Assembly (NCBI RefSeq): GCF_001514065.1
Contig: NZ_KQ948424.1
Span: 310,001 to 374,000, forward strand
DNA: 64,000 bases
Origin: Streptomyces antibioticus
GTDB lineage: Bacteria > Actinomycetota > Actinomycetes > Streptomycetales > Streptomycetaceae
Reading direction: 5' to 3'
Position numbers and translations under genes: made by a program
Shown here: in pieces, positions 1 through 64,000 of the stretch
How positions within the stretch are numbered: position 1 is the first letter of the stretch
Layout: every line of letters starts with the position of its first letter
Notes under the pieces: generated by a model
The model's input: the letters and a program-made list of their open reading frames with translations, nothing else
What the model was told of the DNA's origin: nothing
Databases searched by the model: none

Positions 1-9
1 GAGCCAGCT

Positions 10-861
10 ATGCGTCTGCCGCAACCACCACCCCCGGAACGCTCCGCCGAACTGCGCCGGCGGTTCGCCGAAGAGGCCCGCTCCGAGCGGCCCGACCTGT
101 CCGCGCTGTGTCTGCTGCTGGGCGCGGAGGCGGACGGCGGCCTCGACGAGGCGGGCATCGACGCGGCCCAGATCGAACTGGACGACCTCGCCGGACGGCT
201 GCCGTTCCGGCCGGGCGGGCCGCGGTCGTGGGCGGTGGCGCTGCGGGAACTGCTCGGGGAGCGGTGCGGGTTCCGCGGCTTCGCCGCGGACTATCAGCGG
301 CTGGAGTCGTCGTTGCTGCACGCGGTGCTCCGACGGCGGCGGGGGTTGCCGATCCTGCTGTCCGTGGTCTGGATGGAGGTGGCCCGACGGGCCGGGGCGC
401 CGGTGTACGGGGTCGCGCTTCCCGGGCACTTCGTGGTGGGGTTCGGGGCCGCGGAGGAGCAGGTGCTGGCCGATCCGTTCGACGGGGGGCGGGTGCTGGC
501 CGGGGCGGACGCGGAGTTGTTGGTCGCGGGGGCCACCGGGGCTTCGCTTGATCCGTCCATGTTGGTGCCGGCCGATCCGCTGGATGTCGTGCTGCGGATT
601 CTCAACAACGTGCGGGCCTGGGCGGCGGCTCGGCCGGAGCGGTCGGATGTGGCGCTGTGGGCTGTCGAGTTGTCGTTGCTGTTGCCGTCGCATCCGGCTC
701 GGTTGCGGTACGAGCGGGCGCAGTTGCTGGTGGAGCGGGGGGATTTTCTGGCGGGGGCCTCGGAGTTGGAGGCGTACGCGGAGGTGGTGGGCGCTGTGGA
801 CAAGGGGGCTGCTGAGCGGGTGCGGGGGCAGGCTCGGGCGGCTCGGGCGTTGTTGAACTGA
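10..861 (+). CDS. SirB1-like transglutaminase-fold protein with TPR-like C-terminus
   Basis: The 283-residue product has the SirB1 layout: a helical N-terminus, a central core with RRGLPILLSVVW and LPGHFVVGF (conserved in SirB1 proteins), and a C-terminal helical repeat stretch (SHPARLRYERAQLL) like TPR units. No signal peptide or membrane segment is visible, so it is probably cytoplasmic. In the core the expected transglutaminase cysteine position reads Ser, so peptidase or transglutaminase activity should not be assumed. The ATG lies 10 bases from the window edge and no better upstream start can be judged. It runs convergently towards the response regulator gene. Its biological role is not established; the fold call is fairly safe. 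Confidence 0.8.
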   Translation: MRLPQPPPPERSAELRRRFAEEARSERPDLSALCLLLGAEADGGLDEAGIDAAQIELDDLAGRLPFRPGGPRSWAVALRELLGERCGFRGFAADYQRLESSLLHAVLRRRRGLPILLSVVWMEVARRAGAPVYGVALPGHFVVGFGAAEEQVLADPFDGGRVLAGADAELLVAGATGASLDPSMLVPADPLDVVLRILNNVRAWAAARPERSDVALWAVELSLLLPSHPARLRYERAQLLVERGDFLAGASELEAYAEVVGAVDKGAAERVRGQARAARALLN

Positions 862-970
862 CAGCGCCGTAGGGGCTTGTGATGGTGGGCGAGTGCGGGT
901 TCGTCGTGGCTGGTCGCGCCCACGCGGCGGTAGCCGCAAATCGATACAGCCCCGCGCCCCTAAAAGCAAA
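862..970. repeat. Streptomyces-type dispersed intergenic repeat between convergent genes
   Basis: The whole gap between two convergent stop codons is one element. It is bounded by GTAGGGGCT at about 870 and AGCCCCGCGCCCCTAAAA near 950-967, with GGCTGGTCGCGCCCACGCGG inside. From memory, near copies of this sequence occur in many intergenic positions in Streptomyces genomes. A relative of it is seen at about 53970-54025. Its complementary ends could fold and act as a two-way terminator; that role is inferred. Confidence 0.6.
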
Positions 971-975
971 AGCCT

Positions 976-1590
976 TTACAGCCAGCCCTTCTCCCTCGCC
1001 AGGCGCGCTGCTTCTGCCCTGTTCCTCACCGCCAGCTTCTGGATCGCCGTCGACAGATAGTTGCGGACCGTGCCCTGCGACAAGTGCAGCTTCGCTGCCA
1101 ACTCCGCGTTCGTGGAGCCGTCCTCCGCCGCCCGCAGGACCTCGCGCTCACGGTCCGTCAGGGGGTTCGCGCCCTCCGCCAGTGCCGCTGCCGCCAAGGT
1201 CGGGTCGATGACCCGCTCCCCCGCCAGTACCTTGCGTACCGCCTCCGCCAGTTGGGCGGCCGGGGCGTCCTTGACCAGGAACGCGTCGGCGCCGGCCTCC
1301 ATGGCGGTGCGGAGGTAGCCGGGGCGGCCGAAGGTGGTCAGGACGACCAGCTTCACGTCCGGCAGGGCCTTGTGGACCTGGGCCGCCGCCTCGATGCCGG
1401 TCATGCCGGGCATCTCGATGTCCAGGAGGGCCACGTCGACGCCGTGGGCCCGCGCCGCGGCCAACACCTCGTCGCCCCGTGCCACTTGGGCGACGACCTC
1501 GATGTCGTCCTCCAGGCCCAGGAGGGCGGCGAGGGCCTCGCGGACCATCGACTGGTCCTCGGCGAGGAGGACCTTGATCGTGTGGCTCAT
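976..1590 (-). CDS. NarL/DesR-type response regulator
   Basis: A 204-residue two-component response regulator. The receiver domain (about 1-120) has the acidic pair EDQ near the N-terminus, the phospho-acceptor Asp in ALLDIEMPG, a switch Thr in LTTFG and the conserved Lys in LVKDA. The C-terminal LuxR-type helix-turn-helix (about 140-200) has LTDREREVLRAAEDGSTNAELAAKL split over its scaffold and recognition helices. The ATG overlaps the stop of the histidine kinase gene by 4 bases (ATGA), so the pair is translationally coupled. As the last gene of the ABC/kinase operon it probably controls that operon in response to membrane or envelope stress, as DesR/LiaR-like regulators do. Confidence 0.9.
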   Translation of the reverse strand: MSHTIKVLLAEDQSMVREALAALLGLEDDIEVVAQVARGDEVLAAARAHGVDVALLDIEMPGMTGIEAAAQVHKALPDVKLVVLTTFGRPGYLRTAMEAGADAFLVKDAPAAQLAEAVRKVLAGERVIDPTLAAAALAEGANPLTDREREVLRAAEDGSTNAELAAKLHLSQGTVRNYLSTAIQKLAVRNRAEAARLAREKGWL

Positions 1591-2786
1591 GCGCCGGATC
1601 CTACGGGCGCCGCCGCGCCGGCGGGCACGCGGGCGAGCAGCCGGAAGCCCTGCTTGGTGCGACCCGCCTCCAGGGTGCCGCCCGCCTTCCCCAGGCGCTC
1701 GGTCAGGCCGGTGAGGCCGTTGCCCGGGCCCTTGCCGGAGCCGCCCGAGCCGTTGTCCTCGACGGCGAGTTCCAGGACCGGGCCGTCGAGGGTCTGGCGG
1801 TGCAGGACCTCGACCGTGCAGCGGGTCGCGCCGCTGTGCCGTACGACGTTGGTGACCGCCTCGCGCAGGGCCCAGGCAAGGGCGCTCTCGCTCTCCTCGG
1901 GCACGCCCGCGAGGTCGGGTTCGGCGGGTACGTCGGCGATGACCGCGGCGGCCGTCAACGCGACCTGGGCGCCCGCGAGTTCCTCGGACAGCCGGGGCCT
2001 GCGGTAGCCGGAGACCGCCTCGCGGACGTCCACCAGGGCCTGGCGGCTGACCTGTTCGATGTCGGCGACCTGCTGAGCCGCCTTGTCGGGGTGGTCCGGG
2101 AGCATGCGGCCGGCCAGTTCGCTCTTCAGCGTGATCAGGGAGAGGGAGTGACCGAGGAGGTCGTGCAGGTCGCGGGCGAGCCGCAGGCGCTCCTCGTTGG
2201 CGGCGAGCTGGGCGACGGTGGCGCGGGCCTTGCGCAACTCGACGGTGGTGGCGACGAGTTGCCGGACGCCGGACATGGAGTAGCCGACCAGGAGCACCAC
2301 CAGGAACAGTCCCCAGGCGTCGTCCAGGTCGTGGGCGTGCCAGCCCGCCAGCATCATCGCGGCGGTGGTGAGCGGGATCGCCCAGTAGGCGATCCGCAAC
2401 GGGAGGGCCACCCCGCAGGTGACCGAGACGTACACGAACAGGCCGAGCCATTCGCTGCCGAAGCAGAAGGCCAGGGAGAGTCCGAGCGCCCAGAGAGTGG
2501 CGACGAGGACGTGGATGATCCCGCCGCGGAACGGCCGGCCCATGGTGCGGAAGACCAGGGCCAGATAGATCCCGACGAAGGCCACGAGCCCCGTCCAGCC
2601 CGCCGCCGTGGCCGCGGTGGTGTGGTCACCGGAGTTCAGGTCCCGCACCGGGGAGGCGAGAAAGACCAGCCAGGGCAGGACCCACACCAGCTTCCGGATC
2701 GCCTCGCTCCGGTTGCGGGGCGGCCGGCCCATCCGGAGCAGCCGTTCCGTCCGCGCTTCCTCTTCGGGCCTCAGATCGTCCGTCAT
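1587..2786 (-). CDS. DesK-type sensor histidine kinase
   Basis: A 399-residue membrane histidine kinase of the HisKA_3 family. About five or six hydrophobic segments span residues 25-160 with almost no extracytoplasmic loop, so it probably senses the membrane itself. The phospho-acceptor His is in LARDLHDLLGHSLSL, followed by a HATPase domain with EAVTNVVRHSGA (N box) and DNGSGGSGKGPGNGL (G boxes). The ATG at 2786 is preferred. A GTG at 2795 that overlaps the permease stop (GTGA) is an alternative and would add three residues. It is co-transcribed with an ABC-2 transporter and its response regulator, a module seen in many Gram-positive bacteria. Confidence 0.88.
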   Translation of the reverse strand: MTDDLRPEEEARTERLLRMGRPPRNRSEAIRKLVWVLPWLVFLASPVRDLNSGDHTTAATAAGWTGLVAFVGIYLALVFRTMGRPFRGGIIHVLVATLWALGLSLAFCFGSEWLGLFVYVSVTCGVALPLRIAYWAIPLTTAAMMLAGWHAHDLDDAWGLFLVVLLVGYSMSGVRQLVATTVELRKARATVAQLAANEERLRLARDLHDLLGHSLSLITLKSELAGRMLPDHPDKAAQQVADIEQVSRQALVDVREAVSGYRRPRLSEELAGAQVALTAAAVIADVPAEPDLAGVPEESESALAWALREAVTNVVRHSGATRCTVEVLHRQTLDGPVLELAVEDNGSGGSGKGPGNGLTGLTERLGKAGGTLEAGRTKQGFRLLARVPAGAAAPVGSGA

Positions 2787-2791
2787 CCCAC

Positions 2792-3532
2792 TCACGCCTT
2801 CAGCGTGTCCTTCCGGTACAGCCAGGCCGCGCCGCCGGTGAACAGGGCGAAGAAGACGGCGAGGACGGCGATGTCCTTGGCATGCGGGGCCTGGCTCTGC
2901 TCGATCGCCTGCCCGAGGGCAGCGTACGCGTGCGTGGGCACCCACTTGGCGATGTCCTGGAGCCAGGTCGGGAAGGTCGTCGTCGGCATCCACAGGCCGC
3001 CGAGGATGGACAGCCCGAAGTAGGTGATCATCGTGATCGGCCGGACCGCGTCCCCGCTCGCCAGGTACCCGATGGCCACGCCGAGCGCGGCGAAGACGAG
3101 GCTGCCGGCCCAGATCGCGCCGGTGAGCGCGAGCCACTGCCAGGCGTCCAGCCGTACGTCCTTCACGGCCGCGGCGACGACGAAGACGACGACTATGGAG
3201 GGCAGGCTGACCACGGCCGCGCTCGCGGTCTTCGCGAGGACGTAGCCGCGGCCGGGCAGGGTCGTCAGCCGCAGTTGCCGTACCCAGCCGCTCTCCCGCT
3301 CCTTGGCGATGCGCTCGCTGTTGCCCATCAGGACGGCCGTCAGGGCGCCGAAGGAGGCCATGGAGACCATCATGTAGGTCGGCAGGGTCAGGCCCGTGCC
3401 GTCGACCTTGTCCGTGCCGTCGGCGCTGCCCGCGATGAGCAGGAAGAGCAGGGACGGGTAGAGGACCGAGAAGAACAGGAACTTGCGGTTGCGCAGGGCG
3501 CGGTTGAGTTCCAGCTTGATCAGACTGTTCAT
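2792..3532 (-). CDS. ABC-2 type transporter permease
   Basis: A 246-residue polytopic membrane protein with six hydrophobic segments and the N-terminus typical of ABC-2 permeases (MNSLIKLELNRALRNRKFLF). It would form the membrane channel for the ATPase encoded immediately upstream. The start ATG overlaps the ATPase stop by 4 bases, so the two are translated together. Family members export drugs, lipids or lantibiotic-like compounds; nothing here fixes the substrate. Pairing with a DesK/DesR-like system suggests induction by its own substrate or by membrane stress. Confidence 0.88.
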   Translation of the reverse strand: MNSLIKLELNRALRNRKFLFFSVLYPSLLFLLIAGSADGTDKVDGTGLTLPTYMMVSMASFGALTAVLMGNSERIAKERESGWVRQLRLTTLPGRGYVLAKTASAAVVSLPSIVVVFVVAAAVKDVRLDAWQWLALTGAIWAGSLVFAALGVAIGYLASGDAVRPITMITYFGLSILGGLWMPTTTFPTWLQDIAKWVPTHAYAALGQAIEQSQAPHAKDIAVLAVFFALFTGGAAWLYRKDTLKA

Positions 3533-4434
3533 GAGGTACGGGCCTCCTCGGCCTCGGTGATGGCGACGAAGGCCTGCTCCAGACCCAGCCCGGCGACCTC
3601 CAGGTTGCGGGGGTAGAGGCCGAGGCCGTAGAGGGCGTGGACGGTGGCGTCAGCGTCGGAGGACTGGATGCGGACGGTGGAGCCGGAGACGCTGAGGTGG
3701 GCGAGGAAGGGGAGCTCCCGGAGGGCATCCGGGTCGATCGGGCCTTCCAGGTCGAAGGAGATCCGCCGGGCCCCCGCCTTCGCCTTGATCTCGGCGGCCG
3801 TGCCGTCGGCGAGCAGCCGGCCGCGGTGCAGCACGAGCACGCGGTCGGCGACGGCGTCGGCCTCTTCGAGGTAGTGGGTGGCGAAGAGGACCGTCCGTCC
3901 CTGGTCGGCCTGTTCGCGCATGGTGGCCCAGAAGGCCTGGCGGGTGGTGACGTCCATGCCGGTGGTCGGCTCGTCCAGGACGATCAGGTCGCTGTCGCCC
4001 GCGGTGGCGAGCGCGAAGCGGACGCGCTGGGCCTGGCCGCCGGAGAGCTTGTTGACCTTGCGGTCGGCGATCTGGGTGATGCCGGCCCGGGCGAGGACGT
4101 CGTTCGCCTTGTACGGCTTCGGATGCAGGTCGCAGGCGAGCCCGACGATCTCGGCGACGGTCACCTCGTCCATCAGCCCGCCGCTCTGCAGCATCGCGCC
4201 GACCCGCCCGGCGACGATCGCCTCACGCGGGCTGGTGCCGAAGAGCCGGACGCTGCCGCTGTCCGGCTGCTTGAGCCCGAGCAGCAGGTCGAGCGTGGTG
4301 GACTTGCCGGCCCCGTTGGGGCCCAGCAGGGCCACGGTCTGTCCGGGGTGGAGGCTCAGTGTCAGGCCGTCGACGGCCCGGACCTCGCCGTACGCCTTGC
4401 TCACCTGGTCGAATGCGACCGCTGTCGTCGTCAT
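3529..4434 (-). CDS. ABC transporter ATP-binding protein (ABC-2 partner)
   Basis: A 301-residue ATPase of the drug/antibiotic exporter (CcmA/DrrA-like) group. Walker A is GPNGAGKST (about residue 40), the Q loop follows, the signature is LSGGQAQRVRFA, Walker B is LIVLDEPTTGMD and the H-loop His is in FATHYLEEAD. The C-terminal 80 residues form the accessory domain common to this group. It is the first gene of a four-gene leftward operon with permease, kinase and regulator. A palindrome lies 60 bases upstream of its ATG. The exported substrate cannot be predicted. Confidence 0.9.
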   Translation of the reverse strand: MTTTAVAFDQVSKAYGEVRAVDGLTLSLHPGQTVALLGPNGAGKSTTLDLLLGLKQPDSGSVRLFGTSPREAIVAGRVGAMLQSGGLMDEVTVAEIVGLACDLHPKPYKANDVLARAGITQIADRKVNKLSGGQAQRVRFALATAGDSDLIVLDEPTTGMDVTTRQAFWATMREQADQGRTVLFATHYLEEADAVADRVLVLHRGRLLADGTAAEIKAKAGARRISFDLEGPIDPDALRELPFLAHLSVSGSTVRIQSSDADATVHALYGLGLYPRNLEVAGLGLEQAFVAITEAEEARTS

Positions 4435-4494
4435 GTGATCCAGAGTGGCCTTCGGGGGCCCTCGGACGGCAGTGTCGGTGATCCTGAGTGCCGG

Positions 4495-4508
4495 ATGACA
4501 GATGTCAT
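4495..4508. promoter_or_regulatory. Palindromic candidate operator of the ABC/two-component operon
   Basis: ATGACAGATGTCAT is an inverted repeat (ATGAC, 4-base spacer, GTCAT) about 60 bases upstream of the first gene of the operon. LuxR-family response regulators bind symmetrical sites of this size, and the operon encodes such a regulator, so autoregulation is plausible. This is inferred from position and symmetry only. Confidence 0.45.
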
Positions 4509-4515
4509 ACGACGA

Positions 4516-4549
4516 ACAGGGGCCCCCGGCGTGTGCCGGGGGCCCCTGT
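4516..4549 (-). terminator. Strong hairpin terminator
   Basis: A perfect 15-base-pair stem (ACAGGGGCCCCCGGC and its complement) with a GTGT loop lies just after the stop codon of the leftward 842-residue protein gene and before the ABC operon promoter. There is no long U run, which is common for Streptomyces terminators. Confidence 0.75.
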
Positions 4550-4564
4550 GGCCGAACGGTCGGG

Positions 4565-7093
4565 CTAGCTCGGGTCGGTGTCGATGGTGACGATGCGCTC
4601 GGCCGGCGTCTTGCCGCGCAGGGCCTTGCGGAGGGCCGAGGCGACGTCCTCGGGCAGGACGTCCCGCTTGCCGCTCGCGCCGTTGATCTGCACGCCGACG
4701 AAGGTGGTGCCGTACGCCGCCTTGAGCGCCTTGAGGTCGTAGTAGTCGACGAGCTTGCCGTCGACCGCCTTGAAGCTCAGGATGTCCGGCAACGACCGCT
4801 GACCGAACTTGATGAAGTGCGCCGCGTCGGTCTGCACCTGGACGGTCTGGGCCATCGCGGGCTCCGCGAGCGACTTCATCATCGCGTCGACCTCGGCGTT
4901 CGAGATCGTCGGCTGCTTGGTCGTGGTCGGGAGCGGGACCGCGCCCGCCGAGCCGTTCTCCACCTGGGTGCGATACGCCTGCTCGACCGCCGCCATGGAC
5001 TTGGCGACGTCGATGCCCTTGCCGGGCTTGCCGTAGACGGCGACGGCCTTGCCGTTCTTGAACTTGATCGTGCCGTCGGTCGCCGAACCGGAGCTGCCGG
5101 AGGCGTCCTCCAGGGCGGCGGTCAGCTTCTCCTCGTCGACCGGCATCTCCGGCTCGATCACCCGCCGGCCGCCGAAGAGCGAGCCGATCACCGAGACCGG
5201 GTTGTAGTCGCTGGTCGCGGCCTTGCTGACGGTGGCCTGCATGTCGAACTGGAGGCCGGCCTGGTCGGGCTGGAGCTGGACCGTCCTGCCGTCCACCGAG
5301 AGCTTGAGCGGCTGGTTCACCTTCTTGTCGAAGGCCGCGTCGAGCTTCTTGACCGCGTCGTCGCGGGTGCCGCCGCCGATGTCGACGCCGAGGACCGTGG
5401 TGCCCTTGGGGACGTCGGAGTGGTTCATCAGCAGGCCCACGCCGTACGCGCCGCCGGCGATGACGACCACGCCCACGGCGAGCAGGGTCAGCTTGCTGCG
5501 GCCCTTCTTCTTCGCCTTCTTCTTCGAGGACGAGGACGCCGGCACGTTCTGCGCGACCGGCTCGGGCAGCTTCGGCGGGGTGTGCGGCAGCGGTCCGTCG
5601 GTGGCGGCGCCCGGCCCGAACGGGGAGTTCTGGGCGGTGGGCGGCACGACCGGGATACCGCTGGTGACGGTGTGCCCGGAGACGTTGTCCGGAGGGGTGC
5701 CGTAACCGGGGGCGCCCGGGTCGGGGGCCGGCTTCTGCGGGGTGAGGATCGCGGTGTCGTCACTCAGGCCGCCACCGGGGCCGCGGCCGGGGGCCGCCTG
5801 CGGGCCGCCGTGGGGGGCGACGCCGGGACCGCCGGGGCCGACACCGGTTCCGGGGGGCGCGCCGACGCCGGGGCCGGCGAGGCCGGCGGAGGCGTTGGAC
5901 ATACCGGGGCCGCCCGGACCGCCGGGACCGCCCGGGCGGCGGTGACCGCCGGGGCCTGCCGGACCGCCAGGAGCACCGGGACCACCCGCGCCGCCGGGGC
6001 CGCCGAGCGCACCCGGTCCACCCATGCCGGTCGGGCCGCCCTGCGGGCCGCCGACCGGCGGTACGACCGGGCCGTCGCCGGTGACCGGGCCACCGGTCGG
6101 GCCCGTGGGGCCCTGCGGGCCGCCGTAGCCGCCCGTTCCGCCGAAGTCGTTGGGCCCGTTGAAGTCGTTCTCGGGCGGGAAGCGGTGCGAGCCGGTGGAG
6201 CTGTTGAAGTCGTCGGGGTGGCCGGGGAGGCCGCCCTGGGCGCCGTAACCGTTCTGGGCACCCTGGCCGTTCTGACCGTTCTGGCCGTTCTGCGCGCCGC
6301 CGTTGTCCGAGAAGTACGGCAGGTCGTCGCGCCGCGGCTCGCCGCCGGGGCGTGAGCCGCCGCCCAGCGGGCCCGCCGCCAGTGCCTCGGTCACGTCGAA
6401 GGAGCCCGTACCGCCGCCGTGGCCGGGCGCGACGGGTCCGCCGGTCGCGCCGGGCAGGCCCGCGCCGTTGGTGGAGCCGGAACGGGAGCCTCCGGGCACG
6501 CTCATGGAGCCGACCACGCCACCGGGACGCCCGGCACCGGGCCGCGCGCCGGCGGAAGCACCGCCGGGAGCGCCGCCGGAACTGCCGGCGGCCGGAGCAC
6601 CCGGCGCGGCACCGGAACCGTTCGGCGCGGGCGCCGAACCTCCGGGCAGACCGCCCCCGTTGGTGCCGCCGCCGCCCTGACCGCCCTTGGCGGGGCCGGA
6701 CTTGCGCGGGGCGAACCAGTCGCTGGTCTTCTCCTCGGCGGACGGAGCCGGCTCGGCGGGAGCCTCGGCCATGCCGTTGCCGGCCGCGCCGTTGGGCGCG
6801 GGCGCGCTCGGCGCCGGGGTCTCGGCGGTGGTGTCACCCGCGGCGCCCTCGGCGTCCGCGACCGGCGTCCGTACGACGACCGGCGGGATCGGCCGCGATC
6901 CGGGGATGTTGATCCGGATCCGGGTCGTCAGCGTGGTCTCGGTCTTGCGCTCCTCGGACTGCGTGCCCGAACGGCCCGTGTCCGTACCGTCGTCGGAAGC
7001 CATGGGTGTCCCGTAGGGCGGCGTGCCCGAAGGGTAGGCGGCTCCGCCGTGCCCGTTGGGCCCGGAGGACGGAGTGTCAGTTTCACGACTCAA
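4565..7093 (-). CDS. Large Gly/Pro/Asn-rich membrane protein with peptidoglycan-binding-like domain
   Basis: An 842-residue protein in three parts. Residues 1 to about 500 are low-complexity and disordered, very rich in Gly, Pro, Ala and Asn, with short tandem units such as NGQNGQNGQG. One membrane segment follows a basic stretch (KKKAKKKGRSK) near residue 535. The extracytoplasmic C-terminal 270 residues (VLGVDIGGGTRDDAVKKLDAA, then GLQFDMQATV) resemble the PG_binding_4 domain found before VanW or L,D-transpeptidase domains. No VanW or YkuD catalytic domain follows, so an enzymatic role is unlikely. A type II topology with a long cytoplasmic disordered tail is inferred, and a cell-wall role is a guess. 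Confidence 0.72.
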   Translation of the reverse strand: MSRETDTPSSGPNGHGGAAYPSGTPPYGTPMASDDGTDTGRSGTQSEERKTETTLTTRIRINIPGSRPIPPVVVRTPVADAEGAAGDTTAETPAPSAPAPNGAAGNGMAEAPAEPAPSAEEKTSDWFAPRKSGPAKGGQGGGGTNGGGLPGGSAPAPNGSGAAPGAPAAGSSGGAPGGASAGARPGAGRPGGVVGSMSVPGGSRSGSTNGAGLPGATGGPVAPGHGGGTGSFDVTEALAAGPLGGGSRPGGEPRRDDLPYFSDNGGAQNGQNGQNGQGAQNGYGAQGGLPGHPDDFNSSTGSHRFPPENDFNGPNDFGGTGGYGGPQGPTGPTGGPVTGDGPVVPPVGGPQGGPTGMGGPGALGGPGGAGGPGAPGGPAGPGGHRRPGGPGGPGGPGMSNASAGLAGPGVGAPPGTGVGPGGPGVAPHGGPQAAPGRGPGGGLSDDTAILTPQKPAPDPGAPGYGTPPDNVSGHTVTSGIPVVPPTAQNSPFGPGAATDGPLPHTPPKLPEPVAQNVPASSSSKKKAKKKGRSKLTLLAVGVVVIAGGAYGVGLLMNHSDVPKGTTVLGVDIGGGTRDDAVKKLDAAFDKKVNQPLKLSVDGRTVQLQPDQAGLQFDMQATVSKAATSDYNPVSVIGSLFGGRRVIEPEMPVDEEKLTAALEDASGSSGSATDGTIKFKNGKAVAVYGKPGKGIDVAKSMAAVEQAYRTQVENGSAGAVPLPTTTKQPTISNAEVDAMMKSLAEPAMAQTVQVQTDAAHFIKFGQRSLPDILSFKAVDGKLVDYYDLKALKAAYGTTFVGVQINGASGKRDVLPEDVASALRKALRGKTPAERIVTIDTDPS

Positions 7094-7253
7094 GGCAGGT
7101 TCTCCCGGTTGGCTCCACCGCCCGTGTCGACCTCAACTGCGCGGGCGGCTCGGCGGCGCGCACCACCATACTGGCCACTTCTGGCGCGTATCCCACGACC
7201 GCCGGGGAAACCCACACCGGACTCGCACGTCCCAGTCGAGGCGAAGTGGTACG

Positions 7254-7664
7254 TCACTTGCCAAGTCGGACGGCGTCGCCGTCCGGTTGCCGCCCGGCGC
7301 CGAGCATGGCGCAGATCACAGCCGTAGCCATGCCGCCAAGCAGGAAGAGGTACGAGCCGGCGCCCGCGCCGAAGAGGAAGTCGCCCTCGGGACGGCTCGC
7401 GGTGAGCAGGATGACGGCGAGCATCCAGCCGGCGGCCGGTGCGACGGCCCCGCCCCGGCCGCCGACGGCGCGCGCACCGCCGAGGCAGAGCCCGGCCTCG
7501 CCCGCGAGGGCGAGCAGCAGGCCGCCCGGGAACCAGCCGGACTGCACCAGCGATCCGGCGGCGCCGACGACCGCGCCGAGCACGAAGAGGCCCAGGTAGA
7601 GAAGGACTCGTACGGCGGAGGGGGCCTTGAGGGGCTGGGCGAGCATCGATCCGTGGTCGTTCAT
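7254..7664 (-). CDS. Four-helix membrane protein (DUF6113-like)
   Basis: A 136-residue integral membrane protein with four hydrophobic segments (about 20-40, 45-70, 75-95 and 105-125). Its ATG overlaps the mshB stop by 4 bases, so it is translated with mshB. From memory this conserved Streptomyces family follows mshB in several genomes. Function is unknown; a membrane role linked to mycothiol is only suggested by position. Confidence 0.7.
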
Positions 7665-8521
7665 GAGATGTCCCCGGTGCCGGCGAAGAGATTGGTCTCC
7701 CGGTTCCCGGGTACCCGGTCCCCACGCACCAACTCGTAGTACTCGGTGGTGAAGAGGGGCTGGGCAAGATCGTTGGAGAGCACGAAGTAGGGTGCGGCGA
7801 CCGTGATCTGGGTGGCGTGCGCGGCCATCGCGGCGGCCTTGGCGGCGGCGTACGCGGTGCCGTCGATCTCGGTCGTGATCCGCTCGTCGTCCACGACACC
7901 CGGGACGTCGTCCAGGACGCCCTCCTTGGTGAAGGGCAGGCCGGGCAGGTCGTCGTGGAGGCGGGCGAAGGCCTGTTCGCCGACCGTGCGCGGGACGCGG
8001 TTCCAGTAGACCTTGGGGATCGTCCAGCCCGCTTCGGCCGCCAGGTCCGCGGCGCGCATGGCGACGCGGTGGGCCTGGATGTGGTCGGGGTGGCCGTAGC
8101 CGCCGTTCTCGTCGTAGGTGACGAGGACGTGCGGACGTACCTCCAGGATCACCCGCACGAGATGCGCGGCGGCCTCGTCGACGTCCGCCTGCCAGAAGCA
8201 GGCGGGGTCGTCGTTGTCGGCGAGGCCCATCATCCCGGAGTCGTGGTAGCGGCCCGCGCCGCCGAGGAGACGGAAGTCCTCGACGCCGAGCGCGCGCATC
8301 GCGGCGGTGAGCTCGCCGAGGCGGTGCTCGCCCAGCGCGGCACCGGAGAGGTGCCGGAGCTCCGGGGGAATGACCTCGCCGTGCTCACCGAGCGTGCAGG
8401 TGACCAGGGTCACCCGGACACCCTCGGCCGCACAGCGGGCCATCGTCGCGCCGTTGTTGATCGACTCGTCGTCCGGGTGCGCGTGCACCAGGAGCAGGCG
8501 CCGGGCGGGTGGTTCCGTCAT
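7661..8521 (-). CDS. mshB: Mycothiol biosynthesis deacetylase MshB
   Basis: A 286-residue zinc deacetylase of the LmbE/PIG-L family. The metal motif AHPDDES is at residues 14-20 and the second metal-binding part is in [11 protein letters not shown]. MshB removes the acetyl group from GlcNAc-inositol to give GlcN-inositol, the second step towards mycothiol, the main low-molecular-weight thiol of actinobacteria. Length and both motifs match MshB. The lone paralogue alternative is Mca, the mycothiol conjugate amidase, which is very similar, but the neighbouring membrane gene and the internal sequence favour MshB. It is probably cytoplasmic and constitutively expressed. Confidence 0.85.
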
Positions 8522-8563
8522 GGGACCACCCTAAAGGCGACCTGGGACCTGCCCCGGGAAGGG

Positions 8564-8758
8564 TCAGAACTTGATGCTGCCGATCATCCCCGCGATGTTC
8601 GTCGTCAGCTCGCTGATCGTCGGCGCCATGGTCGAAGAGGCCAGGTAGAAGCCGAGCAACATGCAGACGATCGCGTGTCCGGCCTTCAGTCCGGACTTCC
8701 TGACCAGCAGGAAGACGATGATCGCCAGCAGCACCACCGCCGAAATCGAGAGTGCCAC
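8564..8758 (-). CDS. 64-residue conserved membrane protein
   Basis: A small protein with two hydrophobic segments (residues 3-20 and 28-48) separated by a short basic turn (VRKSGLKAGH). A good ribosome binding site (GGAGGTG, 8 bases before the ATG) supports the start. Its gene lies 42 bases upstream of mshB on the same strand and is divergent from the S9 peptidase gene. No function can be assigned from the sequence. Confidence 0.7.
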   Translation of the reverse strand: MALSISAVVLLAIIVFLLVRKSGLKAGHAIVCMLLGFYLASSTMAPTISELTTNIAGMIGSIKF

Positions 8759-8846
8759 GGCGGCTCACCTCCAAAGATCCCAGGAGCGCGGGGGGTTCGG
8801 ACCAGGGGGGCAGATAAATCCATACGACAGCCAGCGGGTTCATACC

Positions 8847-8861
8847 CACTATGCGCTAGTG
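8847..8861. promoter_or_regulatory. Inverted repeat in divergent promoter region
   Basis: CACTA-TGCGC-TAGTG is a perfect 5-base inverted repeat in the AT-richer gap between the small membrane protein and S9 peptidase genes. It could be an operator for either direction. There is no further support. Confidence 0.25.
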
Positions 8862-8936
8862 ATCATAACTATCCGTACTCGCGCATCGGTCGGCGCACGG
8901 ACGCACAAGGGGGCGTATGGCCAATATGGTCGGGGC

Positions 8937-11054
8937 ATGACGACGACGCCCGACTCCTTCCCTCGCCGGCACGCCCGCACCCAGCGCTTCACGCTCGGCG
9001 CGCCGCGCGCGTTCACCGTGGCTCCCGACGGTTCCCGTGTCGTGTTCCTGCGCTCGTCCTCCGGTACGGACCGGGCGAATTCGCTGTGGGTGCTCGACCC
9101 GGCGGACGGCGGGGAGCGCGTGGCGGCCGACCCGCGCGCCCTGCTCGGCGGGGCCACGGAGGATCTGTCGCCCGAGGAGCGGGCGCGGCGCGAACGCAGT
9201 CGTGAGGGCGGCGCCGGGATCGTCGGCTACGCCACCGACTCGGCGGTGGAGTTGGCGTCTTTTGCCTTGTCAGGGCGGCTGTTCGCGGCGGAGCTGCGAG
9301 CCGGGACGGCCACCGAACTCCGGGTCCCGGGACCGGTGATCGACCCGCGCCCCTCCCCCGACGGTCGGCTCGTCGCGTACGTCGCCCAGGGCGCCCTGCG
9401 GGTCGTCGGGGCCGCGGGCGAGGGCGACCGGGCGCTGGCGGAGCCGGAGTCGGAGCACATCACCTACGGGCTGGCCGAGTTCATCGCGGCCGAGGAGATG
9501 GGCCGGTCACGGGGGTTCTGGTGGTCGCCGGAGTCGGACCGGCTGCTGGTGGCGCGCGCGGACGACACGCCGGTACGGCGCTGGTGGATCTCCGACCCGG
9601 CACATCCGGAACGTGATCCACAGCACGTCCCCTATCCGGCGGCGGGCACGGAGAACGCGGACGTACGGCTGTACGTCATCGGCCTCGACGGGGCGCGCAC
9701 GGAGGTGACATGGGACCGTGCCCGCTACCCGTATCTGGCGCATGTGCACTGGTCAGCGGCGGGTGCGCCGCTGTTGCTGGTCCAGGCGCGTGACCAGCGC
9801 AGTCAGCTGTTCCTGGCCGTGGACACCGAGTCCGGGGCGACCCGGATGGTGCACGCGGACGAAGATCCAGTTTGGCTTGATCTTTTCCCAGGAGTGCCCT
9901 GCTGGAGCCCGTCCGGGCGGCTCGTGCGGATCGCGGACGAGGGCGGCGCACGGGTCCTCGCGGTGGGCGAACGTCCGCTGACCGGGCCGCAGTTGCATGT
10001 CCGTGCGGTGCTGGACGTGTCCGACGACGACGTCCTGGTCTCGGCCTCGGCCGGGGAGCGGGCGGCGGCGCCGGAGACCGGCGAGGTCCATGTGTACCGG
10101 GTCAACGAGCTGGGGGTGGAGCGGGTCTCGCAGGAGCCGGGGGTGCACTCGGCGGTGCGGTCCGGGAGCGTGACCGTGCTGGTCTCGGCGACGCCGGGGC
10201 GGGCCGGGTCGGCGGTGCAGGTGCTGCGGGACGGGAAGCAGACGGCGACGATCACCTCGTACGCCGAAGATCCCGGTATGTCCCCGCGCGTGACGCTGAC
10301 CGAGGGGGGCGCACGGCGTATCCCGTGCGCCGTGCTGTTGCCTCGGAACCACCAAGGGGATGGTCGTCTTCCGGTTTTGCTGGATCCCTACGGGGGACCG
10401 CACGGCCCGCGCGTCCTCGCGGCCCACAACGCGCACCTCACCAGCCAGTGGTTCGCCGACCAGGGTTTCGCGGTCGTGGTCGCGGACGGCCGGGGCACGC
10501 CGGGCCGCTCGCCGGCCTGGGAGAAGGCGATCCGCGACGACTTCACGGTCTCCCTGGACGACCAGGTGGAGGCGCTCCAGGACCTGGCGGAGCGGTACCC
10601 GCTGGACCTGGACCGGGTGGCGATCCGCGGCTGGTCGTACGGCGGCTGGCTGGCGGGTCTTGCGGTCCTGCGCCGCCCCGACGTCTTCCACGCGGGCATC
10701 GCAGGCGCCCCGGTGACGGACTGGCGGCTGTACGACACCCACTACACGGAGCGGTACCTGGGGGACCCGCGGACGGCACCGGACGCCTACGCGAAGAGCT
10801 CCCTGGTGACGGACGAGGGCCTGTCCGCCCCCGCCGAGCCGCACCGCCCGCTGATGATCGTGCACGGCACCGCCGACGACAACGTGGTCTTCGCCCACGC
10901 CCTGCGCCTCTCCTCGGCCCTCCTGTCGGCGGGCCGCCCGCACGAGGTGCTCCCGCTGTCGGGCGTGACCCACATGACCCCGCAGGAACAGGTCGCGGAG
11001 AACCTGCTGCTGCTCCAGGTGGACTTCCTGAAGCGGTCGCTGGGGCTGCGGTAG
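8937..11054 (+). CDS. S9-family prolyl oligopeptidase / dipeptidyl peptidase IV
   Basis: A 705-residue serine peptidase. The N-terminal two thirds are the beta-propeller/DPP-IV domain (YGLAEFIAAEEMGRSRGFWW carries the Glu pair that binds the peptide N-terminus). The C-terminal alpha/beta-hydrolase domain has the nucleophile elbow GWSYGGW, the Asp in HGTADDNV and the catalytic His in GVTHMTP. It removes dipeptides from N-termini, usually after Pro or Ala. No signal peptide is seen, so it is probably cytoplasmic. It sits beside a peptide importer, fitting intracellular digestion of imported peptides. Three short stretches (near 9255, 9865-9895 and 10345-10390) use unusually AT-rich synonymous codons. 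Confidence 0.9.
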   Translation: MTTTPDSFPRRHARTQRFTLGAPRAFTVAPDGSRVVFLRSSSGTDRANSLWVLDPADGGERVAADPRALLGGATEDLSPEERARRERSREGGAGIVGYATDSAVELASFALSGRLFAAELRAGTATELRVPGPVIDPRPSPDGRLVAYVAQGALRVVGAAGEGDRALAEPESEHITYGLAEFIAAEEMGRSRGFWWSPESDRLLVARADDTPVRRWWISDPAHPERDPQHVPYPAAGTENADVRLYVIGLDGARTEVTWDRARYPYLAHVHWSAAGAPLLLVQARDQRSQLFLAVDTESGATRMVHADEDPVWLDLFPGVPCWSPSGRLVRIADEGGARVLAVGERPLTGPQLHVRAVLDVSDDDVLVSASAGERAAAPETGEVHVYRVNELGVERVSQEPGVHSAVRSGSVTVLVSATPGRAGSAVQVLRDGKQTATITSYAEDPGMSPRVTLTEGGARRIPCAVLLPRNHQGDGRLPVLLDPYGGPHGPRVLAAHNAHLTSQWFADQGFAVVVADGRGTPGRSPAWEKAIRDDFTVSLDDQVEALQDLAERYPLDLDRVAIRGWSYGGWLAGLAVLRRPDVFHAGIAGAPVTDWRLYDTHYTERYLGDPRTAPDAYAKSSLVTDEGLSAPAEPHRPLMIVHGTADDNVVFAHALRLSSALLSAGRPHEVLPLSGVTHMTPQEQVAENLLLLQVDFLKRSLGLR

Positions 11055-11069
11055 CGGTCCGGGTACGGC

Positions 11070-11105
11070 AACGGGCCGGGACGACATGGCGCGTCCCGGC
11101 CCGTT
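11070..11105. terminator. Bidirectional hairpin terminator
   Basis: A perfect 14-base stem (AACGGGCCGGGACG and complement) with an 8-base loop lies 16 bases after the S9 peptidase stop. The leftward importer operon ends about 110 bases away, so the hairpin may serve both. Confidence 0.75.
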
Positions 11106-11212
11106 TACGGCACCCGCACGGCCGTACGTTGTTCAGACTGACGCGTCCGTATATCGAGATCGGGTCAGCTGAGTTGCTTGCGTGTTAACGCAGTTGGTGA
11201 GCATTTGTGCGG

Positions 11213-12298
11213 TTATTCCCGGCCATTTGCAAGATCATCCGGCGGTGTCCGGGGCAGCTCCCCGGCGGGCCCCTCGGAGGGTACGACCTGCATCTCCTCC
11301 GCGAAATGGCAGGCGGAGTCATGGGCCGCGGGACCGGAGGTGAGGCGGAACTCGCTCGGCACCGCCAGGGCCGGGACTTCCAGGGCGCAGCGTTCCTGGG
11401 CCTTCCAGCAACGGGTGCGGAAGCGGCAGCCGGAGGGGATGTTGGTCGGGGAGGGGACGTCGCCGGCCAGGATGATCCGCTCGCGGTGTTCGCGGGCCTC
11501 GGGGTCGGGGACCGGGACCGCGGAGAGGAGGGCCTGGGTGTAGGGGTGGGTGGGGTGGTCGTAGATCTCCGCGTCCCTGCCGATCTCCACGATGCGGCCC
11601 AGGTACATCACCCCCACCCGGTCGGAGATGTGGCGGACGATCGACAGGTCGTGGGCGATGAAGACGTAGGAGAGGTCGAACTCGTTCTGGAGGCGGTCCA
11701 TCAGGTTGATGACCTGGGCCTGGACGGAGACGTCGAGCGCGGAGACCGGTTCGTCGGCGACGATCACCTCCGGGCGCAGGGCCAACCCCCGGGCGATGCC
11801 GATGCGTTGGCGCTGGCCGCCGGAGAACTGGTGCGGATAGCGGTTGATGTACTCGGGGTTGAGGCCGACCACGTCCAGGAGGTCCTGGACCTTGCGTCTG
11901 CGGTCGCCCTTCGGGGCCACCTCGGGGTGGATGTCGTACGGCTCCCCGATGATGTCGCCGACCGTCATGCGGGGGTTGAGCGAGGTGTACGGGTCCTGGA
12001 ACACCATCTGGATGTTGCGGCGGACGGATTTGAGGGCCTTGCCGGACAGCTGGGTGATGTCCTCGCCCTTGTACTTGATCGACCCGGCGGTCGGCTGCTC
12101 AAGATTGACCAGCATCTTGGCAACAGTTGATTTGCCGCAGCCGGACTCCCCGACGATCCCGAGGGTCTCCCCCTTGTTGAGCGTGAAGTCCACACCGTCA
12201 ACGGCCTTGACCGCACCGACCTGCTTCTTGAACAGGATGCCCTGGGTCAACGGGTAGTGCTTGACCAGTCCGGTCACTTCAATGATCGACTCAACCAT
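11213..12298 (-). CDS. Peptide ABC transporter ATPase (OppF/DppF type)
   Basis: A 361-residue ATPase: Walker [10 protein letters not shown] (about residue 47), signature [14 protein letters not shown], Walker [13 protein letters not shown] and H-loop [11 protein letters not shown]. After the ATPase core comes the oligopeptide C-terminal extension with the Cys-containing [16 protein letters not shown], usual in this subfamily. It is the last gene of a five-gene leftward operon for a di/oligopeptide importer and overlaps the preceding ATPase gene by 8 bases. From memory of Streptomyces gene order, a Dpp-type operon lies divergently next to bldK in S. coelicolor, as here. Confidence 0.92.
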
Positions 12299-13265
12299 TG
12301 AGGCACTCCCTCCAGAAGTGGCAGGCGCTCGTACGGTCCTGCGACACCTCGTACAGCGGGGGTTCGTCCGTCCTGCACAACTCCTGGGCCATCGGGCAGC
12401 GGGGGTTGAACGCGCAACCCGGCGGGATGGCCATCAGGTTGGGCGGCAGTCCCTTGATCGCGTACAGCTCCTGACCCTTCTGATCAAGGCGGGGGATGGA
12501 GTCGAGGAGACCGCGTGTGTACGGATGCGCCGGGGCCTTGTAGATGTCGTGCACCGGGGCCTGCTCGACGATGCGGCCCGCGTACATCACGGCGATCCGG
12601 TCGGCGACGTCGGCGACGACGCCCAGGTCGTGGGTGATGAGGATCAGCCCCATGTTGTACTCGCGCTGCAACTCCGCGAGCAGGTCCATCACCTGGGCCT
12701 GGACGGTGACGTCGAGGGCGGTGGTGGGTTCGTCGGCGATGATCAGGGCCGGCTCCAGGGCCAGTGCCATCGCGATCATGATGCGTTGGCGCATGCCGCC
12801 GGAGAACTGGTGCGGGTACTGCTTGACCCGTTCCTTCGCGGCCGGGATGCGCACGTGGTCCATCAGCTCGACGGCCTTGGCCCGCGCGTCCTTCTTCGAC
12901 ATGCCGCGATGCACGACGAACATCTCACCGAGCTGATCGCCCACGGAGAGCACGGGGTTCAGCGACGACAGCGCGTCCTGGAAGATCATCGCCATCTCGG
13001 CGCCGCGGACCTTCCGCCGCTCCTCCTCCTTGAGCTTCAGCAGGTCCTTGCCCTGGAAGAGGATCTCACCGCCCGCGATCCGCCCCGGCGGCATGTCGAG
13101 GATGCCCATGATCGCCTGAGCGGTGACGGACTTCCCGGACCCGGACTCCCCCAGCACGGCGAGGGTCTCCCCCGCGTCGACCGCGTAGTCGACCCCGTTG
13201 ACGGCCTTGGCGACCCCGTCCCGGGTCCTGAACTCCACGTGCAGATCACGCACTTCCAGGAGCAC
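12291..13265 (-). CDS. Peptide ABC transporter ATPase (OppD/DppD type)
   Basis: A 324-residue ATPase with Walker [10 protein letters not shown], signature [14 protein letters not shown], Walker [13 protein letters not shown] and the OppD-type C-terminus (IPPGCAFNPRCPMAQELC). It pairs with the OppF-type subunit to drive peptide uptake. GTG start with a GAGGTGA ribosome site; only 3 bases separate it from the permease stop. It is part of the 11.2-16.8 kb importer operon. Confidence 0.92.
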   Translation of the reverse strand: MLLEVRDLHVEFRTRDGVAKAVNGVDYAVDAGETLAVLGESGSGKSVTAQAIMGILDMPPGRIAGGEILFQGKDLLKLKEEERRKVRGAEMAMIFQDALSSLNPVLSVGDQLGEMFVVHRGMSKKDARAKAVELMDHVRIPAAKERVKQYPHQFSGGMRQRIMIAMALALEPALIIADEPTTALDVTVQAQVMDLLAELQREYNMGLILITHDLGVVADVADRIAVMYAGRIVEQAPVHDIYKAPAHPYTRGLLDSIPRLDQKGQELYAIKGLPPNLMAIPPGCAFNPRCPMAQELCRTDEPPLYEVSQDRTSACHFWRECLNG

Positions 13266-13268
13266 GAC

Positions 13269-14240
13269 TCACCTCAGCTTCGGGTCGAGGGCGTCGCGGA
13301 CTGCGTCGCCGAGCATGATGAAGGCCAGGACGGTGAGGGCCAGGGCGCCGGCGGGCCAGAGGAGCATGTGGGGGGCCTGGCGGATGTAGGCGGAGGCTGC
13401 GGAGATGTCGATGCCCCAGCTGACGGTGGGGGGCTTGAGGCCCACGCCGAGGTAGGAGAGCGTCGCCTCCAGGGCGATGTACGTGCCGAGTGCGATGGTC
13501 GCGACCACGATCACCGGGGCCACCGCGTTGGGGGCGATGTGGCGGAGCAGCTGGCGGGAGTTGGAGGCGCCCAGCGCCTTCGCCGCGTGCACGTAGTCGT
13601 TCTGTTTGGCCGTGATGACCGAGCCGCGCGCGATGCGGGAGATCTGCGGCCAGCCCAGCAGCACCATGAAGCCGATCACCGGCCAGACCGTGTTGCTGGT
13701 GACGACCGAGAGCAGCACCAGACCGCCCAGGACCACCGGGATCGCGAAGAACACGTCCGTGATCCGGGACAGGATCGAGTCCCAGAAGCCGCCGAAGAAG
13801 CCGGCGAGGCCGCCGAGGACCGAGCCCAGGATCGCGACCCCGAGCGTGGCGCAGACGCCGACCGTGACGGACGTACGGGCGCCGTAGACGGTGCGGGTGT
13901 AGACGTCGCAGCCCTGGCCGTCGAAGCCGAAGGGATGGCCCGGTTGCGAGCCCTCCTGCGCTTTGGCCAGGTCGCACTTCAGCGGGTTGCCGGAGGCGAT
14001 CAGCGAGGGCCAGAGGGAGATCACGACCAGGAAGAGGATCACCAGGCCCGAGATGATGAAGACGGGGTTGCGGCGCAGGTCGCGCCAGGCGTCCGACCAG
14101 AGCGAGCGGGGTTTGCCCTGGGGGCCGCCCGCCTGGCCGGGGCCCTTCTCCAGCGTGGTCGCCTCGCTCACTGCGAGGTCCATGGCACCGCCCATGCCGG
14201 TCCCGGCGATCGCGCCCTCGGGCTCCTGGGGTTCAGGCAT
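13269..14240 (-). CDS. Peptide ABC transporter permease (DppC/OppC type)
   Basis: A 323-residue membrane permease. A soluble N-terminal tail of about 50 residues precedes six hydrophobic segments. The BPD_transp_1 coupling motif reads KALGASNSRQLLRHIAPN, and the DppC C-terminus ends in GDAVRDALDPKLR. It forms the translocation pore with the DppB-type subunit, whose gene it overlaps by 8 bases. Confidence 0.92.
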   Translation of the reverse strand: MPEPQEPEGAIAGTGMGGAMDLAVSEATTLEKGPGQAGGPQGKPRSLWSDAWRDLRRNPVFIISGLVILFLVVISLWPSLIASGNPLKCDLAKAQEGSQPGHPFGFDGQGCDVYTRTVYGARTSVTVGVCATLGVAILGSVLGGLAGFFGGFWDSILSRITDVFFAIPVVLGGLVLLSVVTSNTVWPVIGFMVLLGWPQISRIARGSVITAKQNDYVHAAKALGASNSRQLLRHIAPNAVAPVIVVATIALGTYIALEATLSYLGVGLKPPTVSWGIDISAASAYIRQAPHMLLWPAGALALTVLAFIMLGDAVRDALDPKLR

Positions 14241-15156
14241 AGCGGATCCTCGGGTCGAGTACGGCGTACAGGAGGTCGACGAGCAGGTTGGCGATCAGGA
14301 AGACCAGCACCAGGACGGTGACGAAGCCGACCACCGTCTGGGTGTTCTGGCGCAGGATGCCCTGGTAGAGCTGGTAGCCAACGCCGTGGATGTTGAAGAT
14401 CCGCTCGGTGACGATCGCCCCGCCCATCAGGGCACCGATGTCGGTGCCGATGAAGGTGACGACGGGGATCAGGGAGTTGCGCAGGAGGTGGCGGGTGATG
14501 ACCCGGCGGCGGGGCAGCCCCTTCGCCACCGCCGTACGGACGTAGTCGCTCCGCCTGTTCTCCGCGATCGACGTCCGGGTCAGCCGGGTGACGTACGCCA
14601 GCGACACCGACGCCAGCACCAGACCCGGCACGATCAGCTCGCTGAACGTGGCCTCCGAGGACACCGACGGTTTGATCCAGCCCCACTCGACGCCGAGCAG
14701 GAGCTGGAGCAGCAGGCCGGTGACGAAGGTCGGGATCGAGATCACGACGAGGGTCAGCATCAGGACCGAGGTGTCGACGGGCTTGCCGCGGCGCAGGCCC
14801 GTGACGACACCCAGCGTGATGCCGATGACGATCTCGAACAGGATCGCGACGATCGTCAGGCGGATCGTCACGGGGAACGCCGTCGACATCAGCTCGGTGA
14901 CCTTCTGCCCGTTGAACGCGGTGCCGAAGTCGCCGGTGAAGACGTTCCCCATGTAGGTCAGGTACTGCTGCCAGACCGGTTTATCGAGGCCGAACTCCTT
15001 CTTCAGCTGCGCGGCCGTGGCGGCGTCGCACTGCCGGTCGCCGCACAGGCCCGCGATGGGGTCGCCCATGACGTTGACCATGAGGAAGATGAGGAGCGTG
15101 GCGCCGATGAACACCGGGATCATCTGGAGCAGACGCCGGACGACGTAGCGTCCCAT
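14233..15156 (-). CDS. Peptide ABC transporter permease (DppB/OppB type)
   Basis: A 307-residue permease with an N-terminal OppB-type segment (MGRYVVRRLLQMIPVFIGAT), an extracytoplasmic loop of about 90 residues, five further helices and the coupling motif AVAKGLPRRRVITRHLLRNS. It starts six bases after the binding-protein stop codon, with no hairpin between them, unlike the two bldK-type operons in this window. Confidence 0.92.
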   Translation of the reverse strand: MGRYVVRRLLQMIPVFIGATLLIFLMVNVMGDPIAGLCGDRQCDAATAAQLKKEFGLDKPVWQQYLTYMGNVFTGDFGTAFNGQKVTELMSTAFPVTIRLTIVAILFEIVIGITLGVVTGLRRGKPVDTSVLMLTLVVISIPTFVTGLLLQLLLGVEWGWIKPSVSSEATFSELIVPGLVLASVSLAYVTRLTRTSIAENRRSDYVRTAVAKGLPRRRVITRHLLRNSLIPVVTFIGTDIGALMGGAIVTERIFNIHGVGYQLYQGILRQNTQTVVGFVTVLVLVFLIANLLVDLLYAVLDPRIRYA

Positions 15157-15162
15157 GGCGGG

Positions 15163-16806
15163 TCAGCTGACCTTGATCTCGTTGTAGACCGGGACGCTGA
15201 ACGGGTTGAGCTTGACGTTGGACAGCCGCTCCGAGTAGCCCGCGCTGCCGTTCTGGTACCAGAGCGGGATCGCGCCCATGTTGTCCCGCAGCACCTTCTC
15301 GGCGTCCTGGAACTTCGAGACGGCCTTGCCGGTGTCGGTCTCGGCGTTGGCCTCGTCGACGAGCTTGTCGAAGTCCTTGTTGGACCACTTGCCGTCGTTG
15401 GAGGAGGCGTTGGTGTAGTACAGCGGCTGGAGGAAGTTCTGGATGAGCGGGTAGTCCATCTGCCAGCCGGCCCGGAAGGGGCCGCTCATCTTCTTCGCGG
15501 TGATCTGGTTGCGGTAGTCGGCGAAGGTGCCGACCGGGTTGCCGACGCAGGCCTTGTCGTTGCCGAGCGCGTTGTTGATGGAGTTGCAGACCGCGTCGAC
15601 CCACTGCTTGTGGGAGCCGGTGTCCGCGTTGTACGTGATCTTGACCTGGCCGCCGGGGAGGCCGCCGCCCTCCTCGATGAGCTTCTTGGCGGCCGCGGCG
15701 TCGTATTCACAGGCGTCGCCGCACAGGCCTTCCTTGAAGCCGCCGGCCTCGCCGAGGACCGGGGAGGTCCAGTCGCTGGCCGGGGTGCGGGTGTCGTTGA
15801 AGATGGTCTTGGTGATCTGGTCCCGGTTGATGGCCCGGGACAGGCCCGTGCGGACCTTCTCCATCCCCGGCTTGTTCCAGTTCTTGTCGTAGAACGGGAA
15901 GGCGAGGGTCTGGATGATGCCGGCCGGGGTGTTGAGGTAGCGGTCGCCGAGGTCGGCCTGGACGTTCTTGAGCTGGGCGGCGGGGACGTCGTCGACGAGG
16001 TCGAGGTTGCCGGCCATGAGGTCGGTGTAGGCGGTGTTGTTGTCGGTGTAGACCTTGAGGGTCACGCCGCCGTTCTGCGCCTTGTCGGGCCCGTGGTAGC
16101 CGTCCCACTTCTTCAGGCTCATCTGGGAGCCCTTGGTGTACGAGTCGATGGTGTACGGGCCGTTGCCGACCGGCTTCTTCAGCCAGCCGTCGTGGTTGGT
16201 GAAGAAGACCTGCGGGAGCGGGGCGTAGGCCGGGTAGCCGAGGGTGTCCGGGAAGGTCGAGAACTTCTGGTTGAGCTTGATGGTGAAGGTCAGGTCGCCG
16301 GTGACCTTCAGACCGGAGAGCGTCTGGGCGGTCTGCTTGCTGCCGTCCTCGGGGTGGACCTTGTCGTAGCCGTCGATGTACCCGAAGAAGTACGCGTTCT
16401 TCTGGTTGTTCTTGAGGCTGGCCCCGTAGTTCCAGGCGTCCACGAAGGACTTGGCGGTGACCTTCTCGCCGTTGGAGAAGGTCCAGCCGTCCTTGACGGT
16501 GACGGTGAAGTTCTGCGAGTCGCTCGTGTCGATCTTCTCGGCGAGCATGTCCTCGGCCTTGCCGGTCTCCGGGTTGTACTTCTTCAGGGACCGGAAGATC
16601 ATGTCGAGCACCTTGCCGCCCTGCACCTCGTTGGTGTTGGCCGGCTCCAGCGGGTTCTGCGGGTCACCCCAGGAGGCGCTGAGCGTCGCGCTGCCGTCGC
16701 CACTGCCGCTGCCGCCGCTGTCGCTGTCCCCACCTCCGCAGGCCGTCGCCGCGAGGGCTACCGCCGCCGCGCATGCGGCCCACTTGGCGTGCGTGGCTCC
16801 ACGCAT
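15163..16806 (-). CDS. Peptide-binding lipoprotein (SBP family 5, DppA-like)
   Basis: A 547-residue extracellular binding protein. The signal peptide MRGATHAKWAACAAAVAL ends in a lipobox (AATAC), so the mature protein is anchored by lipid at the membrane. The rest matches SBP_bac_5 (DGWTFSNGEKVTAKSFVDAW is the family signature region). The ATG at 16806 is chosen because AGGAGG lies 7 bases upstream; an ATG at 16827 would add seven residues and has no such site. It delivers di- or oligopeptides to the permease encoded downstream. Confidence 0.9.
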   Translation of the reverse strand: MRGATHAKWAACAAAVALAATACGGGDSDSGGSGSGDGSATLSASWGDPQNPLEPANTNEVQGGKVLDMIFRSLKKYNPETGKAEDMLAEKIDTSDSQNFTVTVKDGWTFSNGEKVTAKSFVDAWNYGASLKNNQKNAYFFGYIDGYDKVHPEDGSKQTAQTLSGLKVTGDLTFTIKLNQKFSTFPDTLGYPAYAPLPQVFFTNHDGWLKKPVGNGPYTIDSYTKGSQMSLKKWDGYHGPDKAQNGGVTLKVYTDNNTAYTDLMAGNLDLVDDVPAAQLKNVQADLGDRYLNTPAGIIQTLAFPFYDKNWNKPGMEKVRTGLSRAINRDQITKTIFNDTRTPASDWTSPVLGEAGGFKEGLCGDACEYDAAAAKKLIEEGGGLPGGQVKITYNADTGSHKQWVDAVCNSINNALGNDKACVGNPVGTFADYRNQITAKKMSGPFRAGWQMDYPLIQNFLQPLYYTNASSNDGKWSNKDFDKLVDEANAETDTGKAVSKFQDAEKVLRDNMGAIPLWYQNGSAGYSERLSNVKLNPFSVPVYNEIKVS

Positions 16807-17281
16807 GGAGTGCCTCCTGATTGGCATCGCTGATCCGTTACCGGCAAATATCGACGTAAATCAGGCAAACCGCACACGTATTGAGCCCTTTAGGGGAACG
16901 GGTGGAGACCTCCCGGGTGCCTCCGGGGAACGTCCGACCTCTGCGGCAGTGGATCTTGCGTGTAGGGCGCAATGGATCTTCACCATCCGATGCAGAACCG
17001 TTGGATTGCGACCCGCCTATGTACGGATTTCGACACGCCGCCGTCCGCATATCGAACTCATTGCCCGATTGGGGCGGTTGGCCCGATATAAAACACGGAT
17101 CGATCACGAGGCGCTACACGCGTAGCTACAGACTGGTCAAGCAGAGGTAAAGAAAGTAAAGAGAAACCCAAGTCGACCGAGAATTTATTGACCTTGAATG
17201 AATTGCGTTGAAAAAGTCCGGCGTAGCCCGTAGGGGAGTGCCCTGCGGAGTCATCAGACCCTCCCTTGGGCCAGGAGCACC
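16807..17281. promoter_or_regulatory. Divergent promoter region of two peptide-import operons
   Basis: This 475-base gap is clearly AT-richer than its surroundings. It must hold promoters for the leftward binding-protein gene and the rightward bldKA gene. Visible elements are a TATAAA at 17087-17092, an AdpA-like sequence overlapping it, and the inverted repeat GCTAC-ACGC-GTAGC at 17113-17126. No small gene with a convincing start was found here. Confidence 0.55.
17079..17088 (+). promoter_or_regulatory. AdpA-like site upstream of bldKA
   Basis: TGGCCCGATA matches nine of ten positions of the published AdpA consensus TGGCSNGWWY. BldK operons have been reported to be under AdpA control in Streptomyces, so the location is sensible. 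A ten-base match in 475 bases is weak evidence by itself. Confidence 0.3.
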
Positions 17282-18310
17282 ATGACCCCCCCAACTCCAT
17301 CGGCGGCTGCCCCGCTTGAGGTGACCGAAGAGAGTGCCGAGAAGTCGATCACTTCTCCCTCTCCGAAGGCCAACGAGAGCCGCTCTCCCGGGCAGCTTGC
17401 CTGGCGCCGGTTCAAGCGCGACCGTACGGGCGTCATATCCGCCGGCATCGTGATCTTCTTCTTCGTGATCGCGATCGCGGCTCCGCTCATCGCGAAGCTG
17501 TACGGCAAGGACCCGTACACGACGTACGGCCAGGACATTCCCGGCCTGCTCAACGACTTCGCCTACCCGGTCAAGCCCAACGGCGGCATCAGCAGCGAGT
17601 TCTGGTTCGGCATCGAGCCCCAGCTCGGCCGCGACGTCTTCACGTTCCTGCTCTACGGCATCCGTACCTCGCTGCTGCTCGCGACCGCCGCCACCGTGCT
17701 GACCACGCTCCTCGGCGTCGTCATCGGTGTCACCGCCGGCTACCTGGGCGGCAAGACGGACTACCTCATCGGCCGGGTCATCGACATCCTCCTGTCGTTC
17801 CCGTCCACGCTGTTCTTCATCGCCTTCATGCCGGTCGTCTACAACCTCTTCGTCCCGTTCGACGAGGACGTACCGGTCTGGCTGCGGGCCACCTGCCTGA
17901 TCCTCGCGCTCACCGCCTTCGGCTGGGCCTCCATCGCGCGTCTGCTGCGCGGTCAGGTCCTGGGCCTGCGCGAACGAGAGTTCGTAGAAGCCGCGAAGGT
18001 GACCGGTGCCTCTCCGGCCCGGATCATCTTCAAGGAGCTGCTGCCCAACCTCTGGACGCCGATCCTCATCCAGTCGACCCTCATGCTCCCGGCCTACGTC
18101 ACGGCCGAAGCGGGGCTCGCCTTCCTCGGCGTCGGCATCATCGACCCGACCCCGGACTGGGGCGTCATGATCCAGCGCGGTGCGCAGTTCTACTCGGACG
18201 ACATCACCTTCATGATCTTCCCGGGCGTCTCGATGATCCTCTTCGTCCTCGCCTTCAACCTGCTCGGTGACTCGGTCCGCGACGCACTCGACCCGAAGTC
18301 CAAGCGCTGA
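17282..18310 (+). CDS. bldKA: Oligopeptide permease subunit, OppC type (BldKA)
   Basis: A 342-residue permease with a cytoplasmic N-terminal tail ending in SPGQLAWRRFKRDRTG, six hydrophobic segments, the coupling motif KVTGASPARIIFKELLPN and the OppC C-terminus GDSVRDALDPKSKR. An AGGAGC site precedes the ATG. Gene order permease, lipoprotein, permease, ATPase, ATPase is that of bldK in S. coelicolor, and the divergent Dpp-type operon next door is also as there. BldK imports an extracellular oligopeptide signal needed for aerial growth. The name rests on order and neighbourhood, since a close paralogous operon also lies in the window. Confidence 0.8.
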   Translation: MTPPTPSAAAPLEVTEESAEKSITSPSPKANESRSPGQLAWRRFKRDRTGVISAGIVIFFFVIAIAAPLIAKLYGKDPYTTYGQDIPGLLNDFAYPVKPNGGISSEFWFGIEPQLGRDVFTFLLYGIRTSLLLATAATVLTTLLGVVIGVTAGYLGGKTDYLIGRVIDILLSFPSTLFFIAFMPVVYNLFVPFDEDVPVWLRATCLILALTAFGWASIARLLRGQVLGLREREFVEAAKVTGASPARIIFKELLPNLWTPILIQSTLMLPAYVTAEAGLAFLGVGIIDPTPDWGVMIQRGAQFYSDDITFMIFPGVSMILFVLAFNLLGDSVRDALDPKSKR

Positions 18311-18392
18311 GTCACTCCCATCCCAGCCCCGGTCACCGTCGTCCGGCTGGTTGCACGTCTCTCTCATCCATTCACCCTTAGGCAGGTAAGCC

Positions 18393-20153
18393 ATGTCCTT
18401 CTCCCGCAGAAACTTCCTCATAGCCACGGGCGTGGCCGCCGGCGCGAGCACCGTGCTGAGCGCCTGCTCCAGCGGCGACGCGGGCGGCAGCGGTGCCAAC
18501 AAGGCGCCGTCGGTCGACAAGGCCAAGGCAGCCACCATCGCGGTCGGCACCAAGGCGGACTCCACCGGTGCGGCCCCCGAGGTCCCCGGTGCCGTCAAGG
18601 GCGGCACGATCTACACCCTCGACCAGATCGACTGGGACCACCTGGACCCGGCGCAGCTGTACTCCTCGTACGAGGGCGCCTGCTCGGTCCTGTTCCTGCG
18701 TGGTCTGACCGGTTACAAGGTCGACTCCAAGGGCACCACCACCCTCGTCGGCGACCTCGCCACCGACGCGGGCACCGCCACGGACGGCGGCAAGACCTGG
18801 GCCTTCACGCTGAAGGACAACGTCAAGTGGGAGGACGGCGCCGACGTCACCATCGAGGACGTCCGCTGGACCTTCGAGCGCCTCTTCGCCTCGTTCGTCA
18901 CCCAGGGTCCGCGTTACCCGCAGGGCTGGCTCATCGGCGGCGACAAGTACAAGGGCCCCTACGAGGGCAAGCACCTCGACTCCATCGAGGTGAGCGGCAA
19001 GACCATCACGTTCAAGCTGAAGGAGGCCCACGCCGACTTCAACTTCATGCTGGCCATGCGCGGCTACTCCATCGTGCCCAAGAAGCACGACACCAAGGAG
19101 AAGTACGACAAGCGCCCCTTCTCCTGCGGCCCGTACAAGATCGACAGCCGCAGCATCGGCAAGGGCGCGACCCTGGTCCGCAACACCCACTGGGTCGCCG
19201 AGACGGACCCGCTGCGCAACGCCTACCCGGACAAGTTCGTCTTCCAGTTCGGCTTCCAGTCGCTGGCGTCCACGGACCGCTACATCGCCGACCAGGGCAA
19301 CGACCAGTTCACGCTGTCGCTGCTCAACGAGGTCGCGGCCGAGCGCATCCAGAAGGTCATGACCGACCCGGCGCTCAAGAAGCGTGTCCTGACCCAGGTC
19401 GACACCACCTGCTACTACTTCGCGATCAACACCAAGCGCGTCACGGACGTCAAGGTCCGCCAGGCGCTCAACTGGGCGTGGCCGGCGCAGCAGCTGAAGC
19501 AGATCCGTGGTGGCGCGCTGTCCACCGCGACCGCGACCACGATCATCAGCCCCCTCACCCCGGGCCACAAGGACTTCGACCTCTACGGCAAGAAGACCAA
19601 GCCGACCGGTGACCCGACCAAGGCCAAGGCCCTGCTGAAGGAGGCCGGCAAGGAGGGGCAGCGCGTCGTCATCGCGATGCAGCAGTCCGACAACTCCGTC
19701 AAGCAGGCCGTCGCCATCAAGAGCGCGCTGACGAAGGCCGGCTTCACCCCGGTCCTCAAGCAGGTCGACAAGACGTCCTTCTACAGCCAGATCGGCCAGC
19801 TGGACAACGAGTACGACATGTTCGCGGCGGGCTGGGGCCCGGACTGGCCGGCCGGTTACGCGGTCATCTACCCCTGCTTCGACGGCAGCCAGATCGCCGA
19901 CGGCGGTGTCAACTGGCCGCAGCTGAACGACACGAGCGTGAACAAGGCGATCGCCACCGCCACGGCCGAGACCGACCCGGACAAGGCCGCCAAGCTGTGG
20001 GGCGACATCGACGAGCAGATCATGCGTCTGGCCGCGGTGGTTCCGGACTACAACCCGATCCGTAACTACTTCCACGGCTCGAAGGTCGGCGGCGTGGTCT
20101 ACGACTCCGGCAACACCTGCATCGCCCTGGGCAAGGTCTTCGCAGCCAAGTAA
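18393..20153 (+). CDS. bldKB: Oligopeptide-binding lipoprotein (BldKB)
   Basis: A 586-residue SBP family 5 protein. The signal peptide has a twin-arginine motif (SRRNFL) and a lipobox (LSAC at about residues 22-25), so it looks like a Tat-exported lipoprotein. The binding domain covers the rest, with the family signature in KWEDGADVTIEDVRWTFERL. BldKB captures the extracellular peptide and hands it to BldKA/BldKC. A perfect 13-bp hairpin stands 15 bases after the stop, so the lipoprotein is probably made in excess over the membrane subunits. It is paralogous to the product of 35644-37455. Confidence 0.83.
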   Translation: MSFSRRNFLIATGVAAGASTVLSACSSGDAGGSGANKAPSVDKAKAATIAVGTKADSTGAAPEVPGAVKGGTIYTLDQIDWDHLDPAQLYSSYEGACSVLFLRGLTGYKVDSKGTTTLVGDLATDAGTATDGGKTWAFTLKDNVKWEDGADVTIEDVRWTFERLFASFVTQGPRYPQGWLIGGDKYKGPYEGKHLDSIEVSGKTITFKLKEAHADFNFMLAMRGYSIVPKKHDTKEKYDKRPFSCGPYKIDSRSIGKGATLVRNTHWVAETDPLRNAYPDKFVFQFGFQSLASTDRYIADQGNDQFTLSLLNEVAAERIQKVMTDPALKKRVLTQVDTTCYYFAINTKRVTDVKVRQALNWAWPAQQLKQIRGGALSTATATTIISPLTPGHKDFDLYGKKTKPTGDPTKAKALLKEAGKEGQRVVIAMQQSDNSVKQAVAIKSALTKAGFTPVLKQVDKTSFYSQIGQLDNEYDMFAAGWGPDWPAGYAVIYPCFDGSQIADGGVNWPQLNDTSVNKAIATATAETDPDKAAKLWGDIDEQIMRLAAVVPDYNPIRNYFHGSKVGGVVYDSGNTCIALGKVFAAK

Positions 20154-20168
20154 GGCCTGCTCCAGCTG

Positions 20169-20198
20169 TCGGGGCGGCGGCCACCGCCGCCGCCCCGA
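20169..20198 (+). promoter_or_regulatory. Intra-operon hairpin after bldKB
   Basis: TCGGGGCGGCGGC and its exact complement form a 13-bp stem with a CACC loop, followed by TTCTTCCC. It stands between bldKB and bldKC. It probably stabilises the upstream mRNA or terminates part of transcription, as known for other binding-protein genes. Confidence 0.7.
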
Positions 20199-20257
20199 TT
20201 CTTCCCGTCTCGCTCCCCACACCCCCGGCGACGGCGCCCCGTCCGGAAAGTCACGCC

Positions 20258-21238
20258 ATGTTCCGTTTTCTAGTCCGCCGAGTCATCGGCGCACTTGTCA
20301 TTCTGCTGATCATCAGCGCCGTCACCTTCTCGCTCTACTACGCGCTCCCGCGTGACCCGGCCCGTATGGCGTGCGGCAAGGTGTGCACGCCGGAACTGCT
20401 CGCGCAGGTCCGGCACAACCTCGGGATCGCCGACCCGCTGCCGGTGCAGTACTGGCACTGGCTCCAGGGCGTCTTCGTCGGCCGCGACTACGGCGGTCTC
20501 GGCAACTGCAACGCCCCCTGCCTGGGCTTCTCCTTCACCAACCGCGAGCCCGTCCTCGGCACGATCATGGACCGTCTGCCGCTGACCATCTCGCTGGCCC
20601 TCGGCGCCTCGGTCTTCTTCCTGATCATCGGCGTCGGCACCGGCATGATCGCCGCCGTCAAGCAGGGCCGCGCGGCAGACAAGATCGCGAGCTCCTTCTC
20701 GCTGCTCGGCTCGTCGCTGCAGATCTACTTCGTCGGCTACATCGCCATGTACTTCCTGGTGCAGCAGCTCGGCCTGCTGGAGCAGCCGTCGTACACGCCG
20801 TTCACCGAGAACCCGGCCAAGTGGGCGGCCGGTCTGCTGCTGCCGTGGCTGGTGCTGTCCATCATCTTCACCGCCAACTACACCCGCATGACGCGCTCCC
20901 AACTGGTCGAGCAGCTCAGCGAGGACTACGTGCGCACCGCCCGCGCCAAGGGAATGTCCCGGCGCTCGGTCTTCTTCCGCTTCGCCTGGCGCGGCGCGAT
21001 GGGCCCGATCGTCACGATCTTCGGCATCGACATGGGCACCCTCATCGGCGGCGCCATCATCACCGAGTCCGTCTTCAGCCTCCAGGGCCTCGGCCGGCTC
21101 GCACTGACCGCGGTGGACGCCAACGACCTGCCGATGCTGCTCGGCGTGACCATGGTCGCCGCCGGCGCCATCGTCTTCGCCAACATCATCGTGGACGCCG
21201 TCTACGCCCTCATCGACCCGCGTATCCGGCTCGCCTGA
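20258..21238 (+). CDS. bldKC: Oligopeptide permease subunit, OppB type (BldKC)
   Basis: A 326-residue permease: N-terminal helix (MFRFLVRRVIGALVILLIIS), extracytoplasmic loop with paired Cys residues (CGKVC and CNAPC), then five helices, coupling motif RAKGMSRRSVFFRFAWRG, and C-terminus DPRIRLA. The loop Cys pattern is shared with the paralogue at 34578-35558, which has the same length. It forms the pore with BldKA. Confidence 0.83.
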   Translation: MFRFLVRRVIGALVILLIISAVTFSLYYALPRDPARMACGKVCTPELLAQVRHNLGIADPLPVQYWHWLQGVFVGRDYGGLGNCNAPCLGFSFTNREPVLGTIMDRLPLTISLALGASVFFLIIGVGTGMIAAVKQGRAADKIASSFSLLGSSLQIYFVGYIAMYFLVQQLGLLEQPSYTPFTENPAKWAAGLLLPWLVLSIIFTANYTRMTRSQLVEQLSEDYVRTARAKGMSRRSVFFRFAWRGAMGPIVTIFGIDMGTLIGGAIITESVFSLQGLGRLALTAVDANDLPMLLGVTMVAAGAIVFANIIVDAVYALIDPRIRLA

Positions 21239-21287
21239 TCCGGTCCCCCTCCAGCTACCCCCCGGCATGACCCCCAGGAGCGTCCCC

Positions 21288-22322
21288 GTGACGAGCACCG
21301 ATCAGCAGGCCTTCCTCTCCGTCAGGGACCTGAAAGTCCACTTCTCCACCGAGGACGGCATCGTCAAGGCCGTCGACGGTCTCTCCTTCGACCTCGAAAA
21401 GGGCAAGACCCTCGGCATCGTGGGCGAGTCCGGCTCCGGCAAGTCGGTCACCAACCTGACGATCCTGGGCCTGCACGACCGGCACCGCACCGCGATCGAC
21501 GGCGAGATCCTGCTCGACGGCAAGGAGCTGACCACGGCTCGCGAGTCCGAGCTGGAGAAGCTGCGCGGCAACAAGATGGCGATGATCTTCCAGGACGCCC
21601 TGGCCTCGCTGTCGCCGTACCACACCATCGGCAAGCAGATCGGTGAGACGTACCGCAAGCACACCGGTGCCTCCAAGTCGGAGGCCCGCAAGCGGGCGAT
21701 CGAGATGCTGCGGCGCGTCGGCATCCCGCAGCCGGACATGCGGGTGGACGACTACCCGCACCAGTTCTCCGGCGGTATGCGCCAGCGCGCGATGATCGCC
21801 ATGGCGCTGGTCTGCGACCCCGAGCTGCTGATCGCCGACGAGCCGACCACCGCGCTGGACGTGACGGTGCAGGCCCAGATCATGGACCTGCTCAAGGACC
21901 TCCAGCAGGAGTTCGGCACCGCGATCGTCTTCATCACCCACGACCTCGGTGTCATCGCCGACATCGCGGACGACGTGCTGGTGATGTACGGCGGCCGGTG
22001 TGTGGAGCGGGGCACGAAGGAGGAGGTGCTGCGGACGCCGCAGCACCCCTACACGGTCGGTCTGCTGAGCTCGATGCCGAGCCTGGACGGCCCGGTCGAC
22101 GTACCGCTGTCGCCGATCCCGGGCTCGCCGCCGTCCCTCCTCAACCCGCCCTCCGGCTGCCGCTTCCACCCGCGCTGCACCTTCGCCGAGAAGGTCCCCG
22201 GCGGGCTGTGCTCCACCGAGCGCCCGCTGCTGAAGGTCGAGGCCGGCCGGGGTTCCGCCTGCCACCTCACGCTGGACCAGCGCCAGGAATTCTTCGCCGA
22301 CCTCGCCGCGACCCGGCACTGA
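21288..22322 (+). CDS. bldKD: Oligopeptide transporter ATPase, OppD type (BldKD)
   Basis: A 344-residue ATPase with Walker [10 protein letters not shown], signature [14 protein letters not shown], Walker [13 protein letters not shown] and the OppD C-terminus [15 protein letters not shown]. The GTG at 21288 is preferred because AGGAG lies 7 bases upstream; an ATG at 21267 in the same frame lacks a clear site. It energises BldK together with BldKE. Confidence 0.83.
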
Positions 22323-22348
22323 CGTAACTGAGACGGGACTTCACCATC

Positions 22349-23395
22349 ATGAGCAACACGAACCCCCTCCTGGACGTCACCGGCCTGACGAAGCACTTCC
22401 CGGTCAAGGGCGGTTTCCCGATCCGGCGTACGGTCGGCGCGGTGCAGGCCGTCGACGGCCTCGACTTCCAGGTGAACGAGGGCGAGGCCCTCGGCCTGGT
22501 CGGCGAGTCCGGCTGCGGCAAGTCCACGACCGGCCGCCTGATCACGCGTCTCCTGGAGCCCACCGGCGGCAAGATCTCCTACCGCGGGCAGGACATCACG
22601 CACGCGGGCCGCAAGGAGCTGGCGCCGGTCCGCTCCGAGATCCAGATGATCTTCCAGGACCCGTACGCGTCCCTGAACCCCCGCCAGACGGTCGGCAAGA
22701 TCATCTCGGGTCCGATGGAGATCAACGACATCAACCCGGAGGGCGGCCGTGAGAAGCGGGTCCGCGAGCTCCTGGAGATCGTCGGCCTCAACCCCGAGCA
22801 CTACAACCGCTTCCCGCACGAGTTCTCCGGCGGCCAGCGTCAGCGCATCGGCGTGGCCCGTGCGCTGGCTCTGGAGCCGAAGCTGATCGTCGCGGACGAG
22901 CCGGTCTCGGCCCTGGACGTCTCCATCCAGGCGCAGGTCGTCAACCTGCTCCAGAAGGTCCAGCAGGAACTGGGCATCGCGTTCGTCTTCATCGCCCACG
23001 ACCTGGCGGTCGTACGGCACTTCTCGCAGCGCGTCGCGGTCATGTACCTCGGCAAGATCGTCGAGATCGCCGACCGCGACGACCTGTACGGCAACCCGCG
23101 CCACCCCTACACCAAGGCGCTGCTGTCGGCGGTGCCCGAGGCGACGGTGGACGAGACCCCGGCCCGCGAGCGCATCCGCCTCCAGGGCGACGTCCCCTCC
23201 CCGCTGAACCCGCCGTCGGGCTGCCGCTTCCGCACCCGTTGCTGGAAGGCGACGGAGAAGTGCGCGACCGAGGCGCCGCCGCTGGTCCAGGTCGAGGGCA
23301 ACAAGCCGGGCCACCTGACGGCGTGCCACTACCCGGAGACGGAGGGAACCATTCCGGCCCCCCGTCTCTCCAAGGACCCCCAGGCGGCGGCCTGA
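22349..23395 (+). CDS. bldKE: Oligopeptide transporter ATPase, OppF type (BldKE)
   Basis: A 348-residue ATPase: Walker [10 protein letters not shown], signature [14 protein letters not shown], Walker [14 protein letters not shown]-loop FIAHDLAVVRH, and OppF C-terminus [16 protein letters not shown]. By eye it is about 80 per cent identical to the product of 32330-33457; the first 40 residues after the start region (HFPVKGGFPIRRTVGAVQAV) are identical in both. It closes the bldK operon and a terminator follows. Confidence 0.83.
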   Translation: MSNTNPLLDVTGLTKHFPVKGGFPIRRTVGAVQAVDGLDFQVNEGEALGLVGESGCGKSTTGRLITRLLEPTGGKISYRGQDITHAGRKELAPVRSEIQMIFQDPYASLNPRQTVGKIISGPMEINDINPEGGREKRVRELLEIVGLNPEHYNRFPHEFSGGQRQRIGVARALALEPKLIVADEPVSALDVSIQAQVVNLLQKVQQELGIAFVFIAHDLAVVRHFSQRVAVMYLGKIVEIADRDDLYGNPRHPYTKALLSAVPEATVDETPARERIRLQGDVPSPLNPPSGCRFRTRCWKATEKCATEAPPLVQVEGNKPGHLTACHYPETEGTIPAPRLSKDPQAAA

Positions 23396-23486
23396 CACAC
23401 CCCTTTACCGTCAGCCGCCCCCTACCGGGACCGGACTTTCAAGGCCCATTGACCCGAGCCCGCGAACGTCCGCTTCCAGGGGAAAA

Positions 23487-23520
23487 CAAAGGCCCGCACC
23501 CACCCAGGCGCGGGCCTTTG
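23487..23520 (+). terminator. Terminator of the bldK operon
   Basis: CAAAGGCCCGC pairs perfectly with GCGGGCCTTTG over a 12-base loop, about 90 bases after the bldKE stop. The flanking A and T runs make it usable in both directions, so it may also serve the leftward DinB-like gene. Confidence 0.8.
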
Positions 23521-23547
23521 TGCTGCCCGGTTCAGGCCGCTGCGAAC

Positions 23548-24051
23548 TCACACCCCGGTCTTGCCGTCCACCAGCTCCCGCACGATGTCCAAGTGCCCGT
23601 TGTGCCGGGCCGTTTCCTCGATCAGGTGGAGGAGGATCCAGCGGAGGTCGGGGTGGCGGCCGTCGCGGATGGTGCGTTTCGCCGGGGTGTCGAGGTCGCT
23701 GGCGGCGACCAGTTCGCGGTAGCGGGCCGACGCCTCCTCGTAGTCGCGCAGGACGTCCGCGAGGGGCATGTCGACCGCGATGCGCATCTCGCGGTCGGGG
23801 TCCTCCTCGGTCCAGGGGCCGTTGTCCTCCTCGCCGAGGAAGACGACCTGGAACCACCAGTACTCGACCCAGCGGAGGTGGTTGACCAGGCCGGCCAGGG
23901 TCATGAGCGGGGAGTCCGGGAGCGGGGCCTTGACCGCGTTCTCCGCGGAGACGTCCTCGCACTTGGCCACGGCGGTGGCCCGGGCGTAGTCGAGGAAGGT
24001 GGTGAGCTGGGTGCGTTCGTCCCAGGCGGCGGGGGTGTCGGTTCTTGTCAT
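23548..24051 (-). CDS. DinB-like (DUF664) four-helix protein
   Basis: A 167-residue soluble protein of the DinB/YfiT superfamily. The three metal-binding His positions can be seen: LVNHLRWVEYWW (about residue 50), a middle His in RDGRHPDL, and LLHLIEETARHNGHLDIVRE near the C-terminus. Family members include mycothiol- or bacillithiol-dependent transferases and enzymes of unknown role. This one may use mycothiol, which the window's mshB helps make; that link is inferred. It stands alone on the leftward strand after the bldK terminator. Confidence 0.85.
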   Translation of the reverse strand: MTRTDTPAAWDERTQLTTFLDYARATAVAKCEDVSAENAVKAPLPDSPLMTLAGLVNHLRWVEYWWFQVVFLGEEDNGPWTEEDPDREMRIAVDMPLADVLRDYEEASARYRELVAASDLDTPAKRTIRDGRHPDLRWILLHLIEETARHNGHLDIVRELVDGKTGV

Positions 24052-24093
24052 CGGGAAGGATGATTCCCGGCCGGGATCCCGCTGTCGAATGCT

Positions 24094-24474
24094 TTACCGA
24101 GCCACCAGTTCGGCCTCGAACCCGTCCCCGTCCTCCAGGTACGCCGCATAGTGCTCCGCCCCGCCCGCGTACGGATGCCGGTCCGGGAAGAGCAGCGTCC
24201 AGCCATGCTTCGACGCCTCCGCCACCAGCGCGTCCAGCTCGCCGCGACTCTGCACATGGAACGCCAGGTGGTTCAGCCCGGGGCGCATGCGGTCGTGCCG
24301 GTCGCCCGTCAGCGCCGGGGACTGTTCCAGGACGACGTACGTCTCCCCCGTGCGCCAACTGCGGCCTGCCGCCCAGTTCTGGTACGGCTCCCAGCCCAGC
24401 CGCTCCAGCAGCCAGCCCCAGGACGTCACCGCCCGCTCCAGGTCCGGCACCCACAGCTCGACGTGGTGCAACAA
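24094..24474 (-). CDS. VOC/glyoxalase-fold protein
   Basis: A 126-residue vicinal-oxygen-chelate protein in two halves: LHHVELWVPDLERAVTSWG and LNHLAFHVQSRGELDALV, with the Glu ligand in FEAELV at the end. The start is uncertain: TTG codons at 24474 and 24471 follow a purine-rich GGGAGGGAGCGGGAG stretch, and no ATG or GTG fits. Such proteins are dioxygenases, isomerases or resistance proteins that bind compounds; no substrate can be named. It is divergent from the methyltransferase gene. Confidence 0.78.
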   Translation of the reverse strand: MLHHVELWVPDLERAVTSWGWLLERLGWEPYQNWAAGRSWRTGETYVVLEQSPALTGDRHDRMRPGLNHLAFHVQSRGELDALVAEASKHGWTLLFPDRHPYAGGAEHYAAYLEDGDGFEAELVAR

Positions 24475-24546
24475 CTCCCGCTCCCTCCCAGGTGATGGCG
24501 GCCTGATCCTGTCACGCCGTTCAGTACCGTGTGGGACACTGCCGCG

Positions 24547-25284
24547 ATGGTCGATCGCTCGTTCGCGGATCTCTCGCTCGCCGCGCTGTATGACTCCCTG
24601 CACCCGTGGGGCCCGGGCGACGACTTCTACGCGCGCCTCGTCCGGGACGCCGGCGCCGTCCTCGACGTCGGCTGCGGCACCGGGCGGCTGCTCGCCCGGG
24701 CGCGGGCCGCGGGGCATCGCGGGCGGCTCGTGGGGGTGGATCCGGCCGCCGCCATGCTCGTACAGGCGCGGCGGCGGGAGCCGGGCGTGGAGTGGGTGCT
24801 CGGGGATCTGCGGTCGCACTTCTGGCACGGGGAGTTCGACCTCGTCGTGATGACCGGGCACGCCTTTCAGACTCTCCTCACCGACGACGGCGTACGACAG
24901 GCCCTGCACGCCGTCCGGGGCGCGCTGCGCGCCGGGGGGCGATTCGTCTTCGACGCGCTGAATCCGGCCGCCCGGGCGTGGGAGGGCTGGGGTCCCGAGC
25001 AGATCCGCGAGGGCGCCGACGCCGAGGGGTCGGTCGCGTGGATGTGGCGGGCGGTCTCCTACCCCGTCGTCGGCGACCGGGTCACTTTCACCGAGACCTA
25101 CAAGGGCGTCCGCTGGGACCGCCCCCAGATCAGCACCACCACGCTCCGGCTCCTCGACCCGTACGGCATAGAGGGCCTCCTGGCCGAGGCCGGTCTGACG
25201 GTGCTGGAGCAGTACGGGGACTGGGGGCGGGGGCCGGTCACCGCCGCGAGCCCCGAGATCATCACCGTCGCCGGGCACCGCTGA
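24547..25284 (+). CDS. SAM-dependent class I methyltransferase
   Basis: A 245-residue methyltransferase. Motif I is VLDVGCGTGRLLARA (about residues 40-54), the acidic loop is GVDPAA and motif IV is FDLVVMTGHAFQ. The C-terminal region (GPVTAASPEIITVAG) matches a common Streptomyces family of unknown substrate. A GTG at 24529 would add six residues; neither start has a good ribosome site. It lies 106 bases before the compact SARP gene on the same strand. It may or may not belong to the peptide locus downstream. Confidence 0.85.
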   Translation: MVDRSFADLSLAALYDSLHPWGPGDDFYARLVRDAGAVLDVGCGTGRLLARARAAGHRGRLVGVDPAAAMLVQARRREPGVEWVLGDLRSHFWHGEFDLVVMTGHAFQTLLTDDGVRQALHAVRGALRAGGRFVFDALNPAARAWEGWGPEQIREGADAEGSVAWMWRAVSYPVVGDRVTFTETYKGVRWDRPQISTTTLRLLDPYGIEGLLAEAGLTVLEQYGDWGRGPVTAASPEIITVAGHR

Positions 25285-25313
25285 CGCCCCGCCACCGGGC
25301 CCCGGTCCAGCGG

Positions 25314-25332
25314 CCGTGCGGAATCCGTGCGG
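25314..25332 (+). promoter_or_regulatory. 11-bp-spaced direct repeat upstream of the SARP gene
   Basis: CCGTGCGG occurs at 25314-25321 and 25325-25332, an 11-base period, and a third CCG follows in phase at 25336. SARP proteins bind direct repeats with this period. The site is 58 bases upstream of the SARP start and could be autoregulatory. The repeat sequence differs from the one at 32297-32329. Confidence 0.35.
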
Positions 25333-25390
25333 GAGCCGAACAGCGGACCGGCACAGTGGTGGCCTCAGTGGTTCCGGATACGGGGGCACC

Positions 25391-26179
25391 ATGGACATAC
25401 AGCTGCTCGGATGCGTGGAGGCACGCGTCCGCACCGGCGAAAGGGTGCCGCTCGCGCACGGCACGAAGCTTCTGCTGGCCGCCCTGGCCTGGACCCCGGG
25501 CACCTTCGTGGCCGACGAGGTCCTGGCGGAGCGCGTGTGGTCGGAGCGGCTGCCCCAGCATCCGCGCGAGGCGCTGTACATCCAGGCCACGCGGCTGCGC
25601 AAGGCACTGGGTGGAGTCGGCCGCACCGACGAGGCCTTCGAACTGACCCGCAGGCGCGGCGGATACGTCCTCGCCGTCGACGAACAGAGCGTGGACACCG
25701 TGCGGTTCCGCACCCTGGTACGGCAGGCCCGGCTCAGCACCAGGGACGGGGACACCGAGCGCGCGCTCGGTCTGTTCGTCCGGGCGCTGGACCTGTGGAG
25801 CGGCGAACCGCTGTCCGATGTGCGCACTCCCTGGGCGGAGACGGCCCGGGTGGCGCTGCGGCGCGAGCACCGGGAGGCTTTGGTCGGCAGCGCCGAACTC
25901 GGTCTGCGGTCCGGGCGGGTCGAGGAGTGCCTGCGGCGGCTGAGCCGGCTGGCGGACATGCACCCCTTCGACGAGAAGGTCACCGGTCTGCTCATGCTCG
26001 CTCTCCATCAGGCCGGCCGGCAGGCGGACGCACTGGACTGCTTCGACCTGCTGCGCCTGCGGATGGCCGATCTGCTGGGATGCGAGCCGGGTCCCGAACT
26101 GCGTTCCCTGCGCGAGCGGATCCTGGCCCGGGACCCGGATCTCGTCCCGGCCGCCGCCCACTCGGCAACACCTAGCTGA
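25391..26179 (+). CDS. Compact SARP-type transcriptional activator
   Basis: A 262-residue protein with the two SARP domains only: an OmpR-like winged helix (residues 1-90, MDIQLLGCVEARV...RRRGGYVLAV) and the bacterial transcriptional activation (BTAD) domain (about 100-245, with SGEPLSDV and the repeat-like LRSGRVEECLRRLSRLADMH). SARPs bind tandem direct repeats next to the -10 element and switch on metabolite clusters. The ATG at 25391 gives the standard N-terminus; an in-frame extension to 25316 is not SARP-like. Its 3' end overlaps that of the convergent AfsR-like gene by 8 bases. A likely target is the promoter repeat at 32297-32329. Confidence 0.88.
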   Translation: MDIQLLGCVEARVRTGERVPLAHGTKLLLAALAWTPGTFVADEVLAERVWSERLPQHPREALYIQATRLRKALGGVGRTDEAFELTRRRGGYVLAVDEQSVDTVRFRTLVRQARLSTRDGDTERALGLFVRALDLWSGEPLSDVRTPWAETARVALRREHREALVGSAELGLRSGRVEECLRRLSRLADMHPFDEKVTGLLMLALHQAGRQADALDCFDLLRLRMADLLGCEPGPELRSLRERILARDPDLVPAAAHSATPS

Positions 26180-29100
26180 CACCCGTCTCCCCGTCGTCGC
26201 CGGCCTCGGTGAAGTGTTCGGTCAGGTACAGGTCGAGCCGGGACTCCGCGTCCAACGGCAGTTCCCGGTGCGAGGCGGCGGGTCGGGGTCGTACGCCCTC
26301 GGGAGGTGGTCCGTGCAGGGCCGTGCGGGCGTGTTGCGGGGTGCCGATCGCGTCGAACAGGGCGGCGGCCCGCGCCCGCGCCGCCGCGGCCGGCTCCACC
26401 TCGCCCTGGGCCTCGTGGGCGGCGGCCAGGACCAGCGCGGCTCGGGCGTGGATCAGGCGCTGGCCGGAGTCCCGGGCCAGCGCGACCGCCTCCTGGGCCA
26501 CGTCCAGCGCTCCGGTCGTATCGCCGTTCTCCAGCCGGATCACCGCGGTGGCCACCTGGACCCGGGGAAGCGTGAGCGGGCTGCCGTCGACGGCCAGGCC
26601 CGCGGCGCCGGCCAGGTGGTCCAGGGCCACGCCCGGGAGGCCGGCCGCGCGGGCGACGGCGGCGCGTTCCACCAGGATCTCGACATGGCCCGTACGATGC
26701 CCGGTCCGTTCGGCGATCTCGAACGCGGCGTCCAGGTGGCCGGCCGCCTCGTCCGCCCGGCCGGCCCGCAGCTTCAGTGCCGCCAGCCCCACCAGCGAGT
26801 CGACCTGGCAGTTGCGGTTCTCAGCCCGCAGCGAGATGGCGAGCGCGTCCTCGTAGGCCGCCAGCGCGCGCTCGTCCTGGCCCGCGTCCGCCCGTACCCG
26901 GCCCAGGGTCTCCAGGGCGACCGCCTCGGCGTAGGTGGACCCGGAGTCACGGCAGACGAGGAAGCAGGTGCGCAGCGCGGCCTCCGCCTCGGCGAACCGG
27001 GCCTGCTTCTGCCGGGTCAGGGCGAGGTTGACCAGGGCCAGCGCCCGGTGGTGGTCCGCGGCGGCGCCGATCAGGGCGAGCGCGGCGGTGGCCGCCTCCT
27101 CGGCCGCGTCGGTCCGGCCCAGGGCCAGGTTGAGCGAGGCCATGTTGATCAGCATGACCTGCTCGCTCCTGACCTCTCCCAGCGTGCGGTAGAGGGCGAG
27201 GGCGCGCCGGTAGCGGGGCAGGGCCCGCAGGGGTTCGCCGAGCAGTTTCAGGGTGACGGCCGCGCCCTGGAGCGCCACGGCCTCGCCGTGCGTCCAGTCG
27301 GCCCTGCGCGCCCGTTCCTCCGCCTGCTCGTACTCGGCCAGGGCACCGCGCAGGTCCCCGTTGCGCCAGCGGGCGTGGCCGACCGACACATGCATCGCGA
27401 CCTGGCCGCGCAGGTCTCCGTCGCGTTCGGCGGCCGTCCGGGCGAGCAGTGCCAGCCGCATCCAGTCGGCGAGCGGGCGCCGGTGGTGGAACAGGTCCTG
27501 CAAGGCGTCGACCAGCGCCCACGCGAACCGGGCGGGACCGTGCTCGGCGGCATGGCCGATGGCCGCCGCGATGTCGTCCCACTCGGCGTCGAACCAGTCG
27601 TACGCCTCCTCCGTGGTGCGGAACTCCCGCGGCAGCGAACCGTCGAGGGCGTCCGGGCGGTCCCGCATGACGTAGAGGCCCGCCGTCCTGGCCGCGTTGA
27701 CGACGCTCTGCACATAGTGGTCGAGGAGCCGCTCGACGGCCGCGGCGCGTTCGGGGGCCGTGTCCTCGGCGGCGGTGCGGTCGCGCGCGTACTCGTGGAC
27801 GAGGTCGTGCCAGGCGGTACGGCCGTGACCGGCGTCGTGCAGCAGGTGCACCCGCTGGGCCAGCCGCAGCAGGTCGGTCGCCGCGGCCTCGTCGGTGTGC
27901 GCGGCCGCGGCGGCCGCGCGGAGCGAGCGACCGGTGCCGGGGACCACGCCAAGGCGCCGGAAGGCGCGCCGGGCGGCGTCCGGGAGGGCGCCGTACGACA
28001 TGTCGAGTGCGGCGCGTACGGCGATGCTCTCCTCGCCCTCGACATGCAGCCGGGCGAGCCGGCCGCGGTCGGCGAGGTGGCGGACGTAGGTCCGGATGCT
28101 GCCGGGGCTGCCGCCGATCCATGAACCGGCCACGCACAGGGCCAGCGGCAGCCGGTCGCACAGCTCGACCAATTCGGCGGCGGCCGCCGGATCGGCGTCC
28201 ACGGCCTCGGTGCCGACCACGGAGCCGATCAGCTCCAGGGCGCCGGTGCGGTCCAGGACGTCGCACTGCACCCGGTACGCGCCGTCGAGGGTGACCAGTC
28301 CGCTGAGCTTGTCGCGGCTGGTCACCAGGGTCAGGGACCCGGAGGACGCGGGCCGCAGCAGCCGTACGGTCGCGGGGTCCGCCGCGTCGTCCAGGACGAC
28401 GAGGACCCGGCGGTCCGCCAGCAGGGTCCGGTACAGGGCGGTCTGCGCCTCGGTGCCGAGCGGGATGTCACGCGGGCCGCAGCCAAGGCCCTGCAACAGC
28501 AGGGGCAGCGCTTCCCCGGGGCCCATGGGTTCGGCGTCGTCGAAGCCGCGCAGGTCCAGGAAGAGCTGCCCGTCGGGGAACCGGTCGGCGACCCGGTGGG
28601 CCCAGTGCAGGGCCAGGGCGCTCTTGCCGACGCCGGCCGGGCCGACGAGCAGAGCGAGCGGTTCGGCGGTGCGCAGAGCGGAGTCCAGTCCGCGCAGTTC
28701 GGCGTCGCGGCCGACGAATCGGCGGGGCGCGGGCGGGAGTTGGCGGGGCACCCGGCGGTCGGGTCGGGCCGGGGAGGCGGGCGCGGGGAGGGTGGCGGTC
28801 GGGCGGCGCACGGGCGGCACGGTGGGCGCGGAGCCACCGGCGAGCAGCTGCCGGTGCAGGGTGCGCAGGTCGTCCGAGGGCTCCAGGGCGAGCTCGTCGA
28901 CCATGCGGCGGCGCAGCTCGGCGTACACCTGGAGCGCCTCGGCGGGCCGCCCGTCCGCCTGGAGCGCACGCATCAGCAGGGCGTGCGGGCGTTCGCGCAG
29001 GGGGTGGGCGGTGGTGAGGCGGAGGAGTTCGGCGACGGCCTGCCGGTGACGGCCGGTCTCCAGGTCCGCCTCGGCCGCGCTCTCCCGGGCCACGAGGTGC

Positions 29101-29579
29101 AGTTCGCCGAGCCGTCGCCGTTCCGCCTCGCTGCCGGCCGTCTCCGGCAGGTCGGACAACGGCTCGCCCCGCCACAGGCCGAGCGCCTGCTCGGCGTGGT
29201 GGCGCACGGTGTCCCAGTCACCGTCGGCCGCGGCGCGCGAGCCTTCCTCGACTAGCTGCTCGAAGGTGAGCAGGTCGAGTTCGCCGGGGCGGGCGTGCAT
29301 GACGTAGCCGGGCCGACGCGTGGTCAGCAGGCTGGGGCCGAGCGGGCCGAGGACCCGGCGGACCTCGGCGACCAGGGCGCGCACCCGCGCGGCGCCCGCT
29401 CCGGGCGGGCGGCTGTCCCAGAGTAGGTCGATCAGGCGGTCGACGGAGACGACGTGGTTGGCGTGGAGCAGAAGCGCGGTGCACAGCGCGCGTTGCCGTC
29501 CGGTGAGCGCGGCGGGCTGCCCTTCGATCTCGACTTCCAGCGGGCCGAGTACGCGAAGGCAAAGCCGGGGGGTGTGCAT
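26172..29579 (-). CDS. AfsR-like SARP-STAND-TPR regulator
   Basis: An 1135-residue regulator in three parts. Residues 1-250 are the winged helix plus BTAD domain (LRVLGPLEVEIEG; LWRGEPLSDLPE). About 280-600 is a STAND/NB-ARC ATPase with Walker A GPAGVGKSA (about residue 310), Walker B RVLVVLDDAAD and GLPLAL-like DRLPLALCVAG. About 680-1080 is a run of TPR repeats (ALAEYEQAEERARRADW; ALPRYRRALALYRTLGEVR). In this class ligand binding to the repeats is thought to gate ATPase-driven DNA binding. The ATG at 29579 gives a normal SARP start. It lies 130 bases behind the membrane protease gene on the same strand. A sensor role for the local peptide is an inference. Confidence 0.88.
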   Translation of the reverse strand: MHTPRLCLRVLGPLEVEIEGQPAALTGRQRALCTALLLHANHVVSVDRLIDLLWDSRPPGAGAARVRALVAEVRRVLGPLGPSLLTTRRPGYVMHARPGELDLLTFEQLVEEGSRAAADGDWDTVRHHAEQALGLWRGEPLSDLPETAGSEAERRRLGELHLVARESAAEADLETGRHRQAVAELLRLTTAHPLRERPHALLMRALQADGRPAEALQVYAELRRRMVDELALEPSDDLRTLHRQLLAGGSAPTVPPVRRPTATLPAPASPARPDRRVPRQLPPAPRRFVGRDAELRGLDSALRTAEPLALLVGPAGVGKSALALHWAHRVADRFPDGQLFLDLRGFDDAEPMGPGEALPLLLQGLGCGPRDIPLGTEAQTALYRTLLADRRVLVVLDDAADPATVRLLRPASSGSLTLVTSRDKLSGLVTLDGAYRVQCDVLDRTGALELIGSVVGTEAVDADPAAAAELVELCDRLPLALCVAGSWIGGSPGSIRTYVRHLADRGRLARLHVEGEESIAVRAALDMSYGALPDAARRAFRRLGVVPGTGRSLRAAAAAAHTDEAAATDLLRLAQRVHLLHDAGHGRTAWHDLVHEYARDRTAAEDTAPERAAAVERLLDHYVQSVVNAARTAGLYVMRDRPDALDGSLPREFRTTEEAYDWFDAEWDDIAAAIGHAAEHGPARFAWALVDALQDLFHHRRPLADWMRLALLARTAAERDGDLRGQVAMHVSVGHARWRNGDLRGALAEYEQAEERARRADWTHGEAVALQGAAVTLKLLGEPLRALPRYRRALALYRTLGEVRSEQVMLINMASLNLALGRTDAAEEAATAALALIGAAADHHRALALVNLALTRQKQARFAEAEAALRTCFLVCRDSGSTYAEAVALETLGRVRADAGQDERALAAYEDALAISLRAENRNCQVDSLVGLAALKLRAGRADEAAGHLDAAFEIAERTGHRTGHVEILVERAAVARAAGLPGVALDHLAGAAGLAVDGSPLTLPRVQVATAVIRLENGDTTGALDVAQEAVALARDSGQRLIHARAALVLAAAHEAQGEVEPAAAARARAAALFDAIGTPQHARTALHGPPPEGVRPRPAASHRELPLDAESRLDLYLTEHFTEAGDDGETGVS

Positions 29580-29601
29580 TCACAGAACGTAATCCAGGGC
29601 T

Positions 29602-29650
29602 GTCGGGCAAGCAACGCCCGCCCGACTCACAGGAATTGGACAGCAATTCC
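29602..29650. promoter_or_regulatory. Two inverted repeats upstream of the AfsR-like gene
   Basis: GTCGGGC-N11-GCCCGAC (29602-29626) and GGAATTG-GACAG-CAATTCC (29632-29650) are perfect 7-base inverted repeats 23-71 bases before the ATG of the leftward regulator. They look like operators or an early-transcript structure. The regulator therefore may have its own promoter in addition to read-through from the peptide operon. Confidence 0.4.
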
Positions 29651-29673
29651 CTTCCCTTCTGTCCCCTGTCCCC

Positions 29674-29703
29674 TCCCCTCTCTTCCGCTCCCCTCTCTTC
29701 CGC
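29674..29703. repeat. 15-base tandem duplication in a purine/pyrimidine tract
   Basis: TCCCCTCTCTTCCGC occurs twice in direct succession, just after the membrane protease stop codon, within a longer pyrimidine-rich tract (29650-29705; purine-rich in the leftward transcript). It may be an early 5' leader element of the regulator or simply slippage. Confidence 0.5.
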
Positions 29704-29709
29704 TCCGCC

Positions 29710-30936
29710 TCAGCCCGTACGGCGTCCCGCCCACGTCCATGCGTTGCGCAGCACCCCGCGGACCCGCGGCCCGTGCCGGCGCCACCACAGCCGGGCCCAC
29801 AGCAGCTGGAGCCCCGTCAGAAGCAGCACCGTGACGAGGGCGTCGAGCCGCAGCAGCGGGTCGGTGTCGGTCAGCAGCCGGTGGCCGGAGCGGGCCAGGA
29901 GCGGCCAGGTGACGTCGAGCAGCAGTCGCAGCCCGACGAAGACACAGACGACCGAGCCCGCCACCGCGCCCGCCGCGTACGCCTTCAGCATCCGCCGCTC
30001 ACCGGGTCGCCGCCCGGCCAGCGGGTCGCGGCTCACCCGGCCCAGGAGCCTGGCCCCGAGGTGGCGCAGCCAGGCACCGGCGTCGCCGTAGAGGTTGCGG
30101 CACCCGGTCAGGTCCTGGGCGACGAAGTACAGGTCGGTGCGCATGAAGACCAGGCACTGGTTGGCGAAGGAGGTGACCAGGGTCATCGCGACGACCGGCA
30201 GCAGGGGCGAGTCGGCGCCGGCCGCGAGGGCGAGCAGACAGCCGCCCCAGACCGCGGCGTCCACGGCGAGCCCGGACAGATACACGGTGAGCCGCGCACG
30301 GCGGCCCTTGAGCCAGATCCCGGACACCTCGGTCTGCGCCACGAGGAATTGCAGGCGGGTGCCCAGCCGGACCCGCCCGGCCACTCCGGCGGCCCGCGCG
30401 GTCACCAGGTGCGCCAGTTCGTGCAGGCCGATCAGACACCAGGCGGCGAGCGACTGCACGAGGAGGTTGACGGTGCCGAGGCGCGCCCACACCAGGTCGT
30501 CCCAGGTGGGCAGGGAGCGCCCGCGCAGCACGACGGCCACGAGTCCGGCCACGGGCACGGCGAGGACGGCGGCGTGCAGAACGGGAGAGAGCACCCAGCG
30601 GACGTGGCGTTGCCGCAGCCCGGGGAGGGAGACGGGGACCGGCTCGGTCTCGAAGCGCCGGGTGCCGATCGCGGCGACCAGACCGGCGGCGGCCAGCGAC
30701 TCGGCGAACGCCTCGACATCGAGGTCACGGCCGGTGTCCTGGCGCAGCGTGCCGCGGGTCTGGCCCACGGTGCGGCCCTCGGCGAGCAGCCGGAGCGCGG
30801 CGATGCCGATCTCGGGCAGGGCGATGACCTGGTCGTTGCCCTGCCGTCCGACGATCCACTCGTCCCGGTCCTGCCGCATCTCCAGCGGGTACAGGACGAC
30901 CGTGGGGTCCGGCTCCGGCGGCGCGGCGGCTGTCAC
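29710..30936 (-). CDS. Membrane metalloprotease (M50-like) with N-terminal PqqD-like domain
   Basis: A 408-residue protein. Residues 10-95 (VLYPLEMRQDRDEWIVGRQG, then IGIAALRLLAEGRTVGQ and AAAGLVAAIG) have the PqqD/winged-helix shape used as a RiPP recognition element. Six hydrophobic segments follow. The zinc motif HELAH is at residues 172-176 inside a membrane segment, and a later Asp in RTDLYFVAQDLTGCRNL fits the third ligand region of M50 proteases. The GTG start overlaps the ThiF-like stop by 4 bases (GTGA), so both are co-translated. Probable job: cleaving the small peptide, or its leader, in or at the membrane. It could instead be a non-cleaving binding or transport factor. Confidence 0.75.
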   Translation of the reverse strand: MTAAAPPEPDPTVVLYPLEMRQDRDEWIVGRQGNDQVIALPEIGIAALRLLAEGRTVGQTRGTLRQDTGRDLDVEAFAESLAAAGLVAAIGTRRFETEPVPVSLPGLRQRHVRWVLSPVLHAAVLAVPVAGLVAVVLRGRSLPTWDDLVWARLGTVNLLVQSLAAWCLIGLHELAHLVTARAAGVAGRVRLGTRLQFLVAQTEVSGIWLKGRRARLTVYLSGLAVDAAVWGGCLLALAAGADSPLLPVVAMTLVTSFANQCLVFMRTDLYFVAQDLTGCRNLYGDAGAWLRHLGARLLGRVSRDPLAGRRPGERRMLKAYAAGAVAGSVVCVFVGLRLLLDVTWPLLARSGHRLLTDTDPLLRLDALVTVLLLTGLQLLWARLWWRRHGPRVRGVLRNAWTWAGRRTG

Positions 30937-32006
30937 GTCCCGCACAACGGGCACTCGGGCCGGGCCGGGTGCCGTACGAAGACATGCTGGTCGGGCGCGA
31001 TCAGGTTCACCCCGCGCACATAGCCGGGCGGGGTGGCGCCGATGCCGGTGAGCAGGGCGATGACCTCGTGGGCGATGAGCTGTCCGGAGATCCCGGCGGC
31101 CGGGGCCAGCGCACCGGCGGTGCCCAGGTGCGGGGTCCACCCGGGTTTGAGCTTGGCCTCCTCGCCGGCGCCGACGCACTCGAAGCAGGGGCCTTGGGGC
31201 GCGTACACCCCGACCGTGGCCAGGGGGCCGCTGTAGCCCGCGGACACCCAGGGCACGCCCAGGGTCGCGCAGACCCGGTTCGTCATCTTCCGGATGAGGT
31301 CGCCGCGGGGCTCGTCCGCGCACAGCACGAAGACGTCCCGGTCGCGCGCGAGTTCGGTGAGCGCGGCCTCGGTGTCGGCGCGACGGCTCTCGTGGGTGTA
31401 GCGGCCGGCCGAGTTCACGGCGGCGAGGCGGCGGGCCGCCGTCTCCGCCTTGGGGCGGCCGAGGTCGGCCTCGGTGTAGAGGACCTGCCGGCTGAGGTTG
31501 GACTCCTCGACCACGTCGGGGTCCACCAGGTGCAGGTTGCCCACGCCCACGGCGGCCAGCGCCCATGCGGCGTGGCTGCCCGAGCCGCCGACGCCCAGCA
31601 CGGTCACGCGGGCCTGCTTGAGGCGCAGTTGGGAGGACCAGGCATCGCTGCCGGGGCGCAGGTCGACGTACCGGAAGTAGGTGTGGTTCCTGCTGTAACG
31701 CTCGCGCTCACGGTCGGTGAGGCCGTCCGGAGGAGGGGCGGCGGCGTCCTCGACATAGCCGGTGTCCAGCAGTTCGGCGAGCAGCCGGCGGGCGCCTTCG
31801 GGGCCCAGCGCCGGATGGCTGTCCGCGAGGGTGCGCTCGATCCGGTCCGGTGGTGTGGCGCCGTCGAGCAGGGTGAGCGCGTCCCAGACCCAGCCGTGCG
31901 GATCGGCGATCTCCGCCGCGACTCCGTAGACCCCGCCGCCGAGCCGGAGGGTTCCGTCGTCGAAGCGATGCGGGGTGTGCTCCGCCTTGATCCGTGGCAG
32001 CTGCAC
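30933..32006 (-). CDS. ThiF/MccB-like adenylating enzyme with N-terminal recognition domain
   Basis: A 357-residue E1-like enzyme. Residues 1-90 form a small PqqD-like/winged-helix domain, as in MccB peptide clamps. The Rossmann core has the nucleotide motif GVGGSGSH (138-145), VDPDVVEESNLSRQ with the conserved Asp and Asn/Arg, and zinc cysteines CFEC (274-277) and CPLC (352-355). Such enzymes adenylate a carboxyl group, for example the peptide C-terminus in microcin C7 or Glu side chains in pantocin. GTG start with AAGGAG 7 bases upstream. It follows the 46-codon gene by 62 bases and is coupled to the protease gene, so the small peptide is the obvious substrate. Confidence 0.85.
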   Translation of the reverse strand: MQLPRIKAEHTPHRFDDGTLRLGGGVYGVAAEIADPHGWVWDALTLLDGATPPDRIERTLADSHPALGPEGARRLLAELLDTGYVEDAAAPPPDGLTDRERERYSRNHTYFRYVDLRPGSDAWSSQLRLKQARVTVLGVGGSGSHAAWALAAVGVGNLHLVDPDVVEESNLSRQVLYTEADLGRPKAETAARRLAAVNSAGRYTHESRRADTEAALTELARDRDVFVLCADEPRGDLIRKMTNRVCATLGVPWVSAGYSGPLATVGVYAPQGPCFECVGAGEEAKLKPGWTPHLGTAGALAPAAGISGQLIAHEVIALLTGIGATPPGYVRGVNLIAPDQHVFVRHPARPECPLCGT

Positions 32007-32026
32007 GATCGTCTCCTTCGAAGAAC

Positions 32027-32060
32027 GACCCCGGCGGCGGTGCGAGCCGCCGCCGGGGTC
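32027..32060 (-). promoter_or_regulatory. Intercistronic hairpin after the small peptide gene
   Basis: GACCCCGGCGGCGG pairs perfectly with its complement over a TGCGAG loop (14-bp stem), between the small peptide stop and the ThiF-like gene's ribosome site. No U run follows, so it is more likely a partial terminator or mRNA-stabilising element that raises peptide output relative to the enzymes. Confidence 0.75.
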
Positions 32061-32068
32061 TGCCGTTG

Positions 32069-32209
32069 TCAGGTGTCGATCTGCTTGTTCTGGATCGTCT
32101 CGATCTTGTCCAGCAGCCGGACCTCGATGAACTCGGGCTGCTGCGGCGCCTCGGAGTTGCCGAGCGTGCCCTGGTCGCCGAAGGTCTCGGCGTGCGTGGT
32201 GTGCTCCAC
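32069..32209 (-). CDS. 46-residue putative RiPP precursor peptide
   Basis: A short gene with GTG start and a GGGAG ribosome site 7 bases upstream. The peptide begins MEHTTHAETFGDQGTLG and ends EVRLLDKIETIQNKQIDT. The first half is Thr/Gly-rich, the second charged and helical-looking. It has no Cys, and its only Ser is residue 19, so thioether or thiazole classes based on Cys are excluded. No signal peptide is present. It heads the operon with a ThiF-like enzyme and a PqqD-M50 protease, both carrying peptide-binding domains, and it has SARP-type repeats upstream and a hairpin downstream. It is best read as the substrate of those enzymes. I do not recognise the family. Confidence 0.75.
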   Translation of the reverse strand: MEHTTHAETFGDQGTLGNSEAPQQPEFIEVRLLDKIETIQNKQIDT

Positions 32210-32281
32210 GGTGCTCTCCCTTTCCGATGGATCGGATGCGACGGGCTGCCGTCGGTGACGGCCGTCCCGCTGCTGCCTCCC

Positions 32282-32287
32282 AGCCTC
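32282..32287 (-). promoter_or_regulatory. Candidate -10 element of the peptide operon
   Basis: On the leftward strand GAGGCT (one mismatch to the Streptomyces TAGRNT-like -10) lies 9 bases after the last 11-bp repeat. That spacing is close to the 8 bases seen in SARP-dependent promoters. It predicts a leader of about 65 bases. Confidence 0.4.
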
Positions 32288-32296
32288 GGACAGGGG

Positions 32297-32329
32297 TCTT
32301 TCCGCGGTCTTTCACCGGCCTTTCACCGG
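32297..32329 (-). promoter_or_regulatory. Three tandem 11-bp repeats, probable SARP operator
   Basis: Read leftward, three units follow each other without gap: CCGGTGAAAGG, CCGGTGAAAGA and CCGCGGAAAGA. The 11-base period places each unit on the same face of DNA, as in operators of ActII-ORF4, DnrI and other SARPs. The array starts at the base next to the stop codon of the importer ATPase gene and ends 87 bases before the small peptide start. Two SARP-type regulators are encoded in the same locus. Confidence 0.7.
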
Positions 32330-33457
32330 CTAGTCGTCGTTCAGCCCCTCCTCCAGCGCCGCCAACGCGGGATCCAGCACGATGTCCTCGTCCCGCGCCT
32401 CGATCGTCGGGTCCTCCGGGAAGTGGCAGGCCGTCAGATGGCCGTCGTGGTTGCCGGAGATCCGCACGAGCGGCGGCTCCTCCGTGGCGCACTTGTCCTG
32501 CGCCTTCCAGCACCGCGTCCGGAACCGGCAGCCCGACGGCGGCGAGATCGGCGACGGCACGTCACCGGCCAGCCTGATCCGCTCCCGCCCGCCGGTCTCC
32601 GTCTCCTCCGCGAGGTTCACCTCGGGCACCGCGGACAGCAGGGCGTGGGTGTAGGGGTGACGGGGGCGGGTGTAGATGGACTCGCGGTCGCCGACCTCGA
32701 TCACCTTGCCGAGGTACATGACCGCGACGCGCTGCGAGAAGTGCCGTACCACCGCCAGGTCGTGGGCGATGAACAGGAACGCGATGCCCAGCTCGTCCTG
32801 GACCTTCCGGAGCAGGTTCACGACCTGCGCCTGGATCGACACGTCGAGCGCCGACACCGGCTCGTCCGCCACGATCAGCTTCGGTTCCAGCGCCAACGCG
32901 CGGGCGACGCCGATACGTTGACGCTGGCCGCCGGAGAACTCGTGCGGGAAGCGGTTGTAGTGCTCGGGGTTGAGGCCGACGATCTCCAACAGCTCGCGGA
33001 CGCGCGCCTCCCGGCCGCCCGTCGGCTCGATCCCGTTGATCTCCATCGGACCCGAGATGATCTTGCCGACCGTCTGCCGCGGGTTCAGCGACGAGTACGG
33101 GTCCTGGAAGATCATCTGGATCTCGGAGCGGATCGGCGCCAGGTCCTTGCGGCTGGCATGGGTGATGTCCTTGCCGCGGTACGAGATCTTCCCCGCCGTC
33201 GGCTCCAGCAGCCGGGTGATCAGGCGGCCGGTCGTCGACTTGCCGCAGCCGGACTCGCCGACCAGGCCGAAGCTCTCACCGACGTGGACCGTCAGGTCGA
33301 TGCCGTCGACGGCCTGCACCGCGCCGACCGTACGCCGGATCGGGAAGCCGCCCTTGACCGGGAAGTGCTTGGTGAGCCCCTCGACGACCAGCAGCGGGTC
33401 GCCGGACGAGTCGGCGGTTGCTTCGCGCGGGGCCGGGAGGACGAGGTCCTCTTTCAT
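32330..33457 (-). CDS. Oligopeptide ABC transporter ATPase, OppF type (BldKE paralogue)
   Basis: A 375-residue ATPase with Walker [10 protein letters not shown], signature [14 protein letters not shown], Walker [13 protein letters not shown] and OppF C-terminus [22 protein letters not shown] lies 8 bases before the ATG. It is longer than BldKE by an N-terminal extension and an acidic C-terminal tail (about 25 residues, ending EEGLNDD). Last gene of the second bldK-type operon; the SARP repeats of the peptide operon begin directly after its stop. Confidence 0.92.
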   Translation of the reverse strand: MKEDLVLPAPREATADSSGDPLLVVEGLTKHFPVKGGFPIRRTVGAVQAVDGIDLTVHVGESFGLVGESGCGKSTTGRLITRLLEPTAGKISYRGKDITHASRKDLAPIRSEIQMIFQDPYSSLNPRQTVGKIISGPMEINGIEPTGGREARVRELLEIVGLNPEHYNRFPHEFSGGQRQRIGVARALALEPKLIVADEPVSALDVSIQAQVVNLLRKVQDELGIAFLFIAHDLAVVRHFSQRVAVMYLGKVIEVGDRESIYTRPRHPYTHALLSAVPEVNLAEETETGGRERIRLAGDVPSPISPPSGCRFRTRCWKAQDKCATEEPPLVRISGNHDGHLTACHFPEDPTIEARDEDIVLDPALAALEEGLNDD

Positions 33458-33505
33458 TGACGTGTCCTCCTAGGACTGGGGCGACGACTGGCCCGGGCAG
33501 GGCCA

Positions 33506-34567
33506 CTAGCCCAGGCTGGGCTTGATCTCTTCGATGAAGATGGTCCGCTTCTGGTCCGCCGTGAGATGGCAGGCGGAGGCGCGGTCCGGGGCCAGCAACG
33601 GGCGTTCGTCGGTGCAGCGGGTGCCGCCGACCCGGTCCTGGAAGGTGCAGCGCGGGTGGAAGCGGCAGCCGGACGGGGGGTTGAGCAGCGAGGGCGGGGC
33701 GCCCGGGATGGGGGCCAGCGGGGCGGCGAGGTCCGAGTCGAGGCGCGGCATCGAGTTCAACAGGCCCCACGTGTAGGGGTGTTGAGGGGCGCGCAGCACC
33801 TCGTTCGTCGTGCCCCGCTCGATCGCGCCGCCGGCGTACATCACCATGATGTCGTCGGCCATGTCGGCGATGACGCCGAGGTCGTGGGTGATGAAGATGA
33901 TCGCGGAGCCGAACTCCTGCTGGAGGTCCTTCAGGAGGTCGAGGATCTGGGCCTGGACCGTCACGTCGAGCGCGGTGGTCGGCTCGTCGGCGATCAGCAG
34001 GTCCGGGTCGCAGACCAGCGCCATGGCGATCATCGCGCGCTGGCGCATACCGCCGGAGAACTGGTGGGGGTAGTCCTTCGCGCGTTCCTTGGGGTTGGGG
34101 ATGCCGACCTTGCCCAGCATCTCCACCGCACGGTCCCAGGCGGCCTTCTTGGAGGCGCCGGTGTGCTTCATGAACGGCTCGGCGATCTGCCGGCCCACCG
34201 TGTAGTACGGCGACAGCGCGGTGAGCGGGTCCTGGAAGATCATGGCGACCTTGTTGCCGCGCAGCTTCTCCAGCTCGGACTCGCGAGCCGTGGTCAACTC
34301 CTGGCCTTCCAGGAGGATCTCGCCCTCGACGGTGGTGAACTTCGGGTTGTGCAGCCCGAGGATCGTCAGGTTGGTCACGGACTTGCCGGAGCCGGACTCG
34401 CCGACGATGCCGAGGGTCCTGCCGCGCTCCAGGTCGAAGGAGAGTCCGTCGACGGCGCGGACCATGCCGTCCTCGGTGCGGAAGCTGACGTGCAGGTCGC
34501 GCACCGAGAGGAAGGCGCCCGCGTCGGACGGGACGGGCGCCCCGGTCTCCTTGGTCAGAGTGGTCAC
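33506..34567 (-). CDS. Oligopeptide ABC transporter ATPase, OppD type (BldKD paralogue)
   Basis: A 353-residue ATPase: Walker [10 protein letters not shown], signature [14 protein letters not shown], Walker [14 protein letters not shown]-terminus [18 protein letters not shown] start with AGGAG 8 bases upstream. It closely resembles BldKD (shared LEKLRGNK, and LVCDPELL here as LVCDPDLL). It drives uptake with the OppF-type partner. Confidence 0.92.
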
Positions 34568-34577
34568 GACAGAGCTC

Positions 34578-35558
34578 CTAGGACAGCCGCACGCGCGGGT
34601 CGATGAAGGCGTAGCAGGCGTCGACGACGATGTTGCACAGCAGGATCACGGCGGCCGAGAACAGCATCACGCCGAGCAGCAGCGGCAGATCGCTGAACTG
34701 CACCGACTCCACCGCGAGGCGTCCGAGGCCGGGCAGTCCGAAGGTGTACTCGGTGATGATCGCGCCGCCGAGCAGCGAGCTGAGGTCGATGCCGAGGATG
34801 GTGATGATGGGGATCAGCGAACCACGCCAGGCGTAGCGGAAGAAGACGTAGCGGCCGCTCATGCCCTTGGCGCGGGCGGTGCGGACGTGTTCCTCCTGGA
34901 GCTGCTCGATCATCGAGGAGCGTGCCATACGGGTGTACTGCGCGGCGAAGATCGTGGAGAGCACGGCCCACGGGATGATCAGCCCGGTGAACCAGGCGGC
35001 CGGGTTGTCGGTGATCGGCGTGTAGTCCGGCTCTTCGAAGATGTGGGTCTGGTAGACGAGGATCGCCAGCGCCAGCGGGCCCAGGAAGTAGATCTGCATC
35101 GAGCTGAGCACCATGGACCCGGCGGTGAAGGACTTGTCCACGAAGGAGCCGCGCTTCCAGGCGGCGAGCAGTCCGGTGCCGAGTCCGACGAACAGGAAGG
35201 CGACGGTGGCGCCGGCAGCGAGCGAGAGGGTGAGCGGCAGCCGGTCCATCAGGGTCGACCAGACCTGCTCGTTGGTGTGGTACGAGTACCCGAAGCACGG
35301 GGCGGGGCAGGGACCCTGCTCGAAGTCGTTGCGTCCGGTGACCAGCCCGGACAGGAAGATCCAGAACTGTTCCGGGATCGACTTGTCGAGCCCGAGCGTG
35401 TGGTGGATGTTCGCCAGCGCGTCGGGCGTGCAGGTCTTGCCGCACATCAGCAGCGCCGGGTCGCGGGGCATGCCGAAGAAGAGCAGGAAGGCGACCACGG
35501 TCAGCAGGACCAGGATCACGAATGAGCCGAGGATCCGGCGGAGGAGGAAGCGCAGCAT
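34578..35558 (-). CDS. Oligopeptide permease, OppB type (BldKC paralogue)
   Basis: A 326-residue permease of exactly the BldKC length, with the same Cys pairs in the long extracytoplasmic loop (CGKTC; CPAPC), the coupling motif RAKGMSGRYVFFRYAWRG and end DPRVRLS. An 85-base gap with a strong hairpin separates it from the binding-protein gene upstream. Confidence 0.92.
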   Translation of the reverse strand: MLRFLLRRILGSFVILVLLTVVAFLLFFGMPRDPALLMCGKTCTPDALANIHHTLGLDKSIPEQFWIFLSGLVTGRNDFEQGPCPAPCFGYSYHTNEQVWSTLMDRLPLTLSLAAGATVAFLFVGLGTGLLAAWKRGSFVDKSFTAGSMVLSSMQIYFLGPLALAILVYQTHIFEEPDYTPITDNPAAWFTGLIIPWAVLSTIFAAQYTRMARSSMIEQLQEEHVRTARAKGMSGRYVFFRYAWRGSLIPIITILGIDLSSLLGGAIITEYTFGLPGLGRLAVESVQFSDLPLLLGVMLFSAAVILLCNIVVDACYAFIDPRVRLS

Positions 35559-35595
35559 CTCAGTGGCAGCTTTCGGGCGAAGCCTGGGCGGACGC

Positions 35596-35625
35596 GGTGC
35601 GCCCCGTCACGGGACGGGGCGCACC
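35596..35625 (-). promoter_or_regulatory. Intra-operon hairpin after the BldKB-like gene
   Basis: GGTGCGCCCCGTC pairs perfectly with GACGGGGCGCACC over a 4-base loop. It lies about 20 bases after the binding-protein stop, matching the size and place of the hairpin after bldKB although the sequence differs. Confidence 0.7.
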
Positions 35626-35643
35626 TGACGCCGCTTGGACGGG

Positions 35644-37455
35644 TTACTTCACGAAGAGCCTGCGCGGGTCGACGCCACCGATGACGTCGTCGTACGCGAG
35701 GCCACCGATCTTGGACCCGGCGATCTGGGTCTGCTTGTAGTACGCCGTCGGGATGTTGGAGACGACGTCCTTCACGATGTACTCGTTGATCTTGTTCCAG
35801 GCCTCGGCGGCCTTGATCGGGTCGGTGATGGTGTTCGCCTTGTCGATGTCGGCGTTCACCTTCGGGTCGTTGATGTGCGAGTAGTTCGAGGAGCCGTCCT
35901 GGATCTGGCGGCCGTCGTACAGCGGCGGGATGACGGTCGAGGCGCTCGGCCAGTCGGCACCCCACGCGGTGTGGAAGATGTCGTAGTTGTTCTTGACCTT
36001 GCTGACCTGGTCGTAGTAGGTCTCGGCCGGGATCTCCTGGCGCTGCACGTCGAAGCCGGCCTTCTCCAGGCCCGCCGCCATGGCGGTGGAGTACTGCTGG
36101 CCCTCGGGAGTGTTGATGTAGCCGAAGGTGAGCTTCAGGCCGGTCTTGCCGGCCTTCTTCAGCAGTTCCTTGGCCTTGGCCGGGTCACCGGCGGGCTTGG
36201 CCTTCTTGCCGAACGGGTCGAACTTGGGGTCGTAGCCCGAGACGGTCGGGCTGATCAGACCGCCGGCGACCTCCATCGCGTCGGTGCCACCGAAGGCGCG
36301 GACGAACGGCGTGATCGGCAGGGCGTAGGCGATGGCCTCGCGGACCGTCTTGTCCTGCATCTCCGGCTGGGACAGGTTGATGTTCATCTGGCCCACGTAC
36401 GGCTGGTAGCCGGAGACCGTGCGGTTCTTCAGCGCGGCGTCGGCGAGGACCTTGGTCAGGTTGCCCGCGTCGACCTGGTTGCTGAAGCTGATCGCCGTCG
36501 CGTTGGCGCCGCTGTCGTCGAGGATGGCCTTGGTCGAGTCCTCGAACTGCTTGTTGAACTCGATGTTGAACTGGTCGACGTACTGGTGCCGGACCGCGTC
36601 GGTCTTCGGGTCCCAGTTGGTGTTCTTGACCAGCGTCATCGTCTTGCCGGACTTGAACTCCGAGATCTTGTAGGGACCGGAGGTCATCGGCGACTTGTCG
36701 TACTTGACCTTGGTGTCCTTCGCGGCGGACACGACGGAGTAGCCCGCCATGGCGAGCGCGTACGGCAGGTCGGGCTTGGCCGACTTGAACTTGAAGAGGA
36801 TGGTCTTGTCATCCGGCGTCTCCAGGACACTGTCCGGGAGGTGCTTGCCCTTGTAGGGGCCGTCCGGGAGGAGCTTGCGGTACTCGGTGCCCGGGGTGTT
36901 GGCGAGCCACTGCTGGATGTACGTCGGGCCGTTGGAGATGAACGGCGCGAAGAGCCGCTCGAAGGTCTGCCGGACGTCCTTGGCGGTGATCGGGGAGCCG
37001 TCGGCCCACTTGATCCCGTCCTTCAGCGTGTACTTCCAGGTCTTGCCGCCGTCGGTGGTGGTACCGCTGTCGGTGGCCAGGTCGCCGACGACCTCGTGCT
37101 TCTTGCCGTCGTCGCTGGTCGCCTTGTACGCGGTCAGACCGCGGTGGATCAGCTGCGAGAGCGCCATCTCGTCGGAGACGTAGATCTGCCCCGGGTCGAG
37201 GTGCGCGAAGCTGTCGCGCTGGAGCACCGTGATGGTGCCGCCGGGCTTGGCGCCGGGGAGTTCGGCGGCCGGACCCGTGGAGTCCTTGGCGTCGCCGAAG
37301 GAGATGCCGGCCTGCTGACGCTGCGCGTTCTCCTTGTCCTGCTTGTCGTTGTCGCTGCCCTTGCTGCCGCCGCTGCTGCAGCCGGTGAGCACGAGAGCCC
37401 CCGCCGCCAGCAGTGAGAGCGCGGCGTACGCGTGGCGTCCACCCTTACCCATCAC
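35644..37455 (-). CDS. Oligopeptide-binding lipoprotein (BldKB paralogue)
   Basis: A 603-residue SBP family 5 protein with an ordinary Sec lipoprotein signal (ALSLLAAGALVLTGC), unlike the twin-arginine signal of BldKB. The family signature region reads KWADGSPITAKDVRQTFERLF. It shares long motifs with BldKB (GGTITVLQRDSFAHLDPGQI versus GGTIYTLDQIDWDHLDPAQL), yet many binding-domain positions differ, so it probably prefers another peptide. A GTG at 37455 and an ATG at 37452 are both possible starts. Confidence 0.92.
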   Translation of the reverse strand: MMGKGGRHAYAALSLLAAGALVLTGCSSGGSKGSDNDKQDKENAQRQQAGISFGDAKDSTGPAAELPGAKPGGTITVLQRDSFAHLDPGQIYVSDEMALSQLIHRGLTAYKATSDDGKKHEVVGDLATDSGTTTDGGKTWKYTLKDGIKWADGSPITAKDVRQTFERLFAPFISNGPTYIQQWLANTPGTEYRKLLPDGPYKGKHLPDSVLETPDDKTILFKFKSAKPDLPYALAMAGYSVVSAAKDTKVKYDKSPMTSGPYKISEFKSGKTMTLVKNTNWDPKTDAVRHQYVDQFNIEFNKQFEDSTKAILDDSGANATAISFSNQVDAGNLTKVLADAALKNRTVSGYQPYVGQMNINLSQPEMQDKTVREAIAYALPITPFVRAFGGTDAMEVAGGLISPTVSGYDPKFDPFGKKAKPAGDPAKAKELLKKAGKTGLKLTFGYINTPEGQQYSTAMAAGLEKAGFDVQRQEIPAETYYDQVSKVKNNYDIFHTAWGADWPSASTVIPPLYDGRQIQDGSSNYSHINDPKVNADIDKANTITDPIKAAEAWNKINEYIVKDVVSNIPTAYYKQTQIAGSKIGGLAYDDVIGGVDPRRLFVK

Positions 37456-37559
37456 TCAGATTCCACCCATCTTGTGTCACCGTTGCGAATTGAAGTGCGA
37501 ACCGGGCCCGGTGGAGGCCATCCGGTCTGTGTCGGGCAAAGACGCCCACAACTGGTCGG

Positions 37560-38597
37560 TCAGCGCGCCGTCTTGGGATCGAAGGCGTCCCTGACCGAGT
37601 CCCCGAGCAGGTTGAACGCCACGATGAAGATGATCATCGAGATGCCCGGGAAGAACATGTAGGTGATGTCGTTCTGCATCACGAGTTCGGTCGACGCCTT
37701 GGAGAACATCTGCCCCCAGTCCGGCGTCGGTTCGACGATCCCGACCCCGAGGAAGCTCAGACCGGCCTCCGCGGTCACGAAGTTGGGCAGCATGTACGTC
37801 GACTGCACCAGGATCGGGGTGACCACGTTGGGCAGGATCTCCCTGCGGATGATCCGTACCGGGGACGCCCCGCTGACCTTGGCGGCCTCGATGAACTCCC
37901 GTTCTCGCAGGGCGAGTGTGGTGCCGCGCAGGATGCGGGCGAGGCTCATCCAGCCCAGGACCCACTGCACCGCGATGAGGGCGACGACCCGGACGTACAC
38001 CGGGGTCTCGTCGCGCGGGCTGACGAACAGCGAGACCACGACCGGCATGCTCGCGATGAAGAACAGCTGGGACGGGAAGGCGAGGAGGAAGTCGATGACC
38101 CGGCTGATCAACTGGTCGGGCTTGCCGCCGAGATAGCCGGCCGCGACCCCCAGGACGATGCCCGTCAGCACGGTCGCGACGGTGACGGCGAGCGAGATCA
38201 TCAGGGAGTTGCGGATGCCGTAGAGCAGCTTGGTGAAGACGTCGTAGCCGTTGCCGGGCTCCAGGCCGAACCAGAACTCGCCGCTGATACCGCCGTTGGG
38301 CTGGAGGGGCACACCCGCGCTGTCGAAGAGCTCGGGGCGTTCGTCGGCGAACACCGTGTACGGGTCCTTGCCGTAGAGCTTCGCGATCAGGGGGGCCGCG
38401 AGGCCGACCACGAAGAAGAAGATCACGACGTAGGCCGAGATCACTCCGGTGCGGTCGCGCTTGAAGCGGATCCACATCAACTGCCCGGGAGAGCGGCCTT
38501 CGAGCTGCTTGGCCTCCTCGGGCTTGCTCTTCGGCTGCTGGTCGCCGTCGACGACGACCGAGGTCCCGCCGCCTTCGATGTCGATAGGACTGGTCAC
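37560..38597 (-). CDS. Oligopeptide permease, OppC type (BldKA paralogue)
   Basis: A 345-residue permease with the N-terminal tail ending SPGQLMWIRFKRDRTG, nearly the same as in BldKA, six helices, coupling motif KVSGASPVRIIRREILPN and end GDSVRDAFDPKTAR. GTG start. First gene of the second bldK-type operon; the 668-base gap upstream must contain its promoter. Confidence 0.92.
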   Translation of the reverse strand: MTSPIDIEGGGTSVVVDGDQQPKSKPEEAKQLEGRSPGQLMWIRFKRDRTGVISAYVVIFFFVVGLAAPLIAKLYGKDPYTVFADERPELFDSAGVPLQPNGGISGEFWFGLEPGNGYDVFTKLLYGIRNSLMISLAVTVATVLTGIVLGVAAGYLGGKPDQLISRVIDFLLAFPSQLFFIASMPVVVSLFVSPRDETPVYVRVVALIAVQWVLGWMSLARILRGTTLALREREFIEAAKVSGASPVRIIRREILPNVVTPILVQSTYMLPNFVTAEAGLSFLGVGIVEPTPDWGQMFSKASTELVMQNDITYMFFPGISMIIFIVAFNLLGDSVRDAFDPKTAR

Positions 38598-38753
38598 AGT
38601 TCGCCCATTTCACAGGTGTGGGTGTGCCGAACCGGCGAGCGGCACGAGGGTGTGCGCGATCGCGGATCGGGATCATGAAGAAGCGTCAGCGGCGTGTCAC
38701 GGGCGGCGGAAGAAACCGCAGCCTGACGCGCGTAGGGGCGGAAGCGGAGCTCC

Positions 38754-38837
38754 TCAGAGCCGATCGCCCTGCGCCGGCGCGGAGTTGACGCAACTTGCGG
38801 ACGCTGTGACCCACCTGGTGCTTGTGACACCGCGCAT
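38754..38837 (-). pseudogene. 27-codon relic resembling a binding-protein signal peptide
   Basis: An ATG with an excellent AGGAGG ribosome site starts MRGVTSTRWVTASASC and stops after 27 codons. The beginning matches the signal peptide of the binding protein at 15163-16806 (MRGATHAKWAACAAAV) in position and composition. It then loses the hydrophobic core and lipobox. It may be the 5' remnant of a lost binding-protein gene, or a leader peptide of the operon at 37560-38597. The match is short and could be chance. Confidence 0.4.
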
Positions 38838-39200
38838 GGGACTCCTCCTCATGACTCCACGTGTTCACCAACAGGAGGGGGTACACGCCTTTCCTCCGAC
38901 ACCCCTGACGGAGGGTCAGGCACCCCCTGGTGCTCGTGAGTCGGCGCCGTCCCCACGGCGCGAGACCCATTGACCCGAGCGCTACGCGGCTAACTATCTG
39001 CCATGAGCCATGGACCGACCACTGTTCTTAAATCTCAATTCAGTCACAGCTGGCCCGTACATCTTCCAAAATCTGGACAAACTGTCTGGTGAAAGATGGC
39101 CACGAAACGGACGTGTTACATGGCTATCGGGCGAGGATCTCCGCATTACGGACATCCTTCACCGGCCCCGCACAGCCACTTGACCGAAAAAATGAGTTGC
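38838..39200. other. Gap upstream of the second bldK-type operon
   Basis: No gene with convincing codon use was found. The stretch 38990-39190 is AT-rich and is the likeliest promoter region for the leftward operon. GCGCCGT-CCCC-ACGGCGC (38944-38961) is a small perfect hairpin. No clear -35/-10 pair could be fixed. Confidence 0.5.
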
Positions 39201-39204
39201 AAAA

Positions 39205-39239
39205 AGCCCGGGCACCCCCAAGATGGGGGCACCCGGGCT
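39205..39239 (-). terminator. Rho-independent terminator of typA
   Basis: Read leftward, AGCCCGGGTGCCCCC and GGGGGTGCCCGGGCT form a stem with one two-base internal mismatch and a 5-base loop, followed by a run of T. It stands 26 bases after the typA stop. Confidence 0.88.
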
Positions 39240-39265
39240 CAGGAAGCGACGGAACCGACCGTCGA

Positions 39266-41173
39266 TCAGCCGTGCTTGGCGCGGCTCGCGGCGCGGGCGC
39301 GCTCACGGGCGTCCAGGTTCACCTTGCGGATGCGAACCGCCTCCGGGGTGACCTCCACGCACTCGTCGTCGCGGCAGAACTCGAGGGACTGCTCAAGGGA
39401 CAGCTTGCGCGGCGGCACGATCGCCTCGAACGAGTCGGCCGAGGACGACCGCATGTTCGTGAGCTTCTTCTCCTTGGTGATGTTGACGTCCATGTCGTCG
39501 GAGCGCGAGTTCTCGCCGACGATCATGCCCTCGTACACCTCGGTACCAGGCTCGGTGAACAGCACACCGCGCTCCTGGAGGTTCGTCATCGCGAACGCGG
39601 TGACCGCGCCGGCGCGGTCGGCGACCAGCGAACCGTTGTTACGGGTCTGGAGCGTGCCGAACCAGGGCTCGAAGCCCTCGTGGATGGAGTGCCCGATGCC
39701 CGTACCGCGGGTCTGGGTCAGGAACTCGGTCCGGAAGCCGATGAGGCCGCGGGACGGCACGACGAACTCCATGCGCACCCAGCCGGAGCCGTGGTTCGAC
39801 ATGTTGTCCATGCGGCCCTTGCGGACGCCCATGAGCTGCGTGACGGCGCCCATGTGCTCCTCGGGCACGTCGATCGTCATGCGCTCGACGGGCTCGTACG
39901 TCTTGCCGTCGACCTCCTTGGTGACGACCTGCGGCTTGCCGATGGTCAGCTCGAAGCCCTCGCGGCGCATCTGCTCGACCAGGATGGCGAGCGCGAGCTC
40001 ACCACGGCCCTGGACCTCCCAGGCGTCGGGACGCTCGGTGTCGATGACCCGCAGCGAGACGTTACCGATCAGCTCGCGGTCCAGACGGTCCTTGACCTGG
40101 CGGGCGGTGACCTTGCGGTCCTTGACGGCCGCCTTGTTGTCGGCGCCCTTGCCGGTGCCGCCCCGGCCGACCAGCGGCGAGGTGTTGGTGCCGATGGTCA
40201 TGGAGATCGCGGGCTCGTCGACCGTGATCAGCGGGAGCGGGATCGGGTTCTCGGGGTCCGCGAGGGTCTCGCCGATCATGATGTCCGAGATACCGGCGAC
40301 GGCACAGATGTCACCCGGGCCGGCCACCTCGGCGGGCTTGCGGGTGAGCGCCTCGGTCATCAGCAGCTCGGTGATACGGACGTTGGACATGGAGCCGTCG
40401 CGCTTGATCCACGTGACGGTCTGGCCCTTGCGCAGCTCGCCCTGCTCGACGCGGAGCAGCGCGATACGGCCGAGGAAGTTGTCGGCGTCCAGGTTGGTGA
40501 CGTGCGCCTGGAGCGGGGCCTCCTCGTCGTACGTGGGGGCCGGGATGTGCTGGAGGATCGTCGAGAAGAACGGCTCCAGGCTGTTGGAGTCGGCGGGGAC
40601 GGTCCCGTTCTCCGGCTTGGTCAGCGAGGCGATGCCGTCACGGCCGCAGGCGTAGACGATCGGGAACTCGATCTGCTCCTCGTCCGCGTCCAGGTCGAGG
40701 AAGAGGTCGTAGGTCTCGTTGACCACCTCGTCGATGCGGGAGTCGGGGCGGTCCGTCTTGTTGATGCAGAGGATGACGGGCAGCCGCTGCTGGAGCGCCT
40801 TGCGCAGCACGAAGCGGGTCTGCGGCAGCGGGCCCTCGGAGGCGTCGACGAGCAGGACGACACCGTCCACCATGGACAGGCCGCGCTCGACCTCGCCACC
40901 GAAGTCGGCGTGACCGGGGGTGTCGATGATGTTGATGGTGATGACGTCCCCCCCGTCCTTCGGGTGGTACTTCACCGCCGTGTTCTTGGCCAGGATCGTG
41001 ATGCCCTTCTCACGCTCCAGGTCGTTCGAGTCCATCATGCGGTCGTCGACGCCTTCGAGCTGGTGCGCAGCGAAGGCGCCGGCCTGCTTCAGCATGCCGT
41101 CGACGATGGTGGTCTTGCCGTGGTCGACGTGGGCGACGATGGCGACATTGCGGATGTCGTGGCGCGTGGCCAT
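39266..41173 (-). CDS. typA: Ribosome-associated GTPase TypA/BipA
   Basis: A 635-residue translational GTPase. G1 is AHVDHGKTT (residues 11-19), G2 is in the [15 protein letters not shown] stretch, G3 is [12 protein letters not shown] and G4 is NKTDRPD. Domain II, the EF-G-like domains III/V and the BipA-specific C-terminus ([16 protein letters not shown]...[13 protein letters not shown]) follow. BipA binds the ribosome and helps 50S assembly, cold growth and stress responses. The ATG at 41173 gives the standard N-terminus [20 protein letters not shown]. Length is normal and all motifs are intact. Confidence 0.96.
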
Positions 41174-41302
41174 AGTGCGGCGTACTCCCGGAGTGGTGTG
41201 GAAGGGGCCTGCGCGTACGTCTGTGTTACGCGGACCCTGCCGGGCTGTACATGCCACGGCCTCACCCCATGGTACGTGGGATTGACAGAGGCGGCCTCCG
41301 GG

Positions 41303-41317
41303 GGCCTGATTCAGGCC
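41303..41317. repeat. Short palindrome between the solo lipoprotein gene and typA
   Basis: GGCCTGA-T-TCAGGCC lies about 105 bases after the stop of the leftward lipoprotein gene. It might be a weak terminator or an operator of typA; the loop is too short for a classic terminator. Confidence 0.3.
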
Positions 41318-41423
41318 TCCTGCGCGGCCTTCGAGCCGGTCGGACATCGGGCGGGGCCTTGTGGGACGCCGTCGTCCTCGCGATCGTCCTGGGGGGCGGC
41401 GAGCTTGGTCACCTTCTGCTCCC

Positions 41424-43727
41424 CTACTTCTTCGACGGGCTCGCCGAGGGGTGCGAGGTGCCCTTCCGCAGGAAGCCCATGTCCTCGTAGACCGGCGTCT
41501 CGAAGCCGAAGGCGCCGGCGTTGGCGATGTCCTTGCGCGCGGCCGTCAGCTGGGGCCGCTGGTAGAGCGGGATCGAGCCGGCGGCGGCCCAGATCCGGGA
41601 GTCGGCCTTGCGGATCAGGCCCCGGCTCTCGCCCTCGTCCAGCGTGGAGACGGCCTGGTCGAAGAGCTGGTCCACCTGGTCGGTGCCGACCCGGGTGTAG
41701 TTCTGCTCGACGTTCAGGGAGCCGTCGGCGGCCGGGACCGGCTTGGCGTAGATGGGCCGGGAGTCGGTGGCGGGGAAGGCGGACGCGGGCCAGGAGTACA
41801 GGGCGAGGTCGAACTGGCCGGACGCGATGTGGTCCTTGAAGTAGCTCTCGTCCGCGACCTTGGTGATCTCGGTGCGGATGCCGACCTTCTGGAGCATCCC
41901 GGAGATCCGGTCGGCCACCGTGCGCAGGGTCTGCGAGCCGGGCCCGGACGGCAGCACGAAGCGGAGCGTGAGCGGCTTGCCGTCCTTGGCGAGCGCCCCG
42001 GCCGCGGCGCCCGCCGGCGCGGCGGTGCCCCGGGGGGCGTAGGCGCCGGGGGCGCCGCCCTGCTTGAGCTTGTTCGTGTACTGCTTGCCGTCCTGTGCGA
42101 GGTGCTTGGAGCCGTCCCCGCTCTCCTTGTGCTTCTGCGGGTCCTGCTTCTTCTCCCGGTCGGCCTCGCGCAGCACCCGGTCGGCCTCGCGCGGCGCCTT
42201 GTCGTCCTCGCCGACGATGTACGTCCCGTCCGCGGACTCCTCCTCGTCCGAGGAGGCCTTCTCGCCCTTGGCGCCGGCGGCCTTCCCGCCCTTCTTCTTC
42301 TCCTCCTTCAGCGGGCCGCCCGGCACCCAGCCGGCGTCCGCGAGGAGGGCCTGCGCCTCGGCGGTGTCCTGGCCGCCGAGGGCGCCGCTGTTGTCGGCGT
42401 AGGCGGCCTGCCCGGAGAGCGCGAGGTGGCTGCCGACCGGCTCGGCGGGCAGACCGAGCGGGGTGAGCACGGCCGAGGCGAGGGCCTCGCGGTCGATGGC
42501 GCGGGCCACGGCACGGCGGACCCGCTCGTCGGCGAGCGGCCCCTCGGCGCCGTTGAGGGCGAGCTGGGTGTAGGCCGGCTCCAGGGAGCGGCGCACCTCG
42601 AAGCCGCGCAGGGCCTGCTGCTCGCGGGCGTACGCGGAGATCTCCTTGCGCTGCTTCTCGCGGGCGCTGATCTCCTCGTCGGCGGCCTCCTCGTCGGTGC
42701 CCTTGGCGACGGCCCAGGAGCGCAGCGAGTCGGCGGCGGTGAGGTTGCTGCCGGGGCCCATCAGCGGGGTGGCGCTCCGCGTGCCCTTCGCCGCCACGGT
42801 GATCCGCTTCACGGACTCGGGGTCGATCTCGGCCAGGTCCAGTTCACCGGCGGCGAGCGCGGCGGCCCGCTTGTCGCGGGGTACGGCCCGCAGCACGATC
42901 TCGCTGAGCTTGGCGGGGTGGCCCCACCAGCGCGGATTGCGGGCGAGGGTGACCTCGTCGTCCTTGCGGTCGACCTTCTCCACCGCGAAGGGACCGGCGG
43001 TGACCTTGAGCTTCTTGCGGGCGCTGTCGTTGAAGGAGTCCGGGGTGCCCATGACGTCCTTCGGGTACAGCGGGGAGAACAGCGACTTCCAGTCGGCGTA
43101 CGGCCGCGCGAAGGTGACCTTGACCTCGAGGTCGTTCTTGCCGCGCTCGATCTTCTCGATGCGGTCGTACCCGGCGTTGCGGGCCGTCCAGTAGGCGGTG
43201 TCCTTGCCGGACAGGGCGCGCCACTGGGCGGCGAAGTCGGCGGCGCCGATCTCGCGGCCGTCGCTCCAGACCGCCTGCTGGTTCAGCTTGTACAGCACGA
43301 CCTGGCGGGGCTCGGTCTCGACGACCTCGGCCTTCTCCAGGTAGTCGGCGTCGAGCTGCGGGCGTCCGTTCGCGTCGAGCCGGTACATGGCCGGCAGGAC
43401 GGCCTGGGCGACGCGGGTGGTGGTGGCGTCGGCGTCCGACTGGAAGGTGTTGAGGGTGTCCGGCACGGAGTCGACGGCCCAGCGCAGGGTGCCGCCGTCG
43501 GCGACCAGGGAGCGGTCGGCGAACCCGATGTCCGACGCCGCGAGCGGCTTGCCGGCCGGGTCCTCGGAACTGCATCCGGCGAGCAGCGGGACCGCGAGCG
43601 CGCCCGCGCTCAGGAAGGCGACCGAGCGCATCACCGCGCCAGGCCTTGGCGTCCATCTCCCGTCGGACGCCGCCGGGCAGGCGAGAGATGGACGCCAAGG
43701 CCTGGGTGTGAGGCCGTCGTGGGACAT
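41424..43727 (-). CDS. Solo peptide-binding lipoprotein with charged insertion
   Basis: A 767-residue SBP family 5 protein, about 150-200 residues longer than usual. Two features explain this. First, the best start (ATG 43727, GGAGG 8 bases upstream) puts 32 residues before the signal peptide MRSVAFLSAGALAVPLLAGC; an ATG at 43631 would remove them but has no ribosome site. Second, near residues 440-545 there is a low-complexity insertion rich in Lys, Glu, Gly and Ala (EEKKKGGKAAGAKGEKASSD). No permease or ATPase genes adjoin it, so it may serve one of the nearby importers or act as a receptor. Confidence 0.82.
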   Translation of the reverse strand: MSHDGLTPRPWRPSLACPAASDGRWTPRPGAVMRSVAFLSAGALAVPLLAGCSSEDPAGKPLAASDIGFADRSLVADGGTLRWAVDSVPDTLNTFQSDADATTTRVAQAVLPAMYRLDANGRPQLDADYLEKAEVVETEPRQVVLYKLNQQAVWSDGREIGAADFAAQWRALSGKDTAYWTARNAGYDRIEKIERGKNDLEVKVTFARPYADWKSLFSPLYPKDVMGTPDSFNDSARKKLKVTAGPFAVEKVDRKDDEVTLARNPRWWGHPAKLSEIVLRAVPRDKRAAALAAGELDLAEIDPESVKRITVAAKGTRSATPLMGPGSNLTAADSLRSWAVAKGTDEEAADEEISAREKQRKEISAYAREQQALRGFEVRRSLEPAYTQLALNGAEGPLADERVRRAVARAIDREALASAVLTPLGLPAEPVGSHLALSGQAAYADNSGALGGQDTAEAQALLADAGWVPGGPLKEEKKKGGKAAGAKGEKASSDEEESADGTYIVGEDDKAPREADRVLREADREKKQDPQKHKESGDGSKHLAQDGKQYTNKLKQGGAPGAYAPRGTAAPAGAAAGALAKDGKPLTLRFVLPSGPGSQTLRTVADRISGMLQKVGIRTEITKVADESYFKDHIASGQFDLALYSWPASAFPATDSRPIYAKPVPAADGSLNVEQNYTRVGTDQVDQLFDQAVSTLDEGESRGLIRKADSRIWAAAGSIPLYQRPQLTAARKDIANAGAFGFETPVYEDMGFLRKGTSHPSASPSKK
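43639..43705. repeat. 21-bp perfect inverted repeat at the start of the solo lipoprotein gene
   Basis: Positions 43639-43659 (beginning CCAGGCCTTGGCG) are the exact complement of 43685-43705, with a 25-base loop. Under the ATG 43727 reading, both arms are coding and give related peptide stretches (PRPWRPS and GRWTPRPG). In mRNA this would be a very stable hairpin close to the translation start. Confidence 0.85.
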
Positions 43728-44011
43728 GCCGTCTACCTCCGGGGGTGCGCCGCCTGGTTTCGATCACGTTTGGCGGTATATGGAGCTGATCAGATGTATG
43801 CGGCCACTGAAGAGGAAAGGGTTCGGCAGGCGTCGGCGACACGGCGGGGGCGGCGCGCAAGGCCACCCGTGCGGCGCAATGGACGGCGTACAGGGGGCGC
43901 GCACGGAGGCTCACGATCCGCCAATCCGTGCACGTCCCTTCACATGGGCCGGTGTGACGCGCAACACTCGCAGGCGCACATGAACGTCGCCGCCCTAAGT
44001 GAGGTCACGTC
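43728..44011. promoter_or_regulatory. Divergent promoter gap before the succinate dehydrogenase region
   Basis: A 284-base gap between the leftward lipoprotein gene and the rightward small protein gene. It is AT-richer around 43760-43810 (TGGCGGTATATGGAG). It should contain promoters in both directions; none could be fixed. Confidence 0.4.
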
Positions 44012-44302
44012 ATGGCCCTGCACGACGAACTGGCGTCGGCCCAGCGCTGCCTCGACGAACTGCACCGGTATGTGAAGCGCCTGGAGCAGCAACTCGGCAG
44101 CGGTGGTCTGGAGATGCGCCGCGTCCGCGTCGACACCGACCGCCTGCGCGAGAGCCTCGCCCTGCTCAGGGACGCCGATCCCGCGCTCGCCCAGTCGAAG
44201 CGGCCCGATCTCGTCTCCATCCCCGACACCCCGTACGACAACACCCTGTGGACGGACTCGGACGACGAGGGTCTCGGCGCCCGCGACCGCCACGCCCCCT
44301 GA
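44012..44302 (+). CDS. 96-residue coiled-coil protein upstream of sdh genes
   Basis: A small acidic soluble protein. Residues 1-60 (ELASAQRCLDELHRYVKRLEQQLGS, then RLRESLALLRDADP) have heptad-like hydrophobic spacing and probably form a coiled coil; the C-terminal third is acidic and likely disordered. AGTGAGGTCACGTC precedes the ATG. It lies 19 bases before the sdhC-like gene on the same strand. No family with known function was recognised; codon use supports it as a real gene. Confidence 0.7.
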   Translation: MALHDELASAQRCLDELHRYVKRLEQQLGSGGLEMRRVRVDTDRLRESLALLRDADPALAQSKRPDLVSIPDTPYDNTLWTDSDDEGLGARDRHAP

Positions 44303-44321
44303 ACCCGACCGGAGTCATCCA

Positions 44322-45143
44322 TTGGCCACTGGTACGGAACCTCATCCGAACAGCGGCGGCGTACGGTCCGGTACGCGCGCCGCGATCACCGCCCCTCATC
44401 TGCGGACCGACCGCTGGTGGCTGGCGCCCGCGGTCACCGCCGCCGGGCTGCTGGCCTTCGTCGTCTACTCGACTTGGCGGGCCTTCGCGGACACGGACTA
44501 CTACGCGGCGCCGTACGTCTCGCCGTTCTACTCGCCCTGTCTGGCCGAGCGGTGCGAGACGATGCGCTCCGGGCCCAACTGGGAGATCTTCGGCGGCTGG
44601 TGGGGCATCTCCCCCGCGATCCTCATCCTGGTCTTCCCGCTCGGCTTCCGTCTGACCTGCTACTACTACCGCAAGGCCTACTACCGGGGCTTCTGGGCGT
44701 CCCCGCCGGCCTGCGCGGTGGCCGAGCCGCACAAGAAGTACACCGGCGAGACCCGCTTCCCGCTGATCCTCCAGAACATCCACCGGTACTTCTTCTACGC
44801 CGCGATCGTCGTCGCCGGGATCCTGACCTACGACACCGTGCTCTCCTTCCGTGACGAGCACTACGCATGGGGCCACATGGGCCTCGGCACCCTCGTGTTC
44901 CTGGTCAACATCACCCTGATCTGGGCGTACACCCTCTCCTGCCACTCCTGCCGGCACATCGTCGGCGGGCAGCTCAAGCACTTCTCCAAGCATCCCGTGC
45001 GCTACAAGGCCTGGCAGTGGGTCGGGAAGCTGAACGCCCGTCACATGCTGCTGGCCTGGGCGTCGTTGGTGAGCGTGGCGCTCGCCGACTTCTACGTCTA
45101 CCTGGTCGCCTCCGGCGCCTTCGACGATCCGAGGTTGTTCTGA
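44322..45143 (+). CDS. sdhC: Succinate dehydrogenase membrane anchor (SdhC-like cytochrome b)
   Basis: A 273-residue membrane protein with five hydrophobic segments and several His residues inside or near them (QNIHRYFFY, WGHMGLG, CHSCRHIVGG, NARHMLLAW) suited to heme b binding, as in the single-subunit anchors of actinobacterial Sdh2-type complexes. TTG start with GGAG 7 bases upstream is chosen because no other start fits. Its stop overlaps the flavoprotein ATG (TGATG). No separate SdhD gene is present. Confidence 0.82.
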   Translation: MATGTEPHPNSGGVRSGTRAAITAPHLRTDRWWLAPAVTAAGLLAFVVYSTWRAFADTDYYAAPYVSPFYSPCLAERCETMRSGPNWEIFGGWWGISPAILILVFPLGFRLTCYYYRKAYYRGFWASPPACAVAEPHKKYTGETRFPLILQNIHRYFFYAAIVVAGILTYDTVLSFRDEHYAWGHMGLGTLVFLVNITLIWAYTLSCHSCRHIVGGQLKHFSKHPVRYKAWQWVGKLNARHMLLAWASLVSVALADFYVYLVASGAFDDPRLF

Positions 45144-47086
45144 TGTCCGTGGTCGACCGCCAGGAGTGGGACGTCGTCGTGGTCGGTGCCGGGGGCGCCG
45201 GCCTCCGCGCCGCCATCGAGGCGCGCGAGCGTGGCGCCCGTACGGCAGTCATCTGCAAGTCGCTGTTCGGCAAGGCGCACACGGTGATGGCCGAGGGCGG
45301 GATCGCGGCGGCGATGGCGAACGCCAACGAGCACGACAGCTGGCAGGTGCACTTCCGCGACACCATGCGCGGCGGGAAGTTCCTCAACCAGTGGCGGATG
45401 GCCGAACTGCACGCCCAGGAGGCGCCGCAGCGGGTGTGGGAGCTGGAGACCTGGGGCGCGCTGTTCGACCGCACGAAGGACGGCCGGATCTCCCAGCGCA
45501 ACTTCGGCGGCCACGAGTACCCGCGGCTCGCGCACGTCGGCGACCGCACCGGCCTGGAACTCATCCGGACCCTCCAGCAGAAGATCGTCTCGTTGCAGCA
45601 GCAGGACCATCGCGAGACGGGTGACTACGAGTCCCGGCTCAAGGTCTTCCAGGAGTGCACGGTCACCAGGGTGCTCAAGGACGGAAACCGCGTCTCGGGC
45701 GTCTTCGGCTACGAGCGCGAGTCCGGCCGCTTCTTCGTCCTGGAGGCGCCGTCCGTCGTCATCGCGACCGGCGGCATCGGCAAGTCGTTCAAGGTGACGT
45801 CGAACTCGTGGGAGTACACCGGCGACGGTCACGCACTGGCCCTGCTCGCGGGCGCGCCGCTGCTGAACATGGAGTTCGTGCAGTTCCACCCGACGGGCAT
45901 GGTCTGGCCGCCGTCGGTGAAGGGCATCCTCGTCACCGAGTCGGTGCGCGGCGACGGCGGGGTGCTGCGCAACTCCGAGGGCAAGCGGTTCATGTTCGAC
46001 TACATCCCCGACGTCTTCAAGGAGAAGTACGCCGAGTCGGAGGAGGAGGGCGACCGCTGGTACGAGGACCCGGACCACAACCGGCGTCCGCCCGAGCTGC
46101 TCCCCCGCGACGAGGTGGCCCGGGCCATCAACTCCGAGGTGAAGGCGGGCCGCGGCTCCCCGCACGGCGGCGTGTTCCTGGACGTGTCGACGCGGATGCC
46201 CGCCGAGGTCATCAAGCGCCGACTGCCGTCGATGTACCACCAGTTCAAGGAGCTGGCGGACGTCGACATCACCGCGGAGGCGATGGAGGTCGGGCCGACC
46301 TGTCACTACGTGATGGGCGGCATCGCGGTCGACTCGGACACCGCGGCGGCCCGCGGGGTGCCGGGGCTGTACGCGGCCGGTGAGGTCGCGGGCGGCATGC
46401 ACGGCTCCAACCGGCTCGGCGGCAACTCCCTGTCCGACCTGCTGGTGTTCGGCCGCAGGGCGGGTCTGCACGCCGCCGAGTACGCGGCCTCCCTCGCCTT
46501 CGAACGTCCCGCGGTGGACGACACCCAGGTCGACTCGGCGGCGGCGGAGGCGCTGCGGCCGTTCTCGGCGGAGGGCCCGGCGCCGGGCGAGGAGGACGGC
46601 CGCCCGCCGGAGAACCCGTACACCCTCCACCAGGAACTCCAGCAGGCCATGAACGACCTGGTCGGCATCATCCGCCGCGAGGCCGAGATGGCGCAGGCCC
46701 TGGAGAAGCTGGCGGAGCTGCGGGTACGGGCCCGACGAGCCGGGGTCGAGGGCCACCGCCAGTTCAACCCGGGCTGGCACCTCGCGCTCGACCTGCGCAA
46801 CATGCTGCTGGTCAGCGAGTGCGTGGCGCGGGCGGCGCTGGAGCGCACCGAGTCGCGCGGCGGCCACACCCGCGAGGACCACCCGGCGATGGAACGCACG
46901 TGGCGCAACATCAACCTGCTGTGCCGACTGACCGACCCCACGGGCGGGTTGGCGGCCACGGACCCGGTCCGCGGTCAGATCGCCCTCACCCGGGAGACCA
47001 CCGACCCCATCCGCGCCGACCTGCTCGCCCTCTTCGACAAGGAGGAGCTGGTCAAGTACCTCGCCGAAGAGGAGCTGTACGAGTGA
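45143..47086 (+). CDS. sdhA: Succinate dehydrogenase/fumarate reductase flavoprotein subunit
   Basis: A 647-residue FAD subunit. The dinucleotide motif is VVVVGAGGAGLRAAIEA (about 11-27). The flavin-linking His is in KAHTVMAEGGIAAAM. Catalytic residues lie in QFHPTGMV, the Arg-containing ESVRGDGGVL, and ATGGIGKSFKVTSNSWEYTG. The C-terminal helical domain is complete. It oxidises succinate to fumarate at the membrane and passes electrons to SdhB. It is coupled to both neighbours by overlapping start and stop codons. Confidence 0.94.
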   Translation: MSVVDRQEWDVVVVGAGGAGLRAAIEARERGARTAVICKSLFGKAHTVMAEGGIAAAMANANEHDSWQVHFRDTMRGGKFLNQWRMAELHAQEAPQRVWELETWGALFDRTKDGRISQRNFGGHEYPRLAHVGDRTGLELIRTLQQKIVSLQQQDHRETGDYESRLKVFQECTVTRVLKDGNRVSGVFGYERESGRFFVLEAPSVVIATGGIGKSFKVTSNSWEYTGDGHALALLAGAPLLNMEFVQFHPTGMVWPPSVKGILVTESVRGDGGVLRNSEGKRFMFDYIPDVFKEKYAESEEEGDRWYEDPDHNRRPPELLPRDEVARAINSEVKAGRGSPHGGVFLDVSTRMPAEVIKRRLPSMYHQFKELADVDITAEAMEVGPTCHYVMGGIAVDSDTAAARGVPGLYAAGEVAGGMHGSNRLGGNSLSDLLVFGRRAGLHAAEYAASLAFERPAVDDTQVDSAAAEALRPFSAEGPAPGEEDGRPPENPYTLHQELQQAMNDLVGIIRREAEMAQALEKLAELRVRARRAGVEGHRQFNPGWHLALDLRNMLLVSECVARAALERTESRGGHTREDHPAMERTWRNINLLCRLTDPTGGLAATDPVRGQIALTRETTDPIRADLLALFDKEELVKYLAEEELYE

Positions 47087-47853
47087 GCAGCTACAAGGCC
47101 CAGTTCAAGGTGTGGCGGGGCGATGTGCAGGGCGGCGATCTGGAGGACTTCACGGTCGAGGTCAACGACGGTGAGGTGGTCCTCGACATCATCCACCGCC
47201 TTCAGGCCACCCAGGCCCCCGATCTCGCCGTCCGCTGGAACTGCAAGGCGGGCAAGTGCGGTTCGTGCTCGGCGGAGGTCAACGGGCGCCCCCGGCTGAT
47301 GTGCATGACCCGCATGTCGGTCTTCACCCGCGAGGAGACGATCACCGTCACTCCCCTGCGCGCCTTCCCGGTCGTCCGCGACCTGGTGACCGACGTCGGC
47401 TTCAACTACGAAAAAGCGCGCGAGGTCCCGGCGTTCGTACCACCCGCGGACCTCGGTCCCGGCGAGTACCGGATGATGCAGGAGGACGTGGACCGCTCGC
47501 AGGAGTTCCGCAAGTGCATCGAGTGCTTCCTGTGCCAGGACACCTGCCATGTGGTCCGCGACCACGAGGAGAACAAGCGGGCGTTCGCGGGCCCGCGCTT
47601 CCTGATGCGAGTCGCGGAGCTGGACATGCACCCGCTGGACGCGGCGGAGGACTCGGGCCTCGACCGCAAGACCACCGCCCAGGACGAGCACGGCCTCGGT
47701 TACTGCAACATCACCAAGTGCTGCACGGAGGTCTGCCCCGAGGGCATCAAGATCACGGACAACGCGCTGATCCCGCTGAAGGAGCGGGCGGTGGACCGCA
47801 AGTACGACCCGCTGGTGTGGCTGGGGTCGAAGATCAGGAGGAGGTCCTCGTAG
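47083..47853 (+). CDS. sdhB: Succinate dehydrogenase/fumarate reductase iron-sulfur subunit
   Basis: A 256-residue iron-sulfur protein. The [2Fe-2S] ferredoxin part has CKAGKCGSCSAEVNG, followed by RLMCMT with the fourth Cys. The C-terminal part has CIECFLCQDTC and CNITKCCTEVCPEGIKI for the [4Fe-4S] and [3Fe-4S] clusters. GTG start overlaps the sdhA stop (GTGA). It completes a three-subunit complex with the SdhC-like anchor. Confidence 0.94.
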   Translation: MSSYKAQFKVWRGDVQGGDLEDFTVEVNDGEVVLDIIHRLQATQAPDLAVRWNCKAGKCGSCSAEVNGRPRLMCMTRMSVFTREETITVTPLRAFPVVRDLVTDVGFNYEKAREVPAFVPPADLGPGEYRMMQEDVDRSQEFRKCIECFLCQDTCHVVRDHEENKRAFAGPRFLMRVAELDMHPLDAAEDSGLDRKTTAQDEHGLGYCNITKCCTEVCPEGIKITDNALIPLKERAVDRKYDPLVWLGSKIRRRSS

Positions 47854-47886
47854 CGAGCCGCTGCACCGAGGTCTCGTGCACGTCGA

Positions 47887-48849
47887 TCATCGTCGCACCA
47901 GGTCGAGGACGTGCACCAGGTTGTGCTCGGCAATACCGCGCATGAATTCCGTGAAGGGAAAGTCCCCGTCCAGCAGCCGCAGCGGCCCGGCGACCAGGGA
48001 CAGCCGCATGGCGAGCCGGTAGAGCCGGAGCCGGTCCTCGTCGAGGCCCGGGACGCGGAGGGCCTCGTAGCCGTCCCCGAACCGGATCTCCAGGAAGACG
48101 TGCTCCCACTCCACGTCGAAGTAGAGCAGCCCTTCGATGTCGATGAGGGCGAGTTCGCCGTCCGGGGTCAACAGGACGTGGTCGGGCCCGAGTTCACCGT
48201 GGATGAGGGTGTGGCGGCCGCGCGGCCGGACCCTTGCCGCCAACTCCCTTACTCGTTCCACCAGTTGCTCCCGTACGTCGGCGGCGCGCGGCTCCCGCCC
48301 GGCCACCTCCTCGATGTCGCGCAGGGCACCCTCCAGGACCCGCTGTTCGCAGGACGTCCCGTACGAGGTGCCGCCGCTGTCGACGAGGGCGACCTTGCCG
48401 AAGCGCGGGCCGGCGTGGGTGTGCAGGGTGCCGAGGAGGGCCGCCAGCCGGTCCAGGAGGGCCGGGTCGCGGGGCAGGGCCGCTTCCAGACTGCCTCCGG
48501 GGAGGTCCTCGACGACCGCCTGCCGGGCCTCGGTGTCGACGTGCAGCAGGCGGGGTGTGCGGACGCCGGCGGCGGCCAGGCGGTCGTGCGCGGCGGTGAA
48601 GAGGTCGAGGCCGGTGCCGTGGGAGAAGGGGTCGCGGAGGTCGGAGGGGCCCGCGTCCCAGTAGTCCTCGTCCGGCGACCACACGTACGCGATCGCGCTG
48701 AAGCCGTCGTCGAAGGCGAGCCGGTAGACGCCCTTCTTGCTGCCGCCGCGCAGCCGGGTGGCGTCGACGAGGGCGCGTCCGCCCCCGACGGCGGCGCGGG
48801 CGAGGGGGGTGAGGTCGGCGCGGGTGAGAGGCCGTCGGGAGGAGGTCAT
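47887..48849 (-). CDS. APH-family phosphotransferase
   Basis: A 320-residue kinase-fold protein. The catalytic loop is LIHGELGPDHVLL (His-x-Glu in place of the usual His-x-Asp, so activity is not certain) and the metal motif is LALIDIEGLLYFDVEWE. The N-terminal nucleotide-binding part has GGSKKGVYRLAFDDG. Family members phosphorylate small molecules such as choline, fructosamine or aminoglycosides; the substrate here is unknown. A GGAGG-like site is not obvious before the ATG at 48849. It is convergent with sdhB. Confidence 0.82.
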   Translation of the reverse strand: MTSSRRPLTRADLTPLARAAVGGGRALVDATRLRGGSKKGVYRLAFDDGFSAIAYVWSPDEDYWDAGPSDLRDPFSHGTGLDLFTAAHDRLAAAGVRTPRLLHVDTEARQAVVEDLPGGSLEAALPRDPALLDRLAALLGTLHTHAGPRFGKVALVDSGGTSYGTSCEQRVLEGALRDIEEVAGREPRAADVREQLVERVRELAARVRPRGRHTLIHGELGPDHVLLTPDGELALIDIEGLLYFDVEWEHVFLEIRFGDGYEALRVPGLDEDRLRLYRLAMRLSLVAGPLRLLDGDFPFTEFMRGIAEHNLVHVLDLVRR

Positions 48850-48974
48850 CCGCCCGATCCTGGCACCCGGCCCCGACAGCCGCAGCGGAATTTCGCCCTC
48901 CCCCGGCCTTCTCACCTCCCACTGTCCCCTCTTCCCGGTCGCGCCCCCGCATTCCTGCTCATACGCTCCGAAAT

Positions 48975-50537
48975 GTGACGTCATCCTTGATACGGGGCCG
49001 GCCGCGGCGGGCGACCTCGCACATATCCGCGCGGGTCGCGCACACCCTGCTGGGTGTGCTGATCGGCGTGCTCTGGCTGGTGCTGCCGGGGATGACGATC
49101 GAGCACGGCGCTGCGGCGACGGACGGGCGCGCGCAGGCAGCCGCACCGTCCGCCGCGCCGGAGGCGGACGAGTCGTCGGCCGCCGACCTGGTGCTGCCGC
49201 TGGTGGTCGCGGGCGCCGCGGTGGTGGTGGCCGGCTACGCGTACGTACGGCGGTCCCGGCGCACCCGGACCCGGACCACCCCCGACGGCGCCCCCGCCCC
49301 GCTCGCCGCGTCGCCGCCGCCGGCCGAACTGGACGAGCAGGCCCGGGTGTTGCTGGTGGCCGCCGACGACAGTGTCCGCACCAGCCGTGAGGAGCTGGCC
49401 TTCGTCGAGGCCCGGTTCGGGGAGAGCGCGGTGGCGTCCACGGTCCTCGCCCTGCGGGGCGCGGAGGCCGAACTGCGGGCCGCTTTCCGGATGCGGCAGC
49501 AGTACGACGACGGCGTACCGGAGGAGGCCGCGGCCCGGCAGCACGCGCTCGCGGGGATCGTCGGCCGCTGCGAGGAGGCCGGGCGGCGGCTGGACGAGGC
49601 CGCGGCCGGCGTCGACCAGCTGCGCGGCCTGGAGCAGGGGGCGGGTGAGGCGCTGGGGCTGGCCGAGACCCGGTTCCGGGCGCTCACCGGGCGCACCCAG
49701 GCCGTCGACGCGCTGCTCGCCGGTCTGACCGCCCGGTACGGCCCCGCCGCCGTCGCCGAGGTCACCGGATACGGGGAGCAGGCCAAGGACCGGCTCGTCT
49801 TCGCCACCCTCCGCCTCAACCAGGCCCGCCAGGCCGGGGATCTCGCCGCCCACGACCGGGCCGCCCTGCATCTGCGCGCCGCCGAGGGCGCGATCGCCCA
49901 GGCCGCCGTCTTCCTCCACGGCGTCGAACGCCTCGGCAACGACCTCTCCGCGGCCGCGGCCCTGGTGCCGGCCGCGCTGACCGGCGCGGAGGCGGAGATC
50001 GCGCGGGCGCAGCGGTCGGCGAGAGCCCAGGTGCCCGTCGGCGAGCTGCGGGCGCGGATCGTGCACGCCGACAACGTCCTGGCCTTCGTACGGGACGAGA
50101 TGACGAGGGGAGCTCCTCACGACCCGCTCGACGCCGTGCGCCGGATCGTACGGGCGGTCGCGCCGCTCGCCGCGGAGCCCACGGCCGGGGTGCTGGGGGC
50201 CGCCGCCGCGCTGGCGGCGAGGGCCGCCGTGACGGGCGCGGACGACTTCGTCGCGACGCACCGCGGTGCGGTGGGCGCCACGGCCCGCACCCGGCTGGCG
50301 GAGGCGGTGCGGCTGCTGGGCGAGGACCCGGTGGCCGCCGACGCGCTCGCCGTCGAGGCCCGTGACCTCGCCGAACAGGACGTCCGCGTGCACGGCAACC
50401 CGGCCGCCGGGGCCGCCGGGCACGAGAGCGGGGGCGCCGGGGCGGTGCTCGGCGGCATCCTGCTGGACGGCGGGGCGGCGGCGAGCTTCGGCGGCCCGCG
50501 CGGCCGGGGACGCCGTGGAGCCTCCTCGGAGGGCTAG
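48975..50537 (+). CDS. Membrane protein with helical repeats, TPM-protein-like C-terminus
   Basis: A 520-residue protein with two membrane segments (about 22-45 and 75-95) and about 380 residues of Ala/Arg/Glu-rich helices likely to form coiled coils. The end (GAVLGGILLDGGAAASFGGP) is the tail seen on TPM-domain membrane proteins of Streptomyces. The TPM phosphatase-like domain itself is missing: the first 75 residues are too short and lack it. It may be a domain-lost relative. GTG start. It ends 4 bases into the convergent phosphatase gene. Confidence 0.68.
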   Translation: MTSSLIRGRPRRATSHISARVAHTLLGVLIGVLWLVLPGMTIEHGAAATDGRAQAAAPSAAPEADESSAADLVLPLVVAGAAVVVAGYAYVRRSRRTRTRTTPDGAPAPLAASPPPAELDEQARVLLVAADDSVRTSREELAFVEARFGESAVASTVLALRGAEAELRAAFRMRQQYDDGVPEEAAARQHALAGIVGRCEEAGRRLDEAAAGVDQLRGLEQGAGEALGLAETRFRALTGRTQAVDALLAGLTARYGPAAVAEVTGYGEQAKDRLVFATLRLNQARQAGDLAAHDRAALHLRAAEGAIAQAAVFLHGVERLGNDLSAAAALVPAALTGAEAEIARAQRSARAQVPVGELRARIVHADNVLAFVRDEMTRGAPHDPLDAVRRIVRAVAPLAAEPTAGVLGAAAALAARAAVTGADDFVATHRGAVGATARTRLAEAVRLLGEDPVAADALAVEARDLAEQDVRVHGNPAAGAAGHESGGAGAVLGGILLDGGAAASFGGPRGRGRRGASSEG

Positions 50538-53137
50538 AAGAGGCTCAGCAACGCCTCCGCCGGGTCCGTCAGGCCCGTCTCGCCGTCCGGCAGCGGCAGT
50601 TCGAACCACACCGTCTTCCCGCGCGGCGTACGGCGTGAGCCCCAGGCCGCGCTGAGCAGGCCGACGAGTTGCAGGCCCCGGCCGCCCTCGTCGGTGTCGC
50701 GGGCGCGGCGGCGGCGCGGCTGGACCAGGCCGGAGTCCCAGACCTCGCAGACCAGGGTGCGGTCGAGGAGGAGTCTCAGCCGGATCTCGCCCTCGCCGTA
50801 CCGCAGGGCGTTGGTCACCAGCTCGCTGACCAGCAGTTCCGTGGTGTCGACCAGCGGTTCCAGGTCCCAGCTGAGCAGTTGCCCGCGCGCGTACTCCCGG
50901 GCCCGGCCCACGCTGCGCGGCTCGCGCGGCAGGGTCCAGTCGCCGACGGAGTCGGTGGGCAGGCCCTGGACGCGGGCCATCAGGAGGGCGATGTCGTCCT
51001 CGCCGTGGTGGGTGTCGAGGGTGTTGAGGACGTGGTCGCAGACGTCCTCCAGGGGGCGGCTGGGGTCGGTCAGCGCACCCACGAAGGCCTGGAGGCCCTC
51101 ATCGAGGGGGTGATTGCGGCTTTCGACCAGTCCATCCGTGTAGAGCGCGAGCAGAGCGCCTTCGGGAAGGTCGACTTCCACCTCCTCGAAGGGCTCCCCG
51201 CCGACGCCGAGCGGCATGCCCGGCGGGACGTCCAGCATCAGCGCCGCCTCACCGGGTTCGACGAGGACGGGCGGCAGATGACCGGCGTTGGCGAAGGTGC
51301 AGCGGCGGGTGACGGAGTCGTAGACGGCGTACACGCAGGTCGCCAGGTACACCTCGGACAGGTCGGCCTCGCGGGGCCTGCGGGCGGCCCGGGTGGCCTG
51401 CTGGACACCTCCGGGCGCTCCCAGCCCGCGCGCGATCTCGTCCAACGCGCTGAGGACTTCCGCCGGTTCGAGGTCGAGAAGGGCCAGCGTGCGGACGGCG
51501 GACCGGAGTTCACCCATCGCCACGGCCGCACGCAACCCGCGCCCCATGACGTCCCCGACCACCAACGCCGTACGGTGCCCGGGCAGTTCGATGACGTCGA
51601 ACCAGTCGCCGCCGACCTCGCTGGGCCGGTCGGAGGAGGAGTTGCCGGGCCGGTAGCGGCAGGCGATGTCGAGGCCGGAGGCGACCGGGTCGCCCGGCGG
51701 CAGCAGGGACCGCTGGAGCATCAGTGCCCGCTCGTGCTCCCGCCGGTACAGCCGGGCGTTGTCGATACAGACCGCGGCCCGCGCCGCCAGCTCGACGGCC
51801 AGCTCCCGGTCCCGGTCCCCGAACGGCTCACTGCCCTTGGTCCGCGCGAACTGCGCCAGGCCCACGACGGTGTCGTGGGCGACCATCGGCACGGCGAGCG
51901 TGGACTGCACGAGCGCGCCCTCCTCGGCCGGGATGTACCGCGGGCGGGCGGTGCGCAGGGCGTCCGCGCAGGGCGAGTTGAAGGGGTAGTGGTGGACGGC
52001 GCCGACCGCTATGGGCGGGCCCGAGCCGGCGAAGGGGGCGTCGGAGACGGCGCTGGCGAAGGCGACCCGGCGCAGTTCCGCGCTGCCGTCGGCGAGTCCG
52101 GGCGGGGTCTCGTCGCCGGCCAGGAGGCCCTGGTAGAGGTCGACGGTCGCCAGGTCGCAGAAGCCGGGGACGACGACGTCGAGGAGTTCGCGGGCGGTGG
52201 TCTCCAGGTCGAGGGAGTTGCCGATGCGGGCACCGGCCTCGTTGAGAAGGGCGAGATTGCGCCGCGCGGCGGCGGCTTCCCGGGCGGCCTGGCGGCGGGC
52301 GGTGATGTCGATGGCGAGCCAGGCGATGCCGATGGGGCGCCCGGAGCCGCTGTGCACCCGGTAGAGGTTGACCGACCAGTGCCGGCGGTCCTCGGAGCCC
52401 GGCACGAACCCGGTGACGTGCATGTCCGTGATGGAGTCGCCGGTGTCCAGGACCCGGCGCAGGGTGGCCGCCACCCGCTCGGCCTCGGAGCGCGGCAGAT
52501 AGTCGTGCACTCCCTTGCCCCGGTGGTCGTCCGGGGTCCCGCCGAACACGGTGGCGAACCGCGCGTTGGCGCGACGCACCCGCAGGTCGGGGTCGATCAG
52601 CAGGAAGCCGAAGGGAGATTGACCGAAAATCGACTGCGAGGCGGCGAGGTCGGTCTCGATGCTGCGCAGAGTGCGGACGTCGACGACGATGCAGACGGCG
52701 GCCTTCTCGCCGTCCTCGGTCCGCGTCGGCATGACATAGACCTCGGCGAGGCCCTCCGTACCGCGGGTGCCGTCCGCGGCGTCCGGGGTCCGGAAGGGGA
52801 CGACGCCGGTCCACTCGCGGCCGTCGAGGATCTCGGCCATCTTGCGCTGGCCGATCTCGCGCCGGTCCGGGTCGATGAACGCCTCGATGGGGTCCATGCC
52901 GACCGCCTGCCCGGCGGGGATCCCGAAGACCTGCTCGGCACGCAGGCTCCACTGGTCGACGAGGCCGTCGGGGCCGATGGAGAAGGACGCGACCTTGATG
53001 TAGTCGTAGATCGAGCCGGGCGGACTGCTCTGCCACATGGCGTCACCGTCCGGGGCCACGGCCTCACCCGCGGCCTGTGACCTCGCGCCGTCCGACGGGT
53101 CCTCGGACTCCGTGGCCTTCGCTGGTATCTCGCTCAC
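50534..53137 (-). CDS. Multidomain PP2C phosphatase / anti-sigma regulator (RsbU/SpoIIE type)
   Basis: An 867-residue cytoplasmic signalling protein. Two PAS domains come first (about 45-165 and 165-285; FGQSPFGFLLIDPDLRVRRANARF), then a GAF domain (about 300-465), then the SpoIIE/PP2C phosphatase (VGGDWFDVIEL with the metal Asp, VVGDVMGRGLRAA, FANAGHLPPVL, LYTDGLVESR). The C-terminal HATPase (LVSELVTNALRYGEG; RGLQLVGLLS) resembles RsbW-type anti-sigma kinases. The GTG at 53137 has GGAGGGG upstream and matches the family start. It would switch a partner-sigma cascade in response to redox, light or metabolites. Confidence 0.9.
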   Translation of the reverse strand: MSEIPAKATESEDPSDGARSQAAGEAVAPDGDAMWQSSPPGSIYDYIKVASFSIGPDGLVDQWSLRAEQVFGIPAGQAVGMDPIEAFIDPDRREIGQRKMAEILDGREWTGVVPFRTPDAADGTRGTEGLAEVYVMPTRTEDGEKAAVCIVVDVRTLRSIETDLAASQSIFGQSPFGFLLIDPDLRVRRANARFATVFGGTPDDHRGKGVHDYLPRSEAERVAATLRRVLDTGDSITDMHVTGFVPGSEDRRHWSVNLYRVHSGSGRPIGIAWLAIDITARRQAAREAAAARRNLALLNEAGARIGNSLDLETTARELLDVVVPGFCDLATVDLYQGLLAGDETPPGLADGSAELRRVAFASAVSDAPFAGSGPPIAVGAVHHYPFNSPCADALRTARPRYIPAEEGALVQSTLAVPMVAHDTVVGLAQFARTKGSEPFGDRDRELAVELAARAAVCIDNARLYRREHERALMLQRSLLPPGDPVASGLDIACRYRPGNSSSDRPSEVGGDWFDVIELPGHRTALVVGDVMGRGLRAAVAMGELRSAVRTLALLDLEPAEVLSALDEIARGLGAPGGVQQATRAARRPREADLSEVYLATCVYAVYDSVTRRCTFANAGHLPPVLVEPGEAALMLDVPPGMPLGVGGEPFEEVEVDLPEGALLALYTDGLVESRNHPLDEGLQAFVGALTDPSRPLEDVCDHVLNTLDTHHGEDDIALLMARVQGLPTDSVGDWTLPREPRSVGRAREYARGQLLSWDLEPLVDTTELLVSELVTNALRYGEGEIRLRLLLDRTLVCEVWDSGLVQPRRRRARDTDEGGRGLQLVGLLSAAWGSRRTPRGKTVWFELPLPDGETGLTDPAEALLSLF

Positions 53138-53192
53138 GCGAACCGTCCCCTCCAGCTCACCGCGCCCGGCACCGGTCACCGGCAACGGCTGC

Positions 53193-53221
53193 CCGCAGTA
53201 TCCAGCACTACGGCGCCGCAC
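53193..53221 (-). promoter_or_regulatory. Possible promoter of the PP2C phosphatase gene
   Basis: Read leftward, TTGTGC, a 17-base spacer and TACTGC lie 56 bases before the GTG. The -35 is good and the -10 weak. The rest of the 285-base gap (53138-53422) shows nothing else. Confidence 0.3.
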
Positions 53222-53422
53222 AACACGGTGTTCACGATCACAGCACGGTCCCAGCGTTTTTTGGACCGCACCGCGACAACACTTCCAGTCTTCTAACCAG
53301 CCAACACACAGTCGAATCACACGCTCCGACAACCGTCAGTGGCCTGAACCAGCCGGTGGACAGTGCGGGCGCACGCGTACAGCCCGTACGCCCCCGGTGC
53401 ACCGCTGCGTCCACCTCCGCGT

Positions 53423-53875
53423 TCACTGGGGCACCGCGAGCTCGAACCACACCGTCTTCCCGGCGGCCCCGGGGCGGGTGCCCCAGCGGCGCGAGGAGTG
53501 CGCGACCAGCTGAAGACCCCTGCCGCTCTCGTCCTCCGGGCGCGCGACGCGCTCGCGGGGCGGGTCCGGGAGCGGGTCGGAGACCTCCACCAGCAGGACG
53601 GCGTCGAGGCCGGTGGGACGGACGAGGCGGACGCCGATCGGGCCGGTGGCGTGCCGGAGGGAGTTCGTGACCAGCTCGCTCACCAGCAGGGCGGTGATGT
53701 CGGCCATGCTGTCGAGGCCCCAGTCGCGCAGTCGTCCGCGGACGGCTCCACGGGCGGCGCGTACGGCGCCGGGGTCCGCGGGGAACGACCACTCGGCGCA
53801 GTCGCCTTCGGTGTCGATCACGCCGATCACTTCCCAGGCCACACCCATGTCCGGTTTCGTGGGGTTAATGGGCAC
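53423..53875 (-). CDS. Anti-sigma-like ATP-binding protein (HATPase_c_2)
   Basis: A 150-residue protein consisting of one HATPase domain of the RsbW/SpoIIAB-like Streptomyces group: N box LLVSELVTNSLRHATG, G boxes DESGRGLQLVAHSSRRWG and end GKTVWFELAVP. Many such genes occur per Streptomyces genome and bind anti-sigma antagonists or regulate sporulation. Starts at 53875 and 53848 are both possible. It lies upstream of the phosphatase gene on the same strand and could be its partner. Confidence 0.85.
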   Translation of the reverse strand: MPINPTKPDMGVAWEVIGVIDTEGDCAEWSFPADPGAVRAARGAVRGRLRDWGLDSMADITALLVSELVTNSLRHATGPIGVRLVRPTGLDAVLLVEVSDPLPDPPRERVARPEDESGRGLQLVAHSSRRWGTRPGAAGKTVWFELAVPQ

Positions 53876-53946
53876 ATACCCGATATCCGGTGGGGATTAC
53901 CGTGGGGTGGGGCGCGTTGTGGTGCGAACGGGGGTACGGCGGGCGC

Positions 53947-54423
53947 CTAGGAGCTCGGGGGGCTTGGGATGTGGCGCGTGTGCGGCCGCGTGGGGGCTGA
54001 TCGCGCAGTTCCCTGCGCCTCTGAGGCAAGCAGCCTGGTCGCCACTTCCTGGACCGCCGGGATGTCCTGGTCCAGCCACGGCACGTCCCACAGCTCGTCC
54101 CGGCTCAGCCAGCGGAGTTCGTCGTGGTCCTGTAGCGGCTTGGGGTCCGGTGAACCCGGGAGCAGGCGGGCCGTCCAGATCTGGAGGACGTACGGGGCTC
54201 GAAGGGGCCACTCGCCCGGGACCCGCTCCCCCACCTCCGTCTCCACCCCCAGCTCCTCGCGGAGTTCCCGCACCAGGGCCGCCTCCGGGGTCTCGCCCGG
54301 CTCGACCTTGCCGCCCGGGAGTTCCCAGCGGCCCGCCAACTCGGGTGGGGCGCTGCGGCGGGCGGCCAGGAGGTGGTCTGCGTCGAGGAGGGCGGCTCCC
54401 ACCACCACGGTGCGTTCGGTCAT
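53947..54423 (-). CDS. NUDIX hydrolase (MutT-like)
   Basis: A 158-residue hydrolase with a complete NUDIX box, GGKVEPGETPEAALVRELREELGV split around residues 38-61. The start MTERTVVVGAALL and the substrate region resemble 8-oxo-dGTP/CTP pyrophosphohydrolases, so a nucleotide-cleaning role is likely. The last 25 residues (from about EAQGTARSAPTRPHT) are encoded by a dispersed intergenic-type repeat, so the natural end of the protein was probably altered. It lies 10 bases after the SPOR gene. Confidence 0.88.
   Translation of the reverse strand: MTERTVVVGAALLDADHLLAARRSAPPELAGRWELPGGKVEPGETPEAALVRELREELGVETEVGERVPGEWPLRAPYVLQIWTARLLPGSPDPKPLQDHDELRWLSRDELWDVPWLDQDIPAVQEVATRLLASEAQGTARSAPTRPHTRHIPSPPSS
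53968..54025. repeat. Dispersed Streptomyces-type repeat at the NUDIX 3' end
   Basis: The stretch with GTGCGGCCGCGTGGGGGCTG followed by ATCGCGCAGTTCCCTGCGCC is, from memory, a common intergenic element of Streptomyces; it shares the GGCTG(A/G)TCGCGC core with the copy at 862-970. Here it is read as the last codons of the NUDIX gene. Confidence 0.55.
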
Positions 54424-54433
54424 GCGGCGGAGC

Positions 54434-54628
54434 CTACGCGTTGCGGGTGGCCTCGCCGTTCTGGCCGATGCGTTCGACCCAGTACAGCTGCTTGTGGCCG
54501 CGGTCGTCGAGGCTGTCGGCGATCTTCTGGGCCTCGGCGCGGGTGGCGTAGCGGCCCACGCGGTAGCGGTTGCCGTTGTCGTCCTGTCGTATGACGAGCC
54601 AGGGAAGAGTGATCGTGCTGTCGTTCAT
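54434..54628 (-). CDS. Small SPOR-domain protein
   Basis: A 64-residue protein made of a single SPOR-like unit (WLVIRQDDNGNRYRVGRYATR, then AEAQKIADSLDDRGHKQLYW). SPOR domains bind denuded peptidoglycan, usually at division sites, yet this protein has no signal peptide or membrane segment. Similar stand-alone proteins are widespread in Streptomyces and of unknown function. It is first in a pair with the NUDIX gene. Confidence 0.82.
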   Translation of the reverse strand: MNDSTITLPWLVIRQDDNGNRYRVGRYATRAEAQKIADSLDDRGHKQLYWVERIGQNGEATRNA

Positions 54629-54698
54629 CGCCCCCCACTGCTCCTTCCCGACAACGCCCCGCCCGCTAAGGAAACCCCAATCCGCATATGCCCGAGCC

Positions 54699-54747
54699 TA
54701 CGCCTAACCTTTACGCAGCGAATACGCATTTTCACAAAGAGGTACGC
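54699..54747. repeat. Cluster of four TACGC repeats upstream of the SPOR gene
   Basis: TACGC occurs at 54699, 54712, 54723 and 54743, three of them as TACGCA, in an AT-rich part of a 297-base gap (54629-54925). The middle two are 11 bases apart. They lie 70-120 bases before the SPOR start and may be a regulator site. Nothing else was recognised in the gap. Confidence 0.35.
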
Positions 54748-54925
54748 AACCGGCCAGAACGAGGGGGGCGTGCGAAGGCGAACGCGCCGTGCGCTGACGT
54801 CGATGCGTCCGGTCAGAGGCGTATCCGCGCGCAGGGGGTCACCTGCGAGAACGGCCAGAATCCAACGCCGTTCGAGAGGGCGGCCGTTGACCCGGCGGGC
54901 GGGGCAACAGCCGTAAAGGTGTGCG

Positions 54926-55678
54926 CTACTTCACCGGAAGGTGGTACGCGACGCGGTAGCGGTCGGCCGGGATGACCACGTCGGCCGTCTCCACGGGGCG
55001 GCCGGAGGCGTAGAACGTGCGGTGGACGACCACGACGACATGGCCGGGGACGCCGCCCAGGGCTAGGAGTTCCTCGGCGAGGCCGGGGCGGGCCCCGACC
55101 TCCTCGGTGACGTTGTCCACGATCACGTCGATGGCCGCCATGCGCTCGACGACGCCCATGCCGCCGAGCGGGCCCTCCTCCGGGAGCATCACAGGGGTGC
55201 GGCCGGTGACCGCGAGGGGCTCCCAGGAGGTGGAGAGCATCATCGGCTCGCCGTTGTCCCGGTAGACGTACTTGGTGCACATCACGCGGTCGCCGGGGCG
55301 GATCGCGAGCCGCTCGGCGACGGCGACGCTGGCCTCGGCCTGGCGGCTGCTGGACTCCCAGGTGCCGCGCGCGTCGGCGTCCGCCTGCTCCTGGCGGAAG
55401 GGCGTGGCCCCGCCGTCCGGGCGGAAGCCGGAGCGGGCGACCCTGCGGGGCACCGGCCGTTCACGGACGTACGTCCCGGAGCCGGAGCGGCCCTCGACCA
55501 GGCCCTCGGCCATCAGCACCTTGCGGGCCTCCAGGGCGACGGTGTCCGAGACGCCGTACTCCTCGCGGATTCTGGCCTGGGAGGGCAGCCGGGTGTGCGG
55601 TGGCAGCGAACCGTCGACGATCTTCTTGCGCAGATCACCCGCGACACGCAGATACGCCGGCTGCTCACCGAAAGTCAC
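54926..55678 (-). CDS. GntR-family transcriptional regulator (HutC/UTRA type)
   Basis: A 250-residue regulator. The N-terminal winged helix is typical (YLRVAGDLRKKIVDGSLPPH, RLPSQARIREEYGVSDTVAL). The C-terminal UTRA effector domain covers about 90-248 (MCTKYVYRDNGEPMMLSTSW). Related proteins include KorSA-like plasmid regulators and sugar-responsive repressors. GTG start. Its gene stands alone, with two symmetrical sequences upstream that could be its operators. The effector is unknown. Confidence 0.88.
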   Translation of the reverse strand: MTFGEQPAYLRVAGDLRKKIVDGSLPPHTRLPSQARIREEYGVSDTVALEARKVLMAEGLVEGRSGSGTYVRERPVPRRVARSGFRPDGGATPFRQEQADADARGTWESSSRQAEASVAVAERLAIRPGDRVMCTKYVYRDNGEPMMLSTSWEPLAVTGRTPVMLPEEGPLGGMGVVERMAAIDVIVDNVTEEVGARPGLAEELLALGGVPGHVVVVVHRTFYASGRPVETADVVIPADRYRVAYHLPVK

Positions 55679-55756
55679 TGGCCGCTCCCATCAGGTTGTA
55701 CAGACAGCAACAGCGTGGCAACCGTGGGTTGAGCCATGCAAGCAAAGGCCAGAGAA

Positions 55757-55772
55757 TCACTCGATGTAGTGA
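55757..55772. promoter_or_regulatory. Inverted repeat upstream of the GntR gene
   Basis: TCACT-N6-AGTGA lies 80-95 bases before the GntR start. The size suits a GntR dimer and autoregulation is common in the family. Support is positional only. Confidence 0.3.
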
Positions 55773-55807
55773 CATGTGGCCCCCGCGGGCTTTACGCAGG
55801 CACTTTC

Positions 55808-55825
55808 TCCCCGCTATAGCGGGGA
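55808..55825. terminator. 18-bp perfect palindrome after the DUF4190-like gene
   Basis: TCCCCGCTATAGCGGGGA begins at the base next to the stop codon of the leftward gene. As RNA it folds to a 7-bp stem with a TATA loop, so it may be a terminator. As DNA it could equally be an operator in the GntR promoter region. Confidence 0.45.
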
Positions 55826-56980
55826 TCACACATCGAGCTCGCCCGCGTCCCAATCGCCGGCCCCGCCGTCGTAGTCCTTGTCGGAAGACGGCACCGCGGT
55901 GGCCAGGCCCAGAGCCTCGCGGGCGGTGACGGTGGTCTCGCCGTCGATGTACTCGTACCCGGCGTCGTAGTGCTCGTAGTACGCGTCGACGTCCTTCGCG
56001 GCGGCGGCCTTCGTCCACTCCTTGCGGGCCGCCTCCAGGTCGGAGGCGAGGTCGGCGACGGCCTTCCGGCTGTCGGCGGGCCAGGAGCGGGCGCGCAGCG
56101 CCTCGGCCTGCTCACCGAGGGCGGTGCCCACCTCGCCCGCCCACTTCCGGTTCGCCGGCAGGTCGTCCTCGGCGTAGTCCTCCGGCTCCTCGAACAGCAC
56201 CCGGTCCAGCGCGTTGGCCGACTTCAGGAAGGCGATCTGGTCCGCGTCGAGGTTGGTGGCGTCGTTGCGCAGCGAGCCCGTCAGGCTCTTCTTCTCGTCG
56301 ACGTTCCCGAAGACGCAGGTGATCTCGCGGTCGCCGAAGGTCCAGCTCTCCTTGGACGGCACGAGGTAGTAGACGTCCACGGTCTCCGGTACGGCCCACG
56401 CGTCCATCGCGTAGTCCTCCTGGAGGGCGTAGCACTTGTCGTCGGCCGTGTCGGTGACCTCGTCGTCGCCCGGGAAGGAGCCCGCGGGCAGGGTGACGAC
56501 GGCGAACACCTCGCCGTGGTGGGCGTCGGTGCAGGGCACCTCGTCGACGTCGTAGGCGTCGCCGTGGAGGGAGCCGGTGCCCGAGTCGAAGCAGTCGCCC
56601 TTGGCGAGCGCGTAGGCGGTGCCCTCGCCGCGCGCGGCGTCCTTGAAGCCGTCCACGGCGTCGGAGACGACGCCGGTCGACAGCGACACCGTCCACAGCA
56701 CGAGCCCGACGACGGACAGCACGGACCCGGCGATCGCCATGCCCTTGCCGCGCTCGCCCCGCTTCTTGATCTGCGCGAGCGCGATCAGTCCGAGGACCAG
56801 CCCGACGGCCGGCAGGAAGCAGAGGATGCCGAGCACCAGGGCGGCGATGGCGACGCCGTTGACGGGCACGGGCTGTGCGTATCCGCCGTAGCCGTAGCCC
56901 CAGGGCCCCGGCGGGGTGAAAGGACCCGGCGGGTACGGCCCTTGAGGCTGGTGGGGGCCGGGAGGCGGAGGTATGGACAC
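55826..56980 (-). CDS. Membrane protein with DUF4190-like and septum-formation-like domains
   Basis: A 384-residue protein. A Pro/Gly/Tyr-rich cytoplasmic tail (1-40) is followed by two membrane segments in DUF4190 style (VAIAALVLGILCFLPAVGLV; KGMAIAGSVLSVVGLVLWTV). The extracytoplasmic part begins LAKGDCFDSGTG and has paired Cys (CFDSG...PCTDAHHGEVFAVV), typical of DUF4352/septum-formation-like modules. It ends in a helical acidic region. GTG start with AGGAG about 10 bases upstream. Function is unknown, and its gene is divergent from the serpin pair. Confidence 0.75.
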   Translation of the reverse strand: MSIPPPPGPHQPQGPYPPGPFTPPGPWGYGYGGYAQPVPVNGVAIAALVLGILCFLPAVGLVLGLIALAQIKKRGERGKGMAIAGSVLSVVGLVLWTVSLSTGVVSDAVDGFKDAARGEGTAYALAKGDCFDSGTGSLHGDAYDVDEVPCTDAHHGEVFAVVTLPAGSFPGDDEVTDTADDKCYALQEDYAMDAWAVPETVDVYYLVPSKESWTFGDREITCVFGNVDEKKSLTGSLRNDATNLDADQIAFLKSANALDRVLFEEPEDYAEDDLPANRKWAGEVGTALGEQAEALRARSWPADSRKAVADLASDLEAARKEWTKAAAAKDVDAYYEHYDAGYEYIDGETTVTAREALGLATAVPSSDKDYDGGAGDWDAGELDV

Positions 56981-57067
56981 GGGTACCGTGCTCCTGGTTC
57001 GGACTGGGGTGGCGAACTGTCGTACGACTGGGCGCATGGTAAGCGCAGGGTGAGCGGGGGCGGAACG

Positions 57068-58285
57068 GTGGCCACGAATGCCACGATTCAGGCGGTCAAC
57101 GGGCTGACCGCGCGATGGGCGGGAGCTTCGGAGGGCGGGACGGTCTTCTCGGCGGCCGGTGTCTGGCCGCTGCTGGCCTTTCTGGCGGACGGGGCGGACG
57201 GACCCGCCCGGGCGGAGCTGGCCGATGCCGTCGGGATGCCGCCGGAGGAATCGGCGGGCGCCGCGCGGGAGTTGCTGGGCGCCATGGGGCGGATGCGGGG
57301 GCTGGACTCGGCCCTCGGGCTGTGGACGAAGCGGACGCTGGAGCTGCGGGAACGGTGGGAGGCGGGGCTGCCGGCAGCGGCGCACGGAGTACTGACGGGG
57401 GACGAGGCCGCCGACAAGGCGGCGTTGGACGCGTGGGCGGCGAAGCGGACGGGTGGGCTCATTGAGGGGATGCCCGTGCGGGTGACGCCGGACACCGAGA
57501 TGGTGCTCGCCAGTGCGCTGGCGTTGCGGACGGAATGGTTGCGGCCGTTCGAGGACTGGCCGATGTGGCCGGAGACGGGGCCGTGGGCGGGCCGGAAACT
57601 GGCCGGGCTGTACCGCCGCAGCTCCCTGCTCGACCGAGTCGGCGTCGCGGACACCGCGGCCGGACACGTCACCGAGCTGAAGGTGTACGGCGACAACGCG
57701 ATCGACGTGCATCTGCTGCTCGGCGAGGAGGGGATGACGCCGGGGCAGGTGCTGGGGGCCGGAGTGGACATCCTCGCGCGGAGGGTGGCCGTCCTGCCCG
57801 GGCCGCAGCTGCCCTACGGAGAGGTCGGGCCGGGGCTGGACGTGGTGAAGGTGCGCTCCGCGTGGCCCGAACCGCCGACGCTGAACGTGCTGACGGTGGG
57901 CTTCGACCTCCGTGCCCTGCACGACCTCCTGGAGCTGCACAAGGTCTTCGGCCTCAGCACCGCCATGGACCCGAGCCGGGGCCACTTCCCCGGCATCACC
58001 GCCACCACGCCGCTGGCCGTCGAGTCGGCGAAGCAGGCCGCGATGGCGCGGTTCACGGCCCTGGGCTTCCGCGCCGCCGCGGTGACCGCGTTCGGCGCGG
58101 CGGCGGGCGGCCCCCCGCAGCTCCGCTGGATCATCACCACGGTCGACGCCCGCTTCGACCGCCCCTTCGGCTTCCTCACCGTGCACCGGCACTCGCGCCT
58201 GGTGCTGTCGGCGGGGTGGGTCACGGAACCGGCGGACCACCCCGAGGACCCGGAGGACCCGGAGGACCGGGAGGAGGACTGGTGA
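57068..58285 (+). CDS. Serpin-family protein 1
   Basis: A 405-residue serpin. The fold is recognised from the N-terminal segment (NGLTARWAGASEGGTVFSAAGVWPLLAFL), the shutter and hinge region (ALGFRAAAVTAFGAAAGG) and the C-terminal signature FDRPFGFLTVHRHSRLVLSAGWV. Serpins trap serine or cysteine proteases by a conformational change; the P1 residue cannot be fixed here. No signal peptide is seen, so an intracellular target is likely. The end (EDPEDPEDREED) comes from a 9-base direct repeat. GTG 57068 is chosen; GTG 57050 is an alternative. It overlaps the next serpin by 4 bases. Confidence 0.85.
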   Translation: MATNATIQAVNGLTARWAGASEGGTVFSAAGVWPLLAFLADGADGPARAELADAVGMPPEESAGAARELLGAMGRMRGLDSALGLWTKRTLELRERWEAGLPAAAHGVLTGDEAADKAALDAWAAKRTGGLIEGMPVRVTPDTEMVLASALALRTEWLRPFEDWPMWPETGPWAGRKLAGLYRRSSLLDRVGVADTAAGHVTELKVYGDNAIDVHLLLGEEGMTPGQVLGAGVDILARRVAVLPGPQLPYGEVGPGLDVVKVRSAWPEPPTLNVLTVGFDLRALHDLLELHKVFGLSTAMDPSRGHFPGITATTPLAVESAKQAAMARFTALGFRAAAVTAFGAAAGGPPQLRWIITTVDARFDRPFGFLTVHRHSRLVLSAGWVTEPADHPEDPEDPEDREEDW

Positions 58286-59445
58286 TCGACCAGGTCAACA
58301 GGCTGACCGCCCGCTGGGCAGCCGCAGTTGAGGGCGGCACCGTCCTCTCGGCGGCGGGCGTCTGGCCGTTGCTCGCCCTGCTCGCCGACGGGGCGACCGG
58401 GGCGGCCCGGGAGGAGCTGGCAGGGGCCGTCGGGGTACCGGCGGAGCAAGCCGGGGCGGCGGCACGGGAGTTGCTGGCGACGCTCGGCGCCATGGACGGC
58501 CTGGACTCCGCCGTGGGGCTGTGGACCCAGCGGACGCTGGAGCTGCGGGAGGCGTGGGTGGCGGGGCTGCCCACGGAAACGCACGGCGTCCTCACCGGTG
58601 ACCTGGACACCGATCAGGCGGCCCTGGACGCCTGGGCCGCCCGGCGGACGTCCGGGGCGGTCCGGCGGATGCCGGTGGCGTTGCGGCCGGACTCCTCACT
58701 CGTGCCGGCGTGCGCGCTGGCGCTGCGGACGGAGTGGGAGGCGCCGTTCAAGGGCGATCTCATGCCGTGGCGGGACCAGGATCGGGCCGGGTTGTCGCGT
58801 ACCACTCCTGACCTGGACGACGTGGCGGTGGCGCGGACGCCGACGGGAGCCGTGACGGAGGTCCGGGTGCGCGGCACGAACGGCATCGACGTCCATCTGC
58901 TGCTCGGGGACGAGCGGTTGACGCCCGGGCAGGTGCTCGGTGCCGGGATGGACGTCCTGGGCGGGACGCTGACGGCCGTACCCGGCAGCGGACTGCCGTT
59001 CGGGGTGGCGGGGCCCGGACTCAGGGTCGAGACGGTCCGCACCGACCGGCCGGAGCCGCCGAGCCTCACGCTCAGCACCCCCGAGTTCACCGTCGCCGCC
59101 GACCACGACCTGTTGGCGGACCGGGAGTTGTTCGGGCTGGCGACGGCGGCCGACGGCTCCCCCGGGCACTTCCCCGGCATCAGTGCGGCGCCGCTCGGGC
59201 TCGCGGCCGGGCGGCAGTCGGTGACGGCGACGTTCAGTGGCGAGGGGTTCCGGGCGGCCGCCGTGACCGCGATGGACATGGTGTGGCTGAGCTGGGAACC
59301 CGAGCCGGAGCACGAGTCGAAGCGGGCCTACGCCACCTTCGACCGCCCCTTCGGATTCCTCGCGGTCCACCGCGCGTCACGGCTCGCCCTCGCGGCGGGC
59401 TGGGTCACCGACCCGACGCCCTTCCGCGAGGACGACCTGTACTGA
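58282..59445 (+). CDS. Serpin-family protein 2
   Basis: A 387-residue serpin paralogous to its neighbour: LTARWAAAVEGGTVLSAAGV, hinge GEGFRAAAVTA and signature FDRPFGFLAVHRASRLALAAGWV. The reactive loop after the hinge is longer, with MDMVWLSWEPEPEHESKR, and quite different from serpin 1, which suggests a different protease target. GTG start overlaps the serpin 1 stop (GTGA) with GGAGGAG upstream. The pair arose by tandem duplication. Confidence 0.85.
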   Translation: MIDQVNRLTARWAAAVEGGTVLSAAGVWPLLALLADGATGAAREELAGAVGVPAEQAGAAARELLATLGAMDGLDSAVGLWTQRTLELREAWVAGLPTETHGVLTGDLDTDQAALDAWAARRTSGAVRRMPVALRPDSSLVPACALALRTEWEAPFKGDLMPWRDQDRAGLSRTTPDLDDVAVARTPTGAVTEVRVRGTNGIDVHLLLGDERLTPGQVLGAGMDVLGGTLTAVPGSGLPFGVAGPGLRVETVRTDRPEPPSLTLSTPEFTVAADHDLLADRELFGLATAADGSPGHFPGISAAPLGLAAGRQSVTATFSGEGFRAAAVTAMDMVWLSWEPEPEHESKRAYATFDRPFGFLAVHRASRLALAAGWVTDPTPFREDDLY

Positions 59446-59451
59446 CGTACG

Positions 59452-59491
59452 GGAACTTCTCAGGCGTCGGACCGGAACTTCTCAGTCGTCG
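59452..59491. repeat. 22-bp-period direct repeat at the SDR 3' end
   Basis: GGAACTTCTCAGGCGTCG (59452-59469) and GGAACTTCTCAGTCGTCG (59474-59491) differ at one base. The second copy contains the SDR stop codon. It looks like a small tandem duplication between convergent genes. Confidence 0.7.
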
Positions 59492-60312
59492 AACGCCGTG
59501 GCCCTCGCGTCCTTCTCCCAGGGCGTGATGTCGTCCCTGACCTGGTCGAGATGGCCCAGGACCGCTGTGACGCCGTCGTCGCCGAGGGGGAGGCGCAGCG
59601 GGGTGTTCTCGGCCCGGAGGGCGGCCAGGACGACCGCGGCGGCCTTGGCCGGGTCGCCGGGCTGGGTGCCGTCGCCGCCGGAGACGAAGCCGCGGGTGGT
59701 GCTGACCTTGGAGTAGACGCCGCTGTCCGTGCTGATGCCGGCCCGGTCCTTCTCGAACAGCCCGGTCCGGAAGGCGCCCGGCTCGACGATCAGCACCTTG
59801 ATGCCGAACTCCGCGACCTCGTCCGCCAGCGCCTCGGACATGCCCTCCAGCGCGAACTTCGTGCCGCTGTACGCCGAGAAGCCCGCGAAGGACATCTGCC
59901 CGCCCATGCTGCTCATCTGGACGATCGCGCCCGAGCGGCGCTCCCGCATCGAGGGCAGGACCGCGCGCACCAGCGCCGCCGGCCCGAAGACATGCACGTC
60001 GAACAGGGCCCGCAGCTCGTCCTCGCCGGTCTCCTCGAAGGCGCCGACATGCGTACGGCCCGCGTTGTTGACCAGAACGTCGATCCGGCCGTGCCGGGCC
60101 ACCACGTCCCGTACCGCGGCCTCGGCCGCGGCCGTGTCGGCGACGTCCAGGCGCAGCGCCTCCACCTGGTCGGGGTGGGCGGCGACCAGGTCGGCCAGCG
60201 CCTCGGGGCGGCGGGCCGCGCCCACGACCACATCGCCGTCGGCGAGGGCCGCCTCCGCGACGGCCCGCCCGAAACCGCTGCTCGCGCCGGTGATGAGCCA
60301 CACCTTGTTCAT
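59482..60312 (-). CDS. Short-chain dehydrogenase/reductase (SDR)
   Basis: A 276-residue classical SDR: cofactor motif TGASSGFG (residues 8-15), NNAG, catalytic Ser in QMSSMGGQ and YSGTK with the catalytic Tyr/Lys, then the PGAFRTGLF segment. Arg residues after beta-2 (AARRPE) suggest NADP(H). The substrate is unknown. It is divergent from a LysR-type regulator, with a symmetrical LysR-type box between them, so that regulator probably controls it. Confidence 0.92.
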   Translation of the reverse strand: MNKVWLITGASSGFGRAVAEAALADGDVVVGAARRPEALADLVAAHPDQVEALRLDVADTAAAEAAVRDVVARHGRIDVLVNNAGRTHVGAFEETGEDELRALFDVHVFGPAALVRAVLPSMRERRSGAIVQMSSMGGQMSFAGFSAYSGTKFALEGMSEALADEVAEFGIKVLIVEPGAFRTGLFEKDRAGISTDSGVYSKVSTTRGFVSGGDGTQPGDPAKAAAVVLAALRAENTPLRLPLGDDGVTAVLGHLDQVRDDITPWEKDARATAFDD

Positions 60313-60352
60313 GACTGCTCCTGCTCGCTCACGCTCGGTTCGTCCTTACGTG

Positions 60353-60377
60353 AACCAGCTTGCGGGCGTGGCTGGTT
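60353..60377. promoter_or_regulatory. LysR-type regulator binding box
   Basis: AACCAGC-N11-GCTGGTT is a perfect interrupted palindrome with the T/A-N11-A/T spacing of LysR-type sites. It lies between the divergent SDR and LysR genes, 29 bases before the LysR ATG. Confidence 0.65.
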
Positions 60378-60405
60378 GCCCGTCCAAGACCCGTGGTGAT
60401 AACCG

Positions 60406-61317
60406 ATGGCCATGACGACCGACGTGCACCTCCGGGACCTGCGCTACTTCCTCACGGTGGCCGAGGAACTGCACTTCACCCGTGCCGCCGAGCGGCTGTA
60501 CGTGTCCCAGCCCGCGTTGAGCAAACAAGTACGGGCCCTGGAGCGGCAGTTGGGCATGGAACTGTTCCGGCGCGACCGGCACGGCGTGGCGCTCACCGGG
60601 GCGGGCGAGGCGCTGCTGCCGTACGCCCGCCGGGTGGTGGACGACTGGGCGGCGGGGGCGGCGGCGCTGGACGCGGTCCGGGCGGAGGGGCGCAGCACCC
60701 TCACCGTGGGGATGAGCACCAGTCCCGGGCGCGGTGGGCTGCTGCCGGCGATCCGGTCCCGCTTCACCGCCGCCCATCCGGAGGCGACGGTGCGGCTGCG
60801 CCAGGTGAGCTGGGAGGACCCGACCGCGGGACTGGCCGACGGGGACGTCGACGTGGCCTTCGTCTGGCTGCCGCTGCCGGACGCCGCGCGCTACGCGTGG
60901 ACCGTGGTCGCCGAGGAGGCGCGGCTGGTCGCGCTGCGGGAGAGCCATCCGCTGGCGGCCCGCGCGGAGATCGACTTCGCCGACCTCGCCGACGAGCCGT
61001 TCCTCGCGCTGCCCGAGAGCGCCGGTCCGCTGCGCGACCACTGGCTCGCCCTGGACTCCCGCGCCGGCCGCCCGCCCCGCATCGGCGCGGAGATCGCCGG
61101 CACGGAGGAGACGTACGAGGCCCTGGCCGCGGGCCTCGGCATCTGCCTGGTGGCCGCGGGCAACGCCCCGCTGATCACGCTGGGCGGGGTGGTGACCCGG
61201 CCGGTGCGCGGGGTGTCGCCGAGCCGCTTCGTCCTCGCCTGGCGCAAGGGCGACCGCAGTCCGCTGGTGCGCGGGTACGTGGCGGCCTGCACGGCCCTTC
61301 ATCCCAACCTGGGCTGA
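60406..61317 (+). CDS. LysR-family transcriptional regulator
   Basis: A 303-residue regulator. The N-terminal helix-turn-helix is canonical (LRYFLTVAEELHFTRAAERL, VSQPALSKQVRALERQLG, LFRRDRHGVALTGAG). The C-terminal periplasmic-binding-like domain covers about 90-300. It probably controls the divergent SDR gene and itself through the palindrome between them. A start at the next ATG (60412) is also possible. The inducer is unknown. Confidence 0.93.
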   Translation: MAMTTDVHLRDLRYFLTVAEELHFTRAAERLYVSQPALSKQVRALERQLGMELFRRDRHGVALTGAGEALLPYARRVVDDWAAGAAALDAVRAEGRSTLTVGMSTSPGRGGLLPAIRSRFTAAHPEATVRLRQVSWEDPTAGLADGDVDVAFVWLPLPDAARYAWTVVAEEARLVALRESHPLAARAEIDFADLADEPFLALPESAGPLRDHWLALDSRAGRPPRIGAEIAGTEETYEALAAGLGICLVAAGNAPLITLGGVVTRPVRGVSPSRFVLAWRKGDRSPLVRGYVAACTALHPNLG

Positions 61318-61412
61318 CGGCACCGTACTTCAGGCGCAACAGGAAGCCCTCGCTGTACCCTGTCGCCACTGTGTGTCAGGAGCCGCCGACGCAACACGGG
61401 GGGACGGGGCGG

Positions 61413-63092
61413 ATGGTCCAGACGGTGCGGCCCCGCAGCAGTCGGCCCGGGGACTTCGAGGACGAGGACGAACAGCGGCGGCTGTCGGTGTTCCATCTCG
61501 TCGGTCTCGCAGCCGGCGGAGTGATCGGCTCCGGCTGGATCCTGGGCACCCACGAGGCCTACGAGAAGGCCGGTTCGGACGCCTATCTGGCCTGGGTCTT
61601 CGGCGGCCTGCTCATGCTCCTCGTCGCCGCGGTGATGGTCGAACTCGGCACCGCCGCGCCCAAGACCGGCGGACTGGTCTTCCTGCCCCTGCAAAGCAGC
61701 GGTGCCCTGGTCGCGACGGTGGTCGCGACCGGGCTGTGGATCTTCTACGCGATCAACCTGGCCAGCGAGGCCGTCGCGATGACCAGGGGCCTCGACGCGA
61801 GGATGAAGGACCTGCTGGACAGTTCCGACACCCTGACCCTCAAAGGCTGGGGGTGGGCGCTGTTCTTCATGGCGGTGATCGCCGCGGTCAACCTGATCGC
61901 GCCGCGCATCTTCTTCACCATCAACTCCTGGCTGACCGTGGTGAAGATCGCCGTACCCGTGCTGGCCGTCGTCGTGCTCATCGTGACCGCCGTCCACGGC
62001 GAGGCACCCGCGCAGCACGACCCCAAGGGTGGCCTCGGCACCGACGCCGCGATGAGCGCGGTGGTCACCAGCGGGGTGATCTACTCCTATGTCGGCTTCC
62101 AGGGGCCGCTCGACCTGGCCGGCAACATCAAGCGGCGCGGCATAGGGGAGGCGGCCCGGCTGCGGCGAGCGGTGTTCGGGACGATCATCGGCTCGATGAT
62201 CCTGTACATAGCGCTCCAGGTGGTCTTCACCGAGTACTGGGTGGCAGGCGCCGACGAGTCCAACCCGTACGCCCATTTCGCCAGGATCGCCGGGCTGATC
62301 TGGCTCGGCTGGCTGCTCAGGGTCGTCGCCGTGGTCTCCCCCATGGGCGCGGGGCTCGTCTTCGCCCATGCGGCGACCCGTGAGGTCGCGGCGCTCAGCC
62401 GGGCCCATCTCACCCACCGGGGCCTGCAGACCGCCCGCAAGGCCACGCTGAACCGGCGCTACGACGTCTACTGGCTGGTGCTGCTCGTCGACTTCTTCGT
62501 CGCGGGCACCGTGCTGGTGACGGTCGGCGGCAGCTGGCAGACCCTGGTGGAGATCACCGGCGTCCTGACCCTGGTCGTCTACGCCGTCCCGGGCGTCGTC
62601 CTCGTGTCCCTGCGGGACCACCTGCCGGACCGCTCCCGGGCCCGGCAGCGCTTCCACGAGATCCTGGCGCGGGCCAGCTTCGCCCTCATCGCGCTGATCC
62701 TGCACCGGGCGGGCTGGGGGTCCATGTGGCGGGGCATGCTGACGCTCGCGGTGGGCTGCGCCCTGCTGCTGTGGCTGCCCATCCTGGCCCGCCGGCTGCC
62801 CGCCTTCGGACGGGTCTACGACGCCAAGGTGCATGTCACGCTGTTCCGGGAGTGGCGCACCAGCCCCGCGGCCCAGGCGGCGCTCTGGCTGATCGGCCAT
62901 CTCGCGGTGCTGACCCTGCTCACCCTGGCGAGCGACACGTCGTTCGGCAAGGACTACGCGGTGCACCTCGGTGTCCTGGCCGTCGTCACGGCCCTGGTGT
63001 CCTTCGAGGGGCTGGTCAACGCCTCCCGCAGACACATGGCCCAGGTGCCGCCCATGCTGCCGAAGCCGGGGGCTATCGCAGCGAGCGGATGA
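61413..63092 (+). CDS. APC-family amino acid permease
   Basis: A 559-residue transporter with about 12 membrane segments. The first has the APC signature LVGLAAGGVIGSGWILGTHEA and the sixth region reads SGVIYSYVGFQGPLDLAGNIK. It likely moves an amino acid or amine by proton symport; the substrate is unclear. The ATG is preferred over upstream in-frame sequence that overlaps the LysR gene. Its last 20 bases overlap the 3' end of the convergent gene. Confidence 0.88.
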   Translation: MVQTVRPRSSRPGDFEDEDEQRRLSVFHLVGLAAGGVIGSGWILGTHEAYEKAGSDAYLAWVFGGLLMLLVAAVMVELGTAAPKTGGLVFLPLQSSGALVATVVATGLWIFYAINLASEAVAMTRGLDARMKDLLDSSDTLTLKGWGWALFFMAVIAAVNLIAPRIFFTINSWLTVVKIAVPVLAVVVLIVTAVHGEAPAQHDPKGGLGTDAAMSAVVTSGVIYSYVGFQGPLDLAGNIKRRGIGEAARLRRAVFGTIIGSMILYIALQVVFTEYWVAGADESNPYAHFARIAGLIWLGWLLRVVAVVSPMGAGLVFAHAATREVAALSRAHLTHRGLQTARKATLNRRYDVYWLVLLVDFFVAGTVLVTVGGSWQTLVEITGVLTLVVYAVPGVVLVSLRDHLPDRSRARQRFHEILARASFALIALILHRAGWGSMWRGMLTLAVGCALLLWLPILARRLPAFGRVYDAKVHVTLFREWRTSPAAQAALWLIGHLAVLTLLTLASDTSFGKDYAVHLGVLAVVTALVSFEGLVNASRRHMAQVPPMLPKPGAIAASG

Positions 63093-64000
63093 CCTGCTTG
63101 GCCTCGTCGTCGAAGCCCCCGTCGCGCAACACGTGGACCGCCTCCTCCCGACGGTGGGTGTCCGACCAGCGGCCCACCGTGGCGCGGAGCAGGAAGTACC
63201 GGTCCTCCTCGGAGAGCCGGCTGTCGCACAGCCTTCTGACGATCGCCACCACGTCCTCGGGGGTCACCCGCTGCTCGTTCTCCAGGCAGCGTTCGAGCAG
63301 GTCCCAGCCGTCCTTGTGCAGCGCGTCGCGCAGCTCCGGGTCCGTCTCGTCGTACAGCTGGGCGGCGATCTCGGCGATGAGCGCGCCCGAGCCCGCGGAC
63401 TGCCGTACGGAGTCCGGCGGGTCCGCCAGTTCCTTGCAGGCCCGGTAGACGGCGTCACCGCTCCGCGCGGCGCGCAGCCCCCGGACGTACTCGACGAACA
63501 GCCCGACGCCCGCGCCCTGTTCGAGGATGTGCACGGCGAGCCGCTGGGCGATGGTCTGGGCGGCGCGGTTGCGGTCCCGGGTGCCCTCGATCCTGCCGAG
63601 CAGGGCGACCAGGTCGGCGCCGGTGCGGCCCTCGGTGTGCACGGCGGCGGCGATCCGCAGCAGTCTGCGGCACTCCGGGGAGGCGTTGACGTTGCCCAGG
63701 ACCGTGTCCAGCCGGTCGAGTTCGTCCGGGGAGCGCACCGTCTCCCTGTCCCCGCCGGCCACGATGTCGGCGAGCAGGTCCCTGGTCGTACGGGTGAGGA
63801 GCTCGGACTCGTGCCAGAACCTCACGATCTCGGCGAGTTGCACCAGGTTCTCGCGGGAGGCGGCATGCCGCCGGATCCCCTCGCACTTGTCGGTGAGCGA
63901 CTCCTTCGCCAACTGGCCGCAGATCTCCACGATGTCGTACTGCGAGCGCCGCCGGCCGACGTGCCTCATGAGGCTGTCGGAGCGGTCCGTGCCGGTCGCG
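63073..64000 (-). CDS. Unidentified helical protein, possibly truncated by the window edge
   Basis: An ATG at 63969 gives 298 residues, but the same frame stays open to the window edge and the extra codons (TGTDRSDSL) look coding, so the true start may lie outside. The protein is soluble and all-helical, rich in Glu, Asp, Arg and Leu, in units of about 45 residues (ELADPPDSVRQSAGSGALIAE; TPEDVVAIVRRLCDSRLSEED), suggesting HEAT- or ARM-like repeats. No motif for an enzyme is visible and I do not recognise a family. It is convergent with the permease gene. Confidence 0.6.
   Translation of the reverse strand, partial: ATGTDRSDSLMRHVGRRRSQYDIVEICGQLAKESLTDKCEGIRRHAASRENLVQLAEIVRFWHESELLTRTTRDLLADIVAGGDRETVRSPDELDRLDTVLGNVNASPECRRLLRIAAAVHTEGRTGADLVALLGRIEGTRDRNRAAQTIAQRLAVHILEQGAGVGLFVEYVRGLRAARSGDAVYRACKELADPPDSVRQSAGSGALIAEIAAQLYDETDPELRDALHKDGWDLLERCLENEQRVTPEDVVAIVRRLCDSRLSEEDRYFLLRATVGRWSDTHRREEAVHVLRDGGFDDEAKQVIRSLR

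Follow-up and report, generated by a model that had tools for sequence, protein, structure and literature searches.

A peptide, ThiF-like enzyme and M50 protease cassette in Streptomyces antibioticus as a candidate branch of ThiF-type RiPPs

A cassette of five genes, encoding a small peptide, a ThiF-like enzyme, a membrane M50 protease and two SARP regulators, is present within the window, the 64,000-nucleotide stretch of Streptomyces antibioticus DNA analysed here (contig NZ_KQ948424.1, positions 310,001–374,000). The peptide, the ThiF-like enzyme and the M50 protease very probably compose a RiPP pathway, and their co-occurrence suggests that they act as a single maturation pathway. The best overall reading, which is considered probable, is that of a RiPP cassette in which the ThiF-like enzyme binds the peptide and adenylates one of its carboxylates, and the M50 protease releases the product. 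Judged from sequence, this branch of ThiF-type RiPPs, with very short precursors and a membrane protease that bears an RRE, appears not to have been reported before. The sequence-only reading knew of no described class with exactly these parts, and a search of the available literature found no paper on an RRE-ThiF enzyme and an M50 protease with such peptides. ThiF-type RiPPs with other proteases are, however, already described in the available text of PMC12150305 and PMC12250964, and a supplementary figure of PMC12150305 on further ThiF network clusters may include the family.

The three core genes occupy positions 29710–32209 of the reverse strand and all run leftward in the order 46-codon peptide gene, ThiF-like enzyme and M50 protease, with a 4-base overlap between the ThiF stop and the M50 start. 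This tight arrangement with the peptide first is as the sequence-only reading described it, but an extent of three genes proved too small, as two SARP regulators also belong to the cassette. Its limits (25285–32329, no strand assigned) are inferred from two empty sites, G406 (L195) and G398 (L196), where the Opp1 operon faces the Opp2 operon without the cassette and without the peptide motif; these sites show that the window cassette includes both SARP regulators. In the window, the cassette is flanked by the Opp1 oligopeptide ABC importer operon (32330–38597, reverse strand) and by the Opp2 importer operon, which is followed by a methyltransferase gene at 24529–25284 (18393–25284 in all, forward strand). 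The importer was tried as a cassette part and rejected because Opp1 and Opp2 adjoin without the cassette at L195 and L196, and the two operons are ancestral neighbours. Other genes occupy the gap between the Opp operons in G402 (L197) and G408 (L198), so these are not clean empty sites; the L198 gap contains a SARP-like gene (263 bits). Further Opp-type genes near L009 and L059 are suggestive only. The subunit orders of Opp1 and Opp2 resemble those given for BldK and Sco5117–5121 in the part of PMC3924187 that treats them, but the window operons converge, and the two are not identified with those importers. Rfam gave no match in the window at gathering thresholds, and Pfam assigned no family to five of the 17 window proteins submitted, one of which (37477–38676) is probably in the wrong frame.

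The precursor peptide gene (32069–32209, reverse strand) has 46 codons and a GTG start with GGAAAGGGAGAG ahead of it. Its predicted product, VEHTTHAETFGDQGTLGNSEAPQQPEFIEVRLLDKIETIQNKQIDT, contains a conserved leader-type segment (IEVRLLDKIET) followed by a variable tail (IQNKQIDT). No Pfam or NCBIfam model was found for the window peptide, and no NCBIfam model for six peptide relatives, of which three come from ThiF loci. The motif [ILV]x[IVL][RK]x[LIVA][DE]xx[EQ]T, with a variable tail after it, is present in a tiny ORF at 42 of 49 ThiF-M50 loci. A six-frame scan of 1.72 Mb of fetched loci, in which overlapping loci are partly counted twice, gave 124 matches to the strict motif, all listed as members of the peptide family. 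A DNA pattern for the motif was found at 32 places, spread over 30 of the 392 Streptomyces genomes scanned (reversed control, 0). Both scans speak for more than chance. In a 12-codon block of the precursor gene 12–22% of bases differ, against 43–67% in the ungapped flanks; changes in the block fall at third codon positions in 129 of 188 cases for clade I, 1289 of 2050 for clade II and about half (171 of 352) for g250.

Among the strict set's 27 distinct tails, position +5, counted from the conserved Glu/Gln, is Ser in 18, Lys in 7, Cys in one and Tyr in one. Exceptions are Arg in L081, L168 and L203, His in L170, and Pro at +5 with Cys at +6 in L201 and L202; four group III loci carry no +5-type tail residue. 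The stretch from Lys to the C-terminus measures five residues in all ten clade I precursors. A 14-bp hairpin (32027–32060, reverse strand) lies between the peptide stop and the ThiF start and is more stable than most shuffled sequences (z −3.40; one shuffle in 200 was as stable). Seven of the ten clade I loci have long-stem hairpins of −35 to −48 kcal/mol whose sequences differ, and those of L009, L058 and L059 are weaker. The 14-bp hairpin probably favours the peptide over the enzyme, acting as an attenuator or mRNA stabiliser.

ThiF is followed by M50 at 49 of 73 fetched loci, window included. A tiny ORF of 18–47 codons (starts as placed in this analysis) is present at 48 of these 49, detected by regular expression at 45 and by inspection at L081, L078 and L170; the single locus without one, L066, is cut by a contig end. 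The check set in advance for the sequence-only reading, conservation of a small ORF beside homologous ThiF-M50 pairs, thus came out in its favour, and an encoded precursor lies beside a leader-binding enzyme at all 48 loci, as expected of a RiPP. The upstream position of the peptide gene holds in the window; elsewhere the gene can also separate the two enzyme genes, follow M50 or be divergent. The soil species S. lucensis (L006) is another carrier of the cassette. A search that started from the peptide recovered the ThiF-M50 pair at 26 of 32 places. At L137, L139 and L140 the peptide is accompanied by an M14-like gene, with neither ThiF nor M50 in the fetched flanks, and L134 is a lone peptide. 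ThiF-free loci carry a similar peptide leader. In alignment A1, row L004 leaves the frame of the other rows near its end. The co-occurrence of the peptide with both enzymes in dozens of actinobacterial genomes points to an uncharacterised peptide-product family, possibly of chemical signals. A wider RRE-M50 family without ThiF, in which MKKIxVRKxGxVKLTSSA... peptides neighbour a TPR protein, would form another branch, as yet undescribed.

The gene for the RRE-ThiF-like adenylyltransferase (30933–32006, reverse strand) encodes 357 aa from a GTG start after AAGGAG. Its RRE (about residues 1–90) is fused to an E1/ThiF domain at residues 125–353 that matches PF00899 with E=1e-43. The protein contains zinc-binding Cys residues 274, 277, 352 and 355 and no thioester Cys. 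With the RRE fused to PF00899 and the ATP/Mg and zinc residues intact, it belongs with the enzymes of ThiF-like adenylyltransferase RiPPs. Residues 4–256, including the leader-binding part, align to PaaA, and the best fold match over the length of the enzyme is MccB, which bears out the PqqD/RRE-like N-terminus first proposed from the sequence. G140, G141, D164, N170, R173, Q174, K186 and D231 are present in all 49 aligned ThiF sequences (L135 repeats L008), and the stretch 284–300 is free of Cys in every one. These conserved residues and the absent thioester Cys predict MccB/PaaA-like chemistry.

The RRE-M50 membrane metalloprotease (29710–30936, reverse strand, 408 aa) is predicted to contain an RRE at about residues 12–90. 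Its HELAH motif is found at residues 172–176 (30409–30423) and its distal Asp at D268; as in M50 site-2 proteases, HExxH and the distal Asp lie in predicted membrane helices, which are of low confidence. H172, E173, H176 and D268 are invariant in the 49 rows of M50 alignment A4. Alone, the window protein matches PF02163 (E=0.06) and PF05402 (PqqD, E=0.064) below the curated cut-offs, and PF02163 matches 20 of the 49 members at E≤0.01, the window copy not among them. When the A4 profile was compared with 177,635 PDB sequences, the top three matches were the lasso-peptide RREs TbiB1 and TfuB1 at positions 21–86 and the site-2 protease RseP at 157–184, each weak alone (E 0.06–0.13). The N-terminal region has a predicted bbb-aaa-b order, and hhalign of the trimmed N-terminal domains of M50 and ThiF aligned 78 columns with a probability of 52% (P=1.4e-4; reversed control 0.15). 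The PqqD/RRE-like N-terminus claimed for the protease is therefore supported as well, more weakly than that of the ThiF-like enzyme. Comparison of the untrimmed full-length M50 and ThiF profiles found nothing useful, a six-row M50 profile had no match in the PDB, and the M50 structure model had no significant PDB match. The structure models were poor (mean pLDDT 45.8 and 62.1).

The large SARP regulator (26172–29579, reverse strand, 1135 aa) is AfsR-like with BTAD, NB-ARC and TPR regions, and the small SARP regulator (25316–26179, forward strand) is convergent with it. A relative of the large SARP lies directly 3' of M50 in nine of the ten clade I loci, the tenth being at a contig end. The large SARP scores 739–1853 bits with five complete relatives (L008, L009, L055, L056 and L059) and 346 bits with its best paralogue in the same genome; for the small SARP, its counterparts at five further clade I loci score 238–388 bits and the best own paralogue 119. 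At E≤1e-8 the regulators had no match in the flanking DNA fetched for clade II and g250 loci, so a signalling role cannot be general.

In the proposed pathway, the precursor's I-x-[IV]-R-x-L-[DE] segment would be the strand held by both RREs while ThiF adenylates a peptide carboxylate, most likely the C-terminal one. Activation of C-terminal carboxylates is described for the known ThiF enzymes MccB and IndF, and action at Glu for GrcB, in the available text of PMC12150305 and PMC12250964. A ring of 5–8 residues would then be closed by the side chain of one tail residue of constant position, which is Lys in the window type, mostly Ser elsewhere and in single cases Cys or Tyr; cyclisation of the tail is given slightly less than an even chance. 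M50 may cleave near the conserved E-T and free the product at the membrane. The SARP/NB-ARC/TPR regulator of the window type could read this product as a signal, perhaps after re-import via a neighbouring oligopeptide importer, and this signal function is put forward tentatively. The broader idea that Streptomyces and relatives make autoinducer-like ring peptides by RRE-guided ThiF/M50 processing of precursors of at least 18 residues, with the window-type ring a pheromone read by the NB-ARC/TPR SARP, is rather unlikely in its entirety.

An antimicrobial or Trojan-horse peptide following microcin C logic, with the importers as entry route and the clade II M14-like enzyme as immunity, is a somewhat unlikely alternative. 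Both nearest ThiF relatives, MccB and PaaA, are antibiotic enzymes, an M14-like gene adjoins 21 of 22 divergent-peptide loci, and precursors end in Asn at eight of 49 loci (L079, L159–L164 and L166). However, these eight all lie outside clade I, where the last residue of all ten precursors is Thr, Ser or Arg, and the window cassette encodes no further tailoring or immunity gene, while clade I has two dedicated regulators. Activation of the conserved Glu side chain, or of Asp at −3, to give a Glu-to-Ser/Lys/Cys ring as GrcB does, was demoted from first choice after Gln was found in L078 and is now held unlikely. Glu is kept in 26 of the 27 distinct strict-set tails, the −3 residue is acidic in the listed ThiF-linked precursors, and GrcB links Glu35 to Cys39 according to the available text of PMC12250964. 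The L078 precursor, however, has Gln in place of this Glu with open ThiF and M50 frames, which argues against the Glu side chain as the activated group; group III precursors have Lys there, and RRE binding explains the conserved segment equally because ThiF-free loci keep a similar leader. A pearlin-like scheme, in which the scaffold is reused and M50 sets free a small molecule made of no more than its modified terminal residue, would suit the very short peptides and the action of TglG and TmoG in pearlins as outlined in parts of PMC10885120 and PMC9303977, but it is improbable: the five window cassette genes include no amino-acid-adding enzyme, on which the pearlin type was rejected, and tails differ between species at several residues beyond the terminal one. 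A last alternative, that the small ORF arose by chance or serves as a regulatory leader while ThiF-M50 act on another protein, is scarcely credible. The ORF is short, and three annotated plasmid records list no gene over it (their tables are incomplete), but it is conserved at the protein level across different gene orders and on both strands, the motif scan gave no off-family match, and the 12-codon block shows its codon-position pattern.

Adenylation of a peptide carboxylate followed by M50 release thus remains the preferred reading, and its chemistry is open to immediate in vitro testing because the core is three genes. The precursors are short enough for annotation to miss them, and the genus is one best known for its antibiotics. 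Products that proved to be signals tied to SARP regulators would give direct access to the control of silent antibiotic clusters and supply a concrete case to examine for peptide signalling in Streptomyces; were the pheromone reading true, the genus of BldK would hold a genetically defined peptide-signal cassette.

Among known systems, MccB (microcin C) and PaaA (pantocin A) resemble the window ThiF in the fusion of an RRE to an E1/ThiF domain, whereas the window has no MccA-like heptapeptide and adds an RRE-M50 partner and SARP regulators. PaaA processes an EEN core in pantocin A; the window peptide lacks EEN, and the pantocin A type was rejected, as was the GRC type (Glu-Cys thiolactone), since the peptide contains no Cys. 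MccB nucleotidylates a short precursor ending in Asn, MRTGNAN (PMC7136475, in part), and the microcin C type was likewise set aside for a Thr-ending precursor of 46 codons in a clade without Asn endings. The streptococcal IndF/IndA and GrcB systems share a small precursor and an RRE-ThiF enzyme with the window cassette, and IndF also has a metalloprotease partner, but IndP is M16 and not M50 in the available text of PMC12150305. Their precursors differ, and the window host belongs to the Actinomycetota with SARPs as regulators. TglG and TmoG of pearlins and EpeP of epipeptides are membrane M50 proteases acting on a RiPP precursor, as the accessible parts of PMC10885120 and PMC9303977 describe. 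Their partner enzymes are absent from the window cassette, where the RRE-like domain sits on the protease itself. Rgg carries TPR-like repeats, and Eep is an M50 protease. Rgg/SHP signalling with Eep and Opp offers comparable parts, namely a tiny peptide, a membrane metalloprotease, an importer and an intracellular regulator (PMC13361665, in part); in S. thermophilus, 11 of the 21 rgg regions have a ThiF or radical-SAM gene as neighbour (PMC12445099, in part), and in Streptomyces an oligopeptide signal is imported by BldK (PMC11303876, in part). Compared with Rgg/SHP, the window importer is a neighbour only and sensing is putative, and the cassette brings an RRE-guided ThiF step and a SARP/NB-ARC regulator.

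The core of the cassette is formed by three minus-strand genes, which exist in the order that the sequence-only reading had claimed for them. The putative precursor peptide is encoded at 32069–32209, followed by the ThiF-like adenylyltransferase (30933–32006) and the M50-like membrane metalloprotease (29710–30936), which overlaps the ThiF gene by 4 bases. Both the peptide and the ThiF gene have a GTG start preceded by an RBS-like sequence. Between them, at 32027–32060, is a 14-bp hairpin (z −3.40). A long hairpin of differing sequence occupies this gap in seven of the ten loci of the window type, termed clade I (the window, L004, L005, L008, L055, L056 and L057), and is absent from the other three (L009, L058 and L059). 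A hairpin between precursor and enzyme genes is a common means of raising precursor above enzyme.

The complete unit is predicted from sequence to span 25285–32329 and to comprise a small SARP regulator, a large SARP, M50, ThiF and the peptide. These limits are drawn because the flanking oligopeptide ABC importer operons, Opp1 and Opp2, occur together without the cassette at two loci of other genomes (L195 and L196); at L055 and L056, the cassette sits between the same two operons. The large SARP directly follows M50 in nine of the ten clade I loci, and in the tenth (L058) the contig ends after M50, with a SARP-like fragment present. The large SARP scores 739–1853 bits against five complete relatives (L008, L009, L055, L056 and L059), compared to 346 bits for the best paralogue in its own genome; relatives cut by contig ends score 523, 919 and 1843 bits. 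For the small SARP, the partners at five loci reach 238–388 bits, compared to 119 for the best own-genome paralogue.

The gap between Opp1 and Opp2 may be an insertion hot spot. In another Streptomyces (G408, locus L198) it is filled by other genes, including a SARP-like gene of 263 bits. Four family-5 peptide-binding proteins are encoded in a 29-kb part of the window (15163–16827; 18393–20153, assigned by NCBIfam only; 35644–37455; and 41424–43727), adjoining typA (39266–41347). The methyltransferase at the end of Opp2 (24529–25284) is nearest to the NCBIfam model daptide_MTase (64 of 175 bits, far below cut-off); it was excluded from the cassette since the empty sites have it too.

Searching with the M50 protein identified six related Streptomyces loci, all with a peptide upstream of ThiF. 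With an M50 profile, the protease was detected at E ≤ 1e-10 in 44 of the 295 Streptomyces genomes sampled and in 17 of 374 from the class, and at E ≤ 1e-5 in 14 of 396 from the phylum, ten of which reach only 7e-8 to 8e-6; these samples overlap. At 49 of 73 fetched loci, the window counted, an M50 gene follows ThiF in the same orientation. A peptide was recognized at 45 of the 49 by regular expression and at L078, L081 and L170 on inspection; the sole locus without one, L066, starts within ThiF. The strict peptide motif, [ILV]x[IVL][RK]x[LIVA][DE]xx[EQ]T, is present in 42 of the 49 and missing from L066, L081, L170 and the four loci of group III (L087, L089, L093 and L171). A related ThiF is also encoded in four plasmid-collection records (L200–L203). 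One of these, L200, is locus L061; the other three are outside the 49, and there M50 and a peptide accompany ThiF.

Several observations argue that the peptide is real and not a chance reading frame. The strict motif has 124 matches in 1.72 Mb of fetched sequence, where overlapping loci are partly counted more than once, and every listed match is a family member. A peptide-first search with a DNA pattern matched 32 sites across 30 of 392 genomes, against none for the reversed control, and 26 of the 32 adjoin ThiF–M50. The remaining six comprise L139, L140 and, weakly (80 bits), L137, with an M14-like gene only; L134, a lone peptide whose genome has a full locus elsewhere; L138, with an M50 fragment; and L136, where no peptide ORF is seen and the match appears to be fortuitous. 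Within a 12-codon block, the share of differences that fall at third positions is 129/188 for clade I, 1289/2050 for clade II and 171/352 for another genus, g250, all pairwise counts and not independent events. In g250, codon changes divide about evenly into synonymous (109) and non-synonymous (105). Differences in the ungapped flanks are 3.7–5.6 times higher than in the block for clades I and II and 2.2–2.9 times higher for g250.

Gene order varies by group. Clade I is arranged peptide-ThiF-M50-SARP, with ABC-exporter-like, signal-peptidase-like and thioredoxin-like genes ahead of the peptide in L008, L056 and L057 (Pfam run on L056 only) and the first two types on the far side in L059. In the 22 clade II loci, one to three peptides (e.g. 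MPTKIVIRPLDKKETTGDSGGNGGS) lie on the opposite strand, divergent from ThiF-M50, and all but L079 have an M14 carboxypeptidase-like gene (21/22; Pfam run on one M14 protein only). The eight g250 loci (L159–L166, five genomes) are ordered ThiF-peptide-M50; L159 and L160 have another peptide following M50. Group III has a diverged ThiF, peptides of 18–19 residues (e.g. MEIKVRKVEDVKATGLQV) and a SARP within the fetched flanks of all four loci. Clade II type peptides also occur at L134, L137, L139 and L140, where ThiF and M50 are absent from the fetched flanks and three have the M14-like gene; decoy, immunity or decayed loci are possible readings.

The ThiF alignment contains 49 sequences (L135 repeats L008; L066 was too short and left out). 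Residues G140, G141, D164, N170, R173, Q174, K186, D231, C274 and C277 are invariant, and C352 and C355 are present in 48, with one gap. Position 162 is Asp in 40 and Glu in nine, while P233, R106 and Y104 are found in 44, 42 and 42, respectively. The thioester Cys of E. coli ThiF is Cys184, as stated in a portion of PMC12710340. No Cys occurs in the aligned sequences within the corresponding region, residues 284–300, and for this reason the enzyme is predicted to act as MccB and PaaA do, with adenylation followed by nucleophile capture without a thioester. AlphaFold, given seven sequences, produced a poor ThiF model (mean pLDDT 45.8), but a PDB comparison with it ranks full-length matches to MccB chains first (E 2.8e-14) and PaaA and ThiF next.

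For M50, the window protein was aligned with 48 of 67 references, ThiF-free loci included, and all 49 sequences retain HExxH and the distal Asp. The N-terminal 95 residues have the predicted order bbb-aaa-b and a weak profile match to lasso RREs, and hhalign matches the trimmed N-terminal domains of M50 and ThiF with P 1.4e-4, compared to 0.15 for the reversed control. At E 0.01, PqqD passed in two members and Peptidase_M50 in 20, so much of the RRE-M50 family lies outside present models. A ThiF-free branch (L082–L086, L088, L091, L092, L094, L096, L101, L102, L172, L174 and L175) encodes peptides of 25–40 residues of the MKKIxVRKxGxVKLTSSA type upstream of M50 and a large adjoining TPR protein. 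Several of these loci also have a flavin reductase gene, and at L084 and L085 there is an added flavoprotein beside peptides ending in Cys. This branch is possibly another undescribed RiPP type. Two more M50 loci, L095 and L169, have no ThiF or TPR-protein match and encode the peptides MKKLVVRKLEPIKTSANADCVPAAA and MKKLIVRRLESVKTSAATSCSVVVA.

PqqD-like domains bind peptide as a docked strand, and the conserved segment I-x-[IV]-R-x-L-[DE] would dock in this manner on the RRE. The peptide tails vary. The strict set contains 27 distinct tails; at the fifth position after the conserved Glu/Gln (+5), 18 have Ser, seven Lys, one Cys and one Tyr. The length from +5 to the C-terminus is five residues in every clade I tail and 6–8 in the others. 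The +5 side chain may close a ring on the activated C-terminus, after which M50 would remove the leader. Ring closure is tentative, a little short of an even chance, because of the exceptions at +5: three loci have Arg, two Pro-Cys and one His, and group III departs from the pattern as well. A C-terminal Asn, as in microcin C, is found in precursors of eight of the 49 loci and counts against a general ring rule.

ThiF-type RiPPs as such are already known from PMC12150305 and PMC12250964, whose main texts do not contain the words M50 or Streptomyces, and M50 proteases are known in pearlins and epipeptides. The literature searches did not find the ThiF-M50 combination, an RRE on the protease, such precursors or the SARP link, so the system appears to be an undescribed version within ThiF-type RiPPs. 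The regulators suggest a signalling role for the product by analogy with Rgg/SHP systems, in which, according to PMC13361665 and PMC12445099, tiny peptides are acted on by the membrane metalloprotease Eep, by Opp and by a regulator inside the cell.
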